From Candidatus Eiseniibacteriota bacterium (lineage in GTDB: Bacteria > Eisenbacteria > RBG-16-71-46 > CAIMUX01 > WJJG01), in assembly GCA_023129715.1 (NCBI GenBank), contig JAGMBO010000057.1:1-64000 (forward strand): DNA of 64,000 bases. Reading direction: 5' to 3'. The position numbers and the translations under genes were made by a program. Positions 1 to 64,000 of this stretch are shown here, piece after piece. The notes under the pieces were generated by a model. It had not been told where the DNA came from, did no database searches, and saw nothing but the letters and a program-made list of their open reading frames with translations. Within the stretch, counting starts at the first letter, position 1; each line of letters starts with the position of its first letter.

Positions 1-88
<88 letters not shown>

Positions 89-97
89 TCTTTGCGA

Positions 98-139
98 GGG
101 CGCTCGTGTCAGAGAGCACGAGCGCCCTTCTTGTTTTTT
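98..139 (+). terminator. intrinsic terminator of the rRNA operon
   Basis: A perfect 11-bp stem (GGGCGCTCGTG at 98-108 with CACGAGCGCCC at 117-127) has an 8-nt loop and is followed by the T-rich run TTCTTGTTTTTTC. It sits about 10 nt after the 5S end, as expected for the end of an rRNA transcript. Confidence 0.93.
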
Positions 140-150
140 CTCTGGTACGG

Positions 151-179
151 TTGTCGCGCTAGTCGTAGGGGCGTATTCT
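151..179 (+). promoter_or_regulatory. sigma70-like promoter for the lipoprotein gene
   Basis: TTGTCG (151-156) and TATTCT (174-179) are separated by 17 bp. The predicted start would leave a leader of about 45 nt before the ATG at 232. It follows directly on the rRNA terminator. Confidence 0.55.
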
Positions 180-231
180 GCTGATTGGCTTCCGGGGAGC
201 GGCGATCTTTGGGTCGAGAGGAGCAGGAGCG

Positions 232-798
232 ATGGGACAGTCGCTTGGGGCAACGGCGCTTCTGGCGGCCGTAGCCATCTGGGCCACAGGGTCTGGGTGC
301 TCGCGCGGACCGACAACGGTCGTTCGCTCGAAGCAGATTGCCGCTCAAGTGCAGCCCCTGCCTGCGTCGCACCCGGTGAGTCTCTTCGAGGGGGCGCTAC
401 CGGTGTGCAGCTTCGAGATCGTCGGCAATGTGATTGCCGAGGGGCCGGAGGCCTGGGGCCGAGCGGTGGATCGCGCCCGGCAGATGGGGGGCGATGCCTT
501 GATCCTAACTGGTGCGCGGGGAGACGATGTTGCGCGCACGGCTGACGTTCCCGCCTCCCGCGAGGAATTCGAGGCCTGGTTGGATGCCTACTTGGAGCCG
601 ACCGAGACCGAGGTGGAGGAGCGCAGACTGTTCGGTCTCATCCGTGTGCGCACCGAAGATGAGGAGCCGGAGCTTAGACCGGTGGGCCATGTACCTCCTT
701 CCACGGGCAGAGATGTTCGCCGCGCGTTGCCCGGGCCGGCGACCGAGAAGGTGTCGGCTCTGATCATCCGCTTCGTCGACCCCGAGTGCACCCACTAG
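232..798 (+). CDS. hypothetical lipoprotein-like exported protein
   Basis: This 188-residue protein belongs to no family I recognise. The start ATG follows a purine-rich RBS (GAGAGGAGCAGGAG). The N-terminus has a hydrophobic segment (residues about 5-19) ending in GSGC with Cys23, which resembles a lipobox but lacks the usual Leu/Val at -3, so lipidation is uncertain. The mature part has a conserved-looking segment around residues 60-100 (an alanine/arginine helix, then GGDALILTG) and an acidic C-terminal half. It stands alone between the rRNA terminator and the EF-G2 gene with its own promoter candidate. Possible roles at the envelope cannot be inferred further. Confidence 0.7.
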   Translation: MGQSLGATALLAAVAIWATGSGCSRGPTTVVRSKQIAAQVQPLPASHPVSLFEGALPVCSFEIVGNVIAEGPEAWGRAVDRARQMGGDALILTGARGDDVARTADVPASREEFEAWLDAYLEPTETEVEERRLFGLIRVRTEDEEPELRPVGHVPPSTGRDVRRALPGPATEKVSALIIRFVDPECTH

Positions 799-804
799 GC
801 CTTT

Positions 805-848
805 CGCGTTCCCGCAGCGACGCCTGCGCGTTCCCGGAGCCACACCTG
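805..848. repeat. 22-bp tandem duplication
   Basis: Two adjacent 22-bp copies (805-826 and 827-848), each beginning CGCGTTCCCG and ending CCTG, differ at three positions. They lie between the lipoprotein stop and the EF-G2 promoter. No hairpin with a T-run is present. Confidence 0.7.
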
Positions 849-863
849 CGAGCGGATCCCTGA

Positions 864-892
864 TTGCAGGTTGCGGAAGGCTTTGCTAACAT
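864..892 (+). promoter_or_regulatory. sigma70-like promoter for the EF-G2 gene
   Basis: TTGCAG (864-869) and TAACAT (887-892) are separated by 17 bp, about 120 nt upstream of the chosen GTG start. Confidence 0.45.
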
Positions 893-1012
893 CCTTCGTC
901 GCTTGAGACGTCGCCGCTTGGGTTGGCGGGTAGGCGCGCGGGCGCGGCGGATGCGCGCGTCTGCGCATCGGACCGGCCCTGCCATCTGAGCGTTGTGGGA
1001 AAGGGAGGAGCA

Positions 1013-3100
1013 GTGAAGTCATACGACACGGGCAAGATCCGCAACGTCTGCGTCCTGGGGCATGGTGGCTCCGGCAAGACTCTGCTCTGCGAGTCGCTTC
1101 TCTTCATGACCGGGGCCACGAGTCGCCGCGGTGATCCCGCCGAGGGCAGCAGCACACTCGACTCGAGTCCTGAGGAGACCAAGCGCAAGATGTCCCTCAG
1201 CATGGCTTTCGCACCCATCGAATGGAATGGGTTCAAGATCAACTTCGTCGATACGCCTGGAGTGGCGGACTTTATCGGTGAGGTGGAAGCAGCGCTGCAG
1301 GTGTGCGATCTCGCCATGGTGGTCGTCAATGCCACCGCCGGTGTCGAGCCGGATACGGAGCGTCTCTTCGAGATGGTTCAGGAGGTGAACAAGCCGGTTT
1401 TCTTTGTCGTCAACCAGATGGACAAGGAGCAGGCTGATTTCGCGAGTTCGGTGAGCAAGATTCAGGCAGAGCTCTCTGAGCGCGCGGTGCCTTTCTGCCT
1501 GCCGCTTGGTTCCGCGGCTGATCTGAAGGGCTTCATCGACGTGGTCGCCGGGACAGCCTATACCGACGCGGGCAAGGGGCAGAGCAAGGCGGGTGAGGTG
1601 CCCGGTGAGATGCAGGGCGAACTCGATGAGATCCGCGGCAAGCTGACCGAGGCGGCCGCCGAGACCGAGGATGCGCTGCTTGAGAAGTATCTCGAGGAGG
1701 GCAGCCTCTCGCCGGATGAGATCACCCAGGGCCTGAACGCCGGATTCCACCAGGGGATCGTCAATCCGATTCTCATCGCCTCGGCGGAAACGATGCTCGG
1801 GCTCGATCGCTTGCTCGAGTTCATCACCGGCTGGGGGCCCTCTCCCCTCGAGGCGTCCGCACCCCAGGCGCTGCGTGAGGGCCAGGAGGAGGCCGCCGCC
1901 TTCGAAGGCCGCATCGATGGACCGCCGGTCGCGTTCATTTTCAAGACCTACCACGACGAGCGCCTCGGGGAATACTCGGTCATGCGTTGCTTCTCGGGCA
2001 AGCTGACCCCGGGGGATTACTACGATGGGCGCAAGCAGACCAGTGTCCGCCTTGGGACGATCTACGCCCTGCGGGGCAAGGAACGCATCGACCTGGAGGG
2101 TCTCGTGTGTGGGGACATCGCCGCCGTGGCACGCATCAAGGCGGCAACGACCAACGACACGATCACCTCGAAGGACCAGCGTGTGCTGATCACCCCGATT
2201 CCCTTCTCCGAGCCTCTGCACACGGTGGCGGTCACCGGGAGCGGCAAGGGCGACGAAGAAAAGATCACCGGCGGTTTCACCCGTCTGCAGGACTTCGATC
2301 CGACCTTCCGGGTGCGGGTCGACTCGGCGCTGCGTCAGACGCTGATCAGCGGCATGGGCGATCAACACCTTGACGTGCAGATCGAGCGAATGAAGGCGCG
2401 CACCAAGATCGATGTCGAGACGAAGAAACCGCGCATCGCCTATCGCGAGACGATCCGCCGGTCGGTTGACGACATTCAGGGCCGGTACAAGAAGCAGACG
2501 GGTGGGCGCGGCCAGTACGGAGACGTGCACCTGAAGATTGAGCCGCTGCCGCGCGGTGGCGGTTTCGAGTTCGTCGATGCGATCGTCGGGGGCGTGGTGC
2601 CCTCGAAGTTCATCCCGGCGGTGCAGAAGGGAATCCGCGAGACGATGGATCGCGGCGTGTTGGTCGGCTATCCGGTCGTCGACGTCAGGGCAACTCTGCA
2701 CTACGGTTCTTATCACGATGTCGACTCTTCCGAGCAAGCCTTCAAGATGGCGGCGACGATGGCTTTCAAGGAGGGCTTCGGCAAGTGCGGTCCGGTGCTG
2801 CTCGAGCCGATCATGAAGCTTGAGATCGTCGTACCGGAGTCGGCGACCGGTGACATCATGGGTGACCTGAGCAGCCGCAGAGGGCGCATTCTCGGCATGG
2901 AGCAACAGGGCAAGCGCCAGAAGGTCAACGCCGAAGCGCCGCTCGGTGAGCTCTTCAGCTACATGGCGAGCCTGCGTTCGATGACCCAGGGGCGGGGGCG
3001 CTACCGGATGGAGTTGTCACGCCACGAAGAGGTCCCCCGCGAGGTCATGGACAAGCTAGTGGCGACGCTCCAGAAGGAAATGGAAGAGGCCAAGAGCTAG
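1013..3100 (+). CDS. EF-G2-type translational GTPase (elongation factor G homologue)
   Basis: The 695-residue protein has the EF-G domain order: GTP-binding domain with G1 GHGGSGKT (residues 16-23), G3 DTPG (80-83) and G4 NQMD (134-137), then beta-barrel domain II and domains III-V covering the C-terminal half. G1 is GHGGSGKT rather than the AHIDAGKT of canonical EF-G, which points to the EF-G2/FusA2 paralogue class, whose exact role in translocation or recycling is not settled. The G4 lysine is replaced by glutamine. I chose the GTG at 1013 because AAGGGAGG lies just upstream and the sequence from KSYDTGKIRN onward is family-like; an in-frame upstream start at 923 would add 30 unrelated residues. 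No rpsL/rpsG/tuf neighbours are present, which also argues for a paralogue rather than the housekeeping fusA. Confidence 0.9.
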   Translation: MKSYDTGKIRNVCVLGHGGSGKTLLCESLLFMTGATSRRGDPAEGSSTLDSSPEETKRKMSLSMAFAPIEWNGFKINFVDTPGVADFIGEVEAALQVCDLAMVVVNATAGVEPDTERLFEMVQEVNKPVFFVVNQMDKEQADFASSVSKIQAELSERAVPFCLPLGSAADLKGFIDVVAGTAYTDAGKGQSKAGEVPGEMQGELDEIRGKLTEAAAETEDALLEKYLEEGSLSPDEITQGLNAGFHQGIVNPILIASAETMLGLDRLLEFITGWGPSPLEASAPQALREGQEEAAAFEGRIDGPPVAFIFKTYHDERLGEYSVMRCFSGKLTPGDYYDGRKQTSVRLGTIYALRGKERIDLEGLVCGDIAAVARIKAATTNDTITSKDQRVLITPIPFSEPLHTVAVTGSGKGDEEKITGGFTRLQDFDPTFRVRVDSALRQTLISGMGDQHLDVQIERMKARTKIDVETKKPRIAYRETIRRSVDDIQGRYKKQTGGRGQYGDVHLKIEPLPRGGGFEFVDAIVGGVVPSKFIPAVQKGIRETMDRGVLVGYPVVDVRATLHYGSYHDVDSSEQAFKMAATMAFKEGFGKCGPVLLEPIMKLEIVVPESATGDIMGDLSSRRGRILGMEQQGKRQKVNAEAPLGELFSYMASLRSMTQGRGRYRMELSRHEEVPREVMDKLVATLQKEMEEAKS

Positions 3101-3195
3101 CGGCCGGGGCCCGCCGCCGGTGTGCCCGCCTTTCCCGCGGGAAGGCGGAGTATCGTCGGCGGGCGTGGGGTCCGGCGGCAGGAGGCGGAGGCGCA

Positions 3196-3951
3196 ATGAG
3201 TGGCCACTCGAAGTGGAGTACGATCAAGCGCAAGAAGGGCAAGCTGGATGCCCAGCGCGGCAAGATTTTCACGCGCTGCATTCGCGAGATCATCATCGCC
3301 GCCCGTGAAGGCGGCGGCGATTCCAGTGCGAACTCGCGTTTGCGCACGGCGATAACCACGGCCAAGGCGGCCAACATGCCGTCGGCCAACATCGAGCGGG
3401 CGATCAAGAAGGGCACTGGCGAACTCCCTGGGGCGACCTACGAAGAGAACACCTATGAAGGCTACGGCACCTCCGGTGTGGCGATCTATGTCGAGGTCCT
3501 GACCGACAACAAGAACCGCACGACCGCCGAGATCCGCCACGTTTTCAGCAAGTATGGCGGTAACCTGGGAGAGAATGGCTGTGTTGGCTGGCTCTTCGAT
3601 CCCAAGGGCGTGGTGACGGTTTCCCAGGACGCGGTTTCCGAAGACCGCCTCCTGGAGGTCGTTCTCGAGGCCGGTGCGGAGGATGTCAACAGCGACTCCG
3701 ACGATGCATTCGAGATCTACTCCCCGATCCCCGATCTGGAATCGATCTCCAAGGCGCTGGGCGATGCCGGGATCCAGGTGCTCTCGAGTGAGGCCTCGCG
3801 CGTGCCCCAGACGATGGTGATGCTCGAGGAAGAAGACGCTGTCAAGCTGATGCGACTGCTCGATGCCCTCGAAGATCATGACGATGTTCAGAAAGTCTAC
3901 TCGAACTTCGATGTTTCCCCCGAGACGATGGAGAAGCTGAAGGGCAGGTGA
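3196..3951 (+). CDS. yebC: YebC/PmpR family protein (TACO1-like)
   Basis: The 251-residue protein begins with the family signature MSGHSKW and carries the lysine-rich helix KRKKGKLDAQRGK and the segment NIERAIKKGTGE. The three-domain length (about 240-250 residues) is normal. Family members act as DNA-binding regulators and, more recently, as ribosome-associated factors that relieve stalling at proline stretches. The gene sits upstream of ruvCAB, a frequent arrangement. The start ATG is preceded by GGCAGGAGGCGGAGG. Confidence 0.96.
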   Translation: MSGHSKWSTIKRKKGKLDAQRGKIFTRCIREIIIAAREGGGDSSANSRLRTAITTAKAANMPSANIERAIKKGTGELPGATYEENTYEGYGTSGVAIYVEVLTDNKNRTTAEIRHVFSKYGGNLGENGCVGWLFDPKGVVTVSQDAVSEDRLLEVVLEAGAEDVNSDSDDAFEIYSPIPDLESISKALGDAGIQVLSSEASRVPQTMVMLEEEDAVKLMRLLDALEDHDDVQKVYSNFDVSPETMEKLKGR

Positions 3952-3979
3952 TCCCCGCCCCGCCGGTCGCGTGCGGTGC

Positions 3980-4009
3980 TTGAGTAGGACGAAGGCTTCC
4001 GGCTACGAT
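3980..4009 (+). promoter_or_regulatory. sigma70-like promoter for ruvCAB
   Basis: TTGAGT (3980-3985) and TACGAT (4004-4009) are separated by 18 bp, giving a leader of about 50 nt before the ruvC ATG. No LexA-like palindrome was noticed. Confidence 0.5.
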
Positions 4010-4067
4010 GGGGGCGGGTCTCGCGGGACCCGGCCCCGTTCTTGTCTCCGGGGCGCAGGAGGATGGC

Positions 4068-4586
4068 ATGCTGCTCTTGGGGCTCGATCCCGGCTCGGTC
4101 GCGACGGGTTTCGGACTCGTTGCTTTCGAGCACGGCGAGTTGCGGTGGCGCCGCAGTGGTTTGCTGCGGCCCGCCCGCGGCAAGTCGCTCTCCGAGCGGC
4201 TGCTGGCCCTGCACCAAGGTCTGAGCGGAGTGCTGGCCGAAGAGCGCCCCGATCAAGTCGCGCTCGAGGAGTCCTTCGTTGGACGCCATGTCCGCTCCGC
4301 CTTGATCCTCGGACATGCGCGCGGGGCGCTGATCGTGAGTGTCTTGGCGGCGCGACTTCCCTTGTTCGAGTATGCGCCGCGTCTGATCAAGCGGGCGGTG
4401 ACGGGTACCGGGGGCGCGACGAAGGAGCAAGTGCGTACAATGGTCGTGCGGTTGATCGCGGGGGCGCCTGCTGAGCTTTCCTTCGATGAGGCTGACGCCC
4501 TGGCGGTGGCGATTTGCCATGCCCATCGCCTGGCCGCCCCCGTGGGGGCTGGTGGGATGGGCGGTCTCCCAGGAGTACGAGGGTGA
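4068..4586 (+). CDS. ruvC: RuvC crossover junction endodeoxyribonuclease
   Basis: This 172-residue nuclease resolves Holliday junctions with RuvAB. The RNase H-fold acidic residues are visible: Asp7 in GLDPGS, Glu67/68 in ALEESF and Asp140/Asp143 in FDEADALAVA. The length is normal. The ATG at 4068 was chosen because CAGGAGG lies at the right distance and the protein then begins MLLLGLDPG; an upstream in-frame ATG at 4008 would add 20 atypical residues. It overlaps ruvA by 4 nt (GTGA), which implies translational coupling. Confidence 0.96.
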   Translation: MLLLGLDPGSVATGFGLVAFEHGELRWRRSGLLRPARGKSLSERLLALHQGLSGVLAEERPDQVALEESFVGRHVRSALILGHARGALIVSVLAARLPLFEYAPRLIKRAVTGTGGATKEQVRTMVVRLIAGAPAELSFDEADALAVAICHAHRLAAPVGAGGMGGLPGVRG

Positions 4587-5194
4587 TTGAGAGCATCCGT
4601 GGTCGGCTTGCGGCGCTTCATGACGAGGGGGCGATCGTCGAGGTCGGAGGACTGGGCCTGCTCGTGCAGGTGCCCGCCGGCCTGCGCAGTCGCCTGGACA
4701 CCCTGCTCGAGGGCACCGCGGATGCTCCGACCATTCATCTGGCGACCCACCTGCTGGTTCGTCCCGAGAGCTGGCAGCTCTTCGCCTTCGTCGATCGGGC
4801 GCAACGCGACCTCTTCCGCGTTCTCCTCGGCATCACCGGCATCGGCCCGCGTGTGGCGATGAACATCCTCTCGCATCTCTCCTTCGACGAGATCCGGGCG
4901 GCCCTCGAGGCGGGGGAGGCATCGCGCTTCGCCGCCGTGCCCGGCATCGGCAAGCGCACCGCGGCGCGCATCGTGCTCGAGCTCTCCGGAAAGCTCAAAG
5001 ACGCCGCCGGCGCCGCGATCGCCGTAGGCCGGACGCCCGTCATCCAGGATGCGATCGATGCGCTCGTCTCGCTCGGTGTTGCGCAGCCCGAAGCGGTCAC
5101 CTTGATCGGCGCTGCCGCCCGCGAGGCGGGGGAGAACGACGACCCGGCGACGCTCGTGGCCGCCGCCCTGCGCCGCCAGCGCAGCCGCTCCTAG
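4583..5194 (+). CDS. ruvA: RuvA Holliday junction DNA-binding subunit
   Basis: The 203-residue protein has the N-terminal OB-fold (IESIRGRL onward), the helix-hairpin-helix pair (GITGIGPRVAMNIL and VPGIGKRTAARIVLEL) and the small C-terminal RuvB-contact domain (DALVSLGVAQPEA). The GTG start overlaps the ruvC stop and has AGGAG 7 nt upstream. It targets the RuvB motor to four-way junctions. Upstream in-frame codons to 4514 lie inside ruvC and are not used. Confidence 0.96.
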   Translation: MIESIRGRLAALHDEGAIVEVGGLGLLVQVPAGLRSRLDTLLEGTADAPTIHLATHLLVRPESWQLFAFVDRAQRDLFRVLLGITGIGPRVAMNILSHLSFDEIRAALEAGEASRFAAVPGIGKRTAARIVLELSGKLKDAAGAAIAVGRTPVIQDAIDALVSLGVAQPEAVTLIGAAAREAGENDDPATLVAAALRRQRSRS

Positions 5195-5281
5195 CCCGCC
5201 GTAGCTCGACCTGTGGCGCGGCCCGCGAGGACCCGACCGGACAGGGTCGTCGTGACCGGCGCGCCGGGGCGGGTGGCGGCG

Positions 5282-5311
5282 TTGCCGAGTCTTGCGCCGG
5301 CGTGCTAGGCT
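5282..5311 (+). promoter_or_regulatory. candidate internal promoter before ruvB
   Basis: TTGCCG (5282-5287) and TAGGCT (5306-5311) are separated by 18 bp in the 148-bp gap between ruvA and ruvB, so ruvB may be expressed partly independently of ruvCA. Confidence 0.4.
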
Positions 5312-5342
5312 GCGGAATCAGCATCAGGGAGGAGTGCGCGCG

Positions 5343-6380
5343 GTGGCCGACGAAGTCTTCACCAGAGAAGGGGAGGCCCTCGATCCTCACCTCCAGACGG
5401 GGGAGCCGATTCCGGACCGCTCGCTGCGCCCCCGCAATCTGGCCGAGTTCATCGGCCAGGAGGACTTGAAACAGAACCTCTCGATCTTGATCCGCGCTGC
5501 CCGCAAGCGGGGGGATCCGCTCGAGCACCTGCTCTTCTACGGTCCCCCGGGGCTTGGGAAGACCACGCTGGCTCATCTGCTCTCGGCCGAGATGGGCGTG
5601 CCGATGATCGGCACCAGCGGGCCGGCACTGGAACGGGCGAGCGATCTCGTCGGCCTGCTGACGAGCCTCACACCGGGGGGTCTGCTCTTCGTCGATGAGA
5701 TCCACCGCCTGCCGCGGGTGGTCGAGGAGTACCTCTACAGCGCCATGGAGGACTTTCGCCTGGATGTCGTCCTCGATCGGGGCCCTGCGGCACGCTCCGT
5801 GCGTCTCAATCTCGCCCCCTTCGCGCTAGTCGGGGCGACGACCCGCATCGGCTTGCTGACCGCTCCGCTGCGCGGCCGTTTCGGGTTCACCGGGCATCTC
5901 GACTTCTATCCGGTCGCTGATCTGGCGACGATGATCTGCCGTTCGGCCGAGATCCTAAAGACCCCACTCGCCCCGGCGGGCGCCGGTGAGATCGCCGCCC
6001 GCGCTCGCGGAACGCCGCGCATCGCCAACCGGCTCCTGCGCCGCGTGCGTGACTATGCCGAGGTCCACGATGCCGGGGAGATCACGCCCGAGATCGCGTG
6101 CCAGGCGCTCGAACTGCTACGCATCGACGATCGCGGCTTGCACGAGATGGATCGCCGCCTGCTCGAGGCGATCGTGGTCAAGTATGGGGGCGGCCCCGTG
6201 GGGCTGGGCACGCTTGCCGCCGTCCTGGGCGAGGAAGAGGACACCCTCGAGGACCTCCTCGAGCCCTTCCTGATCCAGCAGGGCTATATCGAGCGCACCC
6301 GTCGGGGACGCACGGCGACCCGCCTCGCCTACGAGGTGCTCGGGGAGACGCCCCGCGAGCCACAGGAGCGGCTGATCTGA
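5343..6380 (+). CDS. ruvB: RuvB Holliday junction branch-migration ATPase
   Basis: The 345-residue AAA+ motor carries Walker [10 protein letters not shown] (about residue 67), Walker [11 protein letters not shown], sensor 1 GATTR and the C-terminal winged helix ending in [19 protein letters not shown]. The family's usual length is about 340. The GTG at 5343 is chosen from its distance to AGGGAGGAG; an in-frame GTG at 5334 overlaps that RBS. Sensor-1 and the switch to [14 protein letters not shown] are typical. It abuts queA with no gap. Confidence 0.96.
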
Positions 6381-7442
6381 GTGAACGTCGTGCCCGGTTC
6401 CGGTGATCATGACCAGGTCCTGCGGGACTATGACTATGTCTTGCCCCCCGAGGCGGTCGCGCAACGCCCCGCCCAGCCGCGCGACGCCTCCCGCCTGCTG
6501 ATCCTGCGCCGCGACTCTGCCGGCGTCGAGCACCGTCGCTTCTGCGATCTGCCCCACCTGCTCAGGCGCGGCGACCTGCTCGTGCTCAACGACACGCGCG
6601 TCATCCCGGCGCGCCTGCTAGGCCGCAAGTTGCCCGGCGGGGGGCGTGCGGAACTCCTGCTCGTCCGCCGGCGAGGAGAGGGGCTGTGGGAGGCGATGCC
6701 GCGGATGTCGGGGCGCCTGCGGCCGGGCCAGGAGATCGATCTCGGCGAGGGGGCTCGGGCCCGGCTGGTGCGCCAGCTGGAGGGGAGTTCCTGGGAGATC
6801 GCCTTTCAGGGACCGGGAGACGTTGATGATCTGCTCGAGCGCGCCGGCCACATGCCGCTGCCGCCCTACATTCGGCGAGACGATACGCCCGAGGATCGCT
6901 CCTGGTATCAGACGGTCTATGCCGAGGAGCCGGGTGCGGTGGCGGCCCCGACCGCCGGCCTCCACTTCACTCCCGGTCTCTTGCGGGAACTCACCGCGGC
7001 CGGCATCGGCATCACGCAGGTGACCCTGCATATCGGACCGGGCACGTTCCGCCCGCTGGGACGCGCCGAACTCGCGGGTGGCGAGCTGCATGGCGAGTTC
7101 TACCGCCTGTCCTCCGTTGCGGCCGAGACGATTGCCGGTACGCGGGCCGCCGGCGGGCGCGTGGTCGCGGTCGGCACCACATCGGTGCGCTTGCTAGAGA
7201 GCTGCGCGAGCGCTGCCGGGGAACTCATCCCGGGTGAAGGGGAGACGCGCCTCTTTATCCGTCCACCCTACGTCTTCCGGATCGCCGATGCGCTGATCAC
7301 CAACTTCCACCTGCCGCGCACCAGCCTGCTGATGTTGGTGGCGGCCTTCGTCGAGCGGGAGCGCGTATTGGCGGCGTATCGGGAGGCGTTGGCGGAGGGC
7401 TACCGCTTCTACAGTTACGGCGACGCGATGTTGATTCTGTGA
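6381..7442 (+). CDS. queA: QueA, S-adenosylmethionine:tRNA ribosyltransferase-isomerase
   Basis: The 353-residue enzyme transfers and isomerises the ribosyl moiety of AdoMet onto preQ1 in tRNA, making epoxyqueuosine. Family motifs include DYDYVLPPE (about residue 16), RPAQPRDASRLL, LLVLNDTRVIPARL, GAVAAPTAGLHFT and TNFHLPRTSLLMLV. The GTG start immediately follows the ruvB stop, so the two are likely co-translated. The next gene, tgt, acts one step earlier in queuosine synthesis. Confidence 0.95.
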   Translation: MNVVPGSGDHDQVLRDYDYVLPPEAVAQRPAQPRDASRLLILRRDSAGVEHRRFCDLPHLLRRGDLLVLNDTRVIPARLLGRKLPGGGRAELLLVRRRGEGLWEAMPRMSGRLRPGQEIDLGEGARARLVRQLEGSSWEIAFQGPGDVDDLLERAGHMPLPPYIRRDDTPEDRSWYQTVYAEEPGAVAAPTAGLHFTPGLLRELTAAGIGITQVTLHIGPGTFRPLGRAELAGGELHGEFYRLSSVAAETIAGTRAAGGRVVAVGTTSVRLLESCASAAGELIPGEGETRLFIRPPYVFRIADALITNFHLPRTSLLMLVAAFVERERVLAAYREALAEGYRFYSYGDAMLIL

Positions 7443-7617
7443 GCTCGCTGCATGGAGGTCGGGCGAACGCCGCCAGCCTCTCCGCGCCATGCCCCGTCCT
7501 CTGCAGGCTCGGTTCGCCGTCCCCAGACGCGCGCGGGGCGCCGGGGGGGGGCGCGATTCCTTGGGGAGTGGTAGCGCTAGCCCTTGGGGCTCGTGATTCG
7601 GTAGGATCGCCCGCACG

Positions 7618-8808
7618 ATGTCTGGGAACCACGCTGTCCAATTCGAGCTGATCACCGGTCCGGGAGATGGCCCGCGGATGGGGCGCCTGATGATCGGGGA
7701 TCTCGAGGTCCGGACCCCGGCCTTCATGCCGGTCGGTACGCGGGCCTCGGTCAAGACCCTGGGGTCGGAAGATCTCGAGGCGCTCGGAAGCCGCCTGATT
7801 CTCGCCAACACGTATCACCTCCACTTGCGCCCCGGGGCGGAGCGCATCGCCCGCCTCGGCGGGCTGCATCGCTTCATGGGCTGGCGCGGGGGGATCCTGA
7901 CCGACAGCGGCGGTTTCCAGGTCTACAGCCTCGCCAATCTGCGGCGCATCCATCCCGACGGCATCGAATTCCGCTCCCACCTCGATGGCTCGCCCCACTT
8001 CCTGACGCCCGAGGGAGTGCTCGACATCCAGGGACAGCTCGGCAGCGACATCCGCATGGTGCTCGATGTCTGCACGCCGCAGCCGGCCGGGCGCGAACAG
8101 ACCGAGCGGGAGATGGCCCTCACACTGAGTTGGGCGGAACGGTCGCGGCGCTACTGGGCGCAGGCTGCAGAGCAGGCGATCCGGCCCGGAGCGCTCTTCG
8201 GCATCGTCCAGGGGGGGACCTTCCCCGACTTGCGCCGGACCTGCGCCGAGCGCCTTGTCGATCTTGAGTTCGACGGCTATGCTCTCGGCGGCTTCGCGGT
8301 CGGGGAGCCACCCGAACAGCGCTGGCCGGCACTCGAGGCAGGGGTGACCGTGTTGCCGGAGGAGCGGCCTCGCTACATGATGGGTGTCGGCACGCCCGCA
8401 GACATCCTGGCCGCGGTCGCCCGCGGCATCGATCTATTCGATTGCGTCCTCCCGACCCGCAACGCGCGCAAGGGGACGCTCTTCACCTGGGCGGGGAAGA
8501 TGATTGTCAAGAATGCCATCTTCGCCGAGGATCAGCGTCCGGTCGACCCGGAGTGCGGATGTCCAACCTGCCGGCGGTACACACGCGCCTACTTGCGACA
8601 TCTCTTCCAGGTCGGCGAGTATCTGGCGGGACGGTTGGCGACGCTGCACAGCGTCGCCTTCTACCAGCAGTTGATGGAGCGGATCCGGGAGGCGATCGTC
8701 GCCGGCCGCTTTGCAGAGTTTGCGGATGAGCTGCGGGCACGCTGGGCGCAGAGGCCGCCTGGGGAGAGCGCCCGGCACGGGAAGGAGGATCCATGCCAGT
8801 CTTGTTGA
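7618..8808 (+). CDS. tgt: Tgt, queuine tRNA-guanine transglycosylase
   Basis: The 396-residue TIM-barrel enzyme exchanges the wobble guanine for preQ1. It shows the substrate motif DSGGFQV, the nucleophile region FDCVLPTRNAR and the zinc site CGCPTC followed by a downstream histidine in RLATLHSVAFYQ. The 175-bp gap before it is G-rich and holds a TAGGAT box at 7602-7607 but no convincing -35. The last 16 nt overlap yajC, a common tgt-yajC arrangement. Confidence 0.96.
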   Translation: MSGNHAVQFELITGPGDGPRMGRLMIGDLEVRTPAFMPVGTRASVKTLGSEDLEALGSRLILANTYHLHLRPGAERIARLGGLHRFMGWRGGILTDSGGFQVYSLANLRRIHPDGIEFRSHLDGSPHFLTPEGVLDIQGQLGSDIRMVLDVCTPQPAGREQTEREMALTLSWAERSRRYWAQAAEQAIRPGALFGIVQGGTFPDLRRTCAERLVDLEFDGYALGGFAVGEPPEQRWPALEAGVTVLPEERPRYMMGVGTPADILAAVARGIDLFDCVLPTRNARKGTLFTWAGKMIVKNAIFAEDQRPVDPECGCPTCRRYTRAYLRHLFQVGEYLAGRLATLHSVAFYQQLMERIREAIVAGRFAEFADELRARWAQRPPGESARHGKEDPCQSC

Positions 8809-9125
8809 CCTGGATGACCGGTGGGGGGGGGAGCGGTGGTGAGGGGGGCAATCCCCTGATGATGTTGCTGCCCTTCGTCCTGATCTTTCTCATCTTCTAC
8901 ATGCTGATCCTGCGTCCGCAGCAGAAACAGCAGCGCAAGCACCAGGAGATGCTCGGGAACGTCCAGACCGGCGATCGTGTGCTCACCTCGGGCGGACTGA
9001 TCGGCAATGTTGTCGGGACGAAGGAGCTCGATGGAGTGCCGATCCTGGTCCTGAAAATCGCCGAGAACACCAAGGTCGAAGTCTCGCGCAGCCACGTGCA
9101 ACAGGTTCTGCAGAAGCAGCGCTAG
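8793..9125 (+). CDS. yajC: YajC, Sec translocon accessory subunit
   Basis: The 110-residue protein has a glycine-rich N-terminal stretch, one membrane helix (MMLLPFVLIFLIFYMLILRP, about residues 23-42) and the conserved cytoplasmic motif RPQQKQQRKHQEM followed by GDRVLTSGGLIG. It is part of the SecDF-YajC complex. In many genomes secD and secF follow; here fmt follows instead, so secDF must lie elsewhere. Confidence 0.93.
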   Translation: MPVLLTWMTGGGGSGGEGGNPLMMLLPFVLIFLIFYMLILRPQQKQQRKHQEMLGNVQTGDRVLTSGGLIGNVVGTKELDGVPILVLKIAENTKVEVSRSHVQQVLQKQR

Positions 9126-9186
9126 ACGACTAGGCGCGCGCATATCGAGAAACGACGTGCTGTAGCCCGGTCGGAGGGATAGCGAA

Positions 9187-10158
9187 TTGCGGATCGTCTT
9201 CATGGGAACGCCGCGCTTCGCGGTCCCGACGCTGACCCGGCTCTGCGATACGGGCCTGGTTCCAGTGGCGGTCTACACGCAGCCCCCGCGACCCGTCGGC
9301 CGCGGCCTGCGCGTGGTCCCTCCCCCGGTTGCAGGGGAAGCCCGACTCCGCGGCCTTCCCCTGCGCCAGCCCGAGGTGCTTCAGCGGCGGGCGGAACTCG
9401 AGCACCTTGCAGATCTGCGACCCGATCTGATCCTGACGGTTGCCTATGGCAAGATCTTCCGGCGGCGCCTACTTGAGATGCCCCGCTACGGTTGTCTCAA
9501 TCTGCATCCCTCGCTTCTGCCGCAGTATCGAGGCCTCTCGCCGGTCCAGCGCGCGATCCTGCGGGGCGATCCGGAGACCGGCGTGACCCTCTACCGGATG
9601 GTCGCCGCCGTCGATGCGGGCCCGATCCTTGCCCAGCGAGTCACCGCGATCGAGCCGGGGGAGACGGCGGGGGTCCTGGCGGCCCGCCTCGCGCAACTGG
9701 GCGCCGCGCTCGTCGTCGCGACCCTGCCCGAGCTAGTCAAGGGGCGGCTCAAGCCTCGCGACCAAGATCCCGAGCGGGCGAGTTTTGCGCCCCGTCTCTG
9801 CCGAACCGACGGGCTGCTCGACTGGCGCCTGCCGGCTCGGCAGGTGGCCCGCGTCGTGCGGGCTTTCGACCCCTGGCCGGGGACCTATACCTTCTGCAAG
9901 AACGTGCGGGTCAAGGTGCTCGCGGTCGAGGTGGTCGATGAGACCCCGCGGGACGTTGCTCCGGGAACCCTGTTGGAGATCGGAAAGGGGCGTCCTCCGC
10001 TGGTTGCCACACAGCCCGGCGCGGTGGCGCTGCTGCGCGTGCAACCGGCCAGCTGCCAGGCGCAGGAAGGCTATGCGTTTTGCTGCGGCCGCCGTCTGAG
10101 CGCTGGGGATCGTCTCACTGCGCACCCCACGGCCCCCGGGACGGCGAGCCGTGGCTGA
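9187..10158 (+). CDS. fmt: Fmt, methionyl-tRNA formyltransferase
   Basis: The 323-residue enzyme formylates initiator Met-tRNA. It shows MGTPRFAVPTL at the N-terminus, the catalytic segment LNLHPSLLPQYRG with the Asn and His, the Asp in DAGPI and the C-terminal OB-fold domain after DPWPGTYT. The start is a TTG at 9187, supported by GGAGGGA seven bases upstream and by the family start MRIVFMGTP. No peptide deformylase gene is adjacent. It overlaps rsmB by 8 nt. Confidence 0.95.
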   Translation: MRIVFMGTPRFAVPTLTRLCDTGLVPVAVYTQPPRPVGRGLRVVPPPVAGEARLRGLPLRQPEVLQRRAELEHLADLRPDLILTVAYGKIFRRRLLEMPRYGCLNLHPSLLPQYRGLSPVQRAILRGDPETGVTLYRMVAAVDAGPILAQRVTAIEPGETAGVLAARLAQLGAALVVATLPELVKGRLKPRDQDPERASFAPRLCRTDGLLDWRLPARQVARVVRAFDPWPGTYTFCKNVRVKVLAVEVVDETPRDVAPGTLLEIGKGRPPLVATQPGAVALLRVQPASCQAQEGYAFCCGRRLSAGDRLTAHPTAPGTASRG

Positions 10159-11479
10159 TCCTCGTTCGCTGGCGTTGCGCATTCTTGCCGAAGCGGACGA
10201 GCAGCATCGCCCCAGCGATCCCTTGCGCCGGCAGCTGCTGGCCCGCAGCGGCCTCGATGCCCGCTCCCGGCGGCTGGTGACGATTCTGGTTCAGACGACG
10301 TTGCGTTGGCGGGGACGGGCCGATCGCGTGCTCGACGGGCGGCTCAGCCGCGGACTCGACTCGCTCGATCCCGCCATGCGCAGTCTCTTGCGCATGGCCT
10401 ATACACAGCTCTTCCACCTGACCCGGATTCCCGACTATGCCGTCGTGGCGACCGCGGTCACCCTGGCGCGCACCTGGCGTGGCGAGGGCAAGGCGCGGAT
10501 GGTCAATGGCGTGTTGCGCGGCTTGCTCGCCAAGCCACCCCGCGCGACCGACTGGGCGCGCGGCGAGGGGGTTGCGGGGCTGGTGGGAGAACTCTCGCAC
10601 CCGGCCTGGCTGCTCGAGCGATGGGTTGCCCGCTGGGGTCTCGAGCGGACCCGGGAGATCTGCGCGTGGAACAACGCCACCCCCGAGCTGCATCTGCGCG
10701 CGCGGGGCGGAGCCGCGGGGGCTGCGCGGGTCGCCGAGCAATTGCGTGCGCGGAGTATCGCAGTCGAATCGGGCCGTCTGCTGGAGGAGGCGTTGCGGCT
10801 GGGCGGGGCCTTCGATGCGGGTATCGATGCCTACATCTCCCAGGGTGAGGTGACGGTCCAGGATGAAAGCCAGATGCTCGTCGCTCATCTCTGGCCCGAT
10901 CCGGCGGCGGGCCCGGTTTTCGATCTCTGTGCGGCGCCCGGCACCAAGACCACGCACATCGCCGAGCGCGGGCCGAGCGTGCGCGTCTTCGGCGCCGATC
11001 TCGCGGCACCGCGGGCCCGCGAGATCGTGGCCAGCGCGCGCCGTCTCTCCCTCGATCACCTGCACGTGATCGTCGCCGACGGCCGGTGTTCCCCATTGCG
11101 GCCCATCGCCCGGCGGGTGCTCCTGGATGCGCCCTGTTCATCGCTCGGCGTGCTGCGCCGGCGCCCCGATGCGCGCTGGCTGCGTTCGCCGGAGGCGATC
11201 CGGCGAGCCGCGGCGCTGCAGGAGGAACTGCTGGATGCGGCCGCCGGGCTGGTCGCCCCGGGCGGGTGGTTGGTCTACAGTGTCTGCACACTCGAGCCCG
11301 AGGAGACCGACGATCGGCGGGCGGCGTTTCTCGCCGGCCACCGCGACTTCCGCGCCGCGCCGCCGCCCGCAGGGCTGCCGGCCGAGTTACAGGCGGGCGA
11401 GGGGATCCTGCAGATTCTGCCCGGGGTTCTGGGAATGGAAGGGCTTTACGCCACGCTGCTGCGGAGAGATCCTGCATAG
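10151..11479 (+). CDS. rsmB: RsmB, 16S rRNA cytosine-C5 methyltransferase
   Basis: The 442-residue protein has an N-terminal NusB-like RNA-binding domain (about 1-150) and a C-terminal Rossmann methyltransferase domain with AdoMet motif DLCAAPGTKTTHIAE, the DAPCSSLGVLRRRPD segment (conserved Cys of motif IV) and the motif VI cysteine in YSVCTLEPEE. It methylates C967 (E. coli numbering) of 16S rRNA. The GTG start overlaps the fmt stop. The length and both catalytic cysteines are normal. Confidence 0.94.
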   Translation: MADPRSLALRILAEADEQHRPSDPLRRQLLARSGLDARSRRLVTILVQTTLRWRGRADRVLDGRLSRGLDSLDPAMRSLLRMAYTQLFHLTRIPDYAVVATAVTLARTWRGEGKARMVNGVLRGLLAKPPRATDWARGEGVAGLVGELSHPAWLLERWVARWGLERTREICAWNNATPELHLRARGGAAGAARVAEQLRARSIAVESGRLLEEALRLGGAFDAGIDAYISQGEVTVQDESQMLVAHLWPDPAAGPVFDLCAAPGTKTTHIAERGPSVRVFGADLAAPRAREIVASARRLSLDHLHVIVADGRCSPLRPIARRVLLDAPCSSLGVLRRRPDARWLRSPEAIRRAAALQEELLDAAAGLVAPGGWLVYSVCTLEPEETDDRRAAFLAGHRDFRAAPPPAGLPAELQAGEGILQILPGVLGMEGLYATLLRRDPA

Positions 11480-11511
11480 GTGTTGTGGGCGCGAGGTGCG
11501 CCGTCCGCGCC

Positions 11512-11565
11512 GCTGAGTCGAGATGAGCACAGGGTGGCGCTGAGTCGAGATGAGCACAGGGCGGC
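11512..11565. repeat. 27-bp tandem duplication before the PASTA gene
   Basis: Two contiguous 27-bp copies (11512-11538 and 11539-11565), each starting GCTGAGTCGAGATGAGC, differ by a single base (T/C). The duplication fills most of the rsmB-PASTA gap and ends just before the RBS region of the PASTA gene. Confidence 0.85.
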
Positions 11566-11583
11566 GCGGCGTCGAGGAGAGCA

Positions 11584-12387
11584 ATGAGCGCGTCACCGAC
11601 GGGAAAAGCGGCGGGCTGGGCTCGCGGGCAGCGCTGGGCCGGCCGCCTTGCACGTCTGCCGGCCCGAATCGCCCGCAGCCGCTGGCTGCACCGTGCCCTG
11701 CTTGCCGTCCTGGGTGCGATGTGCGGCGTGCTCTTCTTCCAGCTCATCGTCATGCCGAGAATCGTGCGGCATGACCAGGAAGCCATCGTCCCCGATCTCC
11801 GTGGACTTCCCGCGGCCGAGGTCGAGCCGCTCCTGGAAGCCCAGCAGCTGCGGTTGGGGTTGCGGACGGAGGCCTACAACGATCACATTCCCATCGGCCA
11901 CATCCTCCGTCATGCCCCGACCCCTGGATTCCGAGTCAAGTGCGGCCGTGCAGTCGATCTTGTAGTCAGTCTGGGGCCCGAGGCGTTGCGAGTTCCCGCG
12001 CTTGAGGGGGAGAGCCTGGTGCATGCGCGCTTTCTCCTGCTGCGGGCGGGCCTGCAGCAGGGGCGTCTGAGCCACGTCTACAGCGCCGACGTGGCGTCGA
12101 ACCACATCGTGGCCGCCAGTCCGCGCCCGGGCACGCCCTTGCGGGGACGCGGCTCGGTCGATCTGCTCGTCAGCCGCGGGGCCTCCCGGCGGCTGATCCT
12201 GATGCCCGATGTGCGGGGTGCCGACGTCCGGCGCGCGGAGGCGTTCCTGAGCGCCGCGGGGTTCGAGGTCGGCCGGCGCAGGTGGCCCGGGGGGCAGGCG
12301 CAGGCGCCAGCCGTGGTCGACCAGACCCCCCCGCCCGGCTACCCGATCGAGTCGGGAGGCACCGTGGAGCTGCTCGCCGGGCGCTGA
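11584..12387 (+). CDS. membrane-anchored PASTA-domain protein without a kinase domain
   Basis: This 267-residue protein has a basic cytoplasmic N-terminus, one membrane helix (about residues 38-57) and three PASTA repeats outside (about 66-132, 133-200 and 201-267), recognised by starts of the type VPDLRGLPAAEV, by PxPG turns and by final VDLLVS/VELLAG strands. PASTA domains bind peptidoglycan fragments. They usually sit on Ser/Thr kinases (PrkC/PknB) or on penicillin-binding proteins, but no catalytic domain is present here. The place between rsmB and rpe is where many genomes carry the PrkC kinase cluster. A role in sensing or binding cell wall is inference. Confidence 0.85.
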   Translation: MSASPTGKAAGWARGQRWAGRLARLPARIARSRWLHRALLAVLGAMCGVLFFQLIVMPRIVRHDQEAIVPDLRGLPAAEVEPLLEAQQLRLGLRTEAYNDHIPIGHILRHAPTPGFRVKCGRAVDLVVSLGPEALRVPALEGESLVHARFLLLRAGLQQGRLSHVYSADVASNHIVAASPRPGTPLRGRGSVDLLVSRGASRRLILMPDVRGADVRRAEAFLSAAGFEVGRRRWPGGQAQAPAVVDQTPPPGYPIESGGTVELLAGR

Positions 12388-12422
12388 GGGTCGCGGCGGG
12401 CCATGCCAGGATCGAGGGTGGG

Positions 12423-13163
12423 ATGCCGCAGCCAAGAGCGATACCCGCTGGGGTGCAGGTAGCGCCATCTCTGCTGGCGGCCGATTTCGGCCACCTGGCG
12501 GAGGAGATCCGCTCGATCAAGGAGGGGGGGGCGGCCATCCTGCATCTCGATGTGATGGATGGACATTTCGTGCCCAATATCACCTTCGGCGCTCCCCTGG
12601 TCCGCTCGATCCGGCAAGCTACTCAGCTGTTCCTCGATACCCACCTGATGATTGCCGATCCGCTCGCCTACCTCGAGCCCTTTGCCCGGGCGGGCGCCGA
12701 CCTACTGACTCTGCACGCCGAGGCGCTGGCCGGGTGCCCCGCGCCCACCGCGGCCGGGCTGGCCCGCCTGCGGGAGGCGGGAGGCCGGCTCGGGGTGCTC
12801 GGGTGCCGCCTGGGGCTCTCTTTCCGGCCGGCGACCGATCCGCTTCCCTGGCTCGAGGCGGCCGGGGATGTGCTCGATCTGGTCCTGATCATGACGGTCG
12901 AGCCCGGTTTCGGCGGACAGGCGTTCCGCGATGGTCAGATCGGTCGGCTCGAGGCGGCCGCCCGCCTGCGCGAGGCCCGTGCCTGGCGCTACCGCCTGGA
13001 GGTCGATGGGGGCATCGATGCCCGCACCGCGGGGCACTGCGCAGCGGCGGGGGCCGAGCTCTTCGTCGCCGGCACGGCGGTCTTTGGGCGCGCCGACCGG
13101 GCGGCGGCGATGCGCGAGATCCTGCGGGCGGCCGAGGCGGCAGTGGGGCCTGCCGCCGGCTGA
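12423..13163 (+). CDS. rpe: Rpe, ribulose-phosphate 3-epimerase
   Basis: The 246-residue TIM-barrel enzyme interconverts ribulose 5-phosphate and xylulose 5-phosphate. Metal-ligand motifs are visible: APSLLAADFGHL, HLDVMDGHFVPN (His, Asp, His), TVEPGFGGQ and LEVDGGID. The ATG at 12423 gives the family-like beginning; an in-frame start at 12282 would overlap the PASTA gene. It is about 35 nt downstream of that gene, probably the same transcript. Confidence 0.95.
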   Translation: MPQPRAIPAGVQVAPSLLAADFGHLAEEIRSIKEGGAAILHLDVMDGHFVPNITFGAPLVRSIRQATQLFLDTHLMIADPLAYLEPFARAGADLLTLHAEALAGCPAPTAAGLARLREAGGRLGVLGCRLGLSFRPATDPLPWLEAAGDVLDLVLIMTVEPGFGGQAFRDGQIGRLEAAARLREARAWRYRLEVDGGIDARTAGHCAAAGAELFVAGTAVFGRADRAAAMREILRAAEAAVGPAAG

Positions 13164-13223
13164 GCGATGCCCCGAGCGTGTGATCTCGGTCGGGTCGGGG
13201 GCGGGTGAGGTATGCTTTCGTCC

Positions 13224-13253
13224 TTGATGCCCCGGCGCCGACGGTGCTAGACT
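13224..13253 (+). promoter_or_regulatory. sigma70-like promoter for the ffh operon
   Basis: TTGATG (13224-13229) and TAGACT (13248-13253) are separated by 18 bp, giving a leader of about 45 nt to the ffh ATG at 13303. Confidence 0.5.
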
Positions 13254-13302
13254 CCTTGCTTCGTGACGATTGGCAAGAAACGCTTCGATCGGGCTAATTC
13301 CG

Positions 13303-14628
13303 ATGTTTGAGGCGCTGGCGGGTCGGCTGGAAGAGACTTTCTCACGCCTGCGGGGGCGGGGGAAACTGAGCCCGGAGAACATCCGCGAGACACTGCGCGA
13401 GGTTCGCCGGGCCCTGCTCGAGGCCGACGTCAATTACAAGGTTGCCCGCGACTTCATCCGTCAGGTCGAGGGGCGGGCCCTCGGCGTCACGGTGCTGCGC
13501 AGCCTTTCGCCGGGCCAGCAGCTCGTCAAGGTCGTCCATGAAGCCTTGGTCGAGCTCCTGGGCGGCGAGACGGCGCAACTCGCCGAGAGCGCCGAGATCC
13601 CGACGCGGATCCTCTTCGTGGGTTTGCAGGGATCGGGCAAGACGACCACGGTGGCCAAGGTCGCCGCGCGGCTGAAGAAGCAGGGCAAGGTTGTGTTGCT
13701 CGGCGCCGTGGACGTCCACCGGCCGGCAGCGGTCGATCAGTTGCAGACCCTGGGGTCCGGGATCGGCGCTCAGGTCTATGCCGAGCCGGGTGAGCGGGAC
13801 GCGGCGGGCGTCGCCCGCCGGGGGTGGGAACAAGCGCGCAAGCTTGGGGCCGACTACTACCTTGTCGATACGGCCGGGCGGTTGCAGATCGACGAGGCGA
13901 TGATGGCCGAACTCGCGCAGGTTCGCGCGGCCGTCGACCCCCACCAGATCCTGCTGGTCGTCGATGGGCTGACCGGCCAGGAGGCGGTGGCGGTCAGTGA
14001 GGCCTTCCACGAGCGGCTGACGCTCGCGGGGGTCGTGCTCACGAAGATGGAGGGGGATGGCCGCGGGGGCGCCGCGCTGAGCACACGGGCGGCGACCGGC
14101 GTACCGATTCTCTTTGTCGGCACCGGGGAGGGTATCGAAGCGCTCGAGCCCTTCCATCCAGCCGGGATGGCCTCGCGCATCCTGGGCATGGGTGATGTGC
14201 TCGCGCTCGTCGAGCGCGCACAGGAGACGGTCGATCTCGAAGAGGCGGCCCAGCTCCAGACGCGTCTGGCCAAGGAGGAGTTCACGCTCGAACACTTCCT
14301 GCGCCAGATGCGGGAAGTGCGCAAGATGGGGCCGTTGGAGGATCTGATCAAGCTGATCCCCGGCCTCGGCGGCAAGGCGCTGAAGAACGTCGCCGTCGGA
14401 GAGAAGGACATCGGCCGGGTCGAGGCGATCGTCCTCTCGATGACGCTGCATGAGCGGCGGCGGCCGGAGATCCTCAATGGATCCCGGCGCAAGCGGATCG
14501 CCCGCGGCAGCGGCACGAGTGTTCAGGAGGTCAACCGCCTCCTGCGGGATTTCGATCAGATGCGCCGCATGTTTGGGCGGCTGCGCAAGGGAGGCAAGCT
14601 CCCGAACGCGTTCCAGGGACTGTCGTAG
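13303..14628 (+). CDS. ffh: Ffh, signal recognition particle GTPase
   Basis: The 441-residue protein has the N domain (from MFEALAGRLEETFSRL), the G domain with GLQGSGKTTT, the DTAGRLQIDE motif and TKMEGDGRGG, and the RNA-binding M domain ending near the C-terminus with the SRP RNA-contact region GSGTSVQEVNRLL. It directs signal-peptide-bearing ribosomes to FtsY. The ATG at 13303 gives the standard beginning; a TTG at 13270 would add 11 residues. It heads the usual ffh-rpsP-trmD operon. Confidence 0.96.
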   Translation: MFEALAGRLEETFSRLRGRGKLSPENIRETLREVRRALLEADVNYKVARDFIRQVEGRALGVTVLRSLSPGQQLVKVVHEALVELLGGETAQLAESAEIPTRILFVGLQGSGKTTTVAKVAARLKKQGKVVLLGAVDVHRPAAVDQLQTLGSGIGAQVYAEPGERDAAGVARRGWEQARKLGADYYLVDTAGRLQIDEAMMAELAQVRAAVDPHQILLVVDGLTGQEAVAVSEAFHERLTLAGVVLTKMEGDGRGGAALSTRAATGVPILFVGTGEGIEALEPFHPAGMASRILGMGDVLALVERAQETVDLEEAAQLQTRLAKEEFTLEHFLRQMREVRKMGPLEDLIKLIPGLGGKALKNVAVGEKDIGRVEAIVLSMTLHERRRPEILNGSRRKRIARGSGTSVQEVNRLLRDFDQMRRMFGRLRKGGKLPNAFQGLS

Positions 14629-14650
14629 GGAGAGCAGGGGAGGACACACA

Positions 14651-15052
14651 GTGGCGGTTGTGATTCGGCTGCAACGGGCCGGGGCCCGCAATCGACCCTT
14701 CTACCGGGTGGTGGTTGCTGACTCCCGCCGGGCCCGGGATGGGGCATTCATCGAAAAGGTGGGCTACTATGATCCCATTCCCGATCCAGACGTGATCTCG
14801 CTCGATCATGCGCGCGTCAGCGGGTGGATCGGCAAGGGCGCCCAGCCTTCCGAGGCGGTGCGCCATTTGATCCGGCGCAGCGCGAAGCGCATGGCGGCGG
14901 GCGCGCCGCTGGCGGCGCCGGCAGGGGCAGCCGCGGTGCCCAAGCCGGTGGAAGCTCCACCGGAGGCCGCCGGGCCGGAACCGGCGGCGAGTGCCGGGGT
15001 GGAGGCTGGCACGGGTGATGCGCCGGGAGAGGAGACCTCTCCCGAGGTCTAG
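14651..15052 (+). CDS. rpsP: ribosomal protein bS16 with an Ala/Pro-rich C-terminal tail
   Basis: The first 85 residues are a normal S16 ([22 protein letters not shown], then GYYDPIP and the RRSAKRM region). After that a tail of about 45 residues rich in Ala, Pro, Gly and Glu brings the protein to 133 residues, compared with about 80-90 in most bacteria. The GTG start is supported by GGGGAGG seven bases upstream. It follows ffh by 22 nt. Confidence 0.95.
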
Positions 15053-15237
15053 GAGAGCACCCTGGTGCAGCCGGGGGGAGGGCCGCCACCGGCCCGACAG
15101 CTGCTTCAAGGGAACGATGGAGTCGTCGGCCACGGGGACCGGCGCATGCGGATAGAGCAAGCGACATCGGGGCTGAACACGAGCGCCCTCGGAGAATGCG
15201 AGCGAGGGGCTGGGGCGCCCGAGACGAGAGGAGAGCC

Positions 15238-15468
15238 ATGAAAGCACTTATCGAGTATTTGACCCAAGCATTGGTGGACCGACCGGACGAAGTCGTGATT
15301 CGCGAGGTGGTCGGCGAGAAGACGACCGTCTACGAGCTGCGCGTCGGCGAGGGTGACCTCGGCAAGGTCATCGGCAAGCACGGCCGGACGATTCGTGCCA
15401 TTCGTACGCTGCTTTCGGCGGCGGCGACGAAGGAGGGCAAGCGCGCCGTGCTGGAGATCTTGGAGTAG
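15238..15468 (+). CDS. khpA: KhpA/YlqC-type KH-domain RNA-binding protein
   Basis: The 76-residue protein is a single KH domain with the GxxG loop in [15 protein letters not shown] (about residues 43-57). Family members bind RNA, often as a dimer with KhpB. The ATG at 15238 follows GAGAGGAGAG. The position between rpsP and rimM is typical. The 185-bp gap before it shows no gene or clear hairpin. Confidence 0.92.
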
Positions 15469-15540
15469 CCGCCTTGGTCTCCGCGGGACTGCGCGCGGAA
15501 TCAATGCGCCCAGGGGGTCGGCACCGGGCGGGGAGCAGGA

Positions 15541-16065
15541 ATGGATCGCCACGGTGAGGAGACTTGGGTGCCCGTTGGCCGGGTTGGCAGGCCCTTTGGA
15601 CTGAAGGGCGAGGTCGTCATTCACTACACGGGAGATACCTCGGCCCGCTTCCACCCCGGGGAGAAGGTACAAGTCGTCACGCCGCACGGGCGGGTGCCGG
15701 CGACCATTGTTCGGGCGCGCGCGTTGTCGAAGAAGTTCGTGGTCGTTTTCGCCGGGCGTGAAAGCATCGAGGCGGTCAAGGAATGGGTCAATTGCCCGCT
15801 GGAGGTTCGGGCGCGCGACTTGCCTCCGTTGGAGGAGGGGCGCTACTACCACTTCCAGCTCATCGGACTGAAGGTCTATGCCGCCGACGGGCGCTTCATC
15901 GGCCTCCTGGAGGAGGTCTGGACGACCGGAGGTAATGACGTCTACTGCGTCCGCCACGATGGACGCGAGGTTCTGGTTCCGGCAATCGAGGATGCCATCG
16001 TCGGCATCGATCTGGAGCAGGGGACGATGAACCTCAAGAACCTGGAGGGGATGATCGAACCGTGA
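15541..16065 (+). CDS. rimM: RimM, 16S rRNA processing factor
   Basis: The 174-residue protein contains an N-terminal barrel ([14 protein letters not shown], about residues 12-25) and a C-terminal PRC barrel ([12 protein letters not shown] through [21 protein letters not shown]). RimM binds S19 and assists 30S head maturation. It overlaps trmD by 4 nt (GTGA), its near-universal partner. Confidence 0.95.
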
Positions 16066-16820
16066 ATCGGGCGGATCCCTGTGTCACGGTGACGGTTCTG
16101 ACCGGTTTTCCGGCCCTCTTTGGGAGTCTCGACGCCGAAGGGATCATCAAGATCGCGATCGAGAGCGGGCTCGCCGAAGTGCGGATCGTCAACTTGCGCG
16201 ATTACACCGACGACCGGCACCGCACGATCGACGACCGTCCCTACGGAGGCGGCCCGGGGATGATCCTGAAGATCGCGCCGGTTGCCCGGGCGCTCGAGGC
16301 GCTGCCTCCCGCGCGGGCGCGCCGCGAGGTGATCTTGCTGAGCCCGCAGGGCGAGCGGTTGCAGCAAGGGTTTTTCGAAGCGCGGGCCGCGGGGGCGGAT
16401 CTCGTCTTGATCTGCGGCCGGTACAAGGGGGTCGACGAGCGGATTCGCACACTGGTCGACCGGGAGATCTCGCTCGGGGACTTCGTGATCTCGGGCGGGG
16501 AACTGGCCGCGATGATCCTGGTCGATGGCCTGTTGAGATTGATCCCGGGTGTTCTGGGAGATCTTGATTCCGCGCGGGGCGACAGCTTCTCGACGCGGTT
16601 GCTCGATTGCGCCTATTATACGCGGCCGGAGACATGGCGAGGATGCAAGGTCCCGGAGGTCCTGCTCTCGGGACATCATGCTGAGATCCGCCGCTGGCGC
16701 CGGCAGGATGTCCTGCGGCGCACACGCGCGCGGCGTCCTGACCTGTTGTTGAACGCCCGGCTGGAGGATGAGGACCGGCGCCACCTGGCGAGCCTCGATG
16801 AGGCGGGGTCGGAGAGTTAG
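16062..16820 (+). CDS. trmD: TrmD, tRNA (guanine-37-N1) methyltransferase
   Basis: The 252-residue SPOUT methyltransferase makes m1G37 in tRNA. The trefoil-knot motifs are present: [40 protein letters not shown] and [17 protein letters not shown], and the C-terminal [17 protein letters not shown]. The GTG start overlaps the rimM stop. Length is normal. Confidence 0.96.
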
Positions 16821-16871
16821 CGGGATTCGGCTCCGGAGGGCGACTCTGGGCCAAGGGGATGGGAGAGAACG

Positions 16872-17306
16872 ATGGACGTCCTGAGAAATGTCGAAGCGCC
16901 GCACCTGAAGGGGGAACTCCCCAAGTTTGGGTCCGGAGACACCGTCCGGGTTGCCGTGCGCGTCGTCGAAGGCGAAAAGGTTCGCGCGCAGCTGTTCCAG
17001 GGGGTCGTGATCGCCCGTTCAGGCTCCGGCACCCGCGAGACCTTTACCGTGCGCAAGATCAGCGACGGCGTCGCCGTGGAGCGCGTCTTTCCGGTTCACT
17101 CGCCCAATGTGACCGAGATCGAGGTCATCCGTCGCGGTCGTGTGCGGCGCGCCAAGTTGACCTATCTGCGCGGCCGCAAGGGCCGGAGCGCCCGGATCCG
17201 CGAGCGCGCCTACGATGGGCGCATCAAGCACCCGGCGCCTAAGCCGGCGGCGGTGCCCGAGGTAGCGGCCGAGGATGGCGGCGACGCTGCTGCGGCCGAG
17301 CAGTAG
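16872..17306 (+). CDS. rplS: ribosomal protein bL19 with an extended C-terminus
   Basis: The core (about residues 1-118) shows PKFGSGDTVRVAVRVVEG, RVFPVHSPNVTEIEV and RRAKLTYLRGRKGRSARI, standard for bL19. About 25 extra residues rich in Ala and Glu follow, giving 144 residues versus about 115 in E. coli. It lies 51 nt after trmD in the conserved order. Confidence 0.95.
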   Translation: MDVLRNVEAPHLKGELPKFGSGDTVRVAVRVVEGEKVRAQLFQGVVIARSGSGTRETFTVRKISDGVAVERVFPVHSPNVTEIEVIRRGRVRRAKLTYLRGRKGRSARIRERAYDGRIKHPAPKPAAVPEVAAEDGGDAAAAEQ

Positions 17307-17318
17307 GCCCCGCCGGCG

Positions 17319-17978
17319 ATGGCGACGCTCGGGCCGACGCGGCGTTTCGAAGGCCTTTGGAAACGGCGGGGATTCGCGCTTGTCGCCGGCGTCGATGAGG
17401 TCGGCCGCGGCTGCCTGGCCGGTCCCGTCGTCGCCGCCGCGGTGATCCTCGACCGGCACCCGCCCCGCGGACTGAACGACTCGAAGCTGCTCTCGCGCCG
17501 GGAACGCGAACGCCTCTTTGCCGCTCTCGAGGCTTCCGACGCCCATTGCGCCTGGGCCCTCGCCGATTGTCGCGAAATCGATGCGCTCAACATCCGCCAG
17601 GCAAGCTTCCTCGCCATGCGCCGGGCGATCACACGGCTCTCCGTTGTTCCCGAGGCGCTCCTCGTCGACGGGTTTGCAATTCCCGACTGTGAGCTTCCGC
17701 AACGGGCCCTCGTCGGGGGGGATCGGCGGTCGCTCTCGATTGCGGCGGCGAGCATCGTCGCCAAGGTCTCCCGCGATCGTCTGATGGCCGACCTCGCGCG
17801 CGAATACCCCGCCTACGGCTTCGAGCGCCACGTCGGCTACGCCACGCGTGAACACCTCGCGGCGTTGGCCCGGTGGGGTGTGACACCCCAGCACCGCCTC
17901 ACCTTTTCCCCCGTGCGGGAGGCGCTGGGCCGGTGCGGCGAGCGAGCCCCATCACAGGCCTGGTACGAGATCGGCTAG
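17319..17978 (+). CDS. rnhB: RNase HII
   Basis: The 219-residue enzyme removes ribonucleotides from DNA. Active-site residues are visible in AGVDEVGRGCLAGP (Asp, Glu; about residue 23), LLVDGFAI (Asp) and AAASIVAKVSRDRLM with its trailing Asp. The C-terminal helix motif GYATREHLAAL and TPQHRLTFSPV are typical. It is 12 nt from rplS. Confidence 0.95.
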   Translation: MATLGPTRRFEGLWKRRGFALVAGVDEVGRGCLAGPVVAAAVILDRHPPRGLNDSKLLSRRERERLFAALEASDAHCAWALADCREIDALNIRQASFLAMRRAITRLSVVPEALLVDGFAIPDCELPQRALVGGDRRSLSIAAASIVAKVSRDRLMADLAREYPAYGFERHVGYATREHLAALARWGVTPQHRLTFSPVREALGRCGERAPSQAWYEIG

Positions 17979-18064
17979 CGGACGTATCGGTCGTCCGAGG
18001 CGACAGCGCTCTCTACCCCCCTGCTCAGCCCACGGCCCGAGACCGCGCCGGATCGGAGGAACCC

Positions 18065-18466
18065 GTGAACAGCGATCATCGCAGCCGCCCGGGCGGGCGC
18101 AGCACGACGGCTCAGGGCCGTCTCGCCGAGGGGATTGCCGCCCTCTATCTGGAGATGCAGGGCTACCGGATCCTGGCTCGCAACCTGCGCTGCGGGCCGG
18201 GGGAAATCGACCTGGTCGTTGCTCGCAGAGGCACCGTCGCCCTGGTGGAGGTCCGGATGCGCTCCTCGCCTGAACGTGGTCGTCCTGAGGAGAGCATCGG
18301 CCGGCGCAAGCGCGCCCATCTCGCCCGGGCGGCCCGCTACCTGCCGGCTCGGCTCGGGCTGCCGCCGGAGCAGGGCGTGCGTTTCGACGCGGTGGCCGTC
18401 GAGCAACGTCCCTTTGGCTTGCTTCTGAGACACTTACAGGGCTACGCCGCCGCTCCCCCTCGTTGA
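18065..18466 (+). CDS. yraN: YraN/UPF0102 nuclease-like protein
   Basis: This 133-residue protein has the UPF0102 fold signature: AEGIAALYLEMQGYRILARNLRC, GEIDLVV (Glu, Asp) and VALVEVRMRSS, a restriction-endonuclease-like active-site pattern in which the usual VEVK lysine appears as VEVR. Function in the family is unproven. The GTG at 18065 follows GGAGGA; upstream in-frame codons overlap rnhB. The gene ends inside the next promoter. Confidence 0.88.
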   Translation: MNSDHRSRPGGRSTTAQGRLAEGIAALYLEMQGYRILARNLRCGPGEIDLVVARRGTVALVEVRMRSSPERGRPEESIGRRKRAHLARAARYLPARLGLPPEQGVRFDAVAVEQRPFGLLLRHLQGYAAAPPR

Positions 18467-18492
18467 CAGGCCTGGGGAACGATTGCTAAGGT
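18463..18492 (+). promoter_or_regulatory. sigma70-like promoter for meaB and downstream genes
   Basis: A consensus TTGACA (18463-18468) overlapping the yraN stop and TAAGGT (18487-18492) are separated by 18 bp. Confidence 0.6.
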
Positions 18493-18603
18493 TCCTCTCT
18501 TGTCATGCCCAAGGCATCCTGCGGCATGCCGACGCCGGTGGGTTGTCTCGGACGGGTCGGGTCTGCCGGGCCTGGGCGCGAATCGGGCGGCGGCGGGGGC
18601 ATC

Positions 18604-19593
18604 GTGACCGGAGTGGGGAGCAAAGGAGCCCGAGGCGGCGCTCGAGAACGGGCCGAGCATCTCGCGGATGGGTTGTTCCGTCGAGATCGGCTCGCGATCG
18701 CCCGTTCTCTCTCTCAGGTTGAGGACAGCAGCCGGGTGGGCCGCGAACTCCTCGATCTGGTCTTTCCGCGCATTGGACACGCCCGCCGCATCGGCATCAC
18801 CGGCCCCCCGGGATCGGGCAAGAGCACGTTGGTCCATGCCGTTGCCATGCTCTTGCGCCGACGCGGCCAACGGGTCGCGGTGCTGGCGGTCGACCCGACC
18901 AGCCCCTTCTCAGGCGGAGCGATTCTCGGAGACCGGGTGCGAATGCCGGGGGCGGCGGGCGACGAGGGGTTCTTTGTTCGCAGCATGGCTTCCCGCGGCA
19001 GTCTCGGCGGGGTGGCGGCGACGACCCATGAGGCGAGCGAGGTTCTCGATGCGGCGGGATTCGACTGGATCCTGATCGAGACGGTCGGTGTCGGGCAATC
19101 GGAACTCGAGATCGTCGAACTCGCCGATACGGTTGTGCTCGTGCTCGTGCCCGAGTCGGGCGATGCCGTCCAGGTGATGAAGGCGGGCATCATGGAGATC
19201 GCCGATGTCTTCGTGATCAACAAGTACGACCGCGAGGGCGGCGACCGCCTGATGCGCGATATCTCGGTGACCATGCAGATCACGCAGTGGAGCCGCCCCG
19301 AGGGCTGGGTGCCGCCGATCTGTCCGACGGTGGCGACGTCCGATGAAGGCATTGAGCAGGTGCTCGCCGAGGCGGAGCGGCATCTTGCCTGGCTCCAGGA
19401 GGATCGCCCACGCCTCGAACGCTTCCGTGCCGAGAAGCTGCGGCGACGGTTGCAGATGCTGCTCAGTCGCATCCTGCTCGAGCGCGCCTGGAAGGCGGCG
19501 CAGATCGACGAGCAGCTCGATGGGGCGGTCGAGCGCATCATGGCAGGCGACCTCTCACCCTATCGCTGGGTTGCGGGGATCGAGTTGGGCTGA
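18604..19593 (+). CDS. meaB: MeaB/ArgK-type GTPase chaperone of methylmalonyl-CoA mutase
   Basis: The G3E P-loop GTPase shows GITGPPGSGKSTLVHA (Walker A), VLAVDPTSPFSGGAILGDRVRM, the switch region LIETVGVGQSELEI and NKYDREGGD. MeaB protects and reloads B12 in the mutase, whose subunits are encoded next to it. The GTG at 18604 gives 329 residues, the usual length. An ATG at 18505 is in frame, but it adds a low-complexity Gly-rich stretch and lies only about 6 nt after the predicted transcription start. The start is therefore uncertain, the identity is not. Confidence 0.92.
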   Translation: MTGVGSKGARGGARERAEHLADGLFRRDRLAIARSLSQVEDSSRVGRELLDLVFPRIGHARRIGITGPPGSGKSTLVHAVAMLLRRRGQRVAVLAVDPTSPFSGGAILGDRVRMPGAAGDEGFFVRSMASRGSLGGVAATTHEASEVLDAAGFDWILIETVGVGQSELEIVELADTVVLVLVPESGDAVQVMKAGIMEIADVFVINKYDREGGDRLMRDISVTMQITQWSRPEGWVPPICPTVATSDEGIEQVLAEAERHLAWLQEDRPRLERFRAEKLRRRLQMLLSRILLERAWKAAQIDEQLDGAVERIMAGDLSPYRWVAGIELG

Positions 19594-19650
19594 GCAGATC
19601 TGATCCCATCTGAGCGGATCCGAGCTGAGCGAAACGAGACGGAGGGAGCG

Positions 19651-20064
19651 ATGGAAGAGAAGATCCGGGTCCTGGTCGCCAAACCGGGGCTCGATGGTCA
19701 CGATCGCGGCGCCAAGGTTGTTGCCAGCGCGTTCCGGGATGCCGGGTTCGAGGTCATCTACACCGGGCTGCATCAGACGCCGGAGATGATCGTCGATGCC
19801 GCGATTCAGGAAGATGTCGACATTCTCTCGATCTCGGTGCTCTCCGGCGCCCACATGACGATTTTCCCGCGCGTGCTCGAGCTGCTGCGCGCACAGGGGG
19901 CGGAGGGGATTCACGTCATCGGTGGGGGGGTGATTCCGCGGGCCGATGCTCGCCGGCTGAAGGAACTCGGCGTGGGGGAGATTTTCGGGCCCGGAACGCC
20001 GACATCCGAGGGGGTCGCCTACGTCCGCAAATGGGTGGCCGCGCGACATGAGACGCAAGCCTAG
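19651..20064 (+). CDS. methylmalonyl-CoA mutase, B12-binding (small) subunit
   Basis: The 137-residue protein is a stand-alone cobalamin-binding domain. It has the DxHxxG motif in [12 protein letters not shown] (His is the lower cobalt ligand), SVLSGAHM and the GGGVIP loop. It should pair with the 551-residue catalytic subunit on the opposite strand at 23029-24684 to make a complete mutase, as in archaeal-type split enzymes. The RBS GACGGAGGGAG precedes the ATG. Confidence 0.94.
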
Positions 20065-20109
20065 GGCCGCCCGCGAGAACCGGCGGCAATACGGCGCAGG
20101 AGGAAAGGC

Positions 20110-21252
20110 ATGGACTTCGCGTTGACCGAAGAGCAACAGATGATTCAGCAGACGGCCCGGGAGTTTGCCGAGAATGAACTGATCCCGATCGCCGAGGCTG
20201 TCGACGAGACTCGCGAACCGCCCATGGAGGCGGTCAAGAAGCTCGGCGGTCTCGGCTTTCTCGGCATGCTCGTGCCGGAGGAGTATGGGGGGGCCGGGCT
20301 GGATGATGTCAGCTACGTCCTCGCCATGGAGGAGATCGCCCGCGGCTGCGCCTCGACCTGTGTGATCATGGACGTCAACAATTCGCTCGTCTGCGAGCCG
20401 CTGCGCATGTTCGCCAACGAGGAGCAGAAGAAGAAGTACCTCGTTCCGCTGGCGCAGGGGATCAAACTGGGCGCCTACTGCCTGACCGAGGCCGACGCCG
20501 GCTCAGACGCCGGCAATGTGAAGACCCGCGCGGTGGAGGATGGCGACGACTACATCCTCAACGGAACCAAGCTCTTCGTCACCAATGGTGGGATCGCAAA
20601 CGTCTTCCTCGTCTTCGCCAGCACCGACCCGGAGAAGAAGACCCGCGGGATCACCGCCTTCATCGTCGAGGAGGACTTCCCCGGATTCCGTCGGGGGACA
20701 CGCGAGAAAACCCTCGGCATCCGCGGCTCGACGACCTACGAGATCATTCTCGAGGATGCGCGCGTGCCGCGGGAGAACGTTCTCGGCGAGCCGGGACGGG
20801 GCTTCAAAGTCGCCATGGAGGCGCTCGACTCGGGGCGGATCGGGATCGCTGCCCAGGCGGTCGGCATCGCCCGCGCGGCGCACGAGCGGGCGATCAACCA
20901 CGCCAAGGAACGCCAGCAGTTCGGTCGTCCGATCGGTGACTTCCAGGCGATCCAGTGGATGCTGGCCGACATGGCGACCAAGATCGAGGCGGCCCACCTG
21001 CTCACGCTGCGTGCGGCGGTGCTGCGCGATACGGGGGGCGACTACGTGACCGCCTCGGCGCAGGCGAAGCTCTACGCCAGTCGGATCGCGGTCGAGGTCT
21101 GTGACGCGGCGATTCAGGTGCATGGCGGCTACGGCTACACGCAGGACTATCAGGTCGAGCGCCACTTCCGGGACGCCAAGATCACCGAGCTCTACGAGGG
21201 CACCTCGGAAATCCAGCGCCTGATCATCGCCCGTCGCCTGCTGCGCGGCTGA
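20110..21252 (+). CDS. acyl-CoA dehydrogenase (first copy)
   Basis: The 380-residue flavoprotein has the family order: helical N-domain (FALTEEQQMIQQTAREFA), the FAD/substrate motif YCLTEADAGSDAG, LNGTKLFVTNGG, and the C-terminal catalytic region ITELYEGTSEIQRLIIARRL with the Glu base. It oxidises an acyl-CoA to the 2-enoyl-CoA and passes electrons to ETF. Chain-length specificity (butyryl, isobutyryl, 2-methylbutyryl or other) cannot be read reliably. Its place in a propionyl-CoA module suggests short or branched chains. Confidence 0.94.
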   Translation: MDFALTEEQQMIQQTAREFAENELIPIAEAVDETREPPMEAVKKLGGLGFLGMLVPEEYGGAGLDDVSYVLAMEEIARGCASTCVIMDVNNSLVCEPLRMFANEEQKKKYLVPLAQGIKLGAYCLTEADAGSDAGNVKTRAVEDGDDYILNGTKLFVTNGGIANVFLVFASTDPEKKTRGITAFIVEEDFPGFRRGTREKTLGIRGSTTYEIILEDARVPRENVLGEPGRGFKVAMEALDSGRIGIAAQAVGIARAAHERAINHAKERQQFGRPIGDFQAIQWMLADMATKIEAAHLLTLRAAVLRDTGGDYVTASAQAKLYASRIAVEVCDAAIQVHGGYGYTQDYQVERHFRDAKITELYEGTSEIQRLIIARRLLRG

Positions 21253-21337
21253 AGCGGAGTCGTGGGTGGGGCGGCAGGGGCCGCGCCCCGCCCGAATGCG
21301 GCGTATGACGTGCGGCCCCAAGGCGAGGACCACGAAC

Positions 21338-22486
21338 GTGAACCTTGGGCTGTCCGACGACCAGGAGATGCTCCTTCATGGCGTGCGCGAATTCGCCCAG
21401 GGGGAGATCGCGCCGCGCGCGCGGGCCATGGATGCCGAGGCGCAGATTCCGGCCGAGATCATCGACCAGATGCGTGAACTGGGACTCTTCGGCGCCCAGG
21501 TTCCCGAGGCTTACGGAGGGCTCGGCCTCGACACGGTCACCTACGCGGCGATCATCGAGGAACTCGCGCGCGCCTGCGCGGGGATCTCGATTCTGCTCAG
21601 CGTCCACTCCTCGGTGGCCGCCCATCCCCTGATGCTTTTCGGCAATGAAGAGCAGCGCCGGCGCTTCCTGCCGCACATGGCCGCGGGCGAGATCGGTGCC
21701 TTCTGTCTCTCGGAGCCCGAGAGCGGCAGCGACGCCGCCTCCCTGAAGACCAGCGCTCGCCGCGACGGCGACGACTACGTGCTCAACGGCACGAAGGTCT
21801 TCGTCTCGGGGGGTTCGCTGGCGAGCTTCTACCTGCTGATGGCGCGCACCGACCCGCAGGCGCGGCCACTCCACCGCGGCATCAGTGCGTTTCTCGTCGA
21901 GCGCGAGACGGCCGGCCTGATTCTCGGGCGCAAGGAAGAGAAGATGGGCCTGCGGGCGTCGGATACCATGGAGATCTTCCTCGAGGATTGCCGCGTACCG
22001 GTGGCCAATCGCATCGGTGAGGAGGGGGTGGGGTTCAAGATTGCGATGAAGAGCCTCGACAGCGGCCGCATCGGCGTCGGCGCGCAGGCGGTCGGCATCG
22101 CCCAGGCGGCGCTGCAGGAGGCGCTCGCCTACGCCAAGGTGCGCCAGCAGTTCGGCCACCCCTTGGTGCATTTCCAGGCGATCCAGTCGAAGCTCGCCGA
22201 GATGAGCACGCGCCTCGAGGGGAGCCGGCTGCTCGTGCGCCATGCCGCCTGGCTCAAGGACCAGGGTCGCCCCTTCACCCGCCAGGCGGCGATGGCGAAG
22301 CTCAACGCCTCCGAGGTCGCCACCTGGGTGACCCACCAGGCGCTCCAGATCCATGGCGGCTATGGCTACATGAAGGAGTATGCCGTCGAGCGCTACTACC
22401 GGGATGCGCGCGTGACCGAGATCTACGAGGGCACGAGCGAGATGCAGCGCCTGGTGATCGCGCGCTGCCTGCTGCGCGGGGAGTAG
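21338..22486 (+). CDS. acyl-CoA dehydrogenase (second copy)
   Basis: The 382-residue paralogue of its upstream neighbour shows FCLSEPESGSDAA, LNGTKVFVSGG and VTEIYEGTSEMQRLVIARCLLRG with the catalytic Glu. The GTG at 21338 aligns with the neighbour's N-terminus (LGLSDDQEMLLHGVREFA) and has AGGCGAGGA upstream; the in-frame start at 21266 adds an unrelated Arg-rich stretch. The two genes are separated by 85 nt and probably arose by duplication, perhaps with different substrates. Confidence 0.94.
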   Translation: MNLGLSDDQEMLLHGVREFAQGEIAPRARAMDAEAQIPAEIIDQMRELGLFGAQVPEAYGGLGLDTVTYAAIIEELARACAGISILLSVHSSVAAHPLMLFGNEEQRRRFLPHMAAGEIGAFCLSEPESGSDAASLKTSARRDGDDYVLNGTKVFVSGGSLASFYLLMARTDPQARPLHRGISAFLVERETAGLILGRKEEKMGLRASDTMEIFLEDCRVPVANRIGEEGVGFKIAMKSLDSGRIGVGAQAVGIAQAALQEALAYAKVRQQFGHPLVHFQAIQSKLAEMSTRLEGSRLLVRHAAWLKDQGRPFTRQAAMAKLNASEVATWVTHQALQIHGGYGYMKEYAVERYYRDARVTEIYEGTSEMQRLVIARCLLRGE

Positions 22487-22505
22487 CGGCTGGCCCGGTC
22501 CGGGT

Positions 22506-22577
22506 CTGCCCAGGCGCCCGCGCGGAATTCGGCCCCACGGGCTGCCCAGGCACCCGCGTGGAGTCAGGCGCGAGGTG
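22506..22577. repeat. imperfect 36-bp tandem duplication between convergent genes
   Basis: Two successive 36-bp units beginning CTGCCCAGGC (22506 and 22542) are nearly identical over their first 21 bases and diverge afterwards. They fill the gap between the convergent acyl-CoA dehydrogenase and epimerase genes. No clear intrinsic terminator is seen there. Confidence 0.55.
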
Positions 22578-22608
22578 CTCAGCCCAGGTTCGGGCCTGCC
22601 CCGATCCC

Positions 22609-23016
22609 TCAGTGATCCCCGCCTTCGCAGAGCTCGATCAGGATCCCGCCGGTCGTCTTCGGGTGGAAGAACATGATCTGCTTGCCTCCCGCGCCGCGAC
22701 TCGGCTTCTCCGCCAAGGGTTGGAGCCCCCGCGCCTTGAGCCGCTCGATCTCGCCGGGGAGATCGTCCACCGCCAGTGCGATGTGGTGGATTCCGGGACC
22801 CTTGCGCGCGAGGAACTTGGCGATCACGCTCTCGGGATCACTGGGCACGAGGAGCTCGAAGTTCGATTCCCCAACCTTGAGGTGGTAGCAAACGATCTTC
22901 TGGCTGCTCACTGTCTCGGTCGCCACCAGCTCGAGCCCCAGCGCATCCCGGTAGATGGCCAGCGCTTCCTCGGCACGGGCGACCGCGATGCCGATGTGGT
23001 CGATCTTGCGGATCAT
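22609..23016 (-). CDS. mce: methylmalonyl-CoA epimerase
   Basis: The 135-residue vicinal-oxygen-chelate protein interconverts (S)- and (R)-methylmalonyl-CoA. Metal ligands appear in the pattern His (KIDHIGIAV), Glu (NFELLVP), His (GIHHIALAVDD) and Glu (GGILIELCE). Length is normal. It is the last gene of the minus-strand pccB-mutase-mce operon, 12 nt after the mutase subunit. Confidence 0.95.
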   Translation of the reverse strand: MIRKIDHIGIAVARAEEALAIYRDALGLELVATETVSSQKIVCYHLKVGESNFELLVPSDPESVIAKFLARKGPGIHHIALAVDDLPGEIERLKARGLQPLAEKPSRGAGGKQIMFFHPKTTGGILIELCEGGDH

Positions 23017-23028
23017 CTGATTGCCTCC

Positions 23029-24684
<1,656 letters not shown>

Positions 24685-24792
24685 CGTCGCTTGCCTCGCT
24701 GTGCGTGCTCTCCCGCCGCCGGATCGCCGACGGCGCTGCGGCGCACGGGGCGTCCGGGCGGTCTCCGCCGGGACAACGGCGGGCGGGTCGGA

Positions 24793-26343
24793 TCAGAGCG
24801 GTATGTTGCCATGCTTCTTGGGTGGGTTCTGGAGACGCTTGTTCGCCAGAGCCGCCAGTGCCTTGATCAAGTAGGGCCGCGTGGCGCGGGGTTCGATGAC
24901 ATCGTCCAGGTAGCCGTGGCTTGCGGCGACGTAGGGATTCGCAAAGGAATCGCGGAACTCCCGGACGATCCGCTGCTGCTCGGCCTGCGGATCCTGGGCC
25001 TCCTTGAGGTGCTTGCGATAGATGATCTTGACCGCGCCCTCGGCGCCCATCACCGCGATCTCCGCGCTCGGCCAGGCGATGTTGACGTCGCCGCGGATGT
25101 GTTTCGAATTCATCACGCAGTAGGCGCCCCCGTAGGCCTTGCGCGTAATCACCGTCAGCTTCGGCACCGTTGCCTCGCAGTAGGCGTAGAGCAGCTTGGC
25201 GCCGTTGGTGATGATTCCACCCCACTCCTGGGCCGTGCCGGGCATGAAACCGGGGACGTCTTCGAAGGTGATGATTGGGATGTTGAACGCATCGCAGAAA
25301 CGCACGAAGCGCCCCCCCTTGCGCGAGCACTCGATGTCGAGCACGCCGGCGAGGAAGCGGGGCTGGTTGGCAACGATGCCGATGCTGCGGCCGCCCAGGC
25401 GGGCGAAGCCGACGATGATGTTGGCCGCGTAGTGCTCATGGACCTCGAGAAACGAGTCCTGGTCCATCACGCGCCGGATCACCTCGTGCATGTCGTAGGG
25501 CTTGTCGGGTTCGGGCGGAACCAGCGTGTCGAGGGCGGGATCCTCCCGGTCGGGATCGTCGGCCGGTTCCTCGTAGGGCGGGTCGCTCATGTTGTTCTGC
25601 GGGAGATAGGAGAGCAGGCGCTTGATCAGGTCGAGCGCATGGCGGTCGTCGCGGGCGGCGAAATGGGCGACTCCGCTCTTCGTGCTGTGGGCGCTGGCGC
25701 CGCCGAGCTCTTCGAAGCTGACGTCTTCCTGGGTCACCGCCTTGACGACATCGGGGCCGGTGACGAACATGTGGCTCGTTCCCTGGACCATGATGATGAA
25801 GTCGGTCAGCGCCGGCGAATAGACCGCGCCGCCCGCGGCCGGCCCCATCACCGCGGAGAGCTGCGGAATGACGCCCGAGGCGAGCGTGTTGCGCAGGAAG
25901 ATGTCGGCGTAGCCGCCGAGGCTGGTCACGCCTTCCTGAATGCGCGCCCCGCCCGAGTCGTTGAGTCCGATCAGCGGGCAGCCGTTCTTCAAGGCATGCT
26001 CCATGACCGTGCAGATCTTGCGCGCGTTTGATTCCGAGAGCGTCCCCCCGAGAACGGTGAAGTCTTGTGCGTAGGCGTAGACCTGGCGGCCGGTGATCCG
26101 GCCGGAGCCGGAGACGACGCCATCGCCGGGAAACTTGCGCTCCTGCATCCGGAAATCGGTGCAGCGGTGGGTGACGAAGGTCCCCATCTCCTGGAAGCTA
26201 CCCGGGTCGAGGAGATGCTCGATGCGCTCGCGGGCGGTCAGACGCCCCTCCGCATGGCGCCGCTCGATCCGTTCCGGCCCCCCTGCGGCAGAGACCGCGT
26301 CGCGGCGGCGGTGAAGGTCGGCAATCCGGGGTTCCTCGCTCAT
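24793..26343 (-). CDS. pccB: propionyl-CoA carboxylase beta (carboxyltransferase) subunit
   Basis: The 516-residue protein belongs to the acyl-CoA carboxylase carboxyltransferase family. It has two crotonase-like halves with [64 protein letters not shown] and AYGGAYCVM. Together with a biotinylated alpha subunit it would make methylmalonyl-CoA from propionyl-CoA. No biotin carboxylase or biotin carrier gene lies in the window, so that subunit must be elsewhere; a methylmalonyl-CoA decarboxylase alpha role is an alternative. AGGAGGAG precedes the ATG. Confidence 0.9.
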
Positions 26344-26444
26344 CGGCTCTCCTCCTCGATCGGACCGGTGCCTGACCGGTCTGCTCCTCGACGCCGGCGC
26401 CCTATCCGGGGCCGGTCCTGTTTCTTCGGTTGCATGGAAGGGGG

Positions 26445-26474
26445 ATCATAGGCAATCGACCCGCAGATGGTCAA
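26445..26474 (-). promoter_or_regulatory. sigma70-like promoter for the pccB-mutase-mce operon
   Basis: Read on the minus strand, TTGACC (26474-26469) and TATGAT (26450-26445) are separated by 18 bp. The predicted leader to the pccB ATG is about 95 nt. Confidence 0.65.
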
Positions 26475-26496
26475 TTGTGCGCGATCGCTGTTGGTG

Positions 26497-26535
26497 CCGC
26501 TGCTGCTGCTGCTTCTGCTGCCGCTGCCGCTGGGG
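26497..26535. repeat. CTG/CCG trinucleotide microsatellite
   Basis: About a dozen consecutive GCT/GCC-type triplets, including CTGCTGCTGCTG, lie midway between the two divergent promoters. It is not part of a convincing reading frame. Confidence 0.7.
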
Positions 26536-26567
26536 CCCGGCGCCCAGCCCCGGCGCCGCGCCGAGGA

Positions 26568-26596
26568 TTGACATTGCGGGAGGCTGCGCCTAGGCT
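26568..26596 (+). promoter_or_regulatory. sigma70-like promoter for the enoyl-CoA hydratase gene
   Basis: A consensus TTGACA (26568-26573) and TAGGCT (26591-26596) are separated by 17 bp, about 135 nt before the ATG. Confidence 0.6.
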
Positions 26597-26731
26597 GCCA
26601 AAGTTTGCGTTGGGCTGCGTTTGCGTCGCTGCTGGGCACTTCCGCGCGGGTGGCGTGTGCCGGTCGAGGCACCGCGCCGCGGGAGGCCCGGGATCGGGCG
26701 GAGCGCACCGGCAGAGAAGGAGTGATTGGGT

Positions 26732-27514
26732 ATGGGTGGCAAGTACTTGCTCTGCGAGACAAGGGACGCGGTTGCGCGGGTGACGATCAACCGCCCCGAG
26801 AAACTGAACGCGATCAATCGGGAGGTGTTCTTCGAGCTGCGCGATTCCTTCGCCGCCATCGAGGCGGACGATGCCGTCCGGGCGGCGATTCTGACCGGCA
26901 GCGGCGAGAAGGCCTTCGCCGCCGGGGCCGATATCGCCGAATTGGCGCGGCTCAGCCCGACCGAGGCGCGTGAACTCTCCGCTCTCGGCCAGTCGGTGAT
27001 GGAAGGCATCGCGCGGCTGCGCAAGCCGGTGATCGCCGCGGTCAACGGCTATGCCCTGGGGGGCGGGCTCGAGCTGGCGCTCTGTTGTCACTTCCGCATC
27101 GCCAGCCGCAACGCCCGGCTCGGACTGCCCGAGGTGACTCTGGGCCTGATCCCCGGCTATGCCGGCACGCAACGCCTACCACGCCTGGTGGGCAGGGGGC
27201 GCGCCATGGAGATGGTGCTCACCGGCGCGGCCCTGCGCGCTGAGGAGGCGCTGCAGGCGGGGCTCGTCAACCGGGTGGTCGAGCTCGAGGAATTGATTCC
27301 GACGTGCGAGGGTATCGCCGGGACGATCGCCTCGCGCGGCCCCGTTGCGGTGGGCTTCGCGATCGATGCGATCAACCGGGGCCTCGACGGCACCCTCGAA
27401 GAGGGGTCTTGGCTGGAGCAGGCGCTTTTCGGGCTTCTCTGGACCACGGAGGACATGCGCGAGGGGTGCGCGGCGTTTCTCGAGAAGCGCGCGGCGCGAT
27501 TCAAGGGCCGCTAG
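26732..27514 (+). CDS. enoyl-CoA hydratase (crotonase family)
   Basis: The 260-residue protein has the crotonase fold with the oxyanion-hole segment AFAAGADIAEL and both catalytic glutamates: GYALGGGLELALCC and GLPEVTLGLIPGYAGTQRLPRLVG. It hydrates short-chain 2-enoyl-CoA, plausibly products of the nearby acyl-CoA dehydrogenases. The ATG at 26732 is chosen from GAAGGAG upstream; a TTG two codons earlier is possible. Confidence 0.93.
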   Translation: MGGKYLLCETRDAVARVTINRPEKLNAINREVFFELRDSFAAIEADDAVRAAILTGSGEKAFAAGADIAELARLSPTEARELSALGQSVMEGIARLRKPVIAAVNGYALGGGLELALCCHFRIASRNARLGLPEVTLGLIPGYAGTQRLPRLVGRGRAMEMVLTGAALRAEEALQAGLVNRVVELEELIPTCEGIAGTIASRGPVAVGFAIDAINRGLDGTLEEGSWLEQALFGLLWTTEDMREGCAAFLEKRAARFKGR

Positions 27515-27571
27515 CCGCCCGTTCTTGGCTTTTCCGTGCCATCTCCGCCCGGCACGCGGGGGGGGGGCGGC

Positions 27572-27601
27572 TGGACAGCCTCTCGCGGCCGAGCCTATAA
27601 T
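27572..27601 (+). promoter_or_regulatory. strong promoter for tRNA-Leu
   Basis: TGGACA (27572-27577) and the perfect -10 TATAAT (27596-27601) are separated by 18 bp. The tRNA begins about 60 nt after the predicted start. Confidence 0.65.
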
Positions 27602-27669
27602 CCCTCCGGGCATGGGGTCTTGCACGATTCGTGAGCCCGGCGGCGCCTCCGGCAGGCGGCGATGGCGGA

Positions 27670-27753
27670 GCGAGAGTGGCGGAACTGGTAGACGCGCTGG
27701 ATTTAGGATCCAGTGATGGAGACATCATGGGGGTTCGAGTCCCCCCTCTCGCA
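27670..27753 (+). tRNA. tRNA-Leu (anticodon TAG)
   Basis: The 84-nt class II tRNA has acceptor GCGAGAG paired with CTCTCGC plus discriminator A, D-loop GGTAGACGC, anticodon stem CTGGA/TCCAG with loop TTTAGGA (anticodon TAG), a long variable arm (TGATGG...CATCA) and T-loop GTTCGAGTC. CCA is not encoded. Confidence 0.96.
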
Positions 27754-27809
27754 AGCTCAGCCCGCGGGCCGCGGGCAGGCGAGGGGCGCCACCGAGGGGA
27801 GGTTGCGGA

Positions 27810-29138
27810 TTGAAGGTCGAAGTGCGGGAACCGGGGCCGTTGCGCAAGGAACTCGAGATCCAGCTGGATGTCGAAGAGGTCAATGCGTTCATCGATGAGC
27901 TGATCGGCGCGTTCCGCCGTCGGCACGCCTTCCCGGGATTCCGTCCCGGGAAGGTGCCCGACCAGGTCGTGCGCGTCCGGTTCCACGAGGAGATCGAGCG
28001 GGCCCTGCTGACCGAGCTGGTTCCCCGCTCGATCGATCGCGCCCTGGGGGAACAGGGCGTGCATCCCGCCGCCCCCGGCGACCTCTCGGCGATCCGTTAC
28101 CAGGCGGGCGAACCGCTGAGCTTCACAGTGGCCTTCTCGGTCTGGCCGGAGGTCGAGTTGGTTCCCTACGAGGGCATGGAGGTCGAACAACGCACCGAGG
28201 AGGTGACGCCCGAGGAGATCGAGGCCTTTCTCGGTCAGATCCGGGAGCGGGCCGCCGAGGCGGTTCCGGTTGAGCGCCCGGCGCAGGTGGGGGATCTGCT
28301 CTCGGCGGAACTCGACTCGATCGATGCGCAGGGCCAACGATTGAAGGGGACCCGGCGCGAGAAGGTCACCCTCGAGGTCGGCGCCCCGACGCTGTTGCCC
28401 GAGTTCCGCGAGGCGGCCGACGGGATCCGCCCCTCCGAGGCGCGGGAGCTATCGGTCACCTATCCAAAGGACTACGGCGAGGAGAGCCTGCGGGGGGCGA
28501 CCCGTCGCTATCGTCTCCGAGCGGTGCAGATTCAAGAGAAGAAGCTGCCCCCGCTCGACGATTCATTGGCTCAGAGGTTGGATGCCAATCTCGACCTCGA
28601 GGGGCTGCGGGCGCGGGTGCGTCTGCGTCTCGAGAGCGAGAAGCGCTTCGCCGCCCGGGAACGGCTGGAAGAGGAGATCGTCGAGCGGCTGATTGCAGCC
28701 AATGCTTTCGATCTGCCTGCGGCGGCGATCGATGGAGCGGTCGAGCGACTGCTCAAGCAGCTCGCGGAGCAGAACTCCGAGCTCGACCGGGAGGCCGCGG
28801 CCAAGGCCTACCGGCCGCGCGTGGAGCGGATCCAGCGCCGGGACTTCCTGCTCTCCAAGGTGGCGGAGCGGGAAGGGGTGCGGGTTACTGAGGCGGAGGT
28901 CGAGGGGGAGGTCGCGAGGCGGGCGCGTGAGGAGCGGCGTTCGGTTGAGGAGGTGCGCAAGGACCTTGGCGATCTCGACCGTTTCCGGCAGTTCCTCTTC
29001 GAGCGCAAGGTTTTCGACGCCCTCGTGGGCAAGGTCAAGGTACGGGAGGTGCGCACGGCGCCTACCCCGCCGGAGGCGCCGGTGACGGTCGCGCCCGCGG
29101 GGGAGGAGGAGACGCCGCCCCCCGCGGAGAAGCCATAG
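27810..29138 (+). CDS. tig: trigger factor, ribosome-associated chaperone
   Basis: The 442-residue protein shows the ribosome-docking signature FPGFRPGKVPDQVV (about residues 41-54), a middle FKBP-like domain (about 150-245, closing with KLPPLDDSLAQRL) and a long helical C-terminal arm. The FKBP part lacks the usual GG-containing substrate loop, so isomerase activity is doubtful. The TTG start is supported by GGGGAGG seven bases upstream. The tail is Pro/Glu rich. It opens the tig-clpP-clpX-lon cluster. Confidence 0.94.
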   Translation: MKVEVREPGPLRKELEIQLDVEEVNAFIDELIGAFRRRHAFPGFRPGKVPDQVVRVRFHEEIERALLTELVPRSIDRALGEQGVHPAAPGDLSAIRYQAGEPLSFTVAFSVWPEVELVPYEGMEVEQRTEEVTPEEIEAFLGQIRERAAEAVPVERPAQVGDLLSAELDSIDAQGQRLKGTRREKVTLEVGAPTLLPEFREAADGIRPSEARELSVTYPKDYGEESLRGATRRYRLRAVQIQEKKLPPLDDSLAQRLDANLDLEGLRARVRLRLESEKRFAARERLEEEIVERLIAANAFDLPAAAIDGAVERLLKQLAEQNSELDREAAAKAYRPRVERIQRRDFLLSKVAEREGVRVTEAEVEGEVARRAREERRSVEEVRKDLGDLDRFRQFLFERKVFDALVGKVKVREVRTAPTPPEAPVTVAPAGEEETPPPAEKP

Positions 29139-29153
29139 TAGGAGGATGCAGGG

Positions 29154-29921
29154 ATGCAGCAGGACCACGCGCGCCAGGCAGTGGGGCTGGTCAGCCTCGG
29201 AGGATGGAGCCCAACCAGTGTTGCCGGTCTCGGGGAGTCGGCCGGCCGCCGGGGTGGGGGGGGGCGCGCACCCGCGCTCGGCGCCTGGACCCCGGGGACC
29301 TTCGCGCCGCAGGGCGCCCGCGAGCAGGAGGAGCTGCTCTCGTTGGTGCCGATCGTCGTCGAGCAGTCGACGCGGGGCGAGCGAGCCTACGATATCTTCT
29401 CCCGCCTGCTGCGCGACCGGATCATCTTCGTCGGGACGGTGATCGATGACATCACCGCCAATGTGGTCATCGCTCAGCTGCTCTTCCTCGAAGCCGAGGA
29501 TCCCGACCGCGACGTGCATCTCTACATCCACTCGCCCGGTGGCGTCGTCTCGGCGGGATTGGCGATCTACGATACGATGCAGTTCATCAAGCCCGATGTC
29601 GCCACGATTTGCATGGGCCAGGCGGCCAGCATGGGTGCCTTGCTGCTCGCCGCCGGCGCCGAGGGCAAGCGCAGCGCCCTGCCGCACTCGCGGATCATGA
29701 TCCACCAGCCGATGGGCGGCAGCCGGGGGCAGGCGAGCGACATGGAGATTTATACCCGGGAGATCCTGACGCTGCGCGAGAAGATCAACGAGATCCTGGC
29801 GCACCACACCAAGCAGGATCTCGAGCGCATCAGCAAGGATACCGACCGCAATTGCTTCATGTCGGCCGAGGAGGCGCAGAAGTACGGGCTGGTCGACGAG
29901 GTGATTGTCAAGAAGAAGTAA
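29154..29921 (+). CDS. clpP: ClpP protease subunit, with possible N-terminal extension
   Basis: The serine peptidase has [22 protein letters not shown], the catalytic Ser in [15 protein letters not shown], His in [13 protein letters not shown] and Asp in [11 protein letters not shown]. From the ATG at 29154 it is 255 residues, about 60 longer than usual; the extra part is Gly/Ala rich and has no conserved features. An in-frame TTG at 29343 preceded by AGGAGGAG would give a normal 192-residue protein. Both starts have good RBSs (GTAGGAGG for the first). The product forms the barrel that works with ClpX, encoded next. Confidence 0.94.
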
Positions 29922-29997
29922 GCCCGGCCGATGCTTGGAGTAGTCGTGGTGATGGCAGCCCCCCGGCGCGGCAGCGCGGGGCGGTCGAGGAGAGCCC

Positions 29998-31245
29998 ATG
30001 AAGAAGCGTTCGGGGACGCCGCAGCCGATCCGCTGCTCCTTTTGCGGGCGCGGCCAGGAAGATGTCGCCCGCCTCATCTCGGGACCGGGTGTCTACATCT
30101 GCAGCGAGTGCGTCCGGCTGTGCAACGAGATCCTTGAAGGGGAAGTTACCCCGGCGGTCCCGACCGCCAAGGAAGATCTACCGAAGCCGAACGAGGTCGT
30201 CGGAATGCTCGATGAGTATGTCGTCGGGCAGGATCGTGCCAAGCGCGTGCTCGCCGTTTCCGTGTATAACCACTACAAGCGCATCACCAGTTCCCAGACG
30301 GGCGGCGATGTCGAGTTGGAGAAGGGCAACGTCCTGTTGATCGGCCCTTCCGGCTCGGGCAAGACGCTGCTGGCCCGGACGCTCTCGCGTTTTCTGCGGG
30401 TGCCCTTCGCCATCGCCGATGCCACCACACTGACCGAGGCCGGCTACGTTGGTGAAGATGTCGAGAACATCCTGTTGCGCTTGCTCCAGGCCGCCGACTA
30501 CAACGTCTCCGCCGCGCAGCGGGGGATCATCTACATCGATGAAATCGACAAGATCGCCCGCAAGAGCGAGAATCCCTCGATCACCCGTGACGTCTCCGGG
30601 GAGGGTGTGCAGCAGGCGCTGCTGAAGATCCTCGAAGGCACGGTGGCCAACGTGCCTCCGCAGGGGGGGCGCAAGCATCCCCAGCAGAAGTACATCGAGA
30701 TCGACTCCAAGGAAATCCTCTTCATCTGCGGCGGCGCCTTCGAGGGCATCCAACAGCTCGTCGAGCGCCGGATCGGGAAACAGAGCATCGGTTTCGGTGC
30801 GAAGAACCGCGCCAGCAAGGAACTCAGTAGCACCGAGATCTACGCGCAGATCGAGCCCGAAGACCTGCTCAAGTACGGGTTGATCCCCGAGCTGGTCGGC
30901 CGGCTGCCGGTGACGGTCGCCTTGGGCGAGCTCGACGACGCCGCCCTCCTCGAGATACTCGTGCGTCCGAAGAACGCGCTGGTCAAGCAGTATCAGAAGT
31001 TCTTCGACATGGAGGATGTCCATCTCGAGTTCACCGAGCAGGCATTGCAGGCGATCTGCCAGCTGGCGGCGCAGCGCAAGACGGGTGCGCGCGGTCTGCG
31101 GGCGGTGCTCGAGGACGCGATGCTCGACATCATGTACGACCTACCGACCTGGAAAGACGCCGAGGTCTGCCTGGTCACCGAGGAGGTGATCACCCAGGGG
31201 GCGTCACCCGAGATTCGATACCGTGAGTCGCAGAGAGAGGCCTGA
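29998..31245 (+). CDS. clpX: ClpX, AAA+ unfoldase of the ClpXP protease
   Basis: The 415-residue protein begins with the C4 zinc-binding domain (CSFCGRG and [12 protein letters not shown]) followed by the AAA+ module: Walker [13 protein letters not shown], the pore loop [11 protein letters not shown], Walker [12 protein letters not shown], and the [12 protein letters not shown] (IGF) loop for ClpP docking. The length is typical. It overlaps lon by 23 nt. Confidence 0.96.
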
Positions 31246-33703
31246 TCCGCCCGCGCCGGGCACGTTCCAGCTGCGGCATCCCGAGACGGCCGAGGCGCTC
31301 GAATTCCCCGCGCGGCTGCCGGTGATGCCGTTGCGTGACACGGTGCTCTTTCCCCGCACCACCGCACCACTCTTCGTGCACCGTCCCCCCTCGGTGGCGG
31401 CGCTCGATGCCGCCGTGGCGGCCGACAAGTTCGTGCTGCTGGTTGCCCAACGCGAGGCCGAAACAGCGCGGCCCCAGCGGCGCGATCTCTATCAGGTGGG
31501 GACGGTCGCGCGCGTGTTGCAGATCTTCCGCCTGCCCGACGGCAGCCGCCGGATCCTGATCGAGGGGCTGGCGACCGCGCGCCTGACTGCGCTGCGGCGC
31601 AGCGGGCGGATCCCCCGCGCTGAGATCGAGCTCGACCCGCCGCCGGCCACCGCGGCGTCGGCCCCGCCGCGCCTGCTGGCCGCGGTCAAGGAGGCCTTCG
31701 CTGAACTCGTGCGCCGCGATCGACGCCTGCCCCAGGAGGCGCTGCTCGGGATCCAGGGCGTGGACGATCAGCTCACGCTCGGTTGGCGCCTGGCGGCTCA
31801 GCTGCGCACGCGCGTTTCGGTCAGACAGCGGCTCCTCGAGTGCCGCGACCCGATTCGACGCCTGCGCCTGATCGAGCGGATCCTGGCTGCCGAGCTCGAA
31901 GGGCTGCGGCTCGAGTCGGCGGCCGGCAGGGCGGCCTGCGCCGATGGAGGCGCCGCGTACGGGGCGGCGGCCGACGCCGCGGAGCCGCCGGCGCAGGCGG
32001 CACATCCCCCCGAGGACGACCAGGAGGAACTTGCCCGGGCGATCGCGGCTGCCGGGATGCCGGCGGTGGCGGCTGAACGGGCCCGCCGTGAGTTGCAGCG
32101 CCTGGCGCGCACTGCGCCGGTCTCTCCCGAGGCCGCGGTGGCGCGCACCTATCTCGATTGGCTCGTGCACTTGCCTTGGAGCGCGCAGACGCGCGACCGC
32201 ACCGATTTGGCCCGCGCGCAGCGCATCCTCGATGAGGACCATCATGGGCTCGCCGAGGTCAAGCAGCGCATTCTCGAACTGATCGCGGTGGTCAAGCTCT
32301 CGCGCGAAGTGCGGGGGCCGATCCTCTGCCTGGCTGGGCCGCCCGGAGTGGGCAAGACCTCCCTGGGGCGCGGCATCGCCCGCGCTCTCGGCCGCCGTTT
32401 CATCCGCATGAGCCTCGGCGGCGTGCGCGACGAGGCGGAGATCCGCGGCCACCGGCGCACGTACGTGGGCAGCCTGCCGGGGCGCATCCTGCAGGCGATG
32501 CGCCGCGCGGAGGTCGTCAACCCGGTCATCCTGCTCGATGAGATCGACAAGCTCGGCGCCGACTACCGGGGAGACCCGGCGGCGGCGTTGCTCGAAGTCC
32601 TCGATCCCGAGCAGAACTGCGCCTTCAGCGACCACTACCTCGAGGTCGACTATGACCTCTCGCGGGTGCTCTTCGTGACGACCGCCAACGCCCTTGATGC
32701 CATCCCCGCTCCGCTGCGCGATCGCCTGGAAGTCATCCGGATTCCCGGCTACCTCGAGAGCGAGAAGCTGGCCATCGCCCGCCGTTTCCTGCTCCCGCGC
32801 CAAGTTGCGGCCAATGGGTTGCAGCGTCGGGATCTGGAGATCGACGACGAGGCGCTACTGGCCCTGATCCGCGAATACACGCGGGAGGCGGGCGTGCGCG
32901 AGTTGGAGCGCACGATTGCCCGGATCTGTCGGCGGGCCGCGACGCTGAAGGCGGGAGGCGCGGAGCCGGTACTCGCGGCGCTGCGCCCCCCCCGCGCGCG
33001 GCGCACACTCGGTCTGCGGTTGACCAGGGAGGTGCTTGGGGACCTGCTCGGCGTGGCGCCCTTCGCCGAGCAGGCTCACGAGCGGCAGTCCCGCGTGGGA
33101 ATCGCGACCGGGCTCGCCTGGACGGCGGCAGGGGGCGAGGTGCTGACTGTTGAGGTCGGGGTCCTCCCGGGGCGCGGTGAACTGCTCCTGACCGGCCGGC
33201 TCGGTGATACTCTGCGGGAGTCGGCGCAGGCGGCCCTTTCCTTCGTTCGGGCGCGGGCCGCGCAACTCGGGATCGATCGGCGTTTCTACCGCCGGTCGGA
33301 CATCCATATCCATCTGCCCGAGGGAGCGGTCCCGAAGGATGGACCCTCCGCGGGGGCGACGATCGCCTTGGCGCTGGTTTCCGCGCTGACTGGGATTCCC
33401 ACGCGCTCCGGTGTCGCGCTGAGCGGCGAGATCACGCTGCGCGGCCATCTGCTGGCCGTCGGCGGACTTGCCGAGAAGGCGCTCGCCGCCCGCCGAATCG
33501 GCGCTCAGCGTCTCCTCGTGCCGGCGGCGAACGCGCGCCACGTCGCCGAGCTTGCCCCCGAGATTACCGCCGGACTCGAGATCGAATTCGTGGCGACCAT
33601 GGACGACGTGCTCGCTCTGGGACTCGAGTCGCTGCCCGTGCGGGGCGCGGCTCGCCGGAACCCTCCGCCCGAGCCGCTGACCCTCGTCCCCCCCGCGGCC
33701 TGA
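31223..33703 (+). CDS. lon: Lon ATP-dependent protease with an atypical linker
   Basis: The 826-residue protein has the N-terminal substrate domain ([13 protein letters not shown] at about 33), the AAA+ module ([33 protein letters not shown]) and the protease domain with catalytic Ser in PKDGPSAG and Lys in [12 protein letters not shown]. Between the N-domain and the AAA+ module, where LonA normally carries a QREYYLxEQ-type coiled coil, there is an Ala/Gly/Pro-rich stretch (about residues 229-272). It starts with GTG inside clpX. LonA degrades misfolded and regulatory proteins. Confidence 0.94.
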
Positions 33704-33805
33704 GTCCGCGCCGGCCGCTCGGGCCGGTGCAATCGGTCCCGCCTAGAGGTATGCTCCCGTCGCCGTAAGTTCGCGGCGCCTTGCCCTACTGCCGGTGCTG
33801 CCGGG

Positions 33806-33967
33806 CAGCAGAGTGCCTGCAGGGTGGCGCTGCAGAGTGGCCGCGGGGTGGCCTGCAGAGAGTGGCCCGCGGGGTGGCTGGCCTGCAGAGAGTGGCCCGC
33901 AGGGTGGCTGTAGAGTGGGCTGCAGGGTGGCCTGCAGAGTGCCTGCAGGTGGGCCCGCAGAGTGAGG
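33806..33967. repeat. degenerate tandem array upstream of purA
   Basis: About six to seven degenerate copies of a 22-29 bp unit built from TGCAGAG, TGGCC and GGGTGGC run up to the purA RBS. The best-conserved pair starts with GCCTGCAGAGAGTGGCCCGC at 33851 and 33881. No open reading frame or T-run is associated; a TATGCT box lies upstream at 33750-33755 with a poor -35. Confidence 0.75.
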
Positions 33968-33976
33968 AGACCGGAG

Positions 33977-35272
33977 ATGTCGATCCGTGTGATTCTGGGC
34001 TGCCAATGGGGTGACGAGGGCAAGGGCAAGATTGTCGACCTGCTCGCGCAGGAATCCGACTGGGTCGCTCGTTTCCAGGGGGGCGCCAACGCCGGGCACA
34101 CCATGATCCGCGAGGGCCGGCCGGTCGTGCTCCACCTCGTGCCGAGCGGGATTCTCCATCCCGCGGTACGCTGCGCGATCGGGAATGGGGTCGTCCTCGA
34201 CGCGCAGGCCCTCGTCGAGGAGATCCGCTATCTCCAGGGCATGGGCATCTCGCTCGAGGGGCGCCTGCGCATCAGCGCCTGCGCGCATCTGGCAACGCCG
34301 ATCCATCGGGCCTACGAGGCGCTGACCGCGGTCGATCGGGCGATCGGCACAACGGGGCGTGGGATCGGCCCGGCCTACGCCGACAAGGTGATCCGACGGG
34401 GCCTGCGGGCCGAGGATCTCCTGGCACCGGCGCGCTTCCGCGACCGCCTGGCGAGCCTCTGGGAGACGCTGCGCCGCGCGTGCGGGGCAGACGAGCAGGC
34501 CTTCGATGCCGCCGTGGGGGACGATTTCGGCGCGGTTGCGGCCCGTTTGGAGGAGGCGGGGGTCCTGCTCGGCCCGTGGATCTGTGATCTGACCGACCTG
34601 CTCCTGAGCGAGGACGATCGCGGGGCGCGCATCCTGGCGGAAGGCGCCCAGGGGGCGTGGCTCGACATCGATCATGGAACCTACCCCTTCGTCACCTCGT
34701 CCAATACGACGATCGGGGGGGTCTGCACCGGCTTGGGCGTTCCCCCGCAACGCATCCGCCGGGTGATCGGGGTCGTCAAGGCCTACGCCACCCGCGTCGG
34801 GCTGGGCCCCTTTCCCACCGAATTCAGCGGCCAGATGGCCGTCGCCTTCAGGGAGCGGGCGGGTGAGTTCGGGGCCACCACGCGGCGGCCGCGCCGGTGC
34901 GGGTGGTACGATGCCGTTCTGGCCCGCCGGAGCTGTCGAATCAACGGTGTCGACGAACTCATCGTTACTAAGCTGGACATTCTGCGAGAAATCGAACCCG
35001 TGAAGTTAGCCAATGCCTATCGAATGCCGGAGACGGAAGCCGATTCGGCTCCCGGGGTGATCCGGTTCTCGACCCGAGAGCTGGAGCGCAGCGTTCCCAA
35101 GTATAGGGAATTCGCAGGTTGGCAAGATGATCTGAGCGCCTGCCGTTCCTGGGAGGCGCTGCCTGCTGCCGCCCGCCACTATCTCGAGGGACTGGCCGAG
35201 GAGACCGGGGTACCGGTCGGAGCTGTTTCGGTGGGGCCGGCCCGGCACGAGATAGTCAAATCTAGTCCTTGA
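33977..35272 (+). CDS. purA: PurA, adenylosuccinate synthetase
   Basis: The 431-residue enzyme makes adenylosuccinate from IMP, Asp and GTP. It shows GCQWGDEGKGKIVD (P-loop, catalytic Asp), GGANAGHT (catalytic His), GTTGRGIGPAY, EGAQGAWLDIDHGTYPFVTSSN and TKLDIL. The ATG at 33977 follows GAGGAG. Length is normal. It lies immediately after the tandem array and its stop overlaps the tRNA-Lys promoter. Confidence 0.96.
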   Translation: MSIRVILGCQWGDEGKGKIVDLLAQESDWVARFQGGANAGHTMIREGRPVVLHLVPSGILHPAVRCAIGNGVVLDAQALVEEIRYLQGMGISLEGRLRISACAHLATPIHRAYEALTAVDRAIGTTGRGIGPAYADKVIRRGLRAEDLLAPARFRDRLASLWETLRRACGADEQAFDAAVGDDFGAVAARLEEAGVLLGPWICDLTDLLLSEDDRGARILAEGAQGAWLDIDHGTYPFVTSSNTTIGGVCTGLGVPPQRIRRVIGVVKAYATRVGLGPFPTEFSGQMAVAFRERAGEFGATTRRPRRCGWYDAVLARRSCRINGVDELIVTKLDILREIEPVKLANAYRMPETEADSAPGVIRFSTRELERSVPKYREFAGWQDDLSACRSWEALPAAARHYLEGLAEETGVPVGAVSVGPARHEIVKSSP

Positions 35273-35296
35273 CTTGGGTTCCGGCATCGCTAGGAT
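35269..35296 (+). promoter_or_regulatory. promoter for tRNA-Lys
   Basis: TTGACT (35269-35274, overlapping the purA stop) and TAGGAT (35291-35296) are separated by 16 bp, about 45 nt upstream of the tRNA. Confidence 0.55.
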
Positions 35297-35345
35297 GCGC
35301 GTTGCCTGGGCGGGGCGACCTGGAGCCGCGCCATGCGGGAAGGGA

Positions 35346-35418
35346 GAGCCGCTAGCTCAGTCGGTAGAGCATCGGCCTTTTAAGCCGAGGGTCCTGGGTT
35401 CGATCCCCAGGCGGCTCA
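35346..35418 (+). tRNA. tRNA-Lys (anticodon TTT)
   Basis: The 73-nt tRNA has acceptor GAGCCGC paired with GCGGCTC and discriminator A, D-loop AGTCGGTAGA, anticodon stem TCGGC/GCCGA with loop CTTTTAA (anticodon TTT) and T-loop GGTTCGATCC. CCA is not encoded. Confidence 0.97.
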
Positions 35419-35533
35419 AGTCCGCTGGGGCCTGGGGGACGGCAAGGTCACGGGGTTGCTCCGCAAGTGGTCGAATTCCGCCCCGAATGGGCCCAAGGAC
35501 CTGAGATCAAAAGAGGTAATGAAGGTCACGGGG

Positions 35534-35560
35534 CGAGCCGAATCAGTCTGGGTCGGCTCG
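35534..35560 (+). other. hairpin after tRNA-Lys
   Basis: CGAGCCGA (35534-35541) pairs with TCGGCTCG (35553-35560) over 8 bp with an 11-nt loop. There is no T-run, so it is not a classical terminator. Confidence 0.5.
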
Positions 35561-35583
35561 GATGAGGCTGAGGAGGACCAAGA

Positions 35584-35613
35584 TTGACAGGAATTGAAGG
35601 GGCGTGGTAGGTT
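35584..35613 (+). promoter_or_regulatory. upstream promoter candidate of the giant surface-protein gene
   Basis: TTGACA (35584-35589) and TAGGTT (35608-35613) are separated by 18 bp. Transcription from here would give a leader of about 545 nt. Confidence 0.55.
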
Positions 35614-35714
35614 GTCGCAGCTGTTTTCAAGAGCGCGTCTTGGGCCATCTGCCGCGCGCAGAGAATCGGTGAGAGCCCTGGGGGGAATGCTGCCCCGGGG
35701 AGAATGTTTTTCGA

Positions 35715-35750
35715 TTGACAGGTTTTTCCGGCGCGGCAATAGTACCGCGC
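35715..35750 (+). promoter_or_regulatory. second promoter candidate with an inverted repeat around its -10 box
   Basis: TTGACA (35715-35720) and AATAGT (35738-35743) are separated by 17 bp. The -10 lies between the arms of a perfect inverted repeat, GCGCGG (35731-35736) and CCGCGC (35745-35750), which could be an operator. The leader would be about 415 nt. Confidence 0.4.
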
Positions 35751-36164
35751 AAATGGTAACCGCAACATACAAGTAGGGATTGTGAGCGAAACAAGGATGT
35801 TTCTGACGGAGAGTAGAGAGGGCGGCCGGCGAGAGACTCGCTCAAGGCCGGGCGCATCCTGCCGACCCTTTTTCAGAAGCACTTTCGGGGCTGGCGATCC
35901 CGCCATCTCCCTTTCCTGCCTTTCGCTGTCACCAGGTGGTAATGATCTCGTTCTCCACGGCTCACGGCCGGGGAGTGTTTCGCGCTGGACCGCGGGGACG
36001 AGGTTGGTTGGTCGGGCATGGTTGACCCGCCAATAGTGGGGAGTTTCCTAAGGAGGACGGCGGTGCTGATCACGAAGCAGTTGATCGGAAGCCCTACGAG
36101 GGTTCAATCGGCTCACCAAGGATTCCTTCGCGGTTCGCGGTCTCATGTGAAGGAGGGACAAGGC

Positions 36165-39100
36165 ATGAACTGGACAGGAAAGTCTTCTGTCTTCTTCGTC
36201 ACGGTTTTCGCTTTGGCAATTGCCGGGCTGTTCGCTGCGCCGGCGCAGGCCGAGGTGTTGGCCAGTGCGGCGGGGGATGAGGCAGCGTTCTTCTATTCCT
36301 CCTTCCCGATCGAGGGTGGCCCGCACATCATCGCGGCGACGTTCTGGGACGCCGAGTCAAACGATACGACGTATACCGGCGAGCAGGACTCGCTCTTCGT
36401 CGTCTTCAACGAGCCGGTCAACGTCGGCACGATCGCCATCGAGGACTTCGTCTTCCATGGCTTCGAGGCGGCGACCCTTGAGCGCATCGACGGCGTGACG
36501 GGGAAAATGGCGGTGCTCACCGACCTCGATTCCGAGATCCTGCCGGCGATCGATTCGGTGGGGGTCGTCTGGAGCTCCTTCCTCGGGACCGACGGCAGCG
36601 ACAACAAGGACGTCGGCATGGTGCCGGTGACCGAGGGGCCGGTGATCGTCGACATCACGTACCACGGCAATTGGGACGCCTCGAATGTCCACGATCCCAT
36701 CTTCGATCCCGACTCGATCACGGTGATCTTCGACCACCCGGTCACGATCGCCGATGCGACCGGCCTCTTCACCGGGACGCCCGAGTTCATCAATGACATC
36801 GACAACACCGCCTCGGGGCGCCTGATCGGGATCGCGCCCGCAGCCGCGGCCGACACGATGCTGCAGATCTATACGGGGATCTCGAAGCTCTGGCTCGCCG
36901 CCGGGGATGTCGAGTGGACCGCCGATGACGACCTGCAGAATGCGATGGCGCAGAAGGTCGCCTTCAACAACGACGGTCCCGTCCTGATGGCCGCCTACTA
37001 CAATGACGGGGGGACGGGCGCCACCGGCACGCAGGACGACGACGAGATCTGGCTGGTTTTCGACCAGCCGGTCCCGGCCGGGAGTCTCCAGGACGTCGAC
37101 GACCAGTATTCGATTTCCTGGCAGTCGGTCACGTACGTTTTCAGTCTGCTGGCCGAGCAGCGGCGCCAGCCGCAGGGGAACTTCTACTCCAACGTCATCG
37201 TGATCACCAATCCGGTGACCGCGGACGGTGATCCAGCGATTGACGCAGAGATGTATGTGGTGCCCGACTATGCCCACATCGACTACCAGGGCGTCGAGGG
37301 CCCGATGCGCATGTCGCGCTGCAAGGCGGGTGTCGGAATCAGCCGCGCGGCCTACTTCGACCGCGGCACCGACGACGCCGACAACGATCAGCTCCATCTC
37401 TGGTTCAGCCAGGAGCTCGCTCTGGCCGATGTCACGGCGCTCGACTTCGAGCTGGTTCCCGACGTACCCGACTTCTGGAGTGAGATCACCTTCCAGGTCG
37501 ACAACACCAACGGCTTCGGCCACGTGGTGGTGAGCGGGATCAACAACTCGACCGCGCTCGGCGGCGCCCGCCTCCCAAATGGCTACTACGTCAAGATTGC
37601 CACCGACACGAGCATCGAGGGCCTCGTCACCACGACGGACGGCTGCGACGGTGAATCGCTGATTCCGATCATGGACGACAGCGAGCCCGCGCGCGTGCGC
37701 CTCGCCGAGGTGCCCAGCCTGACGTACAAGCGCTACAACAGCGTGACCGACGCCGACACCGCCTTCATCGCCTGGCGCGAGACGGGGCTGGTCGACGACT
37801 CGGATCAGTACTTCGTCTTCTTCACCAATCAGCCGGGCACCGATCTCGATGATCTCTTCATCGATAACTACCGCCAGAGCGCGTTGGTGGCGTCGAACCT
37901 GACGCCGGTGACGGTCAACGGCAGTGTCATGAGCTGTGCGGTCGACATCGAGCAGGGCAACCCGACGACCGACGGACACGCGATCGTCCACGGCGACGAG
38001 CTGTACTTCATGCTCGTCCCGGCGACCTTCTGGGGTAACATGGCCGACGGGGATGAGGATGCGGTGCTGAAATTCACCACCCCGATCATTGCCGGCCCGG
38101 TTTGCCCGCCGCGCGACTTCGACGAGAACGACGACGACATCATCCATGTGACCGGGGTCTTTGCCCCGGCCGACACGAGCTGGACGCGCTCGATGTTTGG
38201 TGATGCCAACGCCTTGCCCTGCGGTACGCATGTCTTCATCTTCGACGGCGACGATCCCTTGGGCAGCAGCATCGAGCTGGGGACCGGTCCGGTCAATCCG
38301 AACGGCTCGTTCGACCCGGTCGTGCTCGGCGACCCGACGGTCGATCCCGACACCCTGCAGGCGTTCTTCGTCTTCGCCTGGCAGGAGGGGGCCTTCAGCG
38401 ACTCGTTCGCCGTGATCCTGAACGACATCGCCCTGCCGTCGATCGTCGACGGTTCGGTGATGGACCTGTTCAACCCCTACCAGATCTACAAGGGTGATGA
38501 TTACGTCAACATCATCATGCAGGCCGACGACGCCACCGGCGACCCGGCCTCGCCGACAACGGCCCTTAGTGACCTGCTCGAGGTCTGGGCCGACATGACC
38601 TTCATCGACAACCGCACGGCGTTGCCGACGTCGCTGGGGAGCTTCGAGCTCGACTCGATTCCGATGTGGTCGATGGGTTCCGACGAGATCGACAACGACG
38701 GCGACTGGGTCGCCCACGACCCCCTCATCGACCTTGATGACGACGGCGTGATGGACTTCCCCGAGCCCTTCTTCGATGAGAACGGCAACGGCTACTACAA
38801 TGCCGGGGAGACCTTCGTCGACCGGGATGGCGACGATCTCTGCGATGCGCCCCGCGACCCGCTCGAGACGCCTCCCGCAGGCAGCACCGACTACGACTTG
38901 AACCTCGACTCGGCGGACGAGGATGAGCACGGCTGGTACGAGATCCGCCTGCTCGCCTCGGGCGACGAAGACCTGTACAACGACGTCGTCAGGGGCTTCC
39001 AGGTCCTCGATACGGTCACCGACTCGACGGGCACGAGCAACTTCGGCGAGATCGATGATCTGCCGGCGCCCTTCGGCCTGCGCGACGTCTATATCGATGC

Positions 39101-42100
39101 GACCACCGAGCTCGACGAGCACACCACACCCTTCATCTGCGAGCTCGACGAGGTCGCCCCGACGGTCGCCAAGATCACCGAGTTCTACACCGCCGCCGCG
39201 TTCCTGACCGCGGCCGACCCGGCCGACAACGTGATCCTCCCGACCAATCCGGTCTATCACATGGGCCGCTACCTCGACGTGCTGATGGAGACCCACAGCG
39301 ACAACGACGTGCTCTTCTCGGTCGCCCAGATCAAGGAGAGCTCGAAGGCGACGTGGGAGCATCTCACGCTCGATCCGGCCGGCTGGAACGCCGATGCCGA
39401 CACCCCGGGTGTCGCCGGCTTCGACGACGACCGCGATGTCGCCTTGATGGGCTACGACACCGACGGCATCGACAACGACGACGACGGCGAGATCGACGAG
39501 CCCGGCGAGGGGATCGACTTCCAGGATCCGGAGGTCGTCGACGCCAGCCAGGACTCGACCGCCGACGCGAATGCGGTCAATCCCGACTTGATCTACCGGA
39601 CGACCGACCGGATCGACAATGACAACGACGCCTTCTACGTCTTCGAGCCCTATTGGGACGTGGGCGGGGGTGCGGTCTATCACCGCATCATCTGGTTCAA
39701 CATCGACGAGACGCGCAGCAACGACATCGACGACGACTTCGACGGCGTTCCCGACGACAACGGCGGCGGCGCCCTGGGCACGCCCGAGGACGAGACCTAC
39801 AGCGCGATCTCGGACGACAACGAGGACGGAATCGTCGATGCCGAGGCGATCGAGCTGATCGCCGACGGCGGGACCACGCAGCGCTTCTTCTGTGTCGCCG
39901 ACAGCGCCTACAGCGGTCCCTTCTACGTGGCCGCGCCCTATGTCCTCGGGGATGCCCCCGATGGGATGCCGAGTGACGTGATCAACGACATCCGCGGTCT
40001 GACCGACTTCCGCGGCCCGAGCTACGGCATCCTCGATGCAAATGGCGGGGCGATGATCGACCCGCCGGCCTTCCCCTGGGGTGACAGCACCACCGCGGCG
40101 GAGTTCAACTGGTACCTGCTGCACGGGGACGAGAACATCGACTTCTGGCACCTGGCGCAGATCATGTTCGGCACGGTTCCCGACGGCAGCGAGGAGTACG
40201 ACCTGCGCATCGCCGCCTATGACCAGGCGGGCAACGTGCAGTACTCCTACGCCGCTCCGATCACGTTCACCTCGGACGTGACCGACCCCGTCGTCCAGCT
40301 AGAGCAGTGTGCCGATGGCGACACGACGATCTGCGAGGACGCCCACCTCGACCTGACGACGACCGACGATGACGATGCGGTCAAGATCTTCTTCGAGGCG
40401 CGTTTCTCGACCGACGAAGGCACGACCTGGAGCGACTGGGGCGCCGACTGGGCGCATCAGGATGAGTCGCGGCCCTACACGGCGGCCTTCGACTCGCTCT
40501 TCGTGATCAGCAACGACCCGCCCGACGACTACGTGCTGGCGCAGTTCCGGGCCTACGGCGAGGATGAGTTCGGCAACGTCCAGGATCCCGACTCGACCTG
40601 TGTCTTCGAGGCGCGGATTGAGGACTGCCGCCCGCCGGTGACCTGGTTCACGCTGATCCACGAGACGATGAATACGCATCCCGCCGGTGATCACATGAAC
40701 ATCGGCGATACGGCCAATCCGTACTACTACCGCGACGTGATCGGCCCGCTGCAGGTCCCGGTCGGTGAGACGATCGATGTCTGGGCGCTCTTCGCCCCGG
40801 ACACGGGCATGGTGGCGACCTACGATCACGATGTCATCCGGGTGGTCCTCGAGTACCGGCCCGCCGGAGCCGGCGATTGGACGATGCTCGAGACGATCGA
40901 GGGTGATGTGATCGTCGACGAGGTCACCGGCGATACGCTCTCCGTCGACCTGACCCTGCCGGTCGCGGTGACGCTGAACACCGCTGCGCTCGAGACGGGC
41001 TCCTACGACCTGCGGGTCTGGGCCTGCGACATCGAGGGCAACTGCAATACGACGACCTATGATATCGCGATGATCACGGTGGTCGACGAGGGTCTGCGGG
41101 CCTACATCGAGCCCCCCTATCGTGAGAACCCGACCGATCCCTTCGAGCTCTACGCGCTCAACTGGATCCACGACTACGACCTCGAGGAGGTCGAGTTCGA
41201 GTTCTACGAGGACTTGAACGGCAATGGTGAGCCCGACGACGCCAAGACCGAGTGGGTCCACATCGCCACCGACATCGGCAGCGCCACCGACTTGCCCGGT
41301 TCGCGTGGTGACGTGACGCTCTATCGCGGCGCGGACATGATCTTCGATCTCGAGGAGGGCACGCCTGGCTTCCACGCCTTCCGCGGGTACACGGTCACCG
41401 GCGACAGCGCCGAGGCCTATATCGACTACGACGGGGACGGCTACAGCGAGCGCGACCCGATCATCCTCGATGCCGATGAGGACATGTGGTACACGCCGGG
41501 CAACGACATTGTCTTGCTGGGCGACGGTACCGAGATCCTGGGCGAGGGGCTGCTCGAGCTGACCGCCTTCGAGGACACCGAGTTCCGCACGGGCGACTTC
41601 CCGTTCGATGCGACGCAGTGGATCTTCCGCGAGAACCTCTCGCCGAACACTCCGGCGCAGGGCACCGGCATGCTCAACCTGTGGCATGTGCAGTGGGACG
41701 TGACCGGACTCGAGGGTGACTTCCTGGTGCGGGCCAAGGCGACCGACATCCTCTACAACATCGATGAGGATCGCCCCAACAAGCCGATTCCGTGGGAGAC
41801 GCTCTCGATCGATACCGAGCCGCCGGTAGCGACGATTACCGAGCTGACCTATCCCGACGCTTCCGCCGAGCCGGCGATCGACGGGATCTACATCAACGGT
41901 CAGACCGGCTGGTTCGGGATCCTGGCCGAGTGCTCAGATGCGGACGTCGAGCACGTCCAGATCGAGTTCCGGATTCCGGGGCATGCCGAGCTCGGGGACT
42001 GGACGCCGATGGACGTCAACGACGACAACGACTTCTACGCCGACATCGACGGGATCCCCGGCTTCTCCGACGAGGACGAGATCATCCTCGACGACGGAGA

Positions 42101-45100
42101 CTTCGTCTTCGACGAGAGCAAGGGTGATCTGGTGCTGTATAAGGGCGCCAACGGCGAGATCAACACGCCGGCCGGCACGCCACTGCTGCCGCTCTTCAAC
42201 GTCGATATCCCCGGCGCGCTCCTCTACTTGGTCGAAGAGGATGATAACGGCGACGATGACGACAACGATGGGATGACCGATGAGGACATCGACAATCCCG
42301 AGGATCGCATCGCGCCCTACTTCGTCTACATGCACATTGGTGCGCTGCACCTGATCAGCGACACCAACGTCGAGCTGCGGGCGGTGGCGACCGATCAGTC
42401 GGCCAACGCCGACCCGAACCCGGCTGTGCTGCAGCTGGTGCTCGGCGAGACCAACGCACCCGAGACCGACGTCGTCTGGGTGAAGATGGACGACGAACTC
42501 ATCGACGATGTGTTCCCGTCAATCTCCGACGGCGACGGGGTCTATCAGTTCGTGGGCGGTGACGACGAGATCACGGTGATGACCACGGGCGAGGATGCCA
42601 CGGCGATCGAGAACGTCGACCTGATGTGGCGCCGCGCACCCGAGTGCGTCACCCCGATGCTCTACGAGTGGGACAACCCCTGGCAGAGCATGGCGGACGG
42701 TGGCTACACGACGGCCAACACGAGCTACGACTATCCGTTCGACGTCAACCTGGCGCAGTTCCTGGCCGACAACGGCAGCGGCGTCTATGAGTTCTATGTC
42801 GAGGCGACCGACAACAACGGCAACGCCACGCCGCCCTACGAAAACCCGAACCGCTTCCGCTTGCTGGAGGACGAGGCCACGATCGTCACCGATCTGACCG
42901 ACGTCTGGGTCGAGCCGGCCCACGACGGCCTGCCGGGCAGCGAGCTCTGGTTCGAGGCGGAGGTTGTACCGGCCAACGAGGATGCCACGGTGGCGTTCCT
43001 CTACGCCGAACGCGTACTGGATGTGGAGATCGACCCGACGCGGGTCACGCCGCATCCGGAGCATGCGACCTACATGACGATGGATCTGGTGCCGGGGATC
43101 TTCGGAGATCCCGCGGATCATGCGGTCCTCACGATCGATGACGTCGAGTACACCTTCTACGAGGACGCTGATGCCCTGATCCTCAGCGGTGATGCCACCG
43201 GCTGGACCTACGATGCCGGTGACGATGTCGTCGAGTTCCTGGCGATTCCGGGGACCGAGGCCGAGATTCTGGTCAGCTACAACATCACCGGCTACGACTA
43301 TCTCTGGCAGACGCCGGACGCTGAGTCGACCGACGATGAGCCCGATGTGAGCGACGGCTACTACGCCGCCGCGTGGGATCAGCCCCACGGTGGCGTGCCC
43401 GAGCCGGATTCACCGTACACGGTGGCCTACGACATCATCGCGACCCTCTACGTCGGCGCACCCGGCGATGAGGACTGCGGGCTGATGGGCGAAGACGTTT
43501 CCGAGGGGCAGTATGTGATGCTGCTCGACGAGGAGGCGCCGCATATCACGCTCTTCGCCCAGGGGCTCCGCAACGCCGACCTGGACGCCTTCTGGCCCGG
43601 CAACCCCTCGTTCGATTCCTGGGAAGGCACCGACGAGGAGTGGGGCGGCGAGGAAGGCAGAATCGAGTGGAAGCTTTCGGGCATCGAGCACGAGTTCTTC
43701 GTCGCCGAGGGGCGTAAGGGGAAGGGCGAGGCCGATAGCGACATCCTCAACGTCAACCTCGTCTTCGAGGACGAGGCTGGTGTGGTGACCTCGCTGCCGA
43801 TGGAGGAGATCCCCGCGGACGCCGAGTATGTCGAGATGACCTTCACGCTCTATGAGTCCGACTTCCCCGAAGTGCTGTATGGATTCGAGAACGTGGGGCT
43901 GAACTTCAACGGCCTGATCCACGAGATGACCCCGACCGACGGTGTCTGGCAGGTGTCCAACGTGCCGGTGCCGACGGGGACGGTAACGAGCTACACCTTC
44001 ATGATCGACCAGGACGGCAACGACTGGGACGAGGAGGTGCTCGATCCGCGCAACTGGGAGGCCATGATCGACAAGTTCATGGTCAAGGGATCGATTACCC
44101 AGCCCGGCGCGGACAATGGGGTCTCCTCGATCAGCGTGCCCTTCCCGCCCTTCTGGTTCGTCAGTGGCCCGGACTTCGGGACCGTGACGTCGGTGTGGGA
44201 GGTCTATGCCGAGGCATTCGACGACGTGGGCAACCGCGGTGTCACCGAGATGAACGTCAAATTCGTCTATGACCCGGTTGCGCCGAGCGTCGACGAGGTC
44301 ACGGCCAGCAGCACGCGCTTCGGCGCGGGCGACACGGTGATGGTCTACGCGACGATTACCGACCCGCCGGCGGCCGACTTCGACGTGATCACCGTGGCCG
44401 AGGCCCTCTTCCAGTACTGTCCGAACTACACGGCGGTCAAGGCGGGTGAGGGTGATCCGGTCTGGCTCGAGTTCGGTGCCGCGATCGACACGAATCGTAC
44501 CGACGGTTGGTCGATGCAGGGCACGATTCCCGATCCGGAGATGGATGGCTTCGACAACGACGGTGACGGGACCTGGGATGAGGCCGACGAGTCGACCTCG
44601 ATGATGGCCTTCCGGGTGCTGGCCCTCGACGATGGGCACAACTACAGCGACCCGGCCGATGCCAATGGGATCCGCGAGTTCACGCTCGATGAGACCGAGC
44701 CGGCCGCCGTGCTGACCAGCCCCGGCGAGGGTTTGGTCTATCCCTACGGCTCGACCATCACCCTGACTGCGGAGATCACCGAGTACGAGGAGATCGCCAA
44801 GGGGACCGACATCCACCATGTCCTCTTCCAGTTCGACAAGGGCGACGGTTTCGAGAACGTCGACATCACGCCCGAGGATGGCTCGGACGCCGACTTCGAC
44901 GTGACCGAGCCCTACGAGGTGATGTTCAACACGGCCGACTACCTCGGCGAAGAGGATTCCTACATCCGCTTCCGCGCGGTGGCCGCCGACTATGCGGGCA
45001 ATGAGGATCACGACCCGGCTGAAGTCCTGGTGATCGTCAACGACATCACCGGACCAGAGGCCTATCCGATGTGGGCCAAGACGACCGGTGCCACGAGCTG

Positions 45101-48100
45101 GACGCCGCTGACGGATGCGCACGTGGCGCTCCATGGCCCCGAGGCGATGCTCAAGGGTGTGGTCGTCGATCCGGCCGGCTGGGAGCACATCGCAACGGTC
45201 ACGGTTCAGTACACGGCGCCGGCCAAGGAAGACTGGGTGACCATCGCGGTGATTCCCGCGGGCGATCTGACGCACGACGCCGGTGACCTCGACTTCTACG
45301 CCGAGTGGGAGACCGTGTGGGATACCCATCCGCTGCCGGAGGGGCTCTACACGATTCGGGCGATCGCGGCCGATGTCGACGCCAACGCCGATGAGGCGCC
45401 GTTGACTCAGGAGGTTGCGGTCGACCACACGCCCCCGGCGGTGCTCTACGAGCCGATCGCCGGCTACTACGACGGCTTCGCGCCCTGGGCCTGGTACTAC
45501 AACGACGGTGTCGTCGACCAGCAGTCGATGGTGCTGACGCCCGATCCGGCGACCGGAGATCTCGCCTTCATGGTGATCACTCCGGATGCCGACATTGCGG
45601 GCATCACGCTCGAGTGGCACCAGGACGGGACGCACGCGCTCGGCGAGTGGGCGCCGTTCGCGATGGATATGTTCGACTACGAGCCGAACCTGACCTTCGA
45701 CGCGGCCAAGACGACCTACTACGTCTGGTGGCTGCCGCTGGACAACTTCCGTGACCACTGCGAGCTGGTGGGCATCAGCGGGGTCATGGACATCCGCGGG
45801 CTGGCGACCGACTATGCCGGCAATGCCAATATCCTCTATGACGCCAACAACCTGTGGAAGATCTGGACCGTCGACGTCGACGATCCGACCGCCTTCGACT
45901 TCAACCATGATCTGACCAACCCGGATGAGCCGCAGGTTGAGTCGGGTGAGCCGGTCACCTTCGAGTTCGTGCTGGCCGACACCACGACCGACGTCGTCAC
46001 CGTGCGCCTCGAGTATCGCGAGGCGCCGGAGGTCGGAGTTCCTCCCGATTGGGAGGTGATCGATCCGAATCCGGCGACCGAGGAGATCGAGCCGATCGAG
46101 CTCACGGTTGTGGATCTGGACACGCCCTATGCCATGTGGCACGGCACGGCGACGTGGGAGACGCCCTATCCGCTGGTGCAGGATACTGATTACGACGTGC
46201 GGGTCGTCTTCTATGACAGCGCGCACAACTGGGATACGAGTGAGCTCACGATCACCGTCGAGGACAACATCAAGCCGGTGTACACGAAGATCTGGGCGGT
46301 TCCGGCCGAGGTCACCTGGCTCGACGACTGGTACGCCGGCACCAACGACATGATCTACGGGACCGACTGTGAGAGCGAGATCGAGAAGCAGGGCACCGGT
46401 GGCCACGATGCGTTGTTCATCGACATGGATGACGACGGCGACTACACGCCGGGTGACGTGGCGATCGATTACGGTGCCTTCTACTACGGGGCCAGCTACG
46501 CGCTCAACGGCCAGCCGTTTGTCGATGGCTGGGGCACGATCGGCGATCCGGGCTTCACCTGGCCGCGCTACATCGATGAAATCGTCCTCGGGGGCGAGCT
46601 CGGTGAGCAGGTCATGGTTTCGCACACGGTGACCCTGGTCGCGCGCACGCAGATCGACGACATCGGCCTGGAGCGGGTCGAGTTCTACGCGATCACTCCG
46701 GCCGGAGATACGCTCCTCGTCGACACCGACGAGTGCGTCCCGGCCTATGGAATGGGCAACTACCTGTGGCACGTGATCTGGGACACCAAGGATCTGGATG
46801 ACTATGGCGAGCCGCTCTATCCCGACGGGGTCTACACGATCGTGCCGATCGCCTATGACCTCGAGGGGAACGTCGAGGAGTGGGGCGCCAAGGATATGTC
46901 CGGCCATGCCGTGGTGACGGTGGACAACACCGCCCCGCAGGCGACGCCGGACGCGGATCCCTACACCGAAGGCGTGCAGCCGAGCATCACGGTCGAGCGC
47001 AACTCGTTCATGACGCTGTTCGCCACGACCGACGTGGACGGCATCGCCGACGACGAGGTCACCTTCTACTACAAGCGGGCGACCGATCTGAACCGCCCCG
47101 ACGCGTGGACGATGGTCCAGAACGCCTGGGGCGTCGATGCCAGTGACGTCAATCCAGACAAGACGCGGCCGTACGTCTTCGACTGGGACTTCGACATGAT
47201 GGACGTCCCGTTCCCGCTGGTCGATCCGGTCGTGGGTGTCGACTACCACGTCGCCTGCGACGCGGCTGATCTGCTCGTGAACACCGAAGACAAGACCGAT
47301 GCCTTCGAGGATGACCGCTACATCACCTTCACGGTCGTCGACACGAAGGCGCCGGTGGCGACGATCACCGGAGTGCGTCGTGCCACGGGCGACAACAGGT
47401 TGATCCAGATGCCCCATCTGGACAGCCCCGTCCACGCGCGCGACTTCTGGTACCTGATGGCCGAGATTCTGGAAGGCGACAACGACGTCGAGCGGGTGGA
47501 GTTCATGTGGGCCCTGCCGGGCGAGGCGCCGCAGCTAATCGATGCGGACGTCACCCGGGATCCCGAGAATCTCCACACGTGGCGGATCTACGACTGGGAT
47601 CTGCGGGCGTTGGCCGGACAGACGATCGAGGTCTTCGCGGTGGCGACCGACGACGTCGGCCACACGGACTTCGATAGCGAGACCGGACGGCCGATTCAGG
47701 GACCGATCTTCACGGTCTTCGTCGACTTCGACGCGCCGACGATTACGATGGTCACGCCGTGGGACGACATGAAGGAGTGTCGGTCCAATTGGGAGACCGA
47801 CGACGACATCTATGAGCTGATCTTCACCTCCACGGCAACCGACATCGACGAAGAGTCGGTTGTCTGGGAGTGGAAATTCTCGGGTGACCCGGATCTCGAG
47901 GAGAACTGGACAGTCTGCTACGACTCCGGCAATGCCGTCTTCGACGCCAGCACCGGAACGTTCGCGGATGTCTGGGACATCGACGACGACTGTCTCGAGA
48001 GCAACTTCTACGATGTCCGGCTGACCCTGTATGACGATGCCGGGAACATGTACCAGGCGATCGTGGCCGTGCGGATCGTGATCGATGTCGATGACCCCTG

Positions 48101-51100
48101 GGGCGAGGTCACCCGCGTGGTGGTCAACGAGGTCGACTACTTCCCGACGCAGGTCATCGAGATCACCCTGGGTGATGTGATCACCCTCTGGGCGACCGCC
48201 GATGACATCGAGGAGGGATTGCCCGGTTTCGGCACGGGTGTGGAGGAGATCCTCTTCCAGGCCCAGTACGCCACCGGCAAGAGTACTTCCGGCGAGTGGC
48301 GGGATGTGGGCCTGTGGCAGGCACCGGACGACACCATCTACGAGCACGTCGTCACCAGCGTCGACTGGAACACGAGCGGGCTCTCCGAGGGGTACTACCA
48401 CGCGCGCATCGTCATCCACGACGAGGAGTGCAACGAGTACACTAGTGCCGCGGTCGATCTGCAGATCCTCGATCGGCAGCCGCCGCGGGCGCGGATCGCC
48501 GGCTGGGATCCCTGCGAGCTGCCTCACGGGGACGATCCCCCGGTCTACTGCGACGTCTATGCGATCGCCTACTGTGACGATGCGATGGATGAGGTGCAGT
48601 TCCAGTACAGTGAGGATGCCGGCGAGACCTGGGTGCCCTTCGGGCTTTCCGATGACGACGCGAACAACATGCCGACGGAGCTCTGCGACATCTGGAGCTC
48701 CCGGCTCGAGCTGGGCAGCTTCGAGGTCGGCGACGAGTTGCTGCTGCGAGCGATCGCCAGGGACTGCGACATGAATCAGGATCCGAACCCGCCGGTGGCG
48801 GCGGTGAAGGTCTATGAGCACCCGGACGGCTCGCTCGACCTGGTCCCGATCGAGAACGAGGCCTGTGACGAGATCTCCGAGCCGACCCTGAGCGTGGTCG
48901 GCGGTGAGTGTCCGACGCAGATGATCGTGACCGTTCAGACCAACGACGCGAGTGTGAAGCCGCATGTGCTCTACGTCCACCCGGACACCTGGGACTGGAA
49001 CTACGACCCGATCGGCTACTGCAGCAATGCTAGCTGCATCTACATGGAGAGGATGATCGACGATCCGACGATCTGGCGAGGTGTGCTCGATCTGCCGGTG
49101 GAGGACTGCGGCAAGATCACCGTCTTCGCCAATGCTCTCGGTGAGTGCGAGCAGATCGACATCCACAGCACCTATGTCTGGTCGCGCTACATCACCAACG
49201 CCTTGGGGACGAACGGCGTCCACTGGGTGCCGGGGTACGTGGCGGCCGACACATCGTTCTACTATCTGAATGCGTCGGCCTACGTCCCGAGCGGCAGTGG
49301 TGTCGAGGCGTGCCTCTTGCTGGCGCCGGGCACCGACGCGCCCACGTTGAGCGCTGACCAGGCGCGGTTCATGACGATGCTGGAACGCACGAACTACTAC
49401 ATGAACCCGATCGCCGGCGATAACGACATCGACTTCAACGACGGCTACTACCTGAGCGCGACCATCGACTATGACGACGCGGCGCTGATCGAGGCCGCGG
49501 GTAGTGAAGAGCGCGCTGCGGCGATCGAGCCCTACCTGACCGTGCGTCTCTACGACACGGCGCATGAGGACTTCGGCCACTGGGAGGGCACCGACATCAC
49601 GCACATCACCGTCGATGCCCAGGCCAACCGGGTCAGCTTCATGACCAACGAGCTGGAGTGCGCGGATGCCTTCTATGCACTCTTCGCACCGACCTGGGAT
49701 GCTCCGGTGGCGGTGCTGAGTTTCACGCCGGATAGCCCCTATCCGGGCCGGTGGAACTACACCGATCGGGACCCGATCATCATCGCCGACCTCAACACGA
49801 CCGGTATCGAGGAGATCGACTCCACGACGGTGGAGATCTGGATCGGCAAGGATGGTGAGCAGCAGCAGCTGGTCGCCGCCTGGATGCCGGACGGTGGCGA
49901 TCCCGACAATGATCCTGACCACTGGGCACGGGGCGACGGCGAGTTGGTGATCCGCCAGAAGAACCTCGACGGCACGATGTTCGAGGTGACCTACTACCAC
50001 ACGACGCAGCAGCCCTGGTGGCTGGAGCACGGGTGGCACACGCTGAACATCATGTACAAGACGGATGACGGAGTGGACGAGTGGGTCGAGCTGCCGGCGG
50101 GTGCGCCGGGCGCGCGGTTCTTCGTCGACGCCGATCCGCCGATCGTCGAGTTCCATGGCGGCTGGACGGATAATCCGGTTCTGCACAACGTTTCGGGCTA
50201 CCTGAATCCGGCGCAGATGGAGAACATGCTGACCGTTTACTTCTACGATGACGACGCCGGCCTGCTGGTGCGCCCGACCGACATCGAGTGCGACGACTGC
50301 GAGGAGTGCGATTGCAACCTGCGCGGCATCAAGTACGACCTCTGGTTGGTCCACGACGAGGACGACCAGGTCGAGATCGATGAGATCGAAGAGCGGCTGC
50401 TGCTGCACAGCGGCACCGCCGACGAGCTCATCCCCTACATGATCCCGCCGTATCACACGCCGAGCGAGGTCGACACGCTCGAGGGCAACTACTACACGCC
50501 CGATGACACGCTGATCGCCGGCCTGCCGATCATGGCGGGTGGGGTGACCCACGACATCGGCGACGGGGATGTCATCGAGGTGGTCATCTACAGCAAGAAG
50601 CGGATCGAGCAGTATGGGGACTACACGGAGGGCTGCGAGGGCGGCTTGATCATCGTACCTAACACGGACGGCGTTCAGGACACCCTCGGTACCTTCTGGC
50701 TCGACTGCTACGTGGACCACAACTCGCGCATGCACATCTACGAGCAGGGTGTGCTCGACTGGGCGGGCAACGCGGGCTCCGAGTACGTGGAGCAGCGCTT
50801 CATCGTCGACATGACGGCGCCCACCGTCGAGCTGATCTCGCCGGCCGGGGGCTTCACCGAGCCGAGTGAGAGCTTCTGCTTCGAGGCCCAGCTCGTCGAC
50901 GCCGGCTCGGGCGGCGCGACCGCCGAGGTGGTGATGATGGGTCCTGATGGTGCGGAGATCGAGATCACCGATTTCGAGATTGCCGGTGACATCATCAGTG
51001 GTTGTGTTGAGGGTGGTCTCGACATGGGCCGCTACTCCCTCGTGGTGACGGCTGCGGACATGACCGGCAACACCGCCGTCGTGTCGGTGCCGATCATCGT

Positions 51101-51422
51101 GGAGAGTAGGACGCTGGCTATGAGCGAGACCTACATCTATCCGAACCCGGTCAACCCGGATGACTACGAGGCGATCATCCACTTCAACCTGAGCCGCCAT
51201 GCCGAGATCACGGCGAAGGTCTACGACTTCGCGGGTGAGTACGTGACGACGATTGCCAGCCACGAGCCCTATGCCGCCGGCGTGTGGAGCGACCTGCGGT
51301 GGGCCGGGCAGGCGTCGGATGGAACGGAGCTCGCCAACGGGGCGTACCTGATCCGGCTCGAGGCGTTCGACGGCTCGGCGCGCAAGGCGGCGACGATCAA
51401 GGCGGTCATCTGGAGAGAGTAG
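36165..51422 (+). CDS. giant exported multi-Ig-domain surface protein with FlgD-type C-terminal domain
   Basis: The ATG at 36165 follows AGGAGGG and opens with a clear signal peptide (cleavage likely after AAPAQA, residue 29), giving 5,085 residues. An in-frame start at 36018 would destroy the signal peptide. Five N-terminal repeats start near residues 51, 158, 271, 391 and 520, four of them about 107-120 apart, with patterns such as DSLFVVFNEPV and DEIWLVFDQPV, like SbsA/Big_5 Ig modules. Asp-rich calcium-type loops occur near 840-900 and 1098-1190 (DNDGD, DDDGVMD). About 19 further modules carry an AxDxxGN-like signature (RAVAADYAGNED, FAVATDDVGHTD) and linkers of the type DTxxPVATI. The last 100 residues (from about 4986, YIYPNPVNP to LANGAYLIRLEA) form a FlgD Ig-like domain of the kind found at C-termini of exported FCB proteins. 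No enzyme domain is recognised. A role as adhesin, stalk or surface-layer component is inference. Confidence 0.9.
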   Translation: MNWTGKSSVFFVTVFALAIAGLFAAPAQAEVLASAAGDEAAFFYSSFPIEGGPHIIAATFWDAESNDTTYTGEQDSLFVVFNEPVNVGTIAIEDFVFHGFEAATLERIDGVTGKMAVLTDLDSEILPAIDSVGVVWSSFLGTDGSDNKDVGMVPVTEGPVIVDITYHGNWDASNVHDPIFDPDSITVIFDHPVTIADATGLFTGTPEFINDIDNTASGRLIGIAPAAAADTMLQIYTGISKLWLAAGDVEWTADDDLQNAMAQKVAFNNDGPVLMAAYYNDGGTGATGTQDDDEIWLVFDQPVPAGSLQDVDDQYSISWQSVTYVFSLLAEQRRQPQGNFYSNVIVITNPVTADGDPAIDAEMYVVPDYAHIDYQGVEGPMRMSRCKAGVGISRAAYFDRGTDDADNDQLHLWFSQELALADVTALDFELVPDVPDFWSEITFQVDNTNGFGHVVVSGINNSTALGGARLPNGYYVKIATDTSIEGLVTTTDGCDGESLIPIMDDSEPARVRLAEVPSLTYKRYNSVTDADTAFIAWRETGLVDDSDQYFVFFTNQPGTDLDDLFIDNYRQSALVASNLTPVTVNGSVMSCAVDIEQGNPTTDGHAIVHGDELYFMLVPATFWGNMADGDEDAVLKFTTPIIAGPVCPPRDFDENDDDIIHVTGVFAPADTSWTRSMFGDANALPCGTHVFIFDGDDPLGSSIELGTGPVNPNGSFDPVVLGDPTVDPDTLQAFFVFAWQEGAFSDSFAVILNDIALPSIVDGSVMDLFNPYQIYKGDDYVNIIMQADDATGDPASPTTALSDLLEVWADMTFIDNRTALPTSLGSFELDSIPMWSMGSDEIDNDGDWVAHDPLIDLDDDGVMDFPEPFFDENGNGYYNAGETFVDRDGDDLCDAPRDPLETPPAGSTDYDLNLDSADEDEHGWYEIRLLASGDEDLYNDVVRGFQVLDTVTDSTGTSNFGEIDDLPAPFGLRDVYIDATTELDEHTTPFICELDEVAPTVAKITEFYTAAAFLTAADPADNVILPTNPVYHMGRYLDVLMETHSDNDVLFSVAQIKESSKATWEHLTLDPAGWNADADTPGVAGFDDDRDVALMGYDTDGIDNDDDGEIDEPGEGIDFQDPEVVDASQDSTADANAVNPDLIYRTTDRIDNDNDAFYVFEPYWDVGGGAVYHRIIWFNIDETRSNDIDDDFDGVPDDNGGGALGTPEDETYSAISDDNEDGIVDAEAIELIADGGTTQRFFCVADSAYSGPFYVAAPYVLGDAPDGMPSDVINDIRGLTDFRGPSYGILDANGGAMIDPPAFPWGDSTTAAEFNWYLLHGDENIDFWHLAQIMFGTVPDGSEEYDLRIAAYDQAGNVQYSYAAPITFTSDVTDPVVQLEQCADGDTTICEDAHLDLTTTDDDDAVKIFFEARFSTDEGTTWSDWGADWAHQDESRPYTAAFDSLFVISNDPPDDYVLAQFRAYGEDEFGNVQDPDSTCVFEARIEDCRPPVTWFTLIHETMNTHPAGDHMNIGDTANPYYYRDVIGPLQVPVGETIDVWALFAPDTGMVATYDHDVIRVVLEYRPAGAGDWTMLETIEGDVIVDEVTGDTLSVDLTLPVAVTLNTAALETGSYDLRVWACDIEGNCNTTTYDIAMITVVDEGLRAYIEPPYRENPTDPFELYALNWIHDYDLEEVEFEFYEDLNGNGEPDDAKTEWVHIATDIGSATDLPGSRGDVTLYRGADMIFDLEEGTPGFHAFRGYTVTGDSAEAYIDYDGDGYSERDPIILDADEDMWYTPGNDIVLLGDGTEILGEGLLELTAFEDTEFRTGDFPFDATQWIFRENLSPNTPAQGTGMLNLWHVQWDVTGLEGDFLVRAKATDILYNIDEDRPNKPIPWETLSIDTEPPVATITELTYPDASAEPAIDGIYINGQTGWFGILAECSDADVEHVQIEFRIPGHAELGDWTPMDVNDDNDFYADIDGIPGFSDEDEIILDDGDFVFDESKGDLVLYKGANGEINTPAGTPLLPLFNVDIPGALLYLVEEDDNGDDDDNDGMTDEDIDNPEDRIAPYFVYMHIGALHLISDTNVELRAVATDQSANADPNPAVLQLVLGETNAPETDVVWVKMDDELIDDVFPSISDGDGVYQFVGGDDEITVMTTGEDATAIENVDLMWRRAPECVTPMLYEWDNPWQSMADGGYTTANTSYDYPFDVNLAQFLADNGSGVYEFYVEATDNNGNATPPYENPNRFRLLEDEATIVTDLTDVWVEPAHDGLPGSELWFEAEVVPANEDATVAFLYAERVLDVEIDPTRVTPHPEHATYMTMDLVPGIFGDPADHAVLTIDDVEYTFYEDADALILSGDATGWTYDAGDDVVEFLAIPGTEAEILVSYNITGYDYLWQTPDAESTDDEPDVSDGYYAAAWDQPHGGVPEPDSPYTVAYDIIATLYVGAPGDEDCGLMGEDVSEGQYVMLLDEEAPHITLFAQGLRNADLDAFWPGNPSFDSWEGTDEEWGGEEGRIEWKLSGIEHEFFVAEGRKGKGEADSDILNVNLVFEDEAGVVTSLPMEEIPADAEYVEMTFTLYESDFPEVLYGFENVGLNFNGLIHEMTPTDGVWQVSNVPVPTGTVTSYTFMIDQDGNDWDEEVLDPRNWEAMIDKFMVKGSITQPGADNGVSSISVPFPPFWFVSGPDFGTVTSVWEVYAEAFDDVGNRGVTEMNVKFVYDPVAPSVDEVTASSTRFGAGDTVMVYATITDPPAADFDVITVAEALFQYCPNYTAVKAGEGDPVWLEFGAAIDTNRTDGWSMQGTIPDPEMDGFDNDGDGTWDEADESTSMMAFRVLALDDGHNYSDPADANGIREFTLDETEPAAVLTSPGEGLVYPYGSTITLTAEITEYEEIAKGTDIHHVLFQFDKGDGFENVDITPEDGSDADFDVTEPYEVMFNTADYLGEEDSYIRFRAVAADYAGNEDHDPAEVLVIVNDITGPEAYPMWAKTTGATSWTPLTDAHVALHGPEAMLKGVVVDPAGWEHIATVTVQYTAPAKEDWVTIAVIPAGDLTHDAGDLDFYAEWETVWDTHPLPEGLYTIRAIAADVDANADEAPLTQEVAVDHTPPAVLYEPIAGYYDGFAPWAWYYNDGVVDQQSMVLTPDPATGDLAFMVITPDADIAGITLEWHQDGTHALGEWAPFAMDMFDYEPNLTFDAAKTTYYVWWLPLDNFRDHCELVGISGVMDIRGLATDYAGNANILYDANNLWKIWTVDVDDPTAFDFNHDLTNPDEPQVESGEPVTFEFVLADTTTDVVTVRLEYREAPEVGVPPDWEVIDPNPATEEIEPIELTVVDLDTPYAMWHGTATWETPYPLVQDTDYDVRVVFYDSAHNWDTSELTITVEDNIKPVYTKIWAVPAEVTWLDDWYAGTNDMIYGTDCESEIEKQGTGGHDALFIDMDDDGDYTPGDVAIDYGAFYYGASYALNGQPFVDGWGTIGDPGFTWPRYIDEIVLGGELGEQVMVSHTVTLVARTQIDDIGLERVEFYAITPAGDTLLVDTDECVPAYGMGNYLWHVIWDTKDLDDYGEPLYPDGVYTIVPIAYDLEGNVEEWGAKDMSGHAVVTVDNTAPQATPDADPYTEGVQPSITVERNSFMTLFATTDVDGIADDEVTFYYKRATDLNRPDAWTMVQNAWGVDASDVNPDKTRPYVFDWDFDMMDVPFPLVDPVVGVDYHVACDAADLLVNTEDKTDAFEDDRYITFTVVDTKAPVATITGVRRATGDNRLIQMPHLDSPVHARDFWYLMAEILEGDNDVERVEFMWALPGEAPQLIDADVTRDPENLHTWRIYDWDLRALAGQTIEVFAVATDDVGHTDFDSETGRPIQGPIFTVFVDFDAPTITMVTPWDDMKECRSNWETDDDIYELIFTSTATDIDEESVVWEWKFSGDPDLEENWTVCYDSGNAVFDASTGTFADVWDIDDDCLESNFYDVRLTLYDDAGNMYQAIVAVRIVIDVDDPWGEVTRVVVNEVDYFPTQVIEITLGDVITLWATADDIEEGLPGFGTGVEEILFQAQYATGKSTSGEWRDVGLWQAPDDTIYEHVVTSVDWNTSGLSEGYYHARIVIHDEECNEYTSAAVDLQILDRQPPRARIAGWDPCELPHGDDPPVYCDVYAIAYCDDAMDEVQFQYSEDAGETWVPFGLSDDDANNMPTELCDIWSSRLELGSFEVGDELLLRAIARDCDMNQDPNPPVAAVKVYEHPDGSLDLVPIENEACDEISEPTLSVVGGECPTQMIVTVQTNDASVKPHVLYVHPDTWDWNYDPIGYCSNASCIYMERMIDDPTIWRGVLDLPVEDCGKITVFANALGECEQIDIHSTYVWSRYITNALGTNGVHWVPGYVAADTSFYYLNASAYVPSGSGVEACLLLAPGTDAPTLSADQARFMTMLERTNYYMNPIAGDNDIDFNDGYYLSATIDYDDAALIEAAGSEERAAAIEPYLTVRLYDTAHEDFGHWEGTDITHITVDAQANRVSFMTNELECADAFYALFAPTWDAPVAVLSFTPDSPYPGRWNYTDRDPIIIADLNTTGIEEIDSTTVEIWIGKDGEQQQLVAAWMPDGGDPDNDPDHWARGDGELVIRQKNLDGTMFEVTYYHTTQQPWWLEHGWHTLNIMYKTDDGVDEWVELPAGAPGARFFVDADPPIVEFHGGWTDNPVLHNVSGYLNPAQMENMLTVYFYDDDAGLLVRPTDIECDDCEECDCNLRGIKYDLWLVHDEDDQVEIDEIEERLLLHSGTADELIPYMIPPYHTPSEVDTLEGNYYTPDDTLIAGLPIMAGGVTHDIGDGDVIEVVIYSKKRIEQYGDYTEGCEGGLIIVPNTDGVQDTLGTFWLDCYVDHNSRMHIYEQGVLDWAGNAGSEYVEQRFIVDMTAPTVELISPAGGFTEPSESFCFEAQLVDAGSGGATAEVVMMGPDGAEIEITDFEIAGDIISGCVEGGLDMGRYSLVVTAADMTGNTAVVSVPIIVESRTLAMSETYIYPNPVNPDDYEAIIHFNLSRHAEITAKVYDFAGEYVTTIASHEPYAAGVWSDLRWAGQASDGTELANGAYLIRLEAFDGSARKAATIKAVIWRE

Positions 51423-51430
51423 CCATTGAC

Positions 51431-51462
51431 GGCGGGGCCCGCCCGCAAGGACGGGTCCCGCT
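51431..51462 (+). other. GC-rich hairpin between the giant gene and the PorV/OmpA gene
   Basis: GCGGGGCCCG (51432-51441) pairs with CGGGTCCCGC (51452-51461) with one G-U pair and a 10-nt loop. It starts 9 nt after the giant gene's stop. The following sequence (TGATTGAAG) is not a T-run, so it may act as a partial terminator or a 3'-end stabiliser. Confidence 0.6.
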
Positions 51463-51535
51463 GATTGAAGTCTCGTCTGAAGAGACGGCCGGTTCGTGGT
51501 ACAGACCATTCGGGTTCACAGAAGGAGGTACGACG

Positions 51536-53164
51536 ATGTTGAGAAGGAGTAGGGGGGTCATGACATGGGCTCTGCTCCTCGTCCTGGGGCTCTTCCTGGT
51601 CCCGCCCGGGGTCGCATTTGCCGGTGCTGACAACGAAGACTCCAGCAATCATGCGATTCCCTTCATGCGGATGGGTGTCGGCACCCGCGCACTGGGGATG
51701 GGAGGGGCCTACGTCGCCGCGGGCAGCGATGCGACCGTCGGCTACTGGAACCCGGGTGCCCTGGGCTGGTCCTGTGGAACGCAGGTCTCGGCCATGTATG
51801 CGCTCGGCATGTCCGACGACCGCAACATGAGCTACCTGGGTGCGTCCCATCACACGGGGTGGGGAGCGCTTGGGCTAAGCCTGCTGACGGCGGGGATGAA
51901 GGACATCGAGCAGCGAGATACCCAGGGAGCGTTTCTTGGGGATTTCGACTATTCGGATCTTGCGGTCATGCTGCATGGCGCCTATGCCATGGACTACGTC
52001 ACCTTCGGCGCGACGATCAAGTACCTGCATCAGGGTCTTGACGCGGACGTTGCCGGCGATGACGGCGTCGACGGCTATGGCTTCGACTTCGGAATCGGGA
52101 TCCAGCCGCTCGAGTGGGTGCGCTTCGGTGTGGCCCTGCGCGATGTGGCGACCGAGATCGGCGGGGACGAGGATGCCAACGTCGCGCCGATGAACCTGCG
52201 GGGCGGTTTTGCGCTGATGCCGCTCCAGGGCTTCACGTTCGCGCTCGACTTTGATCATGTCGAGGACGAGGACGACCTGAAGTTCCATGCGGGCACCGAG
52301 TACGCCTTCCCGATGGGCGAGGACTTCGGTGGTGCGCTGCGCCTCGGGTTGAACGACGGAGCCCTGACCGCGGGCGTTGGCGTGGCGGTGAGGTTCGTTG
52401 AGTTCAACTATGCGTTCATCGAGGAGCCGCAGGACTTCATGGACGAGAGCCATCGGGTCGGCGTGACCCTGCGCTTCGGTGAGGACTGCGAGGGCTTCGA
52501 CTACGAGCCGCGCATGAAGGACAGCGACCTCGACGGCATCCCCGACAAGATGGACGCCTGTCCGCACGCGGCCGAAGACTTCGACGGCTTCGAGGATCAG
52601 GACGGTTGTCCCGACGTCGACAACGACGGCGACGGGATACCCGACGTCGACGACGATTGTCCCGGCCGGGCGGAGGATTTCGACGGCTTCCAGGACATGG
52701 ACGGCTGCCCCGACATTGACAACGATGGCGACGGCATCCTGGACAGGGACGACAAGTGCCCGAACGCGGCCGAGACGTTCAACCGTTTCGAGGACACCGA
52801 TGGTTGCCCGGACGAGGCGCCGATCGAGTTCCCGATGTTGAACATCAACTTCAAGTTCAACAGCGCCGAATTCATGGGCACCGACCCGATCCCTGCGCTG
52901 GAGCGGATCGCCGAGGTTCTTAGAGAGAGCCCCGATGTGCGCGTGCGCATCGAGGGGCACACCGACAGCGTCGGCGGCGAGGAGTACAACACGGGTCTGT
53001 CGCTGCGGCGTGCGGAGGCCGTGAGGGACTACCTGGTCGAGAAGGGCATCGGCGCCGAGCGTCTGATGGCCGAGGGTTTGGGTGAGGGACACCCGGTTGC
53101 GAGCAACGACAGCGAGCAGGGTCGCTATCGCAACCGGCGGATCGAGTTCAAGGTCCTCGACTAG
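51536..53164 (+). CDS. outer-membrane protein: PorV-like barrel, TSP3 repeats and OmpA domain
   Basis: The 542-residue protein has a signal peptide (cleavage likely after GVAFA, residue 29). A PorV/UPF0164-like barrel follows (about 40-320), opening with MGVGTRALGMGGAYVAAGSD and YWNPGAL. Three thrombospondin type-3 calcium repeats come next (about 325-427; DSDLDGIPDKMDACP, DNDGDGIPDVDDDCP, DNDGDGILDRDDKCP). The OmpA-like peptidoglycan-binding domain (about 435-540) contains GHTDSVGGEEYN and LSLRRAEAV. The ATG at 51536 has the very strong RBS GAAGGAGGT. It lies 113 nt after the giant gene and is probably co-expressed. It should sit in the outer membrane, tethered to the cell wall; an anchoring or export role for the giant protein is inference. 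Confidence 0.92.
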   Translation: MLRRSRGVMTWALLLVLGLFLVPPGVAFAGADNEDSSNHAIPFMRMGVGTRALGMGGAYVAAGSDATVGYWNPGALGWSCGTQVSAMYALGMSDDRNMSYLGASHHTGWGALGLSLLTAGMKDIEQRDTQGAFLGDFDYSDLAVMLHGAYAMDYVTFGATIKYLHQGLDADVAGDDGVDGYGFDFGIGIQPLEWVRFGVALRDVATEIGGDEDANVAPMNLRGGFALMPLQGFTFALDFDHVEDEDDLKFHAGTEYAFPMGEDFGGALRLGLNDGALTAGVGVAVRFVEFNYAFIEEPQDFMDESHRVGVTLRFGEDCEGFDYEPRMKDSDLDGIPDKMDACPHAAEDFDGFEDQDGCPDVDNDGDGIPDVDDDCPGRAEDFDGFQDMDGCPDIDNDGDGILDRDDKCPNAAETFNRFEDTDGCPDEAPIEFPMLNINFKFNSAEFMGTDPIPALERIAEVLRESPDVRVRIEGHTDSVGGEEYNTGLSLRRAEAVRDYLVEKGIGAERLMAEGLGEGHPVASNDSEQGRYRNRRIEFKVLD

Positions 53165-53256
53165 GGACTTACGAGTAGGGCTGGCCGGTCCCGGGAAGGG
53201 GGCCGCGGGCGCTATGGGTCAAGATTCCAGGTCGTACCTCCTGGAAGAGCGACTGA

Positions 53257-53293
53257 CGGGGTGTGTGGCGTTGTCCACACACCCCGCTTTTTC
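53257..53293 (+). terminator. strong intrinsic terminator after the surface-protein pair
   Basis: A perfect 12-bp stem (CGGGGTGTGTGG at 53257-53268 with CCACACACCCCG at 53275-53286) has a 6-nt loop and is followed by CTTTTTCG. It closes the giant-protein/PorV-OmpA unit. Confidence 0.93.
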
Positions 53294-53368
53294 GTTGGAG
53301 GAAAGGGGCGAACGGGCGCGGGTGGGCCGGGGAGCTGGGGCAAAGAAGGGCCGGATGGGGGTCGGGAG

Positions 53369-53432
53369 CGAGGCAGAGGGGCGGGATGAGCGGCTGAGAA
53401 CGAGGCAGAGGGGCGGGATGGGCGGCTGAGAG
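53369..53432. repeat. 32-bp tandem duplication
   Basis: Two contiguous 32-bp copies (53369-53400 and 53401-53432), each starting CGAGGCAGAGGGGCGGGATG, differ at two positions. They lie in the purine-rich leader of the DUF2007-like gene. Confidence 0.85.
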
Positions 53433-53448
53433 TGAGGGAGGGGGAAGC

Positions 53449-53835
53449 ATGAACGGAGGGAGTGACGAGGGGGGGCGGGAACAGGGGCGGGGGACCGGTG
53501 CGGGAGAGTACGAGTGGGTCGATCTCTATCCGGTGTATGCGGCGCAGGACGAAACGGCAGCGATTCATGTGCGCAGCCTGCTCGTCTCGGCGGGGATCGA
53601 TGCGCGGATCCGCTCGGCCCAGGTGCCCTGGCTCGACGGGATCATGGCGAGCGGCCTCGGGTACTGGGGGCAGGTGCTGGTGCCGCGCGGGGAGGTGCTG
53701 GCGGCGCGGGCGTTGCTGGAGGATCTCGAGGCCCAGACGGAGACGAAGGGGGGGGAGGAGCTGGAGGGGCCTGAGGGGCGCGAGGGGCCTGAAGGGCCTG
53801 AAGGGCCTGAAGGGCGGGAACGAGAGGGGAAGTAG
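53449..53835 (+). CDS. DUF2007-like protein with a collagen-like tail
   Basis: The 128-residue protein has a core (about 22-95: DLYPVYAAQDETAAIHVRSL, LLVSAGIDARI, GQVLVPRGEVLAARALLED) that matches the small DUF2007 family, called putative signal-transducing proteins; their function is unknown. The last 25 residues are Gly-Pro-Glu repeats (GPEGREGPEGPEGPEGRE) encoded by tandem GGCCTGAAG units. A purine-rich RBS (GGGAGGGGGAAGC) precedes the ATG. It stands alone between a terminator and the riboflavin operon. Confidence 0.75.
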   Translation: MNGGSDEGGREQGRGTGAGEYEWVDLYPVYAAQDETAAIHVRSLLVSAGIDARIRSAQVPWLDGIMASGLGYWGQVLVPRGEVLAARALLEDLEAQTETKGGEELEGPEGREGPEGPEGPEGREREGK

Positions 53836-53852
53836 GGGGGCAGGTTGGCGAC

Positions 53853-53881
53853 TGGACAGCCGCGGCGGGAGAGTGCATACT
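53853..53881 (+). promoter_or_regulatory. promoter of the riboflavin operon
   Basis: TGGACA (53853-53858) and CATACT (53876-53881) are separated by 17 bp. The predicted start is just upstream of the FMN riboswitch. Confidence 0.45.
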
Positions 53882-53905
53882 AGTCTCCTTGTGAACGACG
53901 ATAGA

Positions 53906-54030
53906 GTTCTCCTTCGGGGCGGGGTGCAATTCCCGACCGGCGGTGATAGCCCGCGAACCGGGTGCCAGTGGGGCCTGGTGGATTCCGTGGAAGTCGGAAG
54001 CCGACAGTAAGAGTCTGGATGGGAGAGGGA
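53906..54030 (+). promoter_or_regulatory. FMN riboswitch (RFN element)
   Basis: The conserved RFN core is complete: TTCGGGGCGGGGTG, AATTCCCGACCGGCGGTGAT, AGCCCGCGAACC, the variable arm, GGTGGATTCCGTGGAAGTC, CGGAAGCCGACAGT and GAGTCTGGATGGGAGAGG. The P1 stem is formed by TTCTCC near 53907 with GGGAGAG near 54021. FMN binding is expected to reduce expression of the operon downstream. Confidence 0.95.
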
Positions 54031-54116
54031 GAGAGGCGTCGGGATCGACCGCCCGCGCAGCGCGCGGGGCCGGTCACCGGCCCGGATTCCGGGTGCGGCC
54101 GTCGCCTTCCGGCAGG

Positions 54117-54143
54117 AGGAGCCCCGCAGGGTGGCTCCTTTTC
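54117..54143 (+). terminator. attenuator terminator of the FMN riboswitch
   Basis: AGGAGCC (54117-54123) pairs with GGCTCCT (54133-54139) over a 9-nt loop and is followed by TTT. It lies between the aptamer and the ribD RBS, the place of a transcription-attenuation expression platform. The GC-rich stretch before it could form an antiterminator. Confidence 0.7.
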
Positions 54144-54162
54144 TGTTGCCTGGAGGCCTCGG

Positions 54163-55443
54163 GTGGAGCGCGGAGCGGGAGGGAGCGGCCAGGGCGGGTC
54201 GCAGTTCGCCTTGGAGCAGCGCTGGATGCGTCTGGCCCTGCGGCTGGCGCGTCTGGGCTGCGGCCGGACGCACCCCAATCCGCGAGTCGGGGCCGTCGCG
54301 GTGCGGGATGGGGAGATTGTCGCTCGGGGCGTCCACCTGCACTTTGGCGGACCACACGCCGAGGCGGCGCTGATCGCCGGGGCGCCCGCCGGGTCGCTGA
54401 CCGGGGCGACCCTGATCATCAATCTCGAGCCCTGCAGCCACAAGGGGAAGACGCCCCCGTGTGCTCCGGCGATCGTACGGGCAGGATTTCGCCGCGTCGT
54501 GGCCGCGATCGAGGACCCCAATCCCCAGGTTGCCGGAAGTGGATTCGCCTGTCTGCGAGCGGCGGGTCTGCAGGTTGAGAGCGGTCTGCTGGCTCGGGCC
54601 GCCCGGACGCTCAATGCTCCCTTTCTGTGGCATCAGGCGACGGGTCGGGCGCTGCTGACAGCCAAGATCGCCTCCAGCCTGGATGGCCGCCTGGCGGCCG
54701 GGGATGGCTCGAGCCGCTGGATCACCGGCCCCCATGCGCGCGAGCGGGTCGCCCGGTGGCGGGCCGAGTGTGATGCCCTGCTGATCGGGCGGGGGACGCT
54801 GTTGACGGATCGGCCCCGTCTGACGGCCCGCCCCCGACGCGACCCGCTGCGGGCCCTGCGCCGGGAGCTACCCCAGGCGGCTGCCGCCTGGCCCCATCAG
54901 CCGGTGCGGATCGTCGTCGATTCACGTTGCCGGGTCGCGGCCGAGGGAGTTGGGGATTCTCTGACGGTGAGCCCCACGGGTGGCCCCTGGGTCGTTGCCT
55001 GTGGCGCGCGGGCCCCGCAGGCGCGGATTCGGGCTTTGGAGGAGCGCGGGATTCGCTGTTGGCGCCTTCCCGAGGCAGGGGGGGGCGCCGGGGTGGATCT
55101 GCATGCACTTGCACGACGGTGTGCCGCTGAGGGCTTGCTCGATGTCGTCGTCGAGGGAGGTGCGACCCTGACGACGGCGCTCTTCCGGGCCGGGCTCGTG
55201 GGGCGCCTGCGTCTCTTCCTGGCCGGGATCCTTCTTGGGGGCGCCCGGAGCTGGTGCGGAGACTTGGGCGTGACCACGCTGACCGGGCGGCTCGGGTTGA
55301 CGATCACCCGCCAGGAACGGGTCGGTCCCGACATCCTCATCCACGCGCTCAGCCCGCAGGCCGCCCGGCTCCTGGGTGAAGAAGAGCCGGCCTTGCCGGA
55401 GCTCGAACTCCGGGGCGAGGGGTCGAGGCGCGGGGGAACTTGA
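54163..55443 (+). CDS. ribD: RibD, bifunctional deaminase/reductase of riboflavin synthesis
   Basis: The 426-residue protein has an N-terminal deaminase domain with zinc motifs PHAEAALI and EPCSHKGKTPPC and a C-terminal reductase domain (TAKIASSLDGRLAAGDGSSRWITG, LIGRGTLLTDRPRLTAR, VVVEGGATLTTAL). The GTG at 54163 is chosen because GGAGG lies six bases upstream and directly after the attenuator; the open frame upstream runs through the riboswitch and is not coding. It is longer than typical (about 370), owing partly to insertions in the reductase domain and a C-terminal tail. Confidence 0.93.
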   Translation: MERGAGGSGQGGSQFALEQRWMRLALRLARLGCGRTHPNPRVGAVAVRDGEIVARGVHLHFGGPHAEAALIAGAPAGSLTGATLIINLEPCSHKGKTPPCAPAIVRAGFRRVVAAIEDPNPQVAGSGFACLRAAGLQVESGLLARAARTLNAPFLWHQATGRALLTAKIASSLDGRLAAGDGSSRWITGPHARERVARWRAECDALLIGRGTLLTDRPRLTARPRRDPLRALRRELPQAAAAWPHQPVRIVVDSRCRVAAEGVGDSLTVSPTGGPWVVACGARAPQARIRALEERGIRCWRLPEAGGGAGVDLHALARRCAAEGLLDVVVEGGATLTTALFRAGLVGRLRLFLAGILLGGARSWCGDLGVTTLTGRLGLTITRQERVGPDILIHALSPQAARLLGEEEPALPELELRGEGSRRGGT

Positions 55444-55444
55444 G

Positions 55445-56065
55445 ATGTTCACCGGGCTCATCGAGGAGATCGGCCTCATTCGCCGGCGAAGTCCCTTTGC
55501 CGGAGGGGTCCGCTTCGAGATCGAGGCACCGCGCTTGGCGCCTGCGCTCTCGGCTGGGGATTCGGTTGCCTGCCACGGCCTCTGCCTGACCGTCGAACGG
55601 CTCGCGGCCGGGGGCAGCGGCTTCACCGTTGCGGCGATCACCGAGAGCCTCCGCCGTTCCACGGCGCGAGACTGGCGTCGGGGGGATCGGCTGCATCTCG
55701 AGCCGGCCCTGCGGGCGGAAAACCGTCTGGGGGGCCACCTGGTGCAGGGGCATGTCGACGGGCTCGGGCGGGTGGTTCGTGCGGGCCGCGAGGGGCGTGA
55801 AACGGTGCTCGCTCTGCAGATTCCCCCGCCGCTGCGCCGCTACCTGGTTGCCAAGGGATCGCTTGCAGTCGACGGGGTGAGTCTGACCGTGGGGGCGGTG
55901 CGCGGGGGCGTCTGCCGCCTCTTTATCATACCCAAGACGCTCGCCTGCACGCTGCTGGGGAACTACCGGCCGGGCCGGCCGGTCAATCTTGAGGTCGATC
56001 TCGTTGCCAAGTATGTCGAGTCCCTCTCGGCCCGCGGCGCCATCCCGGGCCGCGGGACCGGATAG
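55445..56065 (+). CDS. ribE: riboflavin synthase alpha subunit
   Basis: The 206-residue protein is the internally duplicated lumazine-binding enzyme: MFTGLIEEIGLI opens the first barrel and GHLVQGHVDGLGRV the second, with VDGVSLTVG near its end. It converts two 6,7-dimethyl-8-ribityllumazines to riboflavin and a diaminopyrimidine. The ATG at 55445 is one base after the ribD stop, implying coupling. Confidence 0.95.
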   Translation: MFTGLIEEIGLIRRRSPFAGGVRFEIEAPRLAPALSAGDSVACHGLCLTVERLAAGGSGFTVAAITESLRRSTARDWRRGDRLHLEPALRAENRLGGHLVQGHVDGLGRVVRAGREGRETVLALQIPPPLRRYLVAKGSLAVDGVSLTVGAVRGGVCRLFIIPKTLACTLLGNYRPGRPVNLEVDLVAKYVESLSARGAIPGRGTG

Positions 56066-56081
56066 GGCAGGAGGTGGAGAC

Positions 56082-57344
56082 GTGAGTTGCCAGGGGAGCC
56101 AAGAACGGGTAGCCGGGCGGGACTTCGATCGGATCGAGGATGCGATTGCCGCCATCCGATCCGGCCAGCTCGTGATCGTCGTCGATGACGAGGATCGGGA
56201 GAACGAGGGCGACCTGATCGGTGCGGCCGAGAAGGTCACGCCCGAGATGATCAACTTCATGGCTAAGCATGGCCGCGGATTGGTGTGCGTCTCCTTGGGC
56301 GAGGGGCGGCTGCGGGAACTCGACCTGCCCCCCATGGTGGCGCGCAACACCGCCAAGATGGGGACGCCCTTCACCATCTCGGTCGATGCGGTGACGGGGA
56401 CGACCACCGGCATCTCGGCCCACGATCGTGCCCAGACCGTGCGCGCGCTGATCGCCCCCCGCACGCAGCCCGAGGATCTCGCCCGTCCCGGACATGTCTT
56501 CCCGCTGCGGGCGGTTCCCGGCGGAACGCTGCGGCGGGCGGGCCACACCGAGGGGAGTCTCGATCTCGCCCGCTTGGCCGGGCTCTATCCCGCCGGCGTG
56601 CTCTGCGAAGTCATGAGCGATGATGGAGCCATGGCGCGTCTGCCGGAGCTGCGTGCCCTGGCGGGTCGCTTCGATCTGCGACTCGTTTCGGTCGCTGATC
56701 TGATCGCCTATCGCCGGCGTCACGAGACCCTCGTCCATCAGGTTGCCGAGTCGCCTTTCCCGACGCACTTCGGGATGTTCCGCATCCACACCTTCGAGAG
56801 CGAGCTGGATGGGTCTCATCACCTGGCGCTCGTGCGCGGTGAGGTGACCGCGGAACGGCCGGTGTTGGTGCGCGTGCACTCAGAGTGCCTGACCGGGGAT
56901 GCGCTCTTCAGCGCGCGCTGCGACTGTGGGCAGCAGCTTCGGCGGGCCTTGGAAGTGATTTCCGCGCAGGGCGGCGTCCTGCTCTACATGCGCCAGGAGG
57001 GGCGGGGCATCGGCTTGGCGAACAAGATGCGCGCCTATGCGCTGCAAGATCGCGGCCTCGATACGGTCGAGGCCAATCTCCATCTCGGGTTCAAGCCCGA
57101 TGAGCGTGACTATGGCATCGGCGCGCAGATCTTGACCCAGCTCGGGTGCCACCGCATCCGCCTGCTGACCAACAACCCGGCGAAGCGGGTCGGGCTGGAA
57201 GGCCACGGCCTCGAGATCGTCGCGCGGGTCTCGTTGGTGATGGATCCGACACCCTACAACTATCAGTATCTCGAGACGAAGCGTGAGAAGTTGGGCCACT
57301 GTTACGAGTCCGACGCACCCTGCGGACCAGTGGTCAGCCCCTGA
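56082..57344 (+). CDS. ribBA: RibBA, DHBP synthase / GTP cyclohydrolase II
   Basis: The 420-residue bifunctional protein has the DHBP synthase domain first (DDEDRENEGDLIGAAE, GTTTGISAHDRA, RAGHTEGSLDLARLAG) and GTP cyclohydrolase II second (VRVHSECLTGDALFSARCDC zinc site, MRQEGRGIGLANK, LGFKPDERDYGIGAQ, LLTNNPAKRVGL). It supplies both precursors of the pathway. The GTG at 56082 is six bases after AGGAGGT. Confidence 0.95.
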   Translation: MSCQGSQERVAGRDFDRIEDAIAAIRSGQLVIVVDDEDRENEGDLIGAAEKVTPEMINFMAKHGRGLVCVSLGEGRLRELDLPPMVARNTAKMGTPFTISVDAVTGTTTGISAHDRAQTVRALIAPRTQPEDLARPGHVFPLRAVPGGTLRRAGHTEGSLDLARLAGLYPAGVLCEVMSDDGAMARLPELRALAGRFDLRLVSVADLIAYRRRHETLVHQVAESPFPTHFGMFRIHTFESELDGSHHLALVRGEVTAERPVLVRVHSECLTGDALFSARCDCGQQLRRALEVISAQGGVLLYMRQEGRGIGLANKMRAYALQDRGLDTVEANLHLGFKPDERDYGIGAQILTQLGCHRIRLLTNNPAKRVGLEGHGLEIVARVSLVMDPTPYNYQYLETKREKLGHCYESDAPCGPVVSP

Positions 57345-57421
57345 GACGGTCGCGCATCCCCGGCGGCGGGCTGCAGGTCCGCCGCCGGGGGAGGCGCTCA
57401 GACGAGGAGGTAGGAGGCAAG

Positions 57422-57892
57422 ATGGTACGTGAGTTTGTGGCGCCGTTGGATGCGCGCGGCCTGAGAGTCTGCATCGTGGCGAGCCGCTATGGGCGCATGG
57501 TGACCGAGCGGTTGGTTGCGGGTGCTCGGGAGTGCCTCGGACAGCATGGCTGCGCCGAGGAGGCGATCGATCTCGTCTGGGTTCCCGGCTCCTTTGAACT
57601 TCCCCTGGTGGCCCGCCAGCGGGCGGCGAGCAAGTCGTTCGACTTGATCCTGGCCCTGGGGTGCATCATCCGGGGCGAGACGACACATTTCGAGTACATC
57701 GCCAAAGAGGTCTCGCGCGGCGTCGCCCAGGTCGGCTGGGACACGGGCGTGCCGGCGATTTTTGGGGTGATCACCGCCGAGACCACTGAGCAAGCCATCG
57801 AGCGCAGCGGCGTCAAGGGGGGTGGTCGTGGCTGGGAGGCGGCCTCGGCAGGAATCGAGATGGTTCACCTGCTCCGCTTGCCGGAGGCCTAG
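57422..57892 (+). CDS. ribH: RibH, 6,7-dimethyl-8-ribityllumazine synthase
   Basis: The 156-residue protein shows VWVPGSFELPLVARQ and LALGCIIRGETTHFEYIAKEV (catalytic His region) and the FGVITAETTEQA segment, all standard. It condenses the RibB and RibD products and usually forms a 60-mer capsid or pentamer. GACGAGGAGGTAGGAGG precedes the ATG. Confidence 0.95.
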   Translation: MVREFVAPLDARGLRVCIVASRYGRMVTERLVAGARECLGQHGCAEEAIDLVWVPGSFELPLVARQRAASKSFDLILALGCIIRGETTHFEYIAKEVSRGVAQVGWDTGVPAIFGVITAETTEQAIERSGVKGGGRGWEAASAGIEMVHLLRLPEA

Positions 57893-57893
57893 C

Positions 57894-58343
57894 ATGTCTC
57901 AGCCCACGACCCGGCGCGGCGGGCGGCCGAAGGCGCGCGACCTAGTCATGCGCGTGCTCTACGAGGCCGAGATCACCGGGGACGACGCCCGCGAGGTGCT
58001 CGACCTCGCCTTCGGCCGCTTTCGCTTTACCGAAGAGGGCCGGCGCCATGCCGAGGTCCTGCTGCGTGCCGTCACCCGCCACCGGACGCGGCTGGATGAG
58101 ACCCTGCAGGCGGGGCTCGAGAACTGGGATCTCGCCCGCCTCGGGGCGGTCATCCGGGCCATCCTGCGCCTCGGGGCTGCCGAGCTGCTCTATTTCAAGG
58201 ACACTCCGGCGCGGGTCGTCTTGGACGAGACCTTGCGGCTGGCGCACCGCTACGGTGACGATCGGAGTGCTGCCTTCGTCAACGGAGTGCTCGATCCCGT
58301 CGCCCGGCGGGCCCGGCCAGGGGAGTTCGAGACAGGGGCTTGA
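57894..58343 (+). CDS. nusB: NusB antitermination factor
   Basis: The 149-residue all-helical protein begins RRGGRPKARDLVMRVLYEAEITG and shows LARLGAVIRAILRLGAAELLYFKDTPARVVLDE and GDDRSAAFVNGVLDPVAR, all typical of NusB, which binds BoxA RNA with S10. It starts 1 nt after ribH; the ribH-nusB pairing is very common. Confidence 0.95.
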   Translation: MSQPTTRRGGRPKARDLVMRVLYEAEITGDDAREVLDLAFGRFRFTEEGRRHAEVLLRAVTRHRTRLDETLQAGLENWDLARLGAVIRAILRLGAAELLYFKDTPARVVLDETLRLAHRYGDDRSAAFVNGVLDPVARRARPGEFETGA

Positions 58344-58467
58344 CCTCTCCGTGGACGGCCCCGGTTGCCTGTGGTAACTTCCGGCCTGATTATGCACTTA
58401 GGGTCAAGGGCCGCCCGGCGGCGGGCAAGGCTGGTGGCTCAGGATCGACGACCGAGGAATCGGTTTG

Positions 58468-59241
58468 ATGCGCGCGTCGACGCCGGATCATTGGGATCGC
58501 TACTGGCGGGAGCGTCAGGAGATCGAAGACGTCTACTCGAACGAGGGACGCCTGCTCGAGCCGCTCGCCGATCTGCCGCTCGGGGGATGCCGCGTTCTGG
58601 AAGTCGGGGCGGGCAGTGGTCGCGACAGCATCGCTTTGGCTCGCCGAGGCGCGCGGATCTTCGTCTTGGACTACGTGATGAGTTCCTTCCAGGTCATCCG
58701 CAGCGTCGCCGCCGCCGCCGGCATTCCGGTCGCCTGTGTGTGCGGGGATGCGACTCGCATGCCCTTCCGTGACGGATCCTTCGACTTGCTCTTCCATCAG
58801 GGCCTCATGGAGCACTTCCGGGATCCCCGGCCGCTGCTGCGCGAGAACTTCCGGGCGACGGCGCCGGGGGGCCATTGCCTGATCGACGTGCCGCAGCGCT
58901 ATCATCCCTATACCCTGGCGAAGCATGTGATGATCGCCCTGAATCGCTGGTTCGCGGGCTGGGAAACCGAGTACTCCCCGGGGCAGCTCCGCGATTGGGT
59001 GACCTGGACGGGGTATGAAGTCGTCCGCGTCGGAGGGGATTGGATGGTGCCCGGTTTCTGGTACCGCTCGCTGCGCTACAGCCTGATGCGCGCGCGCTGT
59101 GGGCGTCTGCCGAGGTACCCGCCGGAGCTCTGGGGGATCGGGCCCCTGGCGAGGGCGATTCGCAACTGGTTACGTAATAAGCGGTTAGGGCCGTACACCT
59201 TCGCGATGGTGAACGTATTGGCCCGCCGGCCGGTTGACTAG
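58468..59241 (+). CDS. class I SAM-dependent methyltransferase
   Basis: The 257-residue protein has the AdoMet-binding motif VLEVGAGSGRDSIALA (about residue 43), an acidic strand-2 end (IFVLDYVMSS), and MPFRDGSFDLLFHQGLMEHF followed by a Rossmann remainder. The C-terminal half has aromatic residues suited to a small-molecule or sugar/lipid substrate. The substrate is unknown; the glycosyltransferase 3 nt downstream suggests a glycan or lipid carrier. An alternative TTG one codon earlier exists. Confidence 0.88.
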   Translation: MRASTPDHWDRYWRERQEIEDVYSNEGRLLEPLADLPLGGCRVLEVGAGSGRDSIALARRGARIFVLDYVMSSFQVIRSVAAAAGIPVACVCGDATRMPFRDGSFDLLFHQGLMEHFRDPRPLLRENFRATAPGGHCLIDVPQRYHPYTLAKHVMIALNRWFAGWETEYSPGQLRDWVTWTGYEVVRVGGDWMVPGFWYRSLRYSLMRARCGRLPRYPPELWGIGPLARAIRNWLRNKRLGPYTFAMVNVLARRPVD

Positions 59242-59243
59242 GG

Positions 59244-60434
59244 ATGGACCCCGAGACCGCCGCGGCGGCTCCGGGAACTGAAGAGGGAAGACCATTGGGT
59301 GGGGCGGCATACCATTTCGCCGTGGTCAGCTACCGTGATATCCGCCATCCCGAATTCGGCGGTGCCGAGGTGATCATCTACGAGATCTTTCGCCGCCTCG
59401 TCAGGTGGGGCCACAAGGTGACCTTCCTCGTCGGCCATTGGCCCGGTGCGCCGCGCGAGGAGGAGATCGAGGGTATGCGCATCCTGCGCGCCGGCTGCCA
59501 GTACACGTTCAACTTCCGGGCCCCGGGGATGCTCCGCCGGCTGCTCGCCCGCGAGCAGGTCGATCTGGTCGTCGAGGACATCAACAAGATCCCCTTCTTC
59601 ACCCCGCGCTTCCAGCGGCGGGCACCGGTGCTCGGAGTCGTGCCCCATCTCTTCGGCACGACCGTCTTCCAGCAAGCCTCCTTTCCCTTGGCGCTGTATG
59701 TTTACCTCTACGAGCGGTTCATCCCCAGCGTCTACCGCCGGTGCCGCTTCTCGGTGCTCTCGCAGACGACCCTCGAAGACTTAGTCGCCCGCGGCCTTCC
59801 GCGCGAGGCGCTACGGCTGATCCGCGCCGGCATCGACCACGACTACTACCGCCCGCTGGCGCGCCGGGGCGTTGCTCCCGGGCCGGTCGTGCTCTACCTG
59901 GGGCGGATCAAGAAGTACAAGCGTATCGACCTGGTCATTCAGGCGCTGCCGGCGATCCTGCGCGAGGTGCCGGAGGCCGAGTACTGGATTGTCGGCGAGG
60001 GGGACTACCGCCCGGCGCTCGAGGCGCTCGTGGCCCGGATGGGACTCGAGAACCATGTGCGCTTTCTCGGGTTTCAATCGGGAGCGGAGAAGCTCGCAAC
60101 GCTCTCGCGGACCCGGGTGCTTGCCTATACCTCGCCCAAAGAGGGGTGGGGACTCTCGGTGATCGAGGCCAACGCGCTCGGCATCCCGGCGGTGGCGAGC
60201 GATGCGCCGGGGTTGCGCGAGTCGGTGCGCAACGGTGAGACCGGTTACCTCGTGCCCCACGGAGACGTCCCGGCGCTCGCCGGGGCGCTGCGGCGCCTGC
60301 TCACCGACGACGACCTTTGGTGGCAGCTGGGACGCGCGGGGATGAGCTGGGCCACCGAGTTCAACTGGGAGCGCTCGGCCAAGGAGACGTTCCAACTCGC
60401 GGAAGAGATCATCACGGATTGGAAGGGGGCCTGA
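59244..60434 (+). CDS. GT4-family glycosyltransferase
   Basis: The 396-residue GT-B enzyme has the N-terminal acceptor domain (HPEFGGAEVIIYEI) and the C-terminal donor domain (VLYLGRIKKYKRIDLVIQAL, FLGFQSGAEKL, and the Ex7E motif in SPKEGWGLSVIEANALG). It transfers a nucleotide-activated sugar with retention. Donor and acceptor cannot be told. It overlaps the DUF2723 gene by one base. Confidence 0.92.
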   Translation: MDPETAAAAPGTEEGRPLGGAAYHFAVVSYRDIRHPEFGGAEVIIYEIFRRLVRWGHKVTFLVGHWPGAPREEEIEGMRILRAGCQYTFNFRAPGMLRRLLAREQVDLVVEDINKIPFFTPRFQRRAPVLGVVPHLFGTTVFQQASFPLALYVYLYERFIPSVYRRCRFSVLSQTTLEDLVARGLPREALRLIRAGIDHDYYRPLARRGVAPGPVVLYLGRIKKYKRIDLVIQALPAILREVPEAEYWIVGEGDYRPALEALVARMGLENHVRFLGFQSGAEKLATLSRTRVLAYTSPKEGWGLSVIEANALGIPAVASDAPGLRESVRNGETGYLVPHGDVPALAGALRRLLTDDDLWWQLGRAGMSWATEFNWERSAKETFQLAEEIITDWKGA

Positions 60435-62998
60435 TGGACTGGCTGGCACGGCGTTTGAGAGATCCGGTCGTCTGGGGCGGGATCATCGTCTTTGCCGTTA
60501 CCCAACTCGTCTACCTGCTCACCATGGCGCAGAGCTGTCCCTTCTGGGACAGCGGGGAGTTCATCGCCACCTCGCACGTGCTCGGCATTCCGCACCCGCC
60601 GGGCACACCGCTCTACGTGCTGATCGGCAAGGTTTTCAGCCTCGTGCCGATCGGGCAGATCGCCATGCGGGTCAACTTCCTCTCGGCGCTTTCCTCCGCG
60701 CTGACGATCCTCTTCTCATATCTAATCATCGTCAACTTCGCCCGCCGCTGGACCCGGGGGCGTGAGACGCGGGTCGATCTGCTGATCGCCATCGCCGGCG
60801 GCATGGCCGGCGCCTTCTTCGCCGCCTTCTCCCGGACCTTCTGGGAGAACGCCACCGAGGCGGAAGTCTATGGGCTGAGTTCCTTGGTGATGGTCTTTGT
60901 CGTCTGGCTGGTGCTCAAGTGGGAGGCCTCCGGCTCCGACCGAGACCGCAACAACAGCTACCTGCTCCTGATCGGTTATCTGCTCGTGGTGGCGATCGGG
61001 ATCCACATGGGGTCGATGCTCGTCGCCCCGGCGATTCTCCTGTACGTCTTGATCATCTCACCGCAGACGATCTTCAATCGCGACTTCTTGCTGACCTTGT
61101 TGCTGGCGGTTCTTGCGTTGGCGCTCTTCATCGTCGCCCGTGCCGTGGGCGCCTCGGTGATCTCCGGCCTCTGCCTGGCGGTGTTGCTCTTCGCCGGTGG
61201 GGTCGCCTGGCGCTGGCCGCGCCTCGGGCGGCACAACCTCGTTTTCTGGATCGTCGTCCTTGCGGCGATCGGTCTCAGCGTCCAGCTCTTCCTGTTGATC
61301 CGTGCGCGGCTCGATCCGGCGATCAACGAGGCCGATCCGAGCACCTGGAAGGAACTCTGGCTGGTGCTCTCGCGGGATCAGTACAAGCCGCCGAATCCCT
61401 TCCTGAAACGGCAGGCCTCCTGGGCCGTGCAGTTCGACAGGCACTTCTATCAGTACTGGAAAGACCAGTTCCACCTCGGGATCCGCCCCGGCTGGTTCTC
61501 GATGCTGCTGCCCTTCGCGATCGGCTTCATCGGCGGCATCGCCCAGTTGGTCAAGGACAGGCGCCGCTGGGTCCTGGCGGCGACCCTGATCTTCTTCAGC
61601 AGCGTTTTCCTCGTCTTCTATCTCAACTTCAAGGAAAACGAGGTCCGCAATCGGGACTACTTCTTCGTCGTCGGCTATCACTTCTTCGCGCTCTGGATCG
61701 GGCTCGGTGTGGTGGCGATCGCGCGCTGGCTGCGCGGTGAGCCGCAGGAGGTCGATGGCGAGCAGCGCGAGCCGCCCGGCGGGCGGCTGTTCGGTCTCGG
61801 GGCGGCGGCGATCCTGGTGGCCCTCTCGCTCTTCCAGCTCAACCATGGTTGGCATGCCCACGACCGGACGCACTTCCTTGTCGCGCGGGACTATGCCTAC
61901 AACATGCTCCACCCGCTGGAAGAGGATGCGATCATCCTAACCAACGGTGACAATGACACTTTCCCGCTCTGGTACATTCAGGAGGTCGAGGGCGTGCGCA
62001 AGGATGTCCGCGTCGTCAACCTCAGCCTGCTCAATACCCACTGGTACATCCGCCAGATCCGTGACTACGAGCCGCGCGTGCGCATCGCCATGACGGACAA
62101 GGAGATCAGCCGGCTTCAGGGGGTGATGTTGCCCAGCGGCGAGGTCGTCTGGATCAAGGACATCATGGTCGAGCACATCATCCAACAGAATCCCAACCGC
62201 CCGATCTATCTGGCGGTCACCGTCCCCGATGAGATGGGGCTCGAGGAGCACCTCGTCATGGAGGGCCTGGTCTTCCGCGTCGTGCCCGAGAAGGGCGAGC
62301 CCGAGCGGGTCGATTTCGGCACCACCTGGCACAACATGCGCGAGGTCTTTCTCTATCGCGGTCTGCTCGACGAGGAAGGCTACTACGATCCGAGTGTCTA
62401 TAAGGACGACAATGCGCGCAAGCTGATCCAGAACTACGTCGCGGCCTACGTGCGTCTCGCCCATGGACACCTGCGACGCAACGAGGACGAGCGGGCGCTC
62501 GAGGCGCTCGAGTACGCGCGCCGGATCAACCCCGCCTTCCCGGGCGTGCTCTACACGATCGGCTATCTGCGGCTGGAGCGGGAGGAGTACCAGACCGCCG
62601 AGGGAGCCTTCCGGGAACTGATCGAGCTGGGCAGCCGCTCTTCCGATGCACGCTCTCCGGAGACCTACCGTCTCCTCGGCGCGGCGGTCGAGGCGCAGGG
62701 GCGGATGGGGGAGGCGGAGGTGATCTATCGCGAAGCCTTCCGCCAATTCCCCGACGACTTCGATCTCTGCCGCATGCTCTTCACGCATCTCTGGACGCAG
62801 GGTCAAGAGGAGGAGGGTGTGCAGGTGATCCGCCAGTGGCTGGTGCGTCACCCCGACGACGCGGTCACCCGCCGGGCGTTGGAAGATCTGCTCGGTTCGA
62901 CGGGAGATGAAACCGAGAGCGCTGCGCCGGGCGAGACCCGGGGAACGGGCCGGGAGCCGCCTGGAGATCTCCTCCAGGTGCCGGAGGGCACACCCTGA
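60434..62998 (+). CDS. DUF2723 multi-spanning membrane protein with TPR-like C-terminus
   Basis: The 854-residue protein begins with a membrane helix and the DUF2723 signature CPFWDSGEFIAT followed by LGIPHPPGTPLYVL. About ten further hydrophobic helices follow in the first 480 residues. A soluble part has NGDNDTFPLWYIQEVEGVRKDVRVV, and the last 200 residues contain TPR-like helices. DUF2723 proteins are related to GT-C protein O-mannosyltransferases and are frequent in the FCB group, so attaching or handling lipid-linked sugars is plausible. The ATG at 60434 sits in TGATG coupling with the upstream gene. Confidence 0.9.
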   Translation: MDWLARRLRDPVVWGGIIVFAVTQLVYLLTMAQSCPFWDSGEFIATSHVLGIPHPPGTPLYVLIGKVFSLVPIGQIAMRVNFLSALSSALTILFSYLIIVNFARRWTRGRETRVDLLIAIAGGMAGAFFAAFSRTFWENATEAEVYGLSSLVMVFVVWLVLKWEASGSDRDRNNSYLLLIGYLLVVAIGIHMGSMLVAPAILLYVLIISPQTIFNRDFLLTLLLAVLALALFIVARAVGASVISGLCLAVLLFAGGVAWRWPRLGRHNLVFWIVVLAAIGLSVQLFLLIRARLDPAINEADPSTWKELWLVLSRDQYKPPNPFLKRQASWAVQFDRHFYQYWKDQFHLGIRPGWFSMLLPFAIGFIGGIAQLVKDRRRWVLAATLIFFSSVFLVFYLNFKENEVRNRDYFFVVGYHFFALWIGLGVVAIARWLRGEPQEVDGEQREPPGGRLFGLGAAAILVALSLFQLNHGWHAHDRTHFLVARDYAYNMLHPLEEDAIILTNGDNDTFPLWYIQEVEGVRKDVRVVNLSLLNTHWYIRQIRDYEPRVRIAMTDKEISRLQGVMLPSGEVVWIKDIMVEHIIQQNPNRPIYLAVTVPDEMGLEEHLVMEGLVFRVVPEKGEPERVDFGTTWHNMREVFLYRGLLDEEGYYDPSVYKDDNARKLIQNYVAAYVRLAHGHLRRNEDERALEALEYARRINPAFPGVLYTIGYLRLEREEYQTAEGAFRELIELGSRSSDARSPETYRLLGAAVEAQGRMGEAEVIYREAFRQFPDDFDLCRMLFTHLWTQGQEEEGVQVIRQWLVRHPDDAVTRRALEDLLGSTGDETESAAPGETRGTGREPPGDLLQVPEGTP

Positions 62999-64000
62999 TG
63001 GCAGTTGCGCTGGTCACCGGGGTCGCGGGGTTCATCGGCTCTCACCTCGCCGCACGGCTGCTCGCCGAGGGGATCGGCGTCCGCGGCATCGACGACTTCG
63101 ATCCCTATTACGATCGCTCGTTGAAGCAGCGCAATCTCGCCCCCCTCCGGGCGGAGCCCGGGTTCCAGTGGCAGGAGGGGGACCTCGGGTCGGTGCCGCT
63201 GGCGCCCCTGCTTGCCGGGGTCGACGTCGTCTACCATTTGGCGGCCCGACCGGGCGTGCGGCACAGCTGGGGGGCGCCGTTCGCCGACTACGTGCGCATC
63301 AACATCACCGCCACGCAACGGCTGCTCGAGGCCCTGCGCGAGACGCCGGTCGCGCGGCTCGTCTTCGCCTCCAGCTCCTCGGTCTATGGTGAGCAGGTGG
63401 GTGGGGAGACGCCCGAGTCGGCGACCTGCCTGCCGATCTCGCCCTATGGGGTCAGCAAGTTGGCGGCCGAGGCGCTGGTGCGCGCCTATCACGCCAGCTA
63501 TGGCCTGCCGGGGATCGCCCTGCGCTACTTCACCGTCTATGGTCCGCGGCAACGGCCCGACATGGCTCTGCACCGCTTCGTGCGCGCCTTGCTCGAGGAT
63601 CGCGAGCTGGTCCTCTTCGGTGATGGCACGCAGACCCGCGACTTCACCTACGTCGACGACGTCGTGGCCGCCACGCTGGCGGCGGCCCGGGTGGGGCGGC
63701 CGGGCATGGTCTACAATATCGGTGGAGGATCACCCGCCAGCCTCAACGACTTGCTCGCGATTCTCGAGCGGGTGACCGGCCGGCCGCCACGCGTGCGGCG
63801 CGAGGCGCGGCCGGCGGGGGATCCGCAGGCGACGCGCGCCGACACCAGGCGTGCGCGCGAGGAACTGGCCTTCCAGCCGACGGTTTCTCTGGAAGAAGGC
63901 CTGCGCCGAATGACCGGCTGGATGACCGAACTGCTTGCCGGCGCCGCGCCGGAACTCGCCCGGCCGAGCGGACCAACGGGAGTGGACCATCGGCCGAGCG
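62998..64000 (+). CDS. NAD-dependent nucleotide-sugar epimerase, C-terminus cut by the window edge
   Basis: The ATG overlaps the DUF2723 stop (ATGA-type coupling), and the frame stays open to the last base, so the gene runs out of the window after about 334 codons and should be nearly complete. The Rossmann motif GVAGFIGSHLAARL, the acidic end of strand 2 (GIDDFDPYY), the SDR catalytic pair SSSSVYG and YGVSKLAAE, and RYFTVYGPRQRPDMA identify an extended SDR resembling UDP-glucuronate or UDP-glucose 4-epimerases. It likely supplies a sugar donor for the neighbouring glycosyltransferase. Confidence 0.92.
   Translation, partial: MAVALVTGVAGFIGSHLAARLLAEGIGVRGIDDFDPYYDRSLKQRNLAPLRAEPGFQWQEGDLGSVPLAPLLAGVDVVYHLAARPGVRHSWGAPFADYVRINITATQRLLEALRETPVARLVFASSSSVYGEQVGGETPESATCLPISPYGVSKLAAEALVRAYHASYGLPGIALRYFTVYGPRQRPDMALHRFVRALLEDRELVLFGDGTQTRDFTYVDDVVAATLAAARVGRPGMVYNIGGGSPASLNDLLAILERVTGRPPRVRREARPAGDPQATRADTRRAREELAFQPTVSLEEGLRRMTGWMTELLAGAAPELARPSGPTGVDHRPS

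Follow-up and report, generated by a model that had tools for sequence, protein, structure and literature searches.

In the window analysed here (64,000 nucleotides of contig JAGMBO010000057.1 from a Candidatus Eiseniibacteriota bacterium), two neighbouring genes on the forward strand encode a giant surface protein and an outer-membrane protein in which a PorV-family barrel, TSP3 repeats and an OmpA domain are joined in one chain. This gene pair is kept throughout an entire order of bacteria that have not been cultured. Judged from sequence and by analogy with characterised systems, the two genes probably are a display unit of the type 9 system: a PorV-type shuttle dedicated to the giant cargo, and equipped with an OmpA domain, would collect this cargo and remain with it as its wall anchor. 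The carrier would most likely serve the giant protein twice, in its export and then by fixing it to the cell for good. A first-pass annotation of this DNA had already suggested a unit dedicated to display or anchoring; this is the best reading and is supported by the conserved pairing, by the PorV family of the barrel and by export genes in the same genome, so that none of the outcomes named there as refuting it has occurred, and there is a precedent in other type 9 systems (PMC9143113, PMC12618676). With no more than two genes, the unit would offer a compact means of displaying very large surface proteins.

The anchoring of non-covalently held type 9 cargoes is an open question, and the PorP-PorE wall-anchor model is founded on pulldowns and gene neighbourhood. 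Here a PorV-type carrier and a peptidoglycan-binding domain are naturally fused, and the fusion occurs order-wide beside a giant cargo; this would lend independent support to the model, which could be tested on a single pair of proteins. The unit further suggests that dedicated carriers also exist outside the PorP/SprF family.

Domain composition of the two proteins

The gene of the giant protein (36165..51422, + strand, stop codon included; 5,085 aa) lies in an open reading frame at 36018..51422 (+), and its start was read as the ATG at 36165. This start is preceded by a putative Shine-Dalgarno site, AAGGAGGG (36150..36157, +), and opens a predicted signal peptide of about 29 residues, MNWTGKSSVFFVTVFALAIAGLFAAPAQA (36165..36251, +), which agrees with the first-pass description of an exported protein of 5,085 residues. 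The N-termini of the orthologues are hydrophobic too. Full collinear orthologues of 5,001-6,310 aa are present in five other genomes, in addition to further partial ones. Ig repeats had also been described; an iterated profile recognised 15 Ig-like units, each with E < 1e-3, between positions 40317 and 48770 (+; residues ~1385-4202), and the Pfam model Big_3_3 matches the giant protein with E 2.4e-7. The description has to be corrected in so far as these repeats are very divergent in sequence, the giant protein yielding no self-match when compared with itself by BLAST.

At its C-terminus, the giant protein carries a FlgD/PorU-like C-terminal domain (CTD; 51111..51419, +, approximately residues 4983-5085), where a FlgD-type domain had been proposed. 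It is matched by FlgD_ig (PF13860; E 4.7e-6, 26.9 bits against a cut-off of 27) and by the model of the PorU C-terminal domain, NF033707 (E 2e-12), and the alignment contains the successive motifs PNPxNP, LANGAYxxR and KxVxWRE. A family profile of this CTD searched against the PDB found the uncleaved CTD of PorU (6za2, E 6.8e-8). This likeness was rejected as a proof of retention at the surface: other CTDs of the genome match the model and partly share the likeness, so that retention of the giant CTD cannot be deduced from it. With the type A sorting model TIGR04183 the giant protein of the window gave no match at E <= 1, while the paired cargo in the sister genome G028 exceeds the cut-off of this model (26.4 bits versus 23). 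No type B CTD model was among the models matching the giant protein.

The second gene (51536..53164, +; 542 aa) is preceded by the Shine-Dalgarno site AAGGAGG (51522..51528, +), of which AGGAGG is invariant in an alignment of nine genomes. Its barrel (51650..52477, +; residues 39-314) passes the curated NCBI family PorV/PorQ, NF033709, with 101-104 bits at a cut-off of 90; the match of 103.9 bits covers positions 2-326 of the 326 profile positions. The PorV equivalog NF033710 reached 28.6 bits and thus stayed below its cut-off of 250, and on this sequence basis the barrel is to be regarded as a PorV-family paralogue rather than as PorV itself. Searched against the PDB, the profile of the barrel family matched PorV of the SprA complex (6h3i, E 7.9e-17); the sole other match was a chance-level nuclease (E 0.83). 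Of the earlier designation as a PorV/UPF0164-like barrel only the first half can be kept, as the UPF0164 match is weak (12.9 bits versus a cut-off of 21.4). AlphaFold models of the fusion protein, built with 19 relatives, reproduced the OmpA and TSP3 parts well but not the barrel (pLDDT ~30).

The barrel is followed by TSP3-type calcium-binding repeats (52517..52819, +; residues ~328-428), which are absent or shortened in two orthologues according to the alignment, and by an OmpA peptidoglycan-binding domain (52850..53137, +; PF00691, E 1.9e-22, 79.8 bits, cut-off 27.2), so that both domains assigned to this protein in the first-pass annotation were recovered. The residues D477, N485 and R492 of the OmpA domain are conserved in the alignment and correspond, with the same spacing, to D576, N584 and R591 of PorE, the Asp/Asn/Arg triad which binds diaminopimelate there (PMC7192894). 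A scan of named genomes for the fusion returned TSP3/OmpA relatives only, the query patterns having fallen within OmpA, and no such fusion was found on plasmids.

The TSP3/OmpA half also brings the TraA/TraB system of Myxococcus outer-membrane exchange into consideration. Among the NCBIfam models, that of TraB ranks first when the OmpA protein is searched as a whole (E 4.8e-39), and traA-traB is bicistronic as well, encoding a surface protein and an OmpA protein (PMC3325183), so the unit might be a contact and exchange system in which the OmpA protein would take the place of TraB and the giant protein that of a recognition receptor. This appears extremely improbable. The best TraB stretch is the TSP3/OmpA part, and when the barrel is searched alone TraB is gone and the PorV family ranks first, the barrel being unrelated to TraB by profile. 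The score of the TraB model NF033763 is 133.7 bits at a cut-off of 700, and the giant protein lacks the features of TraA, with no match to PA14, Cys-repeat or MYXO-CTERM among the Pfam and NCBIfam models. The identity with TraA/TraB was therefore rejected.

Conservation of the pair and the export route

As a check on the linkage of the two genes claimed earlier, related genomes were searched for their neighbourhood. The phylum sample comprised 47 genomes, all from one class, and within this one sampled phylum the pair is restricted to a clade. In all genomes with an assembled junction (10/10) the giant gene and the barrel gene are paired; these ten include G012, which belongs to another family, and G028 from a more distant family. 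In G028 the barrel lacks the OmpA domain and the genomic context is a different one, with nothing conserved apart from the pair, yet even there a large CTD protein accompanies the barrel. The absence of OmpA in this relative implies that anchoring to the wall is not a general property of the pair. The barrel orthologues are single-copy, scoring 330-511 bits in comparison to at most 156 bits for paralogues.

The genome itself was inspected for an outer-membrane export route, on which the earlier proposal depended. It encodes SprA/Sov (TIGR04189, 492 bits summed over the frame, cut-off 200) and PorU (NF033707, 484 bits, cut-off 420), and a canonical-type PorV, separate from the fusion, adjoins PorU. 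There are 150 FlgD_ig-type matches in the genome, the best of which resembles FlgD itself by length; this amounts to at least 149 CTD-like domains besides that of the giant protein. Taken together, these genes and domains show that an export route exists. The models for PorP/SprF had no match in the genome, and the control genomes were likewise empty.

The same genes also provide the ground for a rival explanation, according to which the giant protein is an ordinary type 9 cargo that leaves via the general PorV/PorU, and the PorV-OmpA protein is an outer-membrane tether or a FadL-like porin which is merely co-transcribed. With so many CTD-like domains and a canonical-type PorV, the general route must be handling a large number of cargoes, and it could carry the giant cargo too. 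The barrel of G028 moreover shows a faint FadL match; PorV is a member of the FadL superfamily. We nevertheless regard this explanation as rather unlikely, as the pair persists in ten genomes, including G028 with its changed context, and the family of the barrel is that of PorV and not a transporter family. The order of the genes also speaks against it: in SprB/SprF and Fjoh_3952/3951 the cargo gene likewise comes first and the carrier gene next (PMC12618676).

Proposed mechanism and related systems

For the display unit that we favour, the following route can be envisaged. The giant protein would enter the periplasm via its signal peptide, and we infer that its CTD is recognised at the SprA/Sov translocon. 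There its own PorV-family barrel, instead of the general PorV, would dock, take over the CTD on its extracellular loops and depart with the cargo, which presupposes a specific binding between CTD and barrel. The OmpA domain of the barrel protein, reaching the wall via the calcium-binding TSP3 linker, would then bind peptidoglycan and thereby turn carrier and retained cargo into a stationary wall-anchored complex which displays a long acidic Ig-like fibre.

The closest analogy is PorE-PorP-PG1035 of Porphyromonas gingivalis, in which a CTD cargo is held at the cell surface by an outer-membrane carrier barrel that is itself fastened to peptidoglycan through an OmpA-type domain (PMC9143113, PMC7192894), as presumed here. 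In published type 9 systems, type B cargo remains on its dedicated PorP-like carrier, and PorE links PorP to peptidoglycan (PMC9143113, PMC12618676, PMC12635249). In P. gingivalis, however, the PorP-family barrel and PorE (a lipoprotein that carries TPR and propeller domains) are two proteins, whereas here a PorV-family barrel and OmpA share one chain, and the cargo CTD is of type B there but FlgD/PorU-like here. The unit would thus combine in one polypeptide what PorP and PorE do as two.

The PorV shuttle of the SprA/Sov translocon shares with the unit the barrel family, with its profile match to 6h3i, and a type A-like CTD on the cargo. Yet PorV serves as a carrier in general and has no OmpA domain, while the barrel described here adjoins a single cargo and bears a wall anchor; a separate canonical-type PorV is retained beside PorU in the genome. 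More tentatively, although it seems quite possible, the PorV family of this phylum may have diversified into the role of PorP/SprF, one member having been fused to a wall anchor, so that it holds one giant fibre permanently and is not recycled. A type A-like CTD would then be used with type B logic, i.e., one cargo, one carrier and no release.

In SprB-SprF of Flavobacterium johnsoniae, a giant surface protein (SprB, 669 kDa) is likewise followed by its dedicated carrier as the next gene. As the cargo of 5,000-6,300 aa adjoins its own carrier gene in the same way as in sprB-sprF, the unit might be a moving gliding adhesin. This is very improbable, since the OmpA domain would keep the carrier fixed on peptidoglycan; among the pairs of F. 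johnsoniae, the mobile ones are without a PorE-like partner and the static ones have one (PMC9143113, PMC12618676). SprF, in contrast to the carrier described here, belongs to the PorP/SprF family and has no OmpA domain, and SprB is mobile and of type B. The GldM model (PorM/GldM), with which the PorL/PorM motor of the type 9 system was sought, had no match in the genome, and none of the control genomes had one either.

Gene junction and terminator

The distance between the stop codon of the giant gene and the barrel gene is exactly 113 nt, as stated in the first-pass annotation, and its claim that the pair ends at one strong terminator also holds: a hairpin of 12 pairs followed by a T run (53257..53286, +), resembling an intrinsic terminator, lies 3′ of the pair, with no other strong site of this kind downstream of it. 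A further hairpin, without a U-run, is located between the two genes just 3′ of the giant stop codon (51430..51463, +). Such an intercistronic hairpin occurs shortly past the stop codon in 10/10 genomes, with a different sequence each time, and MAFFT did not bring these hairpins into register.

The giant protein and its outer-membrane partner

The draft genome containing the window (4.83 Mb, 186 contigs, 96% complete) encodes a giant surface protein on the forward strand, whose open frame spans positions 36018-51422, with AAGGAGGG upstream of the ATG at 36165. Its 5,085 residues include a signal peptide and end, as the first-pass annotation had claimed, in a FlgD-type domain: FlgD_ig scores 26.9 bits at the C-terminus (cut-off 27), and the C-terminal domain (CTD) of PorU, the type 9 sortase, matches better (E 2e-12). 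A BLAST search of the protein against itself returned no self-match; an iterated profile resolved 15 divergent Ig-like units, and 15-16 apiece in complete orthologues from the order and from G012, a genome of another family. The composition is acidic (D/E 20%, K/R 4%), with 10 DxDxDG-type motifs. Orthologues are collinear over their full length (5,001-6,310 aa), and identity amounts to 44% with that of G004 and to about 30-33% with the order's more distant members. Conservation is highest in the final 600 residues and lowest at the N-terminus, the pattern expected if the base lies near the membrane and the tip is exposed. We infer that the protein forms a fibre.

The gene starting 113 nt further on (51536-53164, forward strand) encodes 542 aa with a signal peptide, a barrel, TSP3 repeats and an OmpA domain, so that the fusion proposed at first reading is borne out. 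Residues 39-314 match the NCBI PorV/PorQ barrel family with 101-104 bits (cut-off 90). When a profile of 10 orthologues was searched against all PDB chains, the sole convincing match was PorV as solved with SprA (E 7.9e-17; 6h3i and related entries); apart from it, only a nuclease at chance level (E 0.83) was matched. Compared profile to profile with the canonical-type PorV of this genome, the barrel reached 97.7% probability over 207 columns. As AlphaFold with relatives of the fusion gave no usable barrel model, the predicted PorV-like fold is based on profiles. That the barrel is PorV itself can be rejected, as the PorV equivalog model scores 28.6 bits against a cut-off of 250; the same model gives 96 bits for the barrel adjoining PorU on contig C133.

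The OmpA domain matches at E 1.9e-22. In PorE, the side chains of Asp576, Asn584 and Arg591 hold diaminopimelate (PMC7192894), and D477, N485 and R492 of the fusion have identical spacing. In the alignment of 10 orthologues D477 and N485 never vary, and R492 is recorded as almost invariant, one truncated orthologue ending before it. Judging from these conserved ligand residues, the domain is predicted to be able to bind the wall. The TSP3 linker is reduced or absent in two orthologues (G002, G009) and is therefore a variable spacer.

Conservation of the pair and its junction

Both genes are adjacent in every genome with an assembled junction (10/10): the window, G002 and G004-G009 from the same order, G012, and G028 from a further family. 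Two additional genomes of the order retain the OmpA tail alone at a contig end, and in one more the barrel is located at a contig end. Barrel orthologues score 330-511 bits, versus at most 156 for the next best paralogues. A tRNA-Lys and a purA-like gene (checked by Pfam in the window only) precede the pair in the window, G004, G006, G007, G009 and G012. In G028 the pair lies at another locus, adjoining an electron-transfer-flavoprotein-like gene, and the barrel terminates without OmpA; pairing is thus independent of locus and of the OmpA fusion. The barrel is partnered there by an Ig-like protein of 2,939 aa, and the CTD of this partner scores 26.4 bits with the type A sorting model, above its cut-off of 23. 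Among 47 genomes of the phylum (one class), full-length fusions are restricted to the window's order and G012.

The pair ends, as first described, at a terminator-like hairpin with a T tail (53257-53286, forward strand). A second, intercistronic hairpin (51430-51463, forward strand) is GC-rich, has at least 11 pairs and no U-run, and follows the giant gene's stop codon in 10/10 genomes (by 7-12 nt in nine measured; G012 was inspected visually), its sequence differing from genome to genome. As its z-scores, taken singly, are -1.1 to -4.5 and comparable hairpins are common within the GC-rich window, the claim is limited to kept position and pairing. In all 10 genomes a strong AGGAGG lies between hairpin and barrel ATG. 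Plausibly the hairpin shields the end of the giant mRNA and lets barrel translation be set separately; it is a possible mRNA-stability or expression-ratio element.

Export route and a proposed wall-pinning carrier

A type 9 export route is present in the genome: SprA/Sov is a 2,296-aa frame (492 bits, cut-off 200), and PorU (484 bits, cut-off 420) immediately adjoins a canonical-type PorV and an M6-like cargo. There are 11 PorV-family loci, six exceeding the cut-off. FlgD_ig gives 150 scored matches; the top-scoring one, at 242 aa, appears to be FlgD itself. The GldM and PorP/SprF models matched neither this genome nor any control genome, so their silence is no evidence of absence.

In the established type 9 scheme, a CTD is taken up by PorV loops within SprA (PMC10994853). 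Type B cargoes have one dedicated carrier each and stay bound to it (PMC12635249). In P. gingivalis, PorE links the carrier PorP to peptidoglycan (PMC9143113), and in F. johnsoniae a PorE-like neighbour accompanies static but not mobile pairs (PMC12618676). All parts of the static arrangement are present in the window's pair; carrier and wall anchor form a single chain, and the barrel is of PorV type, not PorP type. From these parts, the fusion is best read as a dedicated, non-recycling carrier that would export one giant Ig-like fibre and pin it to the wall. It would dock on SprA, its barrel would bind the giant protein's CTD as cognate cargo, this CTD would be retained, and the cargo would be anchored. 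The parts, their families, the conserved pairing, the export genes and the conserved ligand residues are demonstrated, and the dedicated display or anchoring unit proposed by the first-pass annotation holds as an inference.

Related neighbourhoods

At least two more PorV-family genes in the genome directly adjoin CTD-bearing genes, namely PorU on C133 and a 1,002-aa FlgD_ig protein (E 1.4e-3) on contig C126, which suggests that pairing with cargo genes is a general habit. Besides the window's pair, PorV-family genes lie near proteins whose tails are FlgD-like or FlgD-resembling at L067, L071 and L072, suggesting several such pairs in this genome.

Fibrobacter records show a TSP3-OmpA gene and, only a few bases downstream, a second gene whose product combines TPR repeats with a weak PorV-family domain, E 1e-7 (L109:3-3925; L110, OmpA match 2319-2876 and barrel frame 2908-5148; L111:9137-12915; L115, OmpA frame 3843-5375 and barrel frame 5387-6652), perhaps an unfused counterpart of the fusion. 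In one Fibrobacteres record (L079:1-4900), three adjacent genes encode a TSP3-OmpA protein, a subtilase whose sorting tail is type A-like, and a PorV2-like protein. Within the window, a TMEM260-like protein O-mannosyltransferase with TPR repeats (60317-62998) might glycosylate surface proteins.

Follow-up and report, generated by a model that had tools for sequence, protein, structure and literature searches.

A giant Ig-like repeat protein with a T9SS-type tail and an adjoining PorV-OmpA gene at a conserved locus in Eisenbacteria

The locus and its genes

The window, a stretch of 64,000 nucleotides (positions 1 to 64,000 of contig JAGMBO010000057.1, assembly GCA_023129715.1), comes from the 4.83 Mb draft genome, 96% complete, of a Candidatus Eiseniibacteriota bacterium. 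It harbors a gene for a giant putative surface protein of 5085 residues (36165-51422, + strand), directly followed on the same strand by a gene for a 542-residue protein (51536-53164) that combines a PorV-family barrel, thrombospondin-3 (TSP3) repeats and an OmpA peptidoglycan-binding domain, hereafter PorV-OmpA. The open reading frame of the giant opens at 36018 and ends at 51422, with the actual start codon, an ATG, at 36165; it is directly preceded by AAGGAGGG and is conserved in orthologs. Residue numbers refer to the open reading frame, in which this methionine is residue 50; the N-terminal module starts given in an earlier sequence-only reading, counted from that methionine (51, 158, 271, 391 and 520), correspond to residues 100, 207, 320, 440 and 569.

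From its N-terminus onwards, the giant protein, all of whose features lie on the + strand, comprises a likely Sec signal peptide read off the sequence (MNWTGKSS..AQA/E, 36165-36251), with hydrophobic N-termini in the orthologs as well; an N-block of five modules (residues 100-699, 36315-38114); an Asp-rich region (residues 885-945, 38670-38852) containing the EF-hand-like loop DENGNGYYNAGE; a C-block of Ig-like modules with AxDxxGN and xDxxxP signatures (residues 1325-4262, 39990-48803); a non-repeat region that is conserved in orthologs and matches no family (residues 4270-4930, 48825-50807); a last Ig-like module (residues 4933-5026, 50814-51095); and a C-terminal sorting domain of the FlgD_ig/T9SS CTD type (51105-51419), which ends in KAVIWRE. 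The chain is acidic, with a pI of 4.05. The sequence-only reading had placed the end of the repeat protein at 51119, about 300 bases too early, and its description, sound as to the repeat architecture itself, lacked the non-repeat region, the sorting tail (residues 5030-5134) and the partner gene.

Upstream lies a gene for tRNA-Lys (35346-35418, + strand), a conserved neighbor together with clpX, lon and purA. The approximately 745 bases between the tRNA and the start of the giant gene (35419-36164) hold one sigma-70-like site at 35715-35743, and the stretch is a possible long leader. Between lon and purA, a short imperfect tandem repeat with a period of about 23 occupies positions 33808-33964. 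Downstream of porV-ompA, a minus-strand open frame without Pfam match (53212-54735) may be the shadow of an opposite-strand gene; similar stretches are found at about the same location in loci L030, L035 and L040.

Two blocks of unrelated modules

The two-block architecture proposed from the sequence was borne out by profile comparison, in which overlapping window pairs were disregarded: the N-block and the C-block have no mutual similarity, and the region 4270-4930 is part of neither. Within the N-block, HHalign comparisons of ortholog profiles identified N1 and N3 (97%) and N1 and N4 (96%) as homologous, while N2 (49%) and N5 (38%) are weakly related to the other modules, so that the five related modules initially described reduce to three clear homologs and two weak ones. 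The GPxI-type starts attributed to them do occur, with GPx[IVL] exactly at residues 101, 207 and 320, and since only three such motifs are present against 4.7 expected from shuffled sequences, the motif is meaningful by its position rather than by its number.

In the C-block, the AxDxxGN signature occurs eight times against 0.15 expected from shuffles, and a looser form 16 times against 2.4, in agreement with the first description. The linker, which had been written as DxxPPV, barely exceeds chance in that form (DxxPP, six vs. 2.3 expected), and the linker proper reads [VIL]Dx[TED]xP (13 vs. 2.2). An iterated hidden Markov model trained within the protein retrieved 18 C-block modules, one at 4933-5026 and the other 17 in 1325-4261. 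To avoid the circularity of this training, a leave-one-out procedure was used, in which the model that scored a module was derived from all the remaining ones; 15-16 of the 18 clearly outscored shuffled and reversed controls, while those at 2637-2747 and 2772-2883 did not exceed the controls distinctly. Most C-block modules are linked to each other in profile comparisons with ortholog alignments, and three further stretches are module-like by the same approach, 1425-1550 (95%), 1700-1810 (87%) and 1940-2040 (81%). The initial estimate of about 19 modules is thus matched by a count of 18, and up to 21. Chance, whether for the open frame or for the repeats, was ruled out by the shuffles, the leave-one-out scores and the orthologs.

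The Ig-like nature of the modules is supported by several lines of evidence, as had been anticipated. The Pfam family Big_3_3 is matched above its cut-off in the window protein (31 bits, cut-off 27), and an ortholog matches both Big_3_3 (48 bits) and Big_13 (38 bits). Structure models were built from four-sequence alignments and are weak overall (pLDDT 36 and 52). The model of residues 4020-5134, with a mean pLDDT of 52, is all-beta, its first two modules reaching about 60-84 and its tail about 50-77, and its Foldseek matches include titin, fibronectin tandems, the BIg domains of SiiE (2yn3) and PorU. The top whole-chain matches, such as alpha-2-macroglobulins, align over 1,000 residues at a TM score of about 0.1 and signal tandem beta-sandwiches only. 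The N-block model (pLDDT 36) is too poor to judge, and its Foldseek list is uninformative. Pfam and NCBIfam profile searches matched no enzyme family in the giant protein, in line with the lack of a visible enzymatic part in the sequence-only reading.

Conserved aspartates and putative calcium sites

The Asp of the AxDxxGN signature is identical in seven of seven orthologs in 17 of the 18 modules, the remaining one being Asp/Glu. By comparison, 21% of all Asp residues of the C-block are identical in the seven orthologs (hypergeometric probability 6e-11 for the AxDxxGN Asp, the orthologs not being independent of each other). The linker Asp that precedes most modules is likewise invariant. In the adhesin SiiE, a linker Asp and several domain Asp residues form the type I calcium site that joins neighboring domains and confers rigidity (PMC5466336), and the AxDxxGN Asp looks like a residue of the same kind of inter-domain site. 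Its invariance, a sequence-level argument, is the most specific support for the proposed stiffening of the chain by calcium.

Two EF-hand-like loops were also found. The first, DENGNGxxxxGE at residue 920, is kept in six of seven orthologs and lies between the blocks, where Asp-rich loops had been noted; the second, DNDGDGxxDExD at residue 2846, the first Asp of which is present in seven of seven orthologs, is inside the C-block.

A module number held constant

Orthologs of approximately 5,000-6,300 residues with a PorV-OmpA neighbor are present in five families, that of the source genome included. The giant is encoded in one copy per genome, as determined with an N-block search, and the gene order clpX-lon-purA-tRNA-Lys-giant-porV/ompA recurs as far as the contigs extend, G008 alone having no lon at this place. 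The source genome consists of 186 draft contigs, which might raise the suspicion of an assembly artefact or a chance open frame; this explanation is refuted, and its probability is negligible, as six full-length giants from independent assemblies can be aligned with the window protein over its whole length, at 30-55% identity, and synteny is conserved.

No DNA-level tandem repeats were found within the giant gene, and the best self-matches of the protein have 25-42% identity over short stretches only, which indicates that the repeats are ancient. The orthologs in G002 and G004 are devoid of insertions or deletions of 45 residues or more relative to the window protein. Those of G006 and G007 carry insertions of 57-74 residues inside modules, near residues 1596 and 2942, and that of G009 has longer insertions at these sites, plus two VWA domains, while that of G012 has one VWA domain and several N-terminal inserts. 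The VWA domains (L033 of G009; L035/L042 of G012) are inserted at three different sites and harbor a D-x-S-x-S-type motif. No extra or missing Ig-like module was identified in the full-length orthologs at 34-55% identity, the insertions being judged by inspection. The repeats must therefore predate the diversification of the order, their number having been held since. Repeated duplication, by which the filament was proposed to have been built, thus applies to the distant past and not to later times, and the comparison of repeat number between relatives that was suggested as a check revealed no variation, distant orthologs gaining VWA domains instead. Recent tandem duplication was ruled out by the lack of DNA repeats and of module gain or loss in the closer orthologs.

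A module number that is constant over an order, at a fixed locus, in an acidic Ig-like chain, might also befit a structural surface layer, a sheath or a matrix strut instead of a ligand-binding adhesin, the fixed length serving as a spacer or a ruler. The Foldseek likeness to the S-layer protein Sap, and weakly to SbsC, is in keeping with this idea. Nevertheless, the VWA insertions of distant orthologs point to binding, and there is one copy per genome, making such a structural role rather unlikely. From its T9SS-like tail and from the adjoining barrel-anchor fusion gene, the protein can be read as a probable surface fibre, sticky and very long, with a number of beads that is fixed across a bacterial order.

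The C-terminal tail and the secretion machinery

The last 105 residues (5030-5134) match the profile of the PorU CTD (E=2e-12) and that of PorZ (3e-6). FlgD_ig reaches 26.8 bits in the window tail, 0.2 bits below the Pfam cut-off of 27, and exceeds it in an ortholog (50.5 bits). Searches against the PDB retrieved FlgD and PorU by sequence, PorU 6za2 being matched both by sequence (E=6.5e-4) and by fold (5e-6). The NCBIfam model of the type A sorting domain, TIGR04183, scored 14.8 bits, short of its cut-off of 23, and no type B CTD model was present among the NCBIfam matches of the tail up to E=0.1. In the K-x-V-x-W-R-E ending, K, V, W, R and E are invariant in five of five aligned orthologs, and every ortholog read to its end closes with V-x-W-R-(E/D). 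The conserved beta-7 lysine described for T9SS CTDs (PMC11285876), in the last strand of the type A domain, is present in the giant tail. The C-terminus thus resembles a sorting domain of the FlgD_ig/T9SS type, closer to type A and PorU than to type B.

The T9SS is known from Bacteroidota and is suspected in some other FCB phyla (PMC4793230; PMC11285876). No report of Eisenbacteria with a T9SS was found in the literature consulted, and they are absent from the T9SS lists in the same two articles. The source genome nevertheless encodes the SprA translocon (492.5 bits, cut-off 200), the PorU sortase (484 bits, cut-off 420) and six PorV-family proteins over the cut-off, five of whose genes lie apart from the giant locus, together with at least 150 FlgD_ig tails. 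One PorV-family gene adjoins that of the PorU sortase (G000:C133:26462-31148). The GldL/GldM motor gave no match in 13 + 5 genomes, other SprA-bearing ones included, which does not establish its absence, as no control genome matched either. No type I exporter was found among the scanned neighbor genes, a subset of the genes of the genome.

The PorV-OmpA partner

The tail and the partner gene together indicate how the giant may be exported and held. The PorV-family domain of the partner (51650-52477, + strand) matches NF033709, the PorV/PorQ family, with 100.8 bits, and 102.7 bits in a second search (cut-off 90); the barrel is of the PorV and not of the PorP family according to NCBIfam. PorE binds peptidoglycan through Asp, Asn and Arg (PMC7192894), and these three contact residues are found at the spacing of PorE in the OmpA domain of the partner (52850-53137, + strand) and of eight orthologs. 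The porV-ompA gene is immediately behind the giant gene in the source genome (G000) and in G002, G004, G005, G006, G007, G008, G009 and G012, while in G003 the two are on separate contigs. No other genome of the class yielded a single match covering both the PorV and the OmpA parts, the contig-end fragments of G001 and G010 being excluded.

Between the stop codon of the giant and the start of porV-ompA lies a strong RNA hairpin (51430-51463, + strand; -29.5 kcal/mol, z -2.6), whose outer stem has 12 bp and which lacks a U-tract. At the corresponding position, a hairpin of 12-14 bp (z -3.5 to -5.5), also without a U-run, is present in five orthologous loci, so that the feature occurs at one position in six species. 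The hairpins were folded one by one, as their sequences are not conserved and an alignment is useless, and no Rfam match was found. The hairpin may set the ratio of the giant and PorV-OmpA products.

In Bacteroidota, the tails of type A cargos are cleaved by PorU, and the chains are released or attached to lipid. The same fate might await the giant, with PorV-OmpA acting as a general shuttle for many cargos, as PorU is present in the genome along with numerous other tails. It is hard, however, to reconcile a general shuttle with a gene directly behind that of the giant wherever a contig spans both, and with the other PorV-family genes elsewhere in the genome, and this scenario has a low probability. 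More improbable still is an SprB-like role in motility, with the giant as an adhesin that a gliding machine moves over the surface. The comparable size of the giant (SprB has 669 kDa), its T9SS-type tail and the cognate outer-membrane barrel encoded next to it, an arrangement known from sprB-sprF (PMC9143113), would fit. Yet the tail is nearer to type A and PorU than to type B, the neighbor is not of the PorP family, the GldL/GldM components were not detected (in a search devoid of a positive control), and an OmpA anchor suits a protein that stays in place better than one that moves.

A proposed mode of action

The reading preferred here, with rather more confidence than doubt, is that the giant is a very long, calcium-stiffened and mostly rigid adhesin fibre of the cell surface, exported by a T9SS-like route and held by a dedicated PorV-OmpA carrier and anchor. 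The protein would enter the periplasm by means of its putative Sec signal peptide. Its Ig-like C-terminal sorting domain would then be recognized, and the chain would pass through the SprA translocon and the PorV route, the components of which are encoded in the genome. Folding would take place outside, where calcium bound between the Ig-like modules, as suggested by the invariant Asp residues, would stiffen the chain. At the outer membrane, PorV-OmpA may capture the tail and pin it to the peptidoglycan through its OmpA domain, as the pairing of the genes and the contact residues suggest. Ligands are probably bound by the N-block and, in distant orthologs, by the inserted VWA domains.

A broader proposal is more tentative. 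Eisenbacteria might possess a T9SS-like export that operates without a recognizable Bacteroidota motor, in which one PorV-OmpA protein receives a calcium-stiffened giant of fixed length and locks it to the wall, acting as a fused PorP-PorE with a single cargo. A putative adhesin of about 5,000 residues at one locus across a whole order, with a fused carrier-anchor, makes the surface holding of such cargos testable by way of two genes, and it exemplifies a giant protein in which the number of repeats is stable.

Comparison with known systems

Among large adhesins, SiiE of Salmonella, a BIg chain of about 595 kDa, resembles the giant by the Foldseek match to 2yn3 and by its calcium sites between domains, to which a linker Asp and domain Asp residues contribute (PMC5466336) and to which the putative sites of the giant would correspond. 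It differs in its 53 domains and in its secretion by a type I system, whereas the Eisenbacteria protein combines modules of two types with a T9SS-type tail. The Giant1-5 proteins of Apilactobacillus kunkeei likewise belong to the very large surface proteins of bacteria and have a set locus, but the host is Gram-positive and the export route is another one (PMC12863079).

Other parallels exist within the T9SS. SprB is bound by the barrel SprF encoded by the neighboring gene, while PorP binds PorE, which in turn binds peptidoglycan (PMC9143113; PMC7192894). PorP-PorE of Porphyromonas gingivalis shares with the PorV-OmpA protein a tail-binding barrel and a peptidoglycan-binding OmpA_C domain (PMC9143113; PMC7192894), but the two functions are carried by two proteins there and by a single fused one here, and PorE contains TPR, propeller and CRD domains in addition. 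In Flavobacterium johnsoniae, SprB/SprF similarly consists of a giant, repetitive, T9SS-exported protein with its own outer-membrane barrel gene adjacent (PMC9143113), and PorV and PorP-like barrels are both of the FadL-like kind. In contrast, the tail of the Eisenbacteria giant is FlgD_ig/type A-like, and its barrel, of the PorV family, forms one fused protein with TSP3 repeats and a peptidoglycan-binding OmpA domain. The giant and PorV-OmpA are thus best read as a pair that would work like SprB/SprF plus PorE, yet without being members of that pair.
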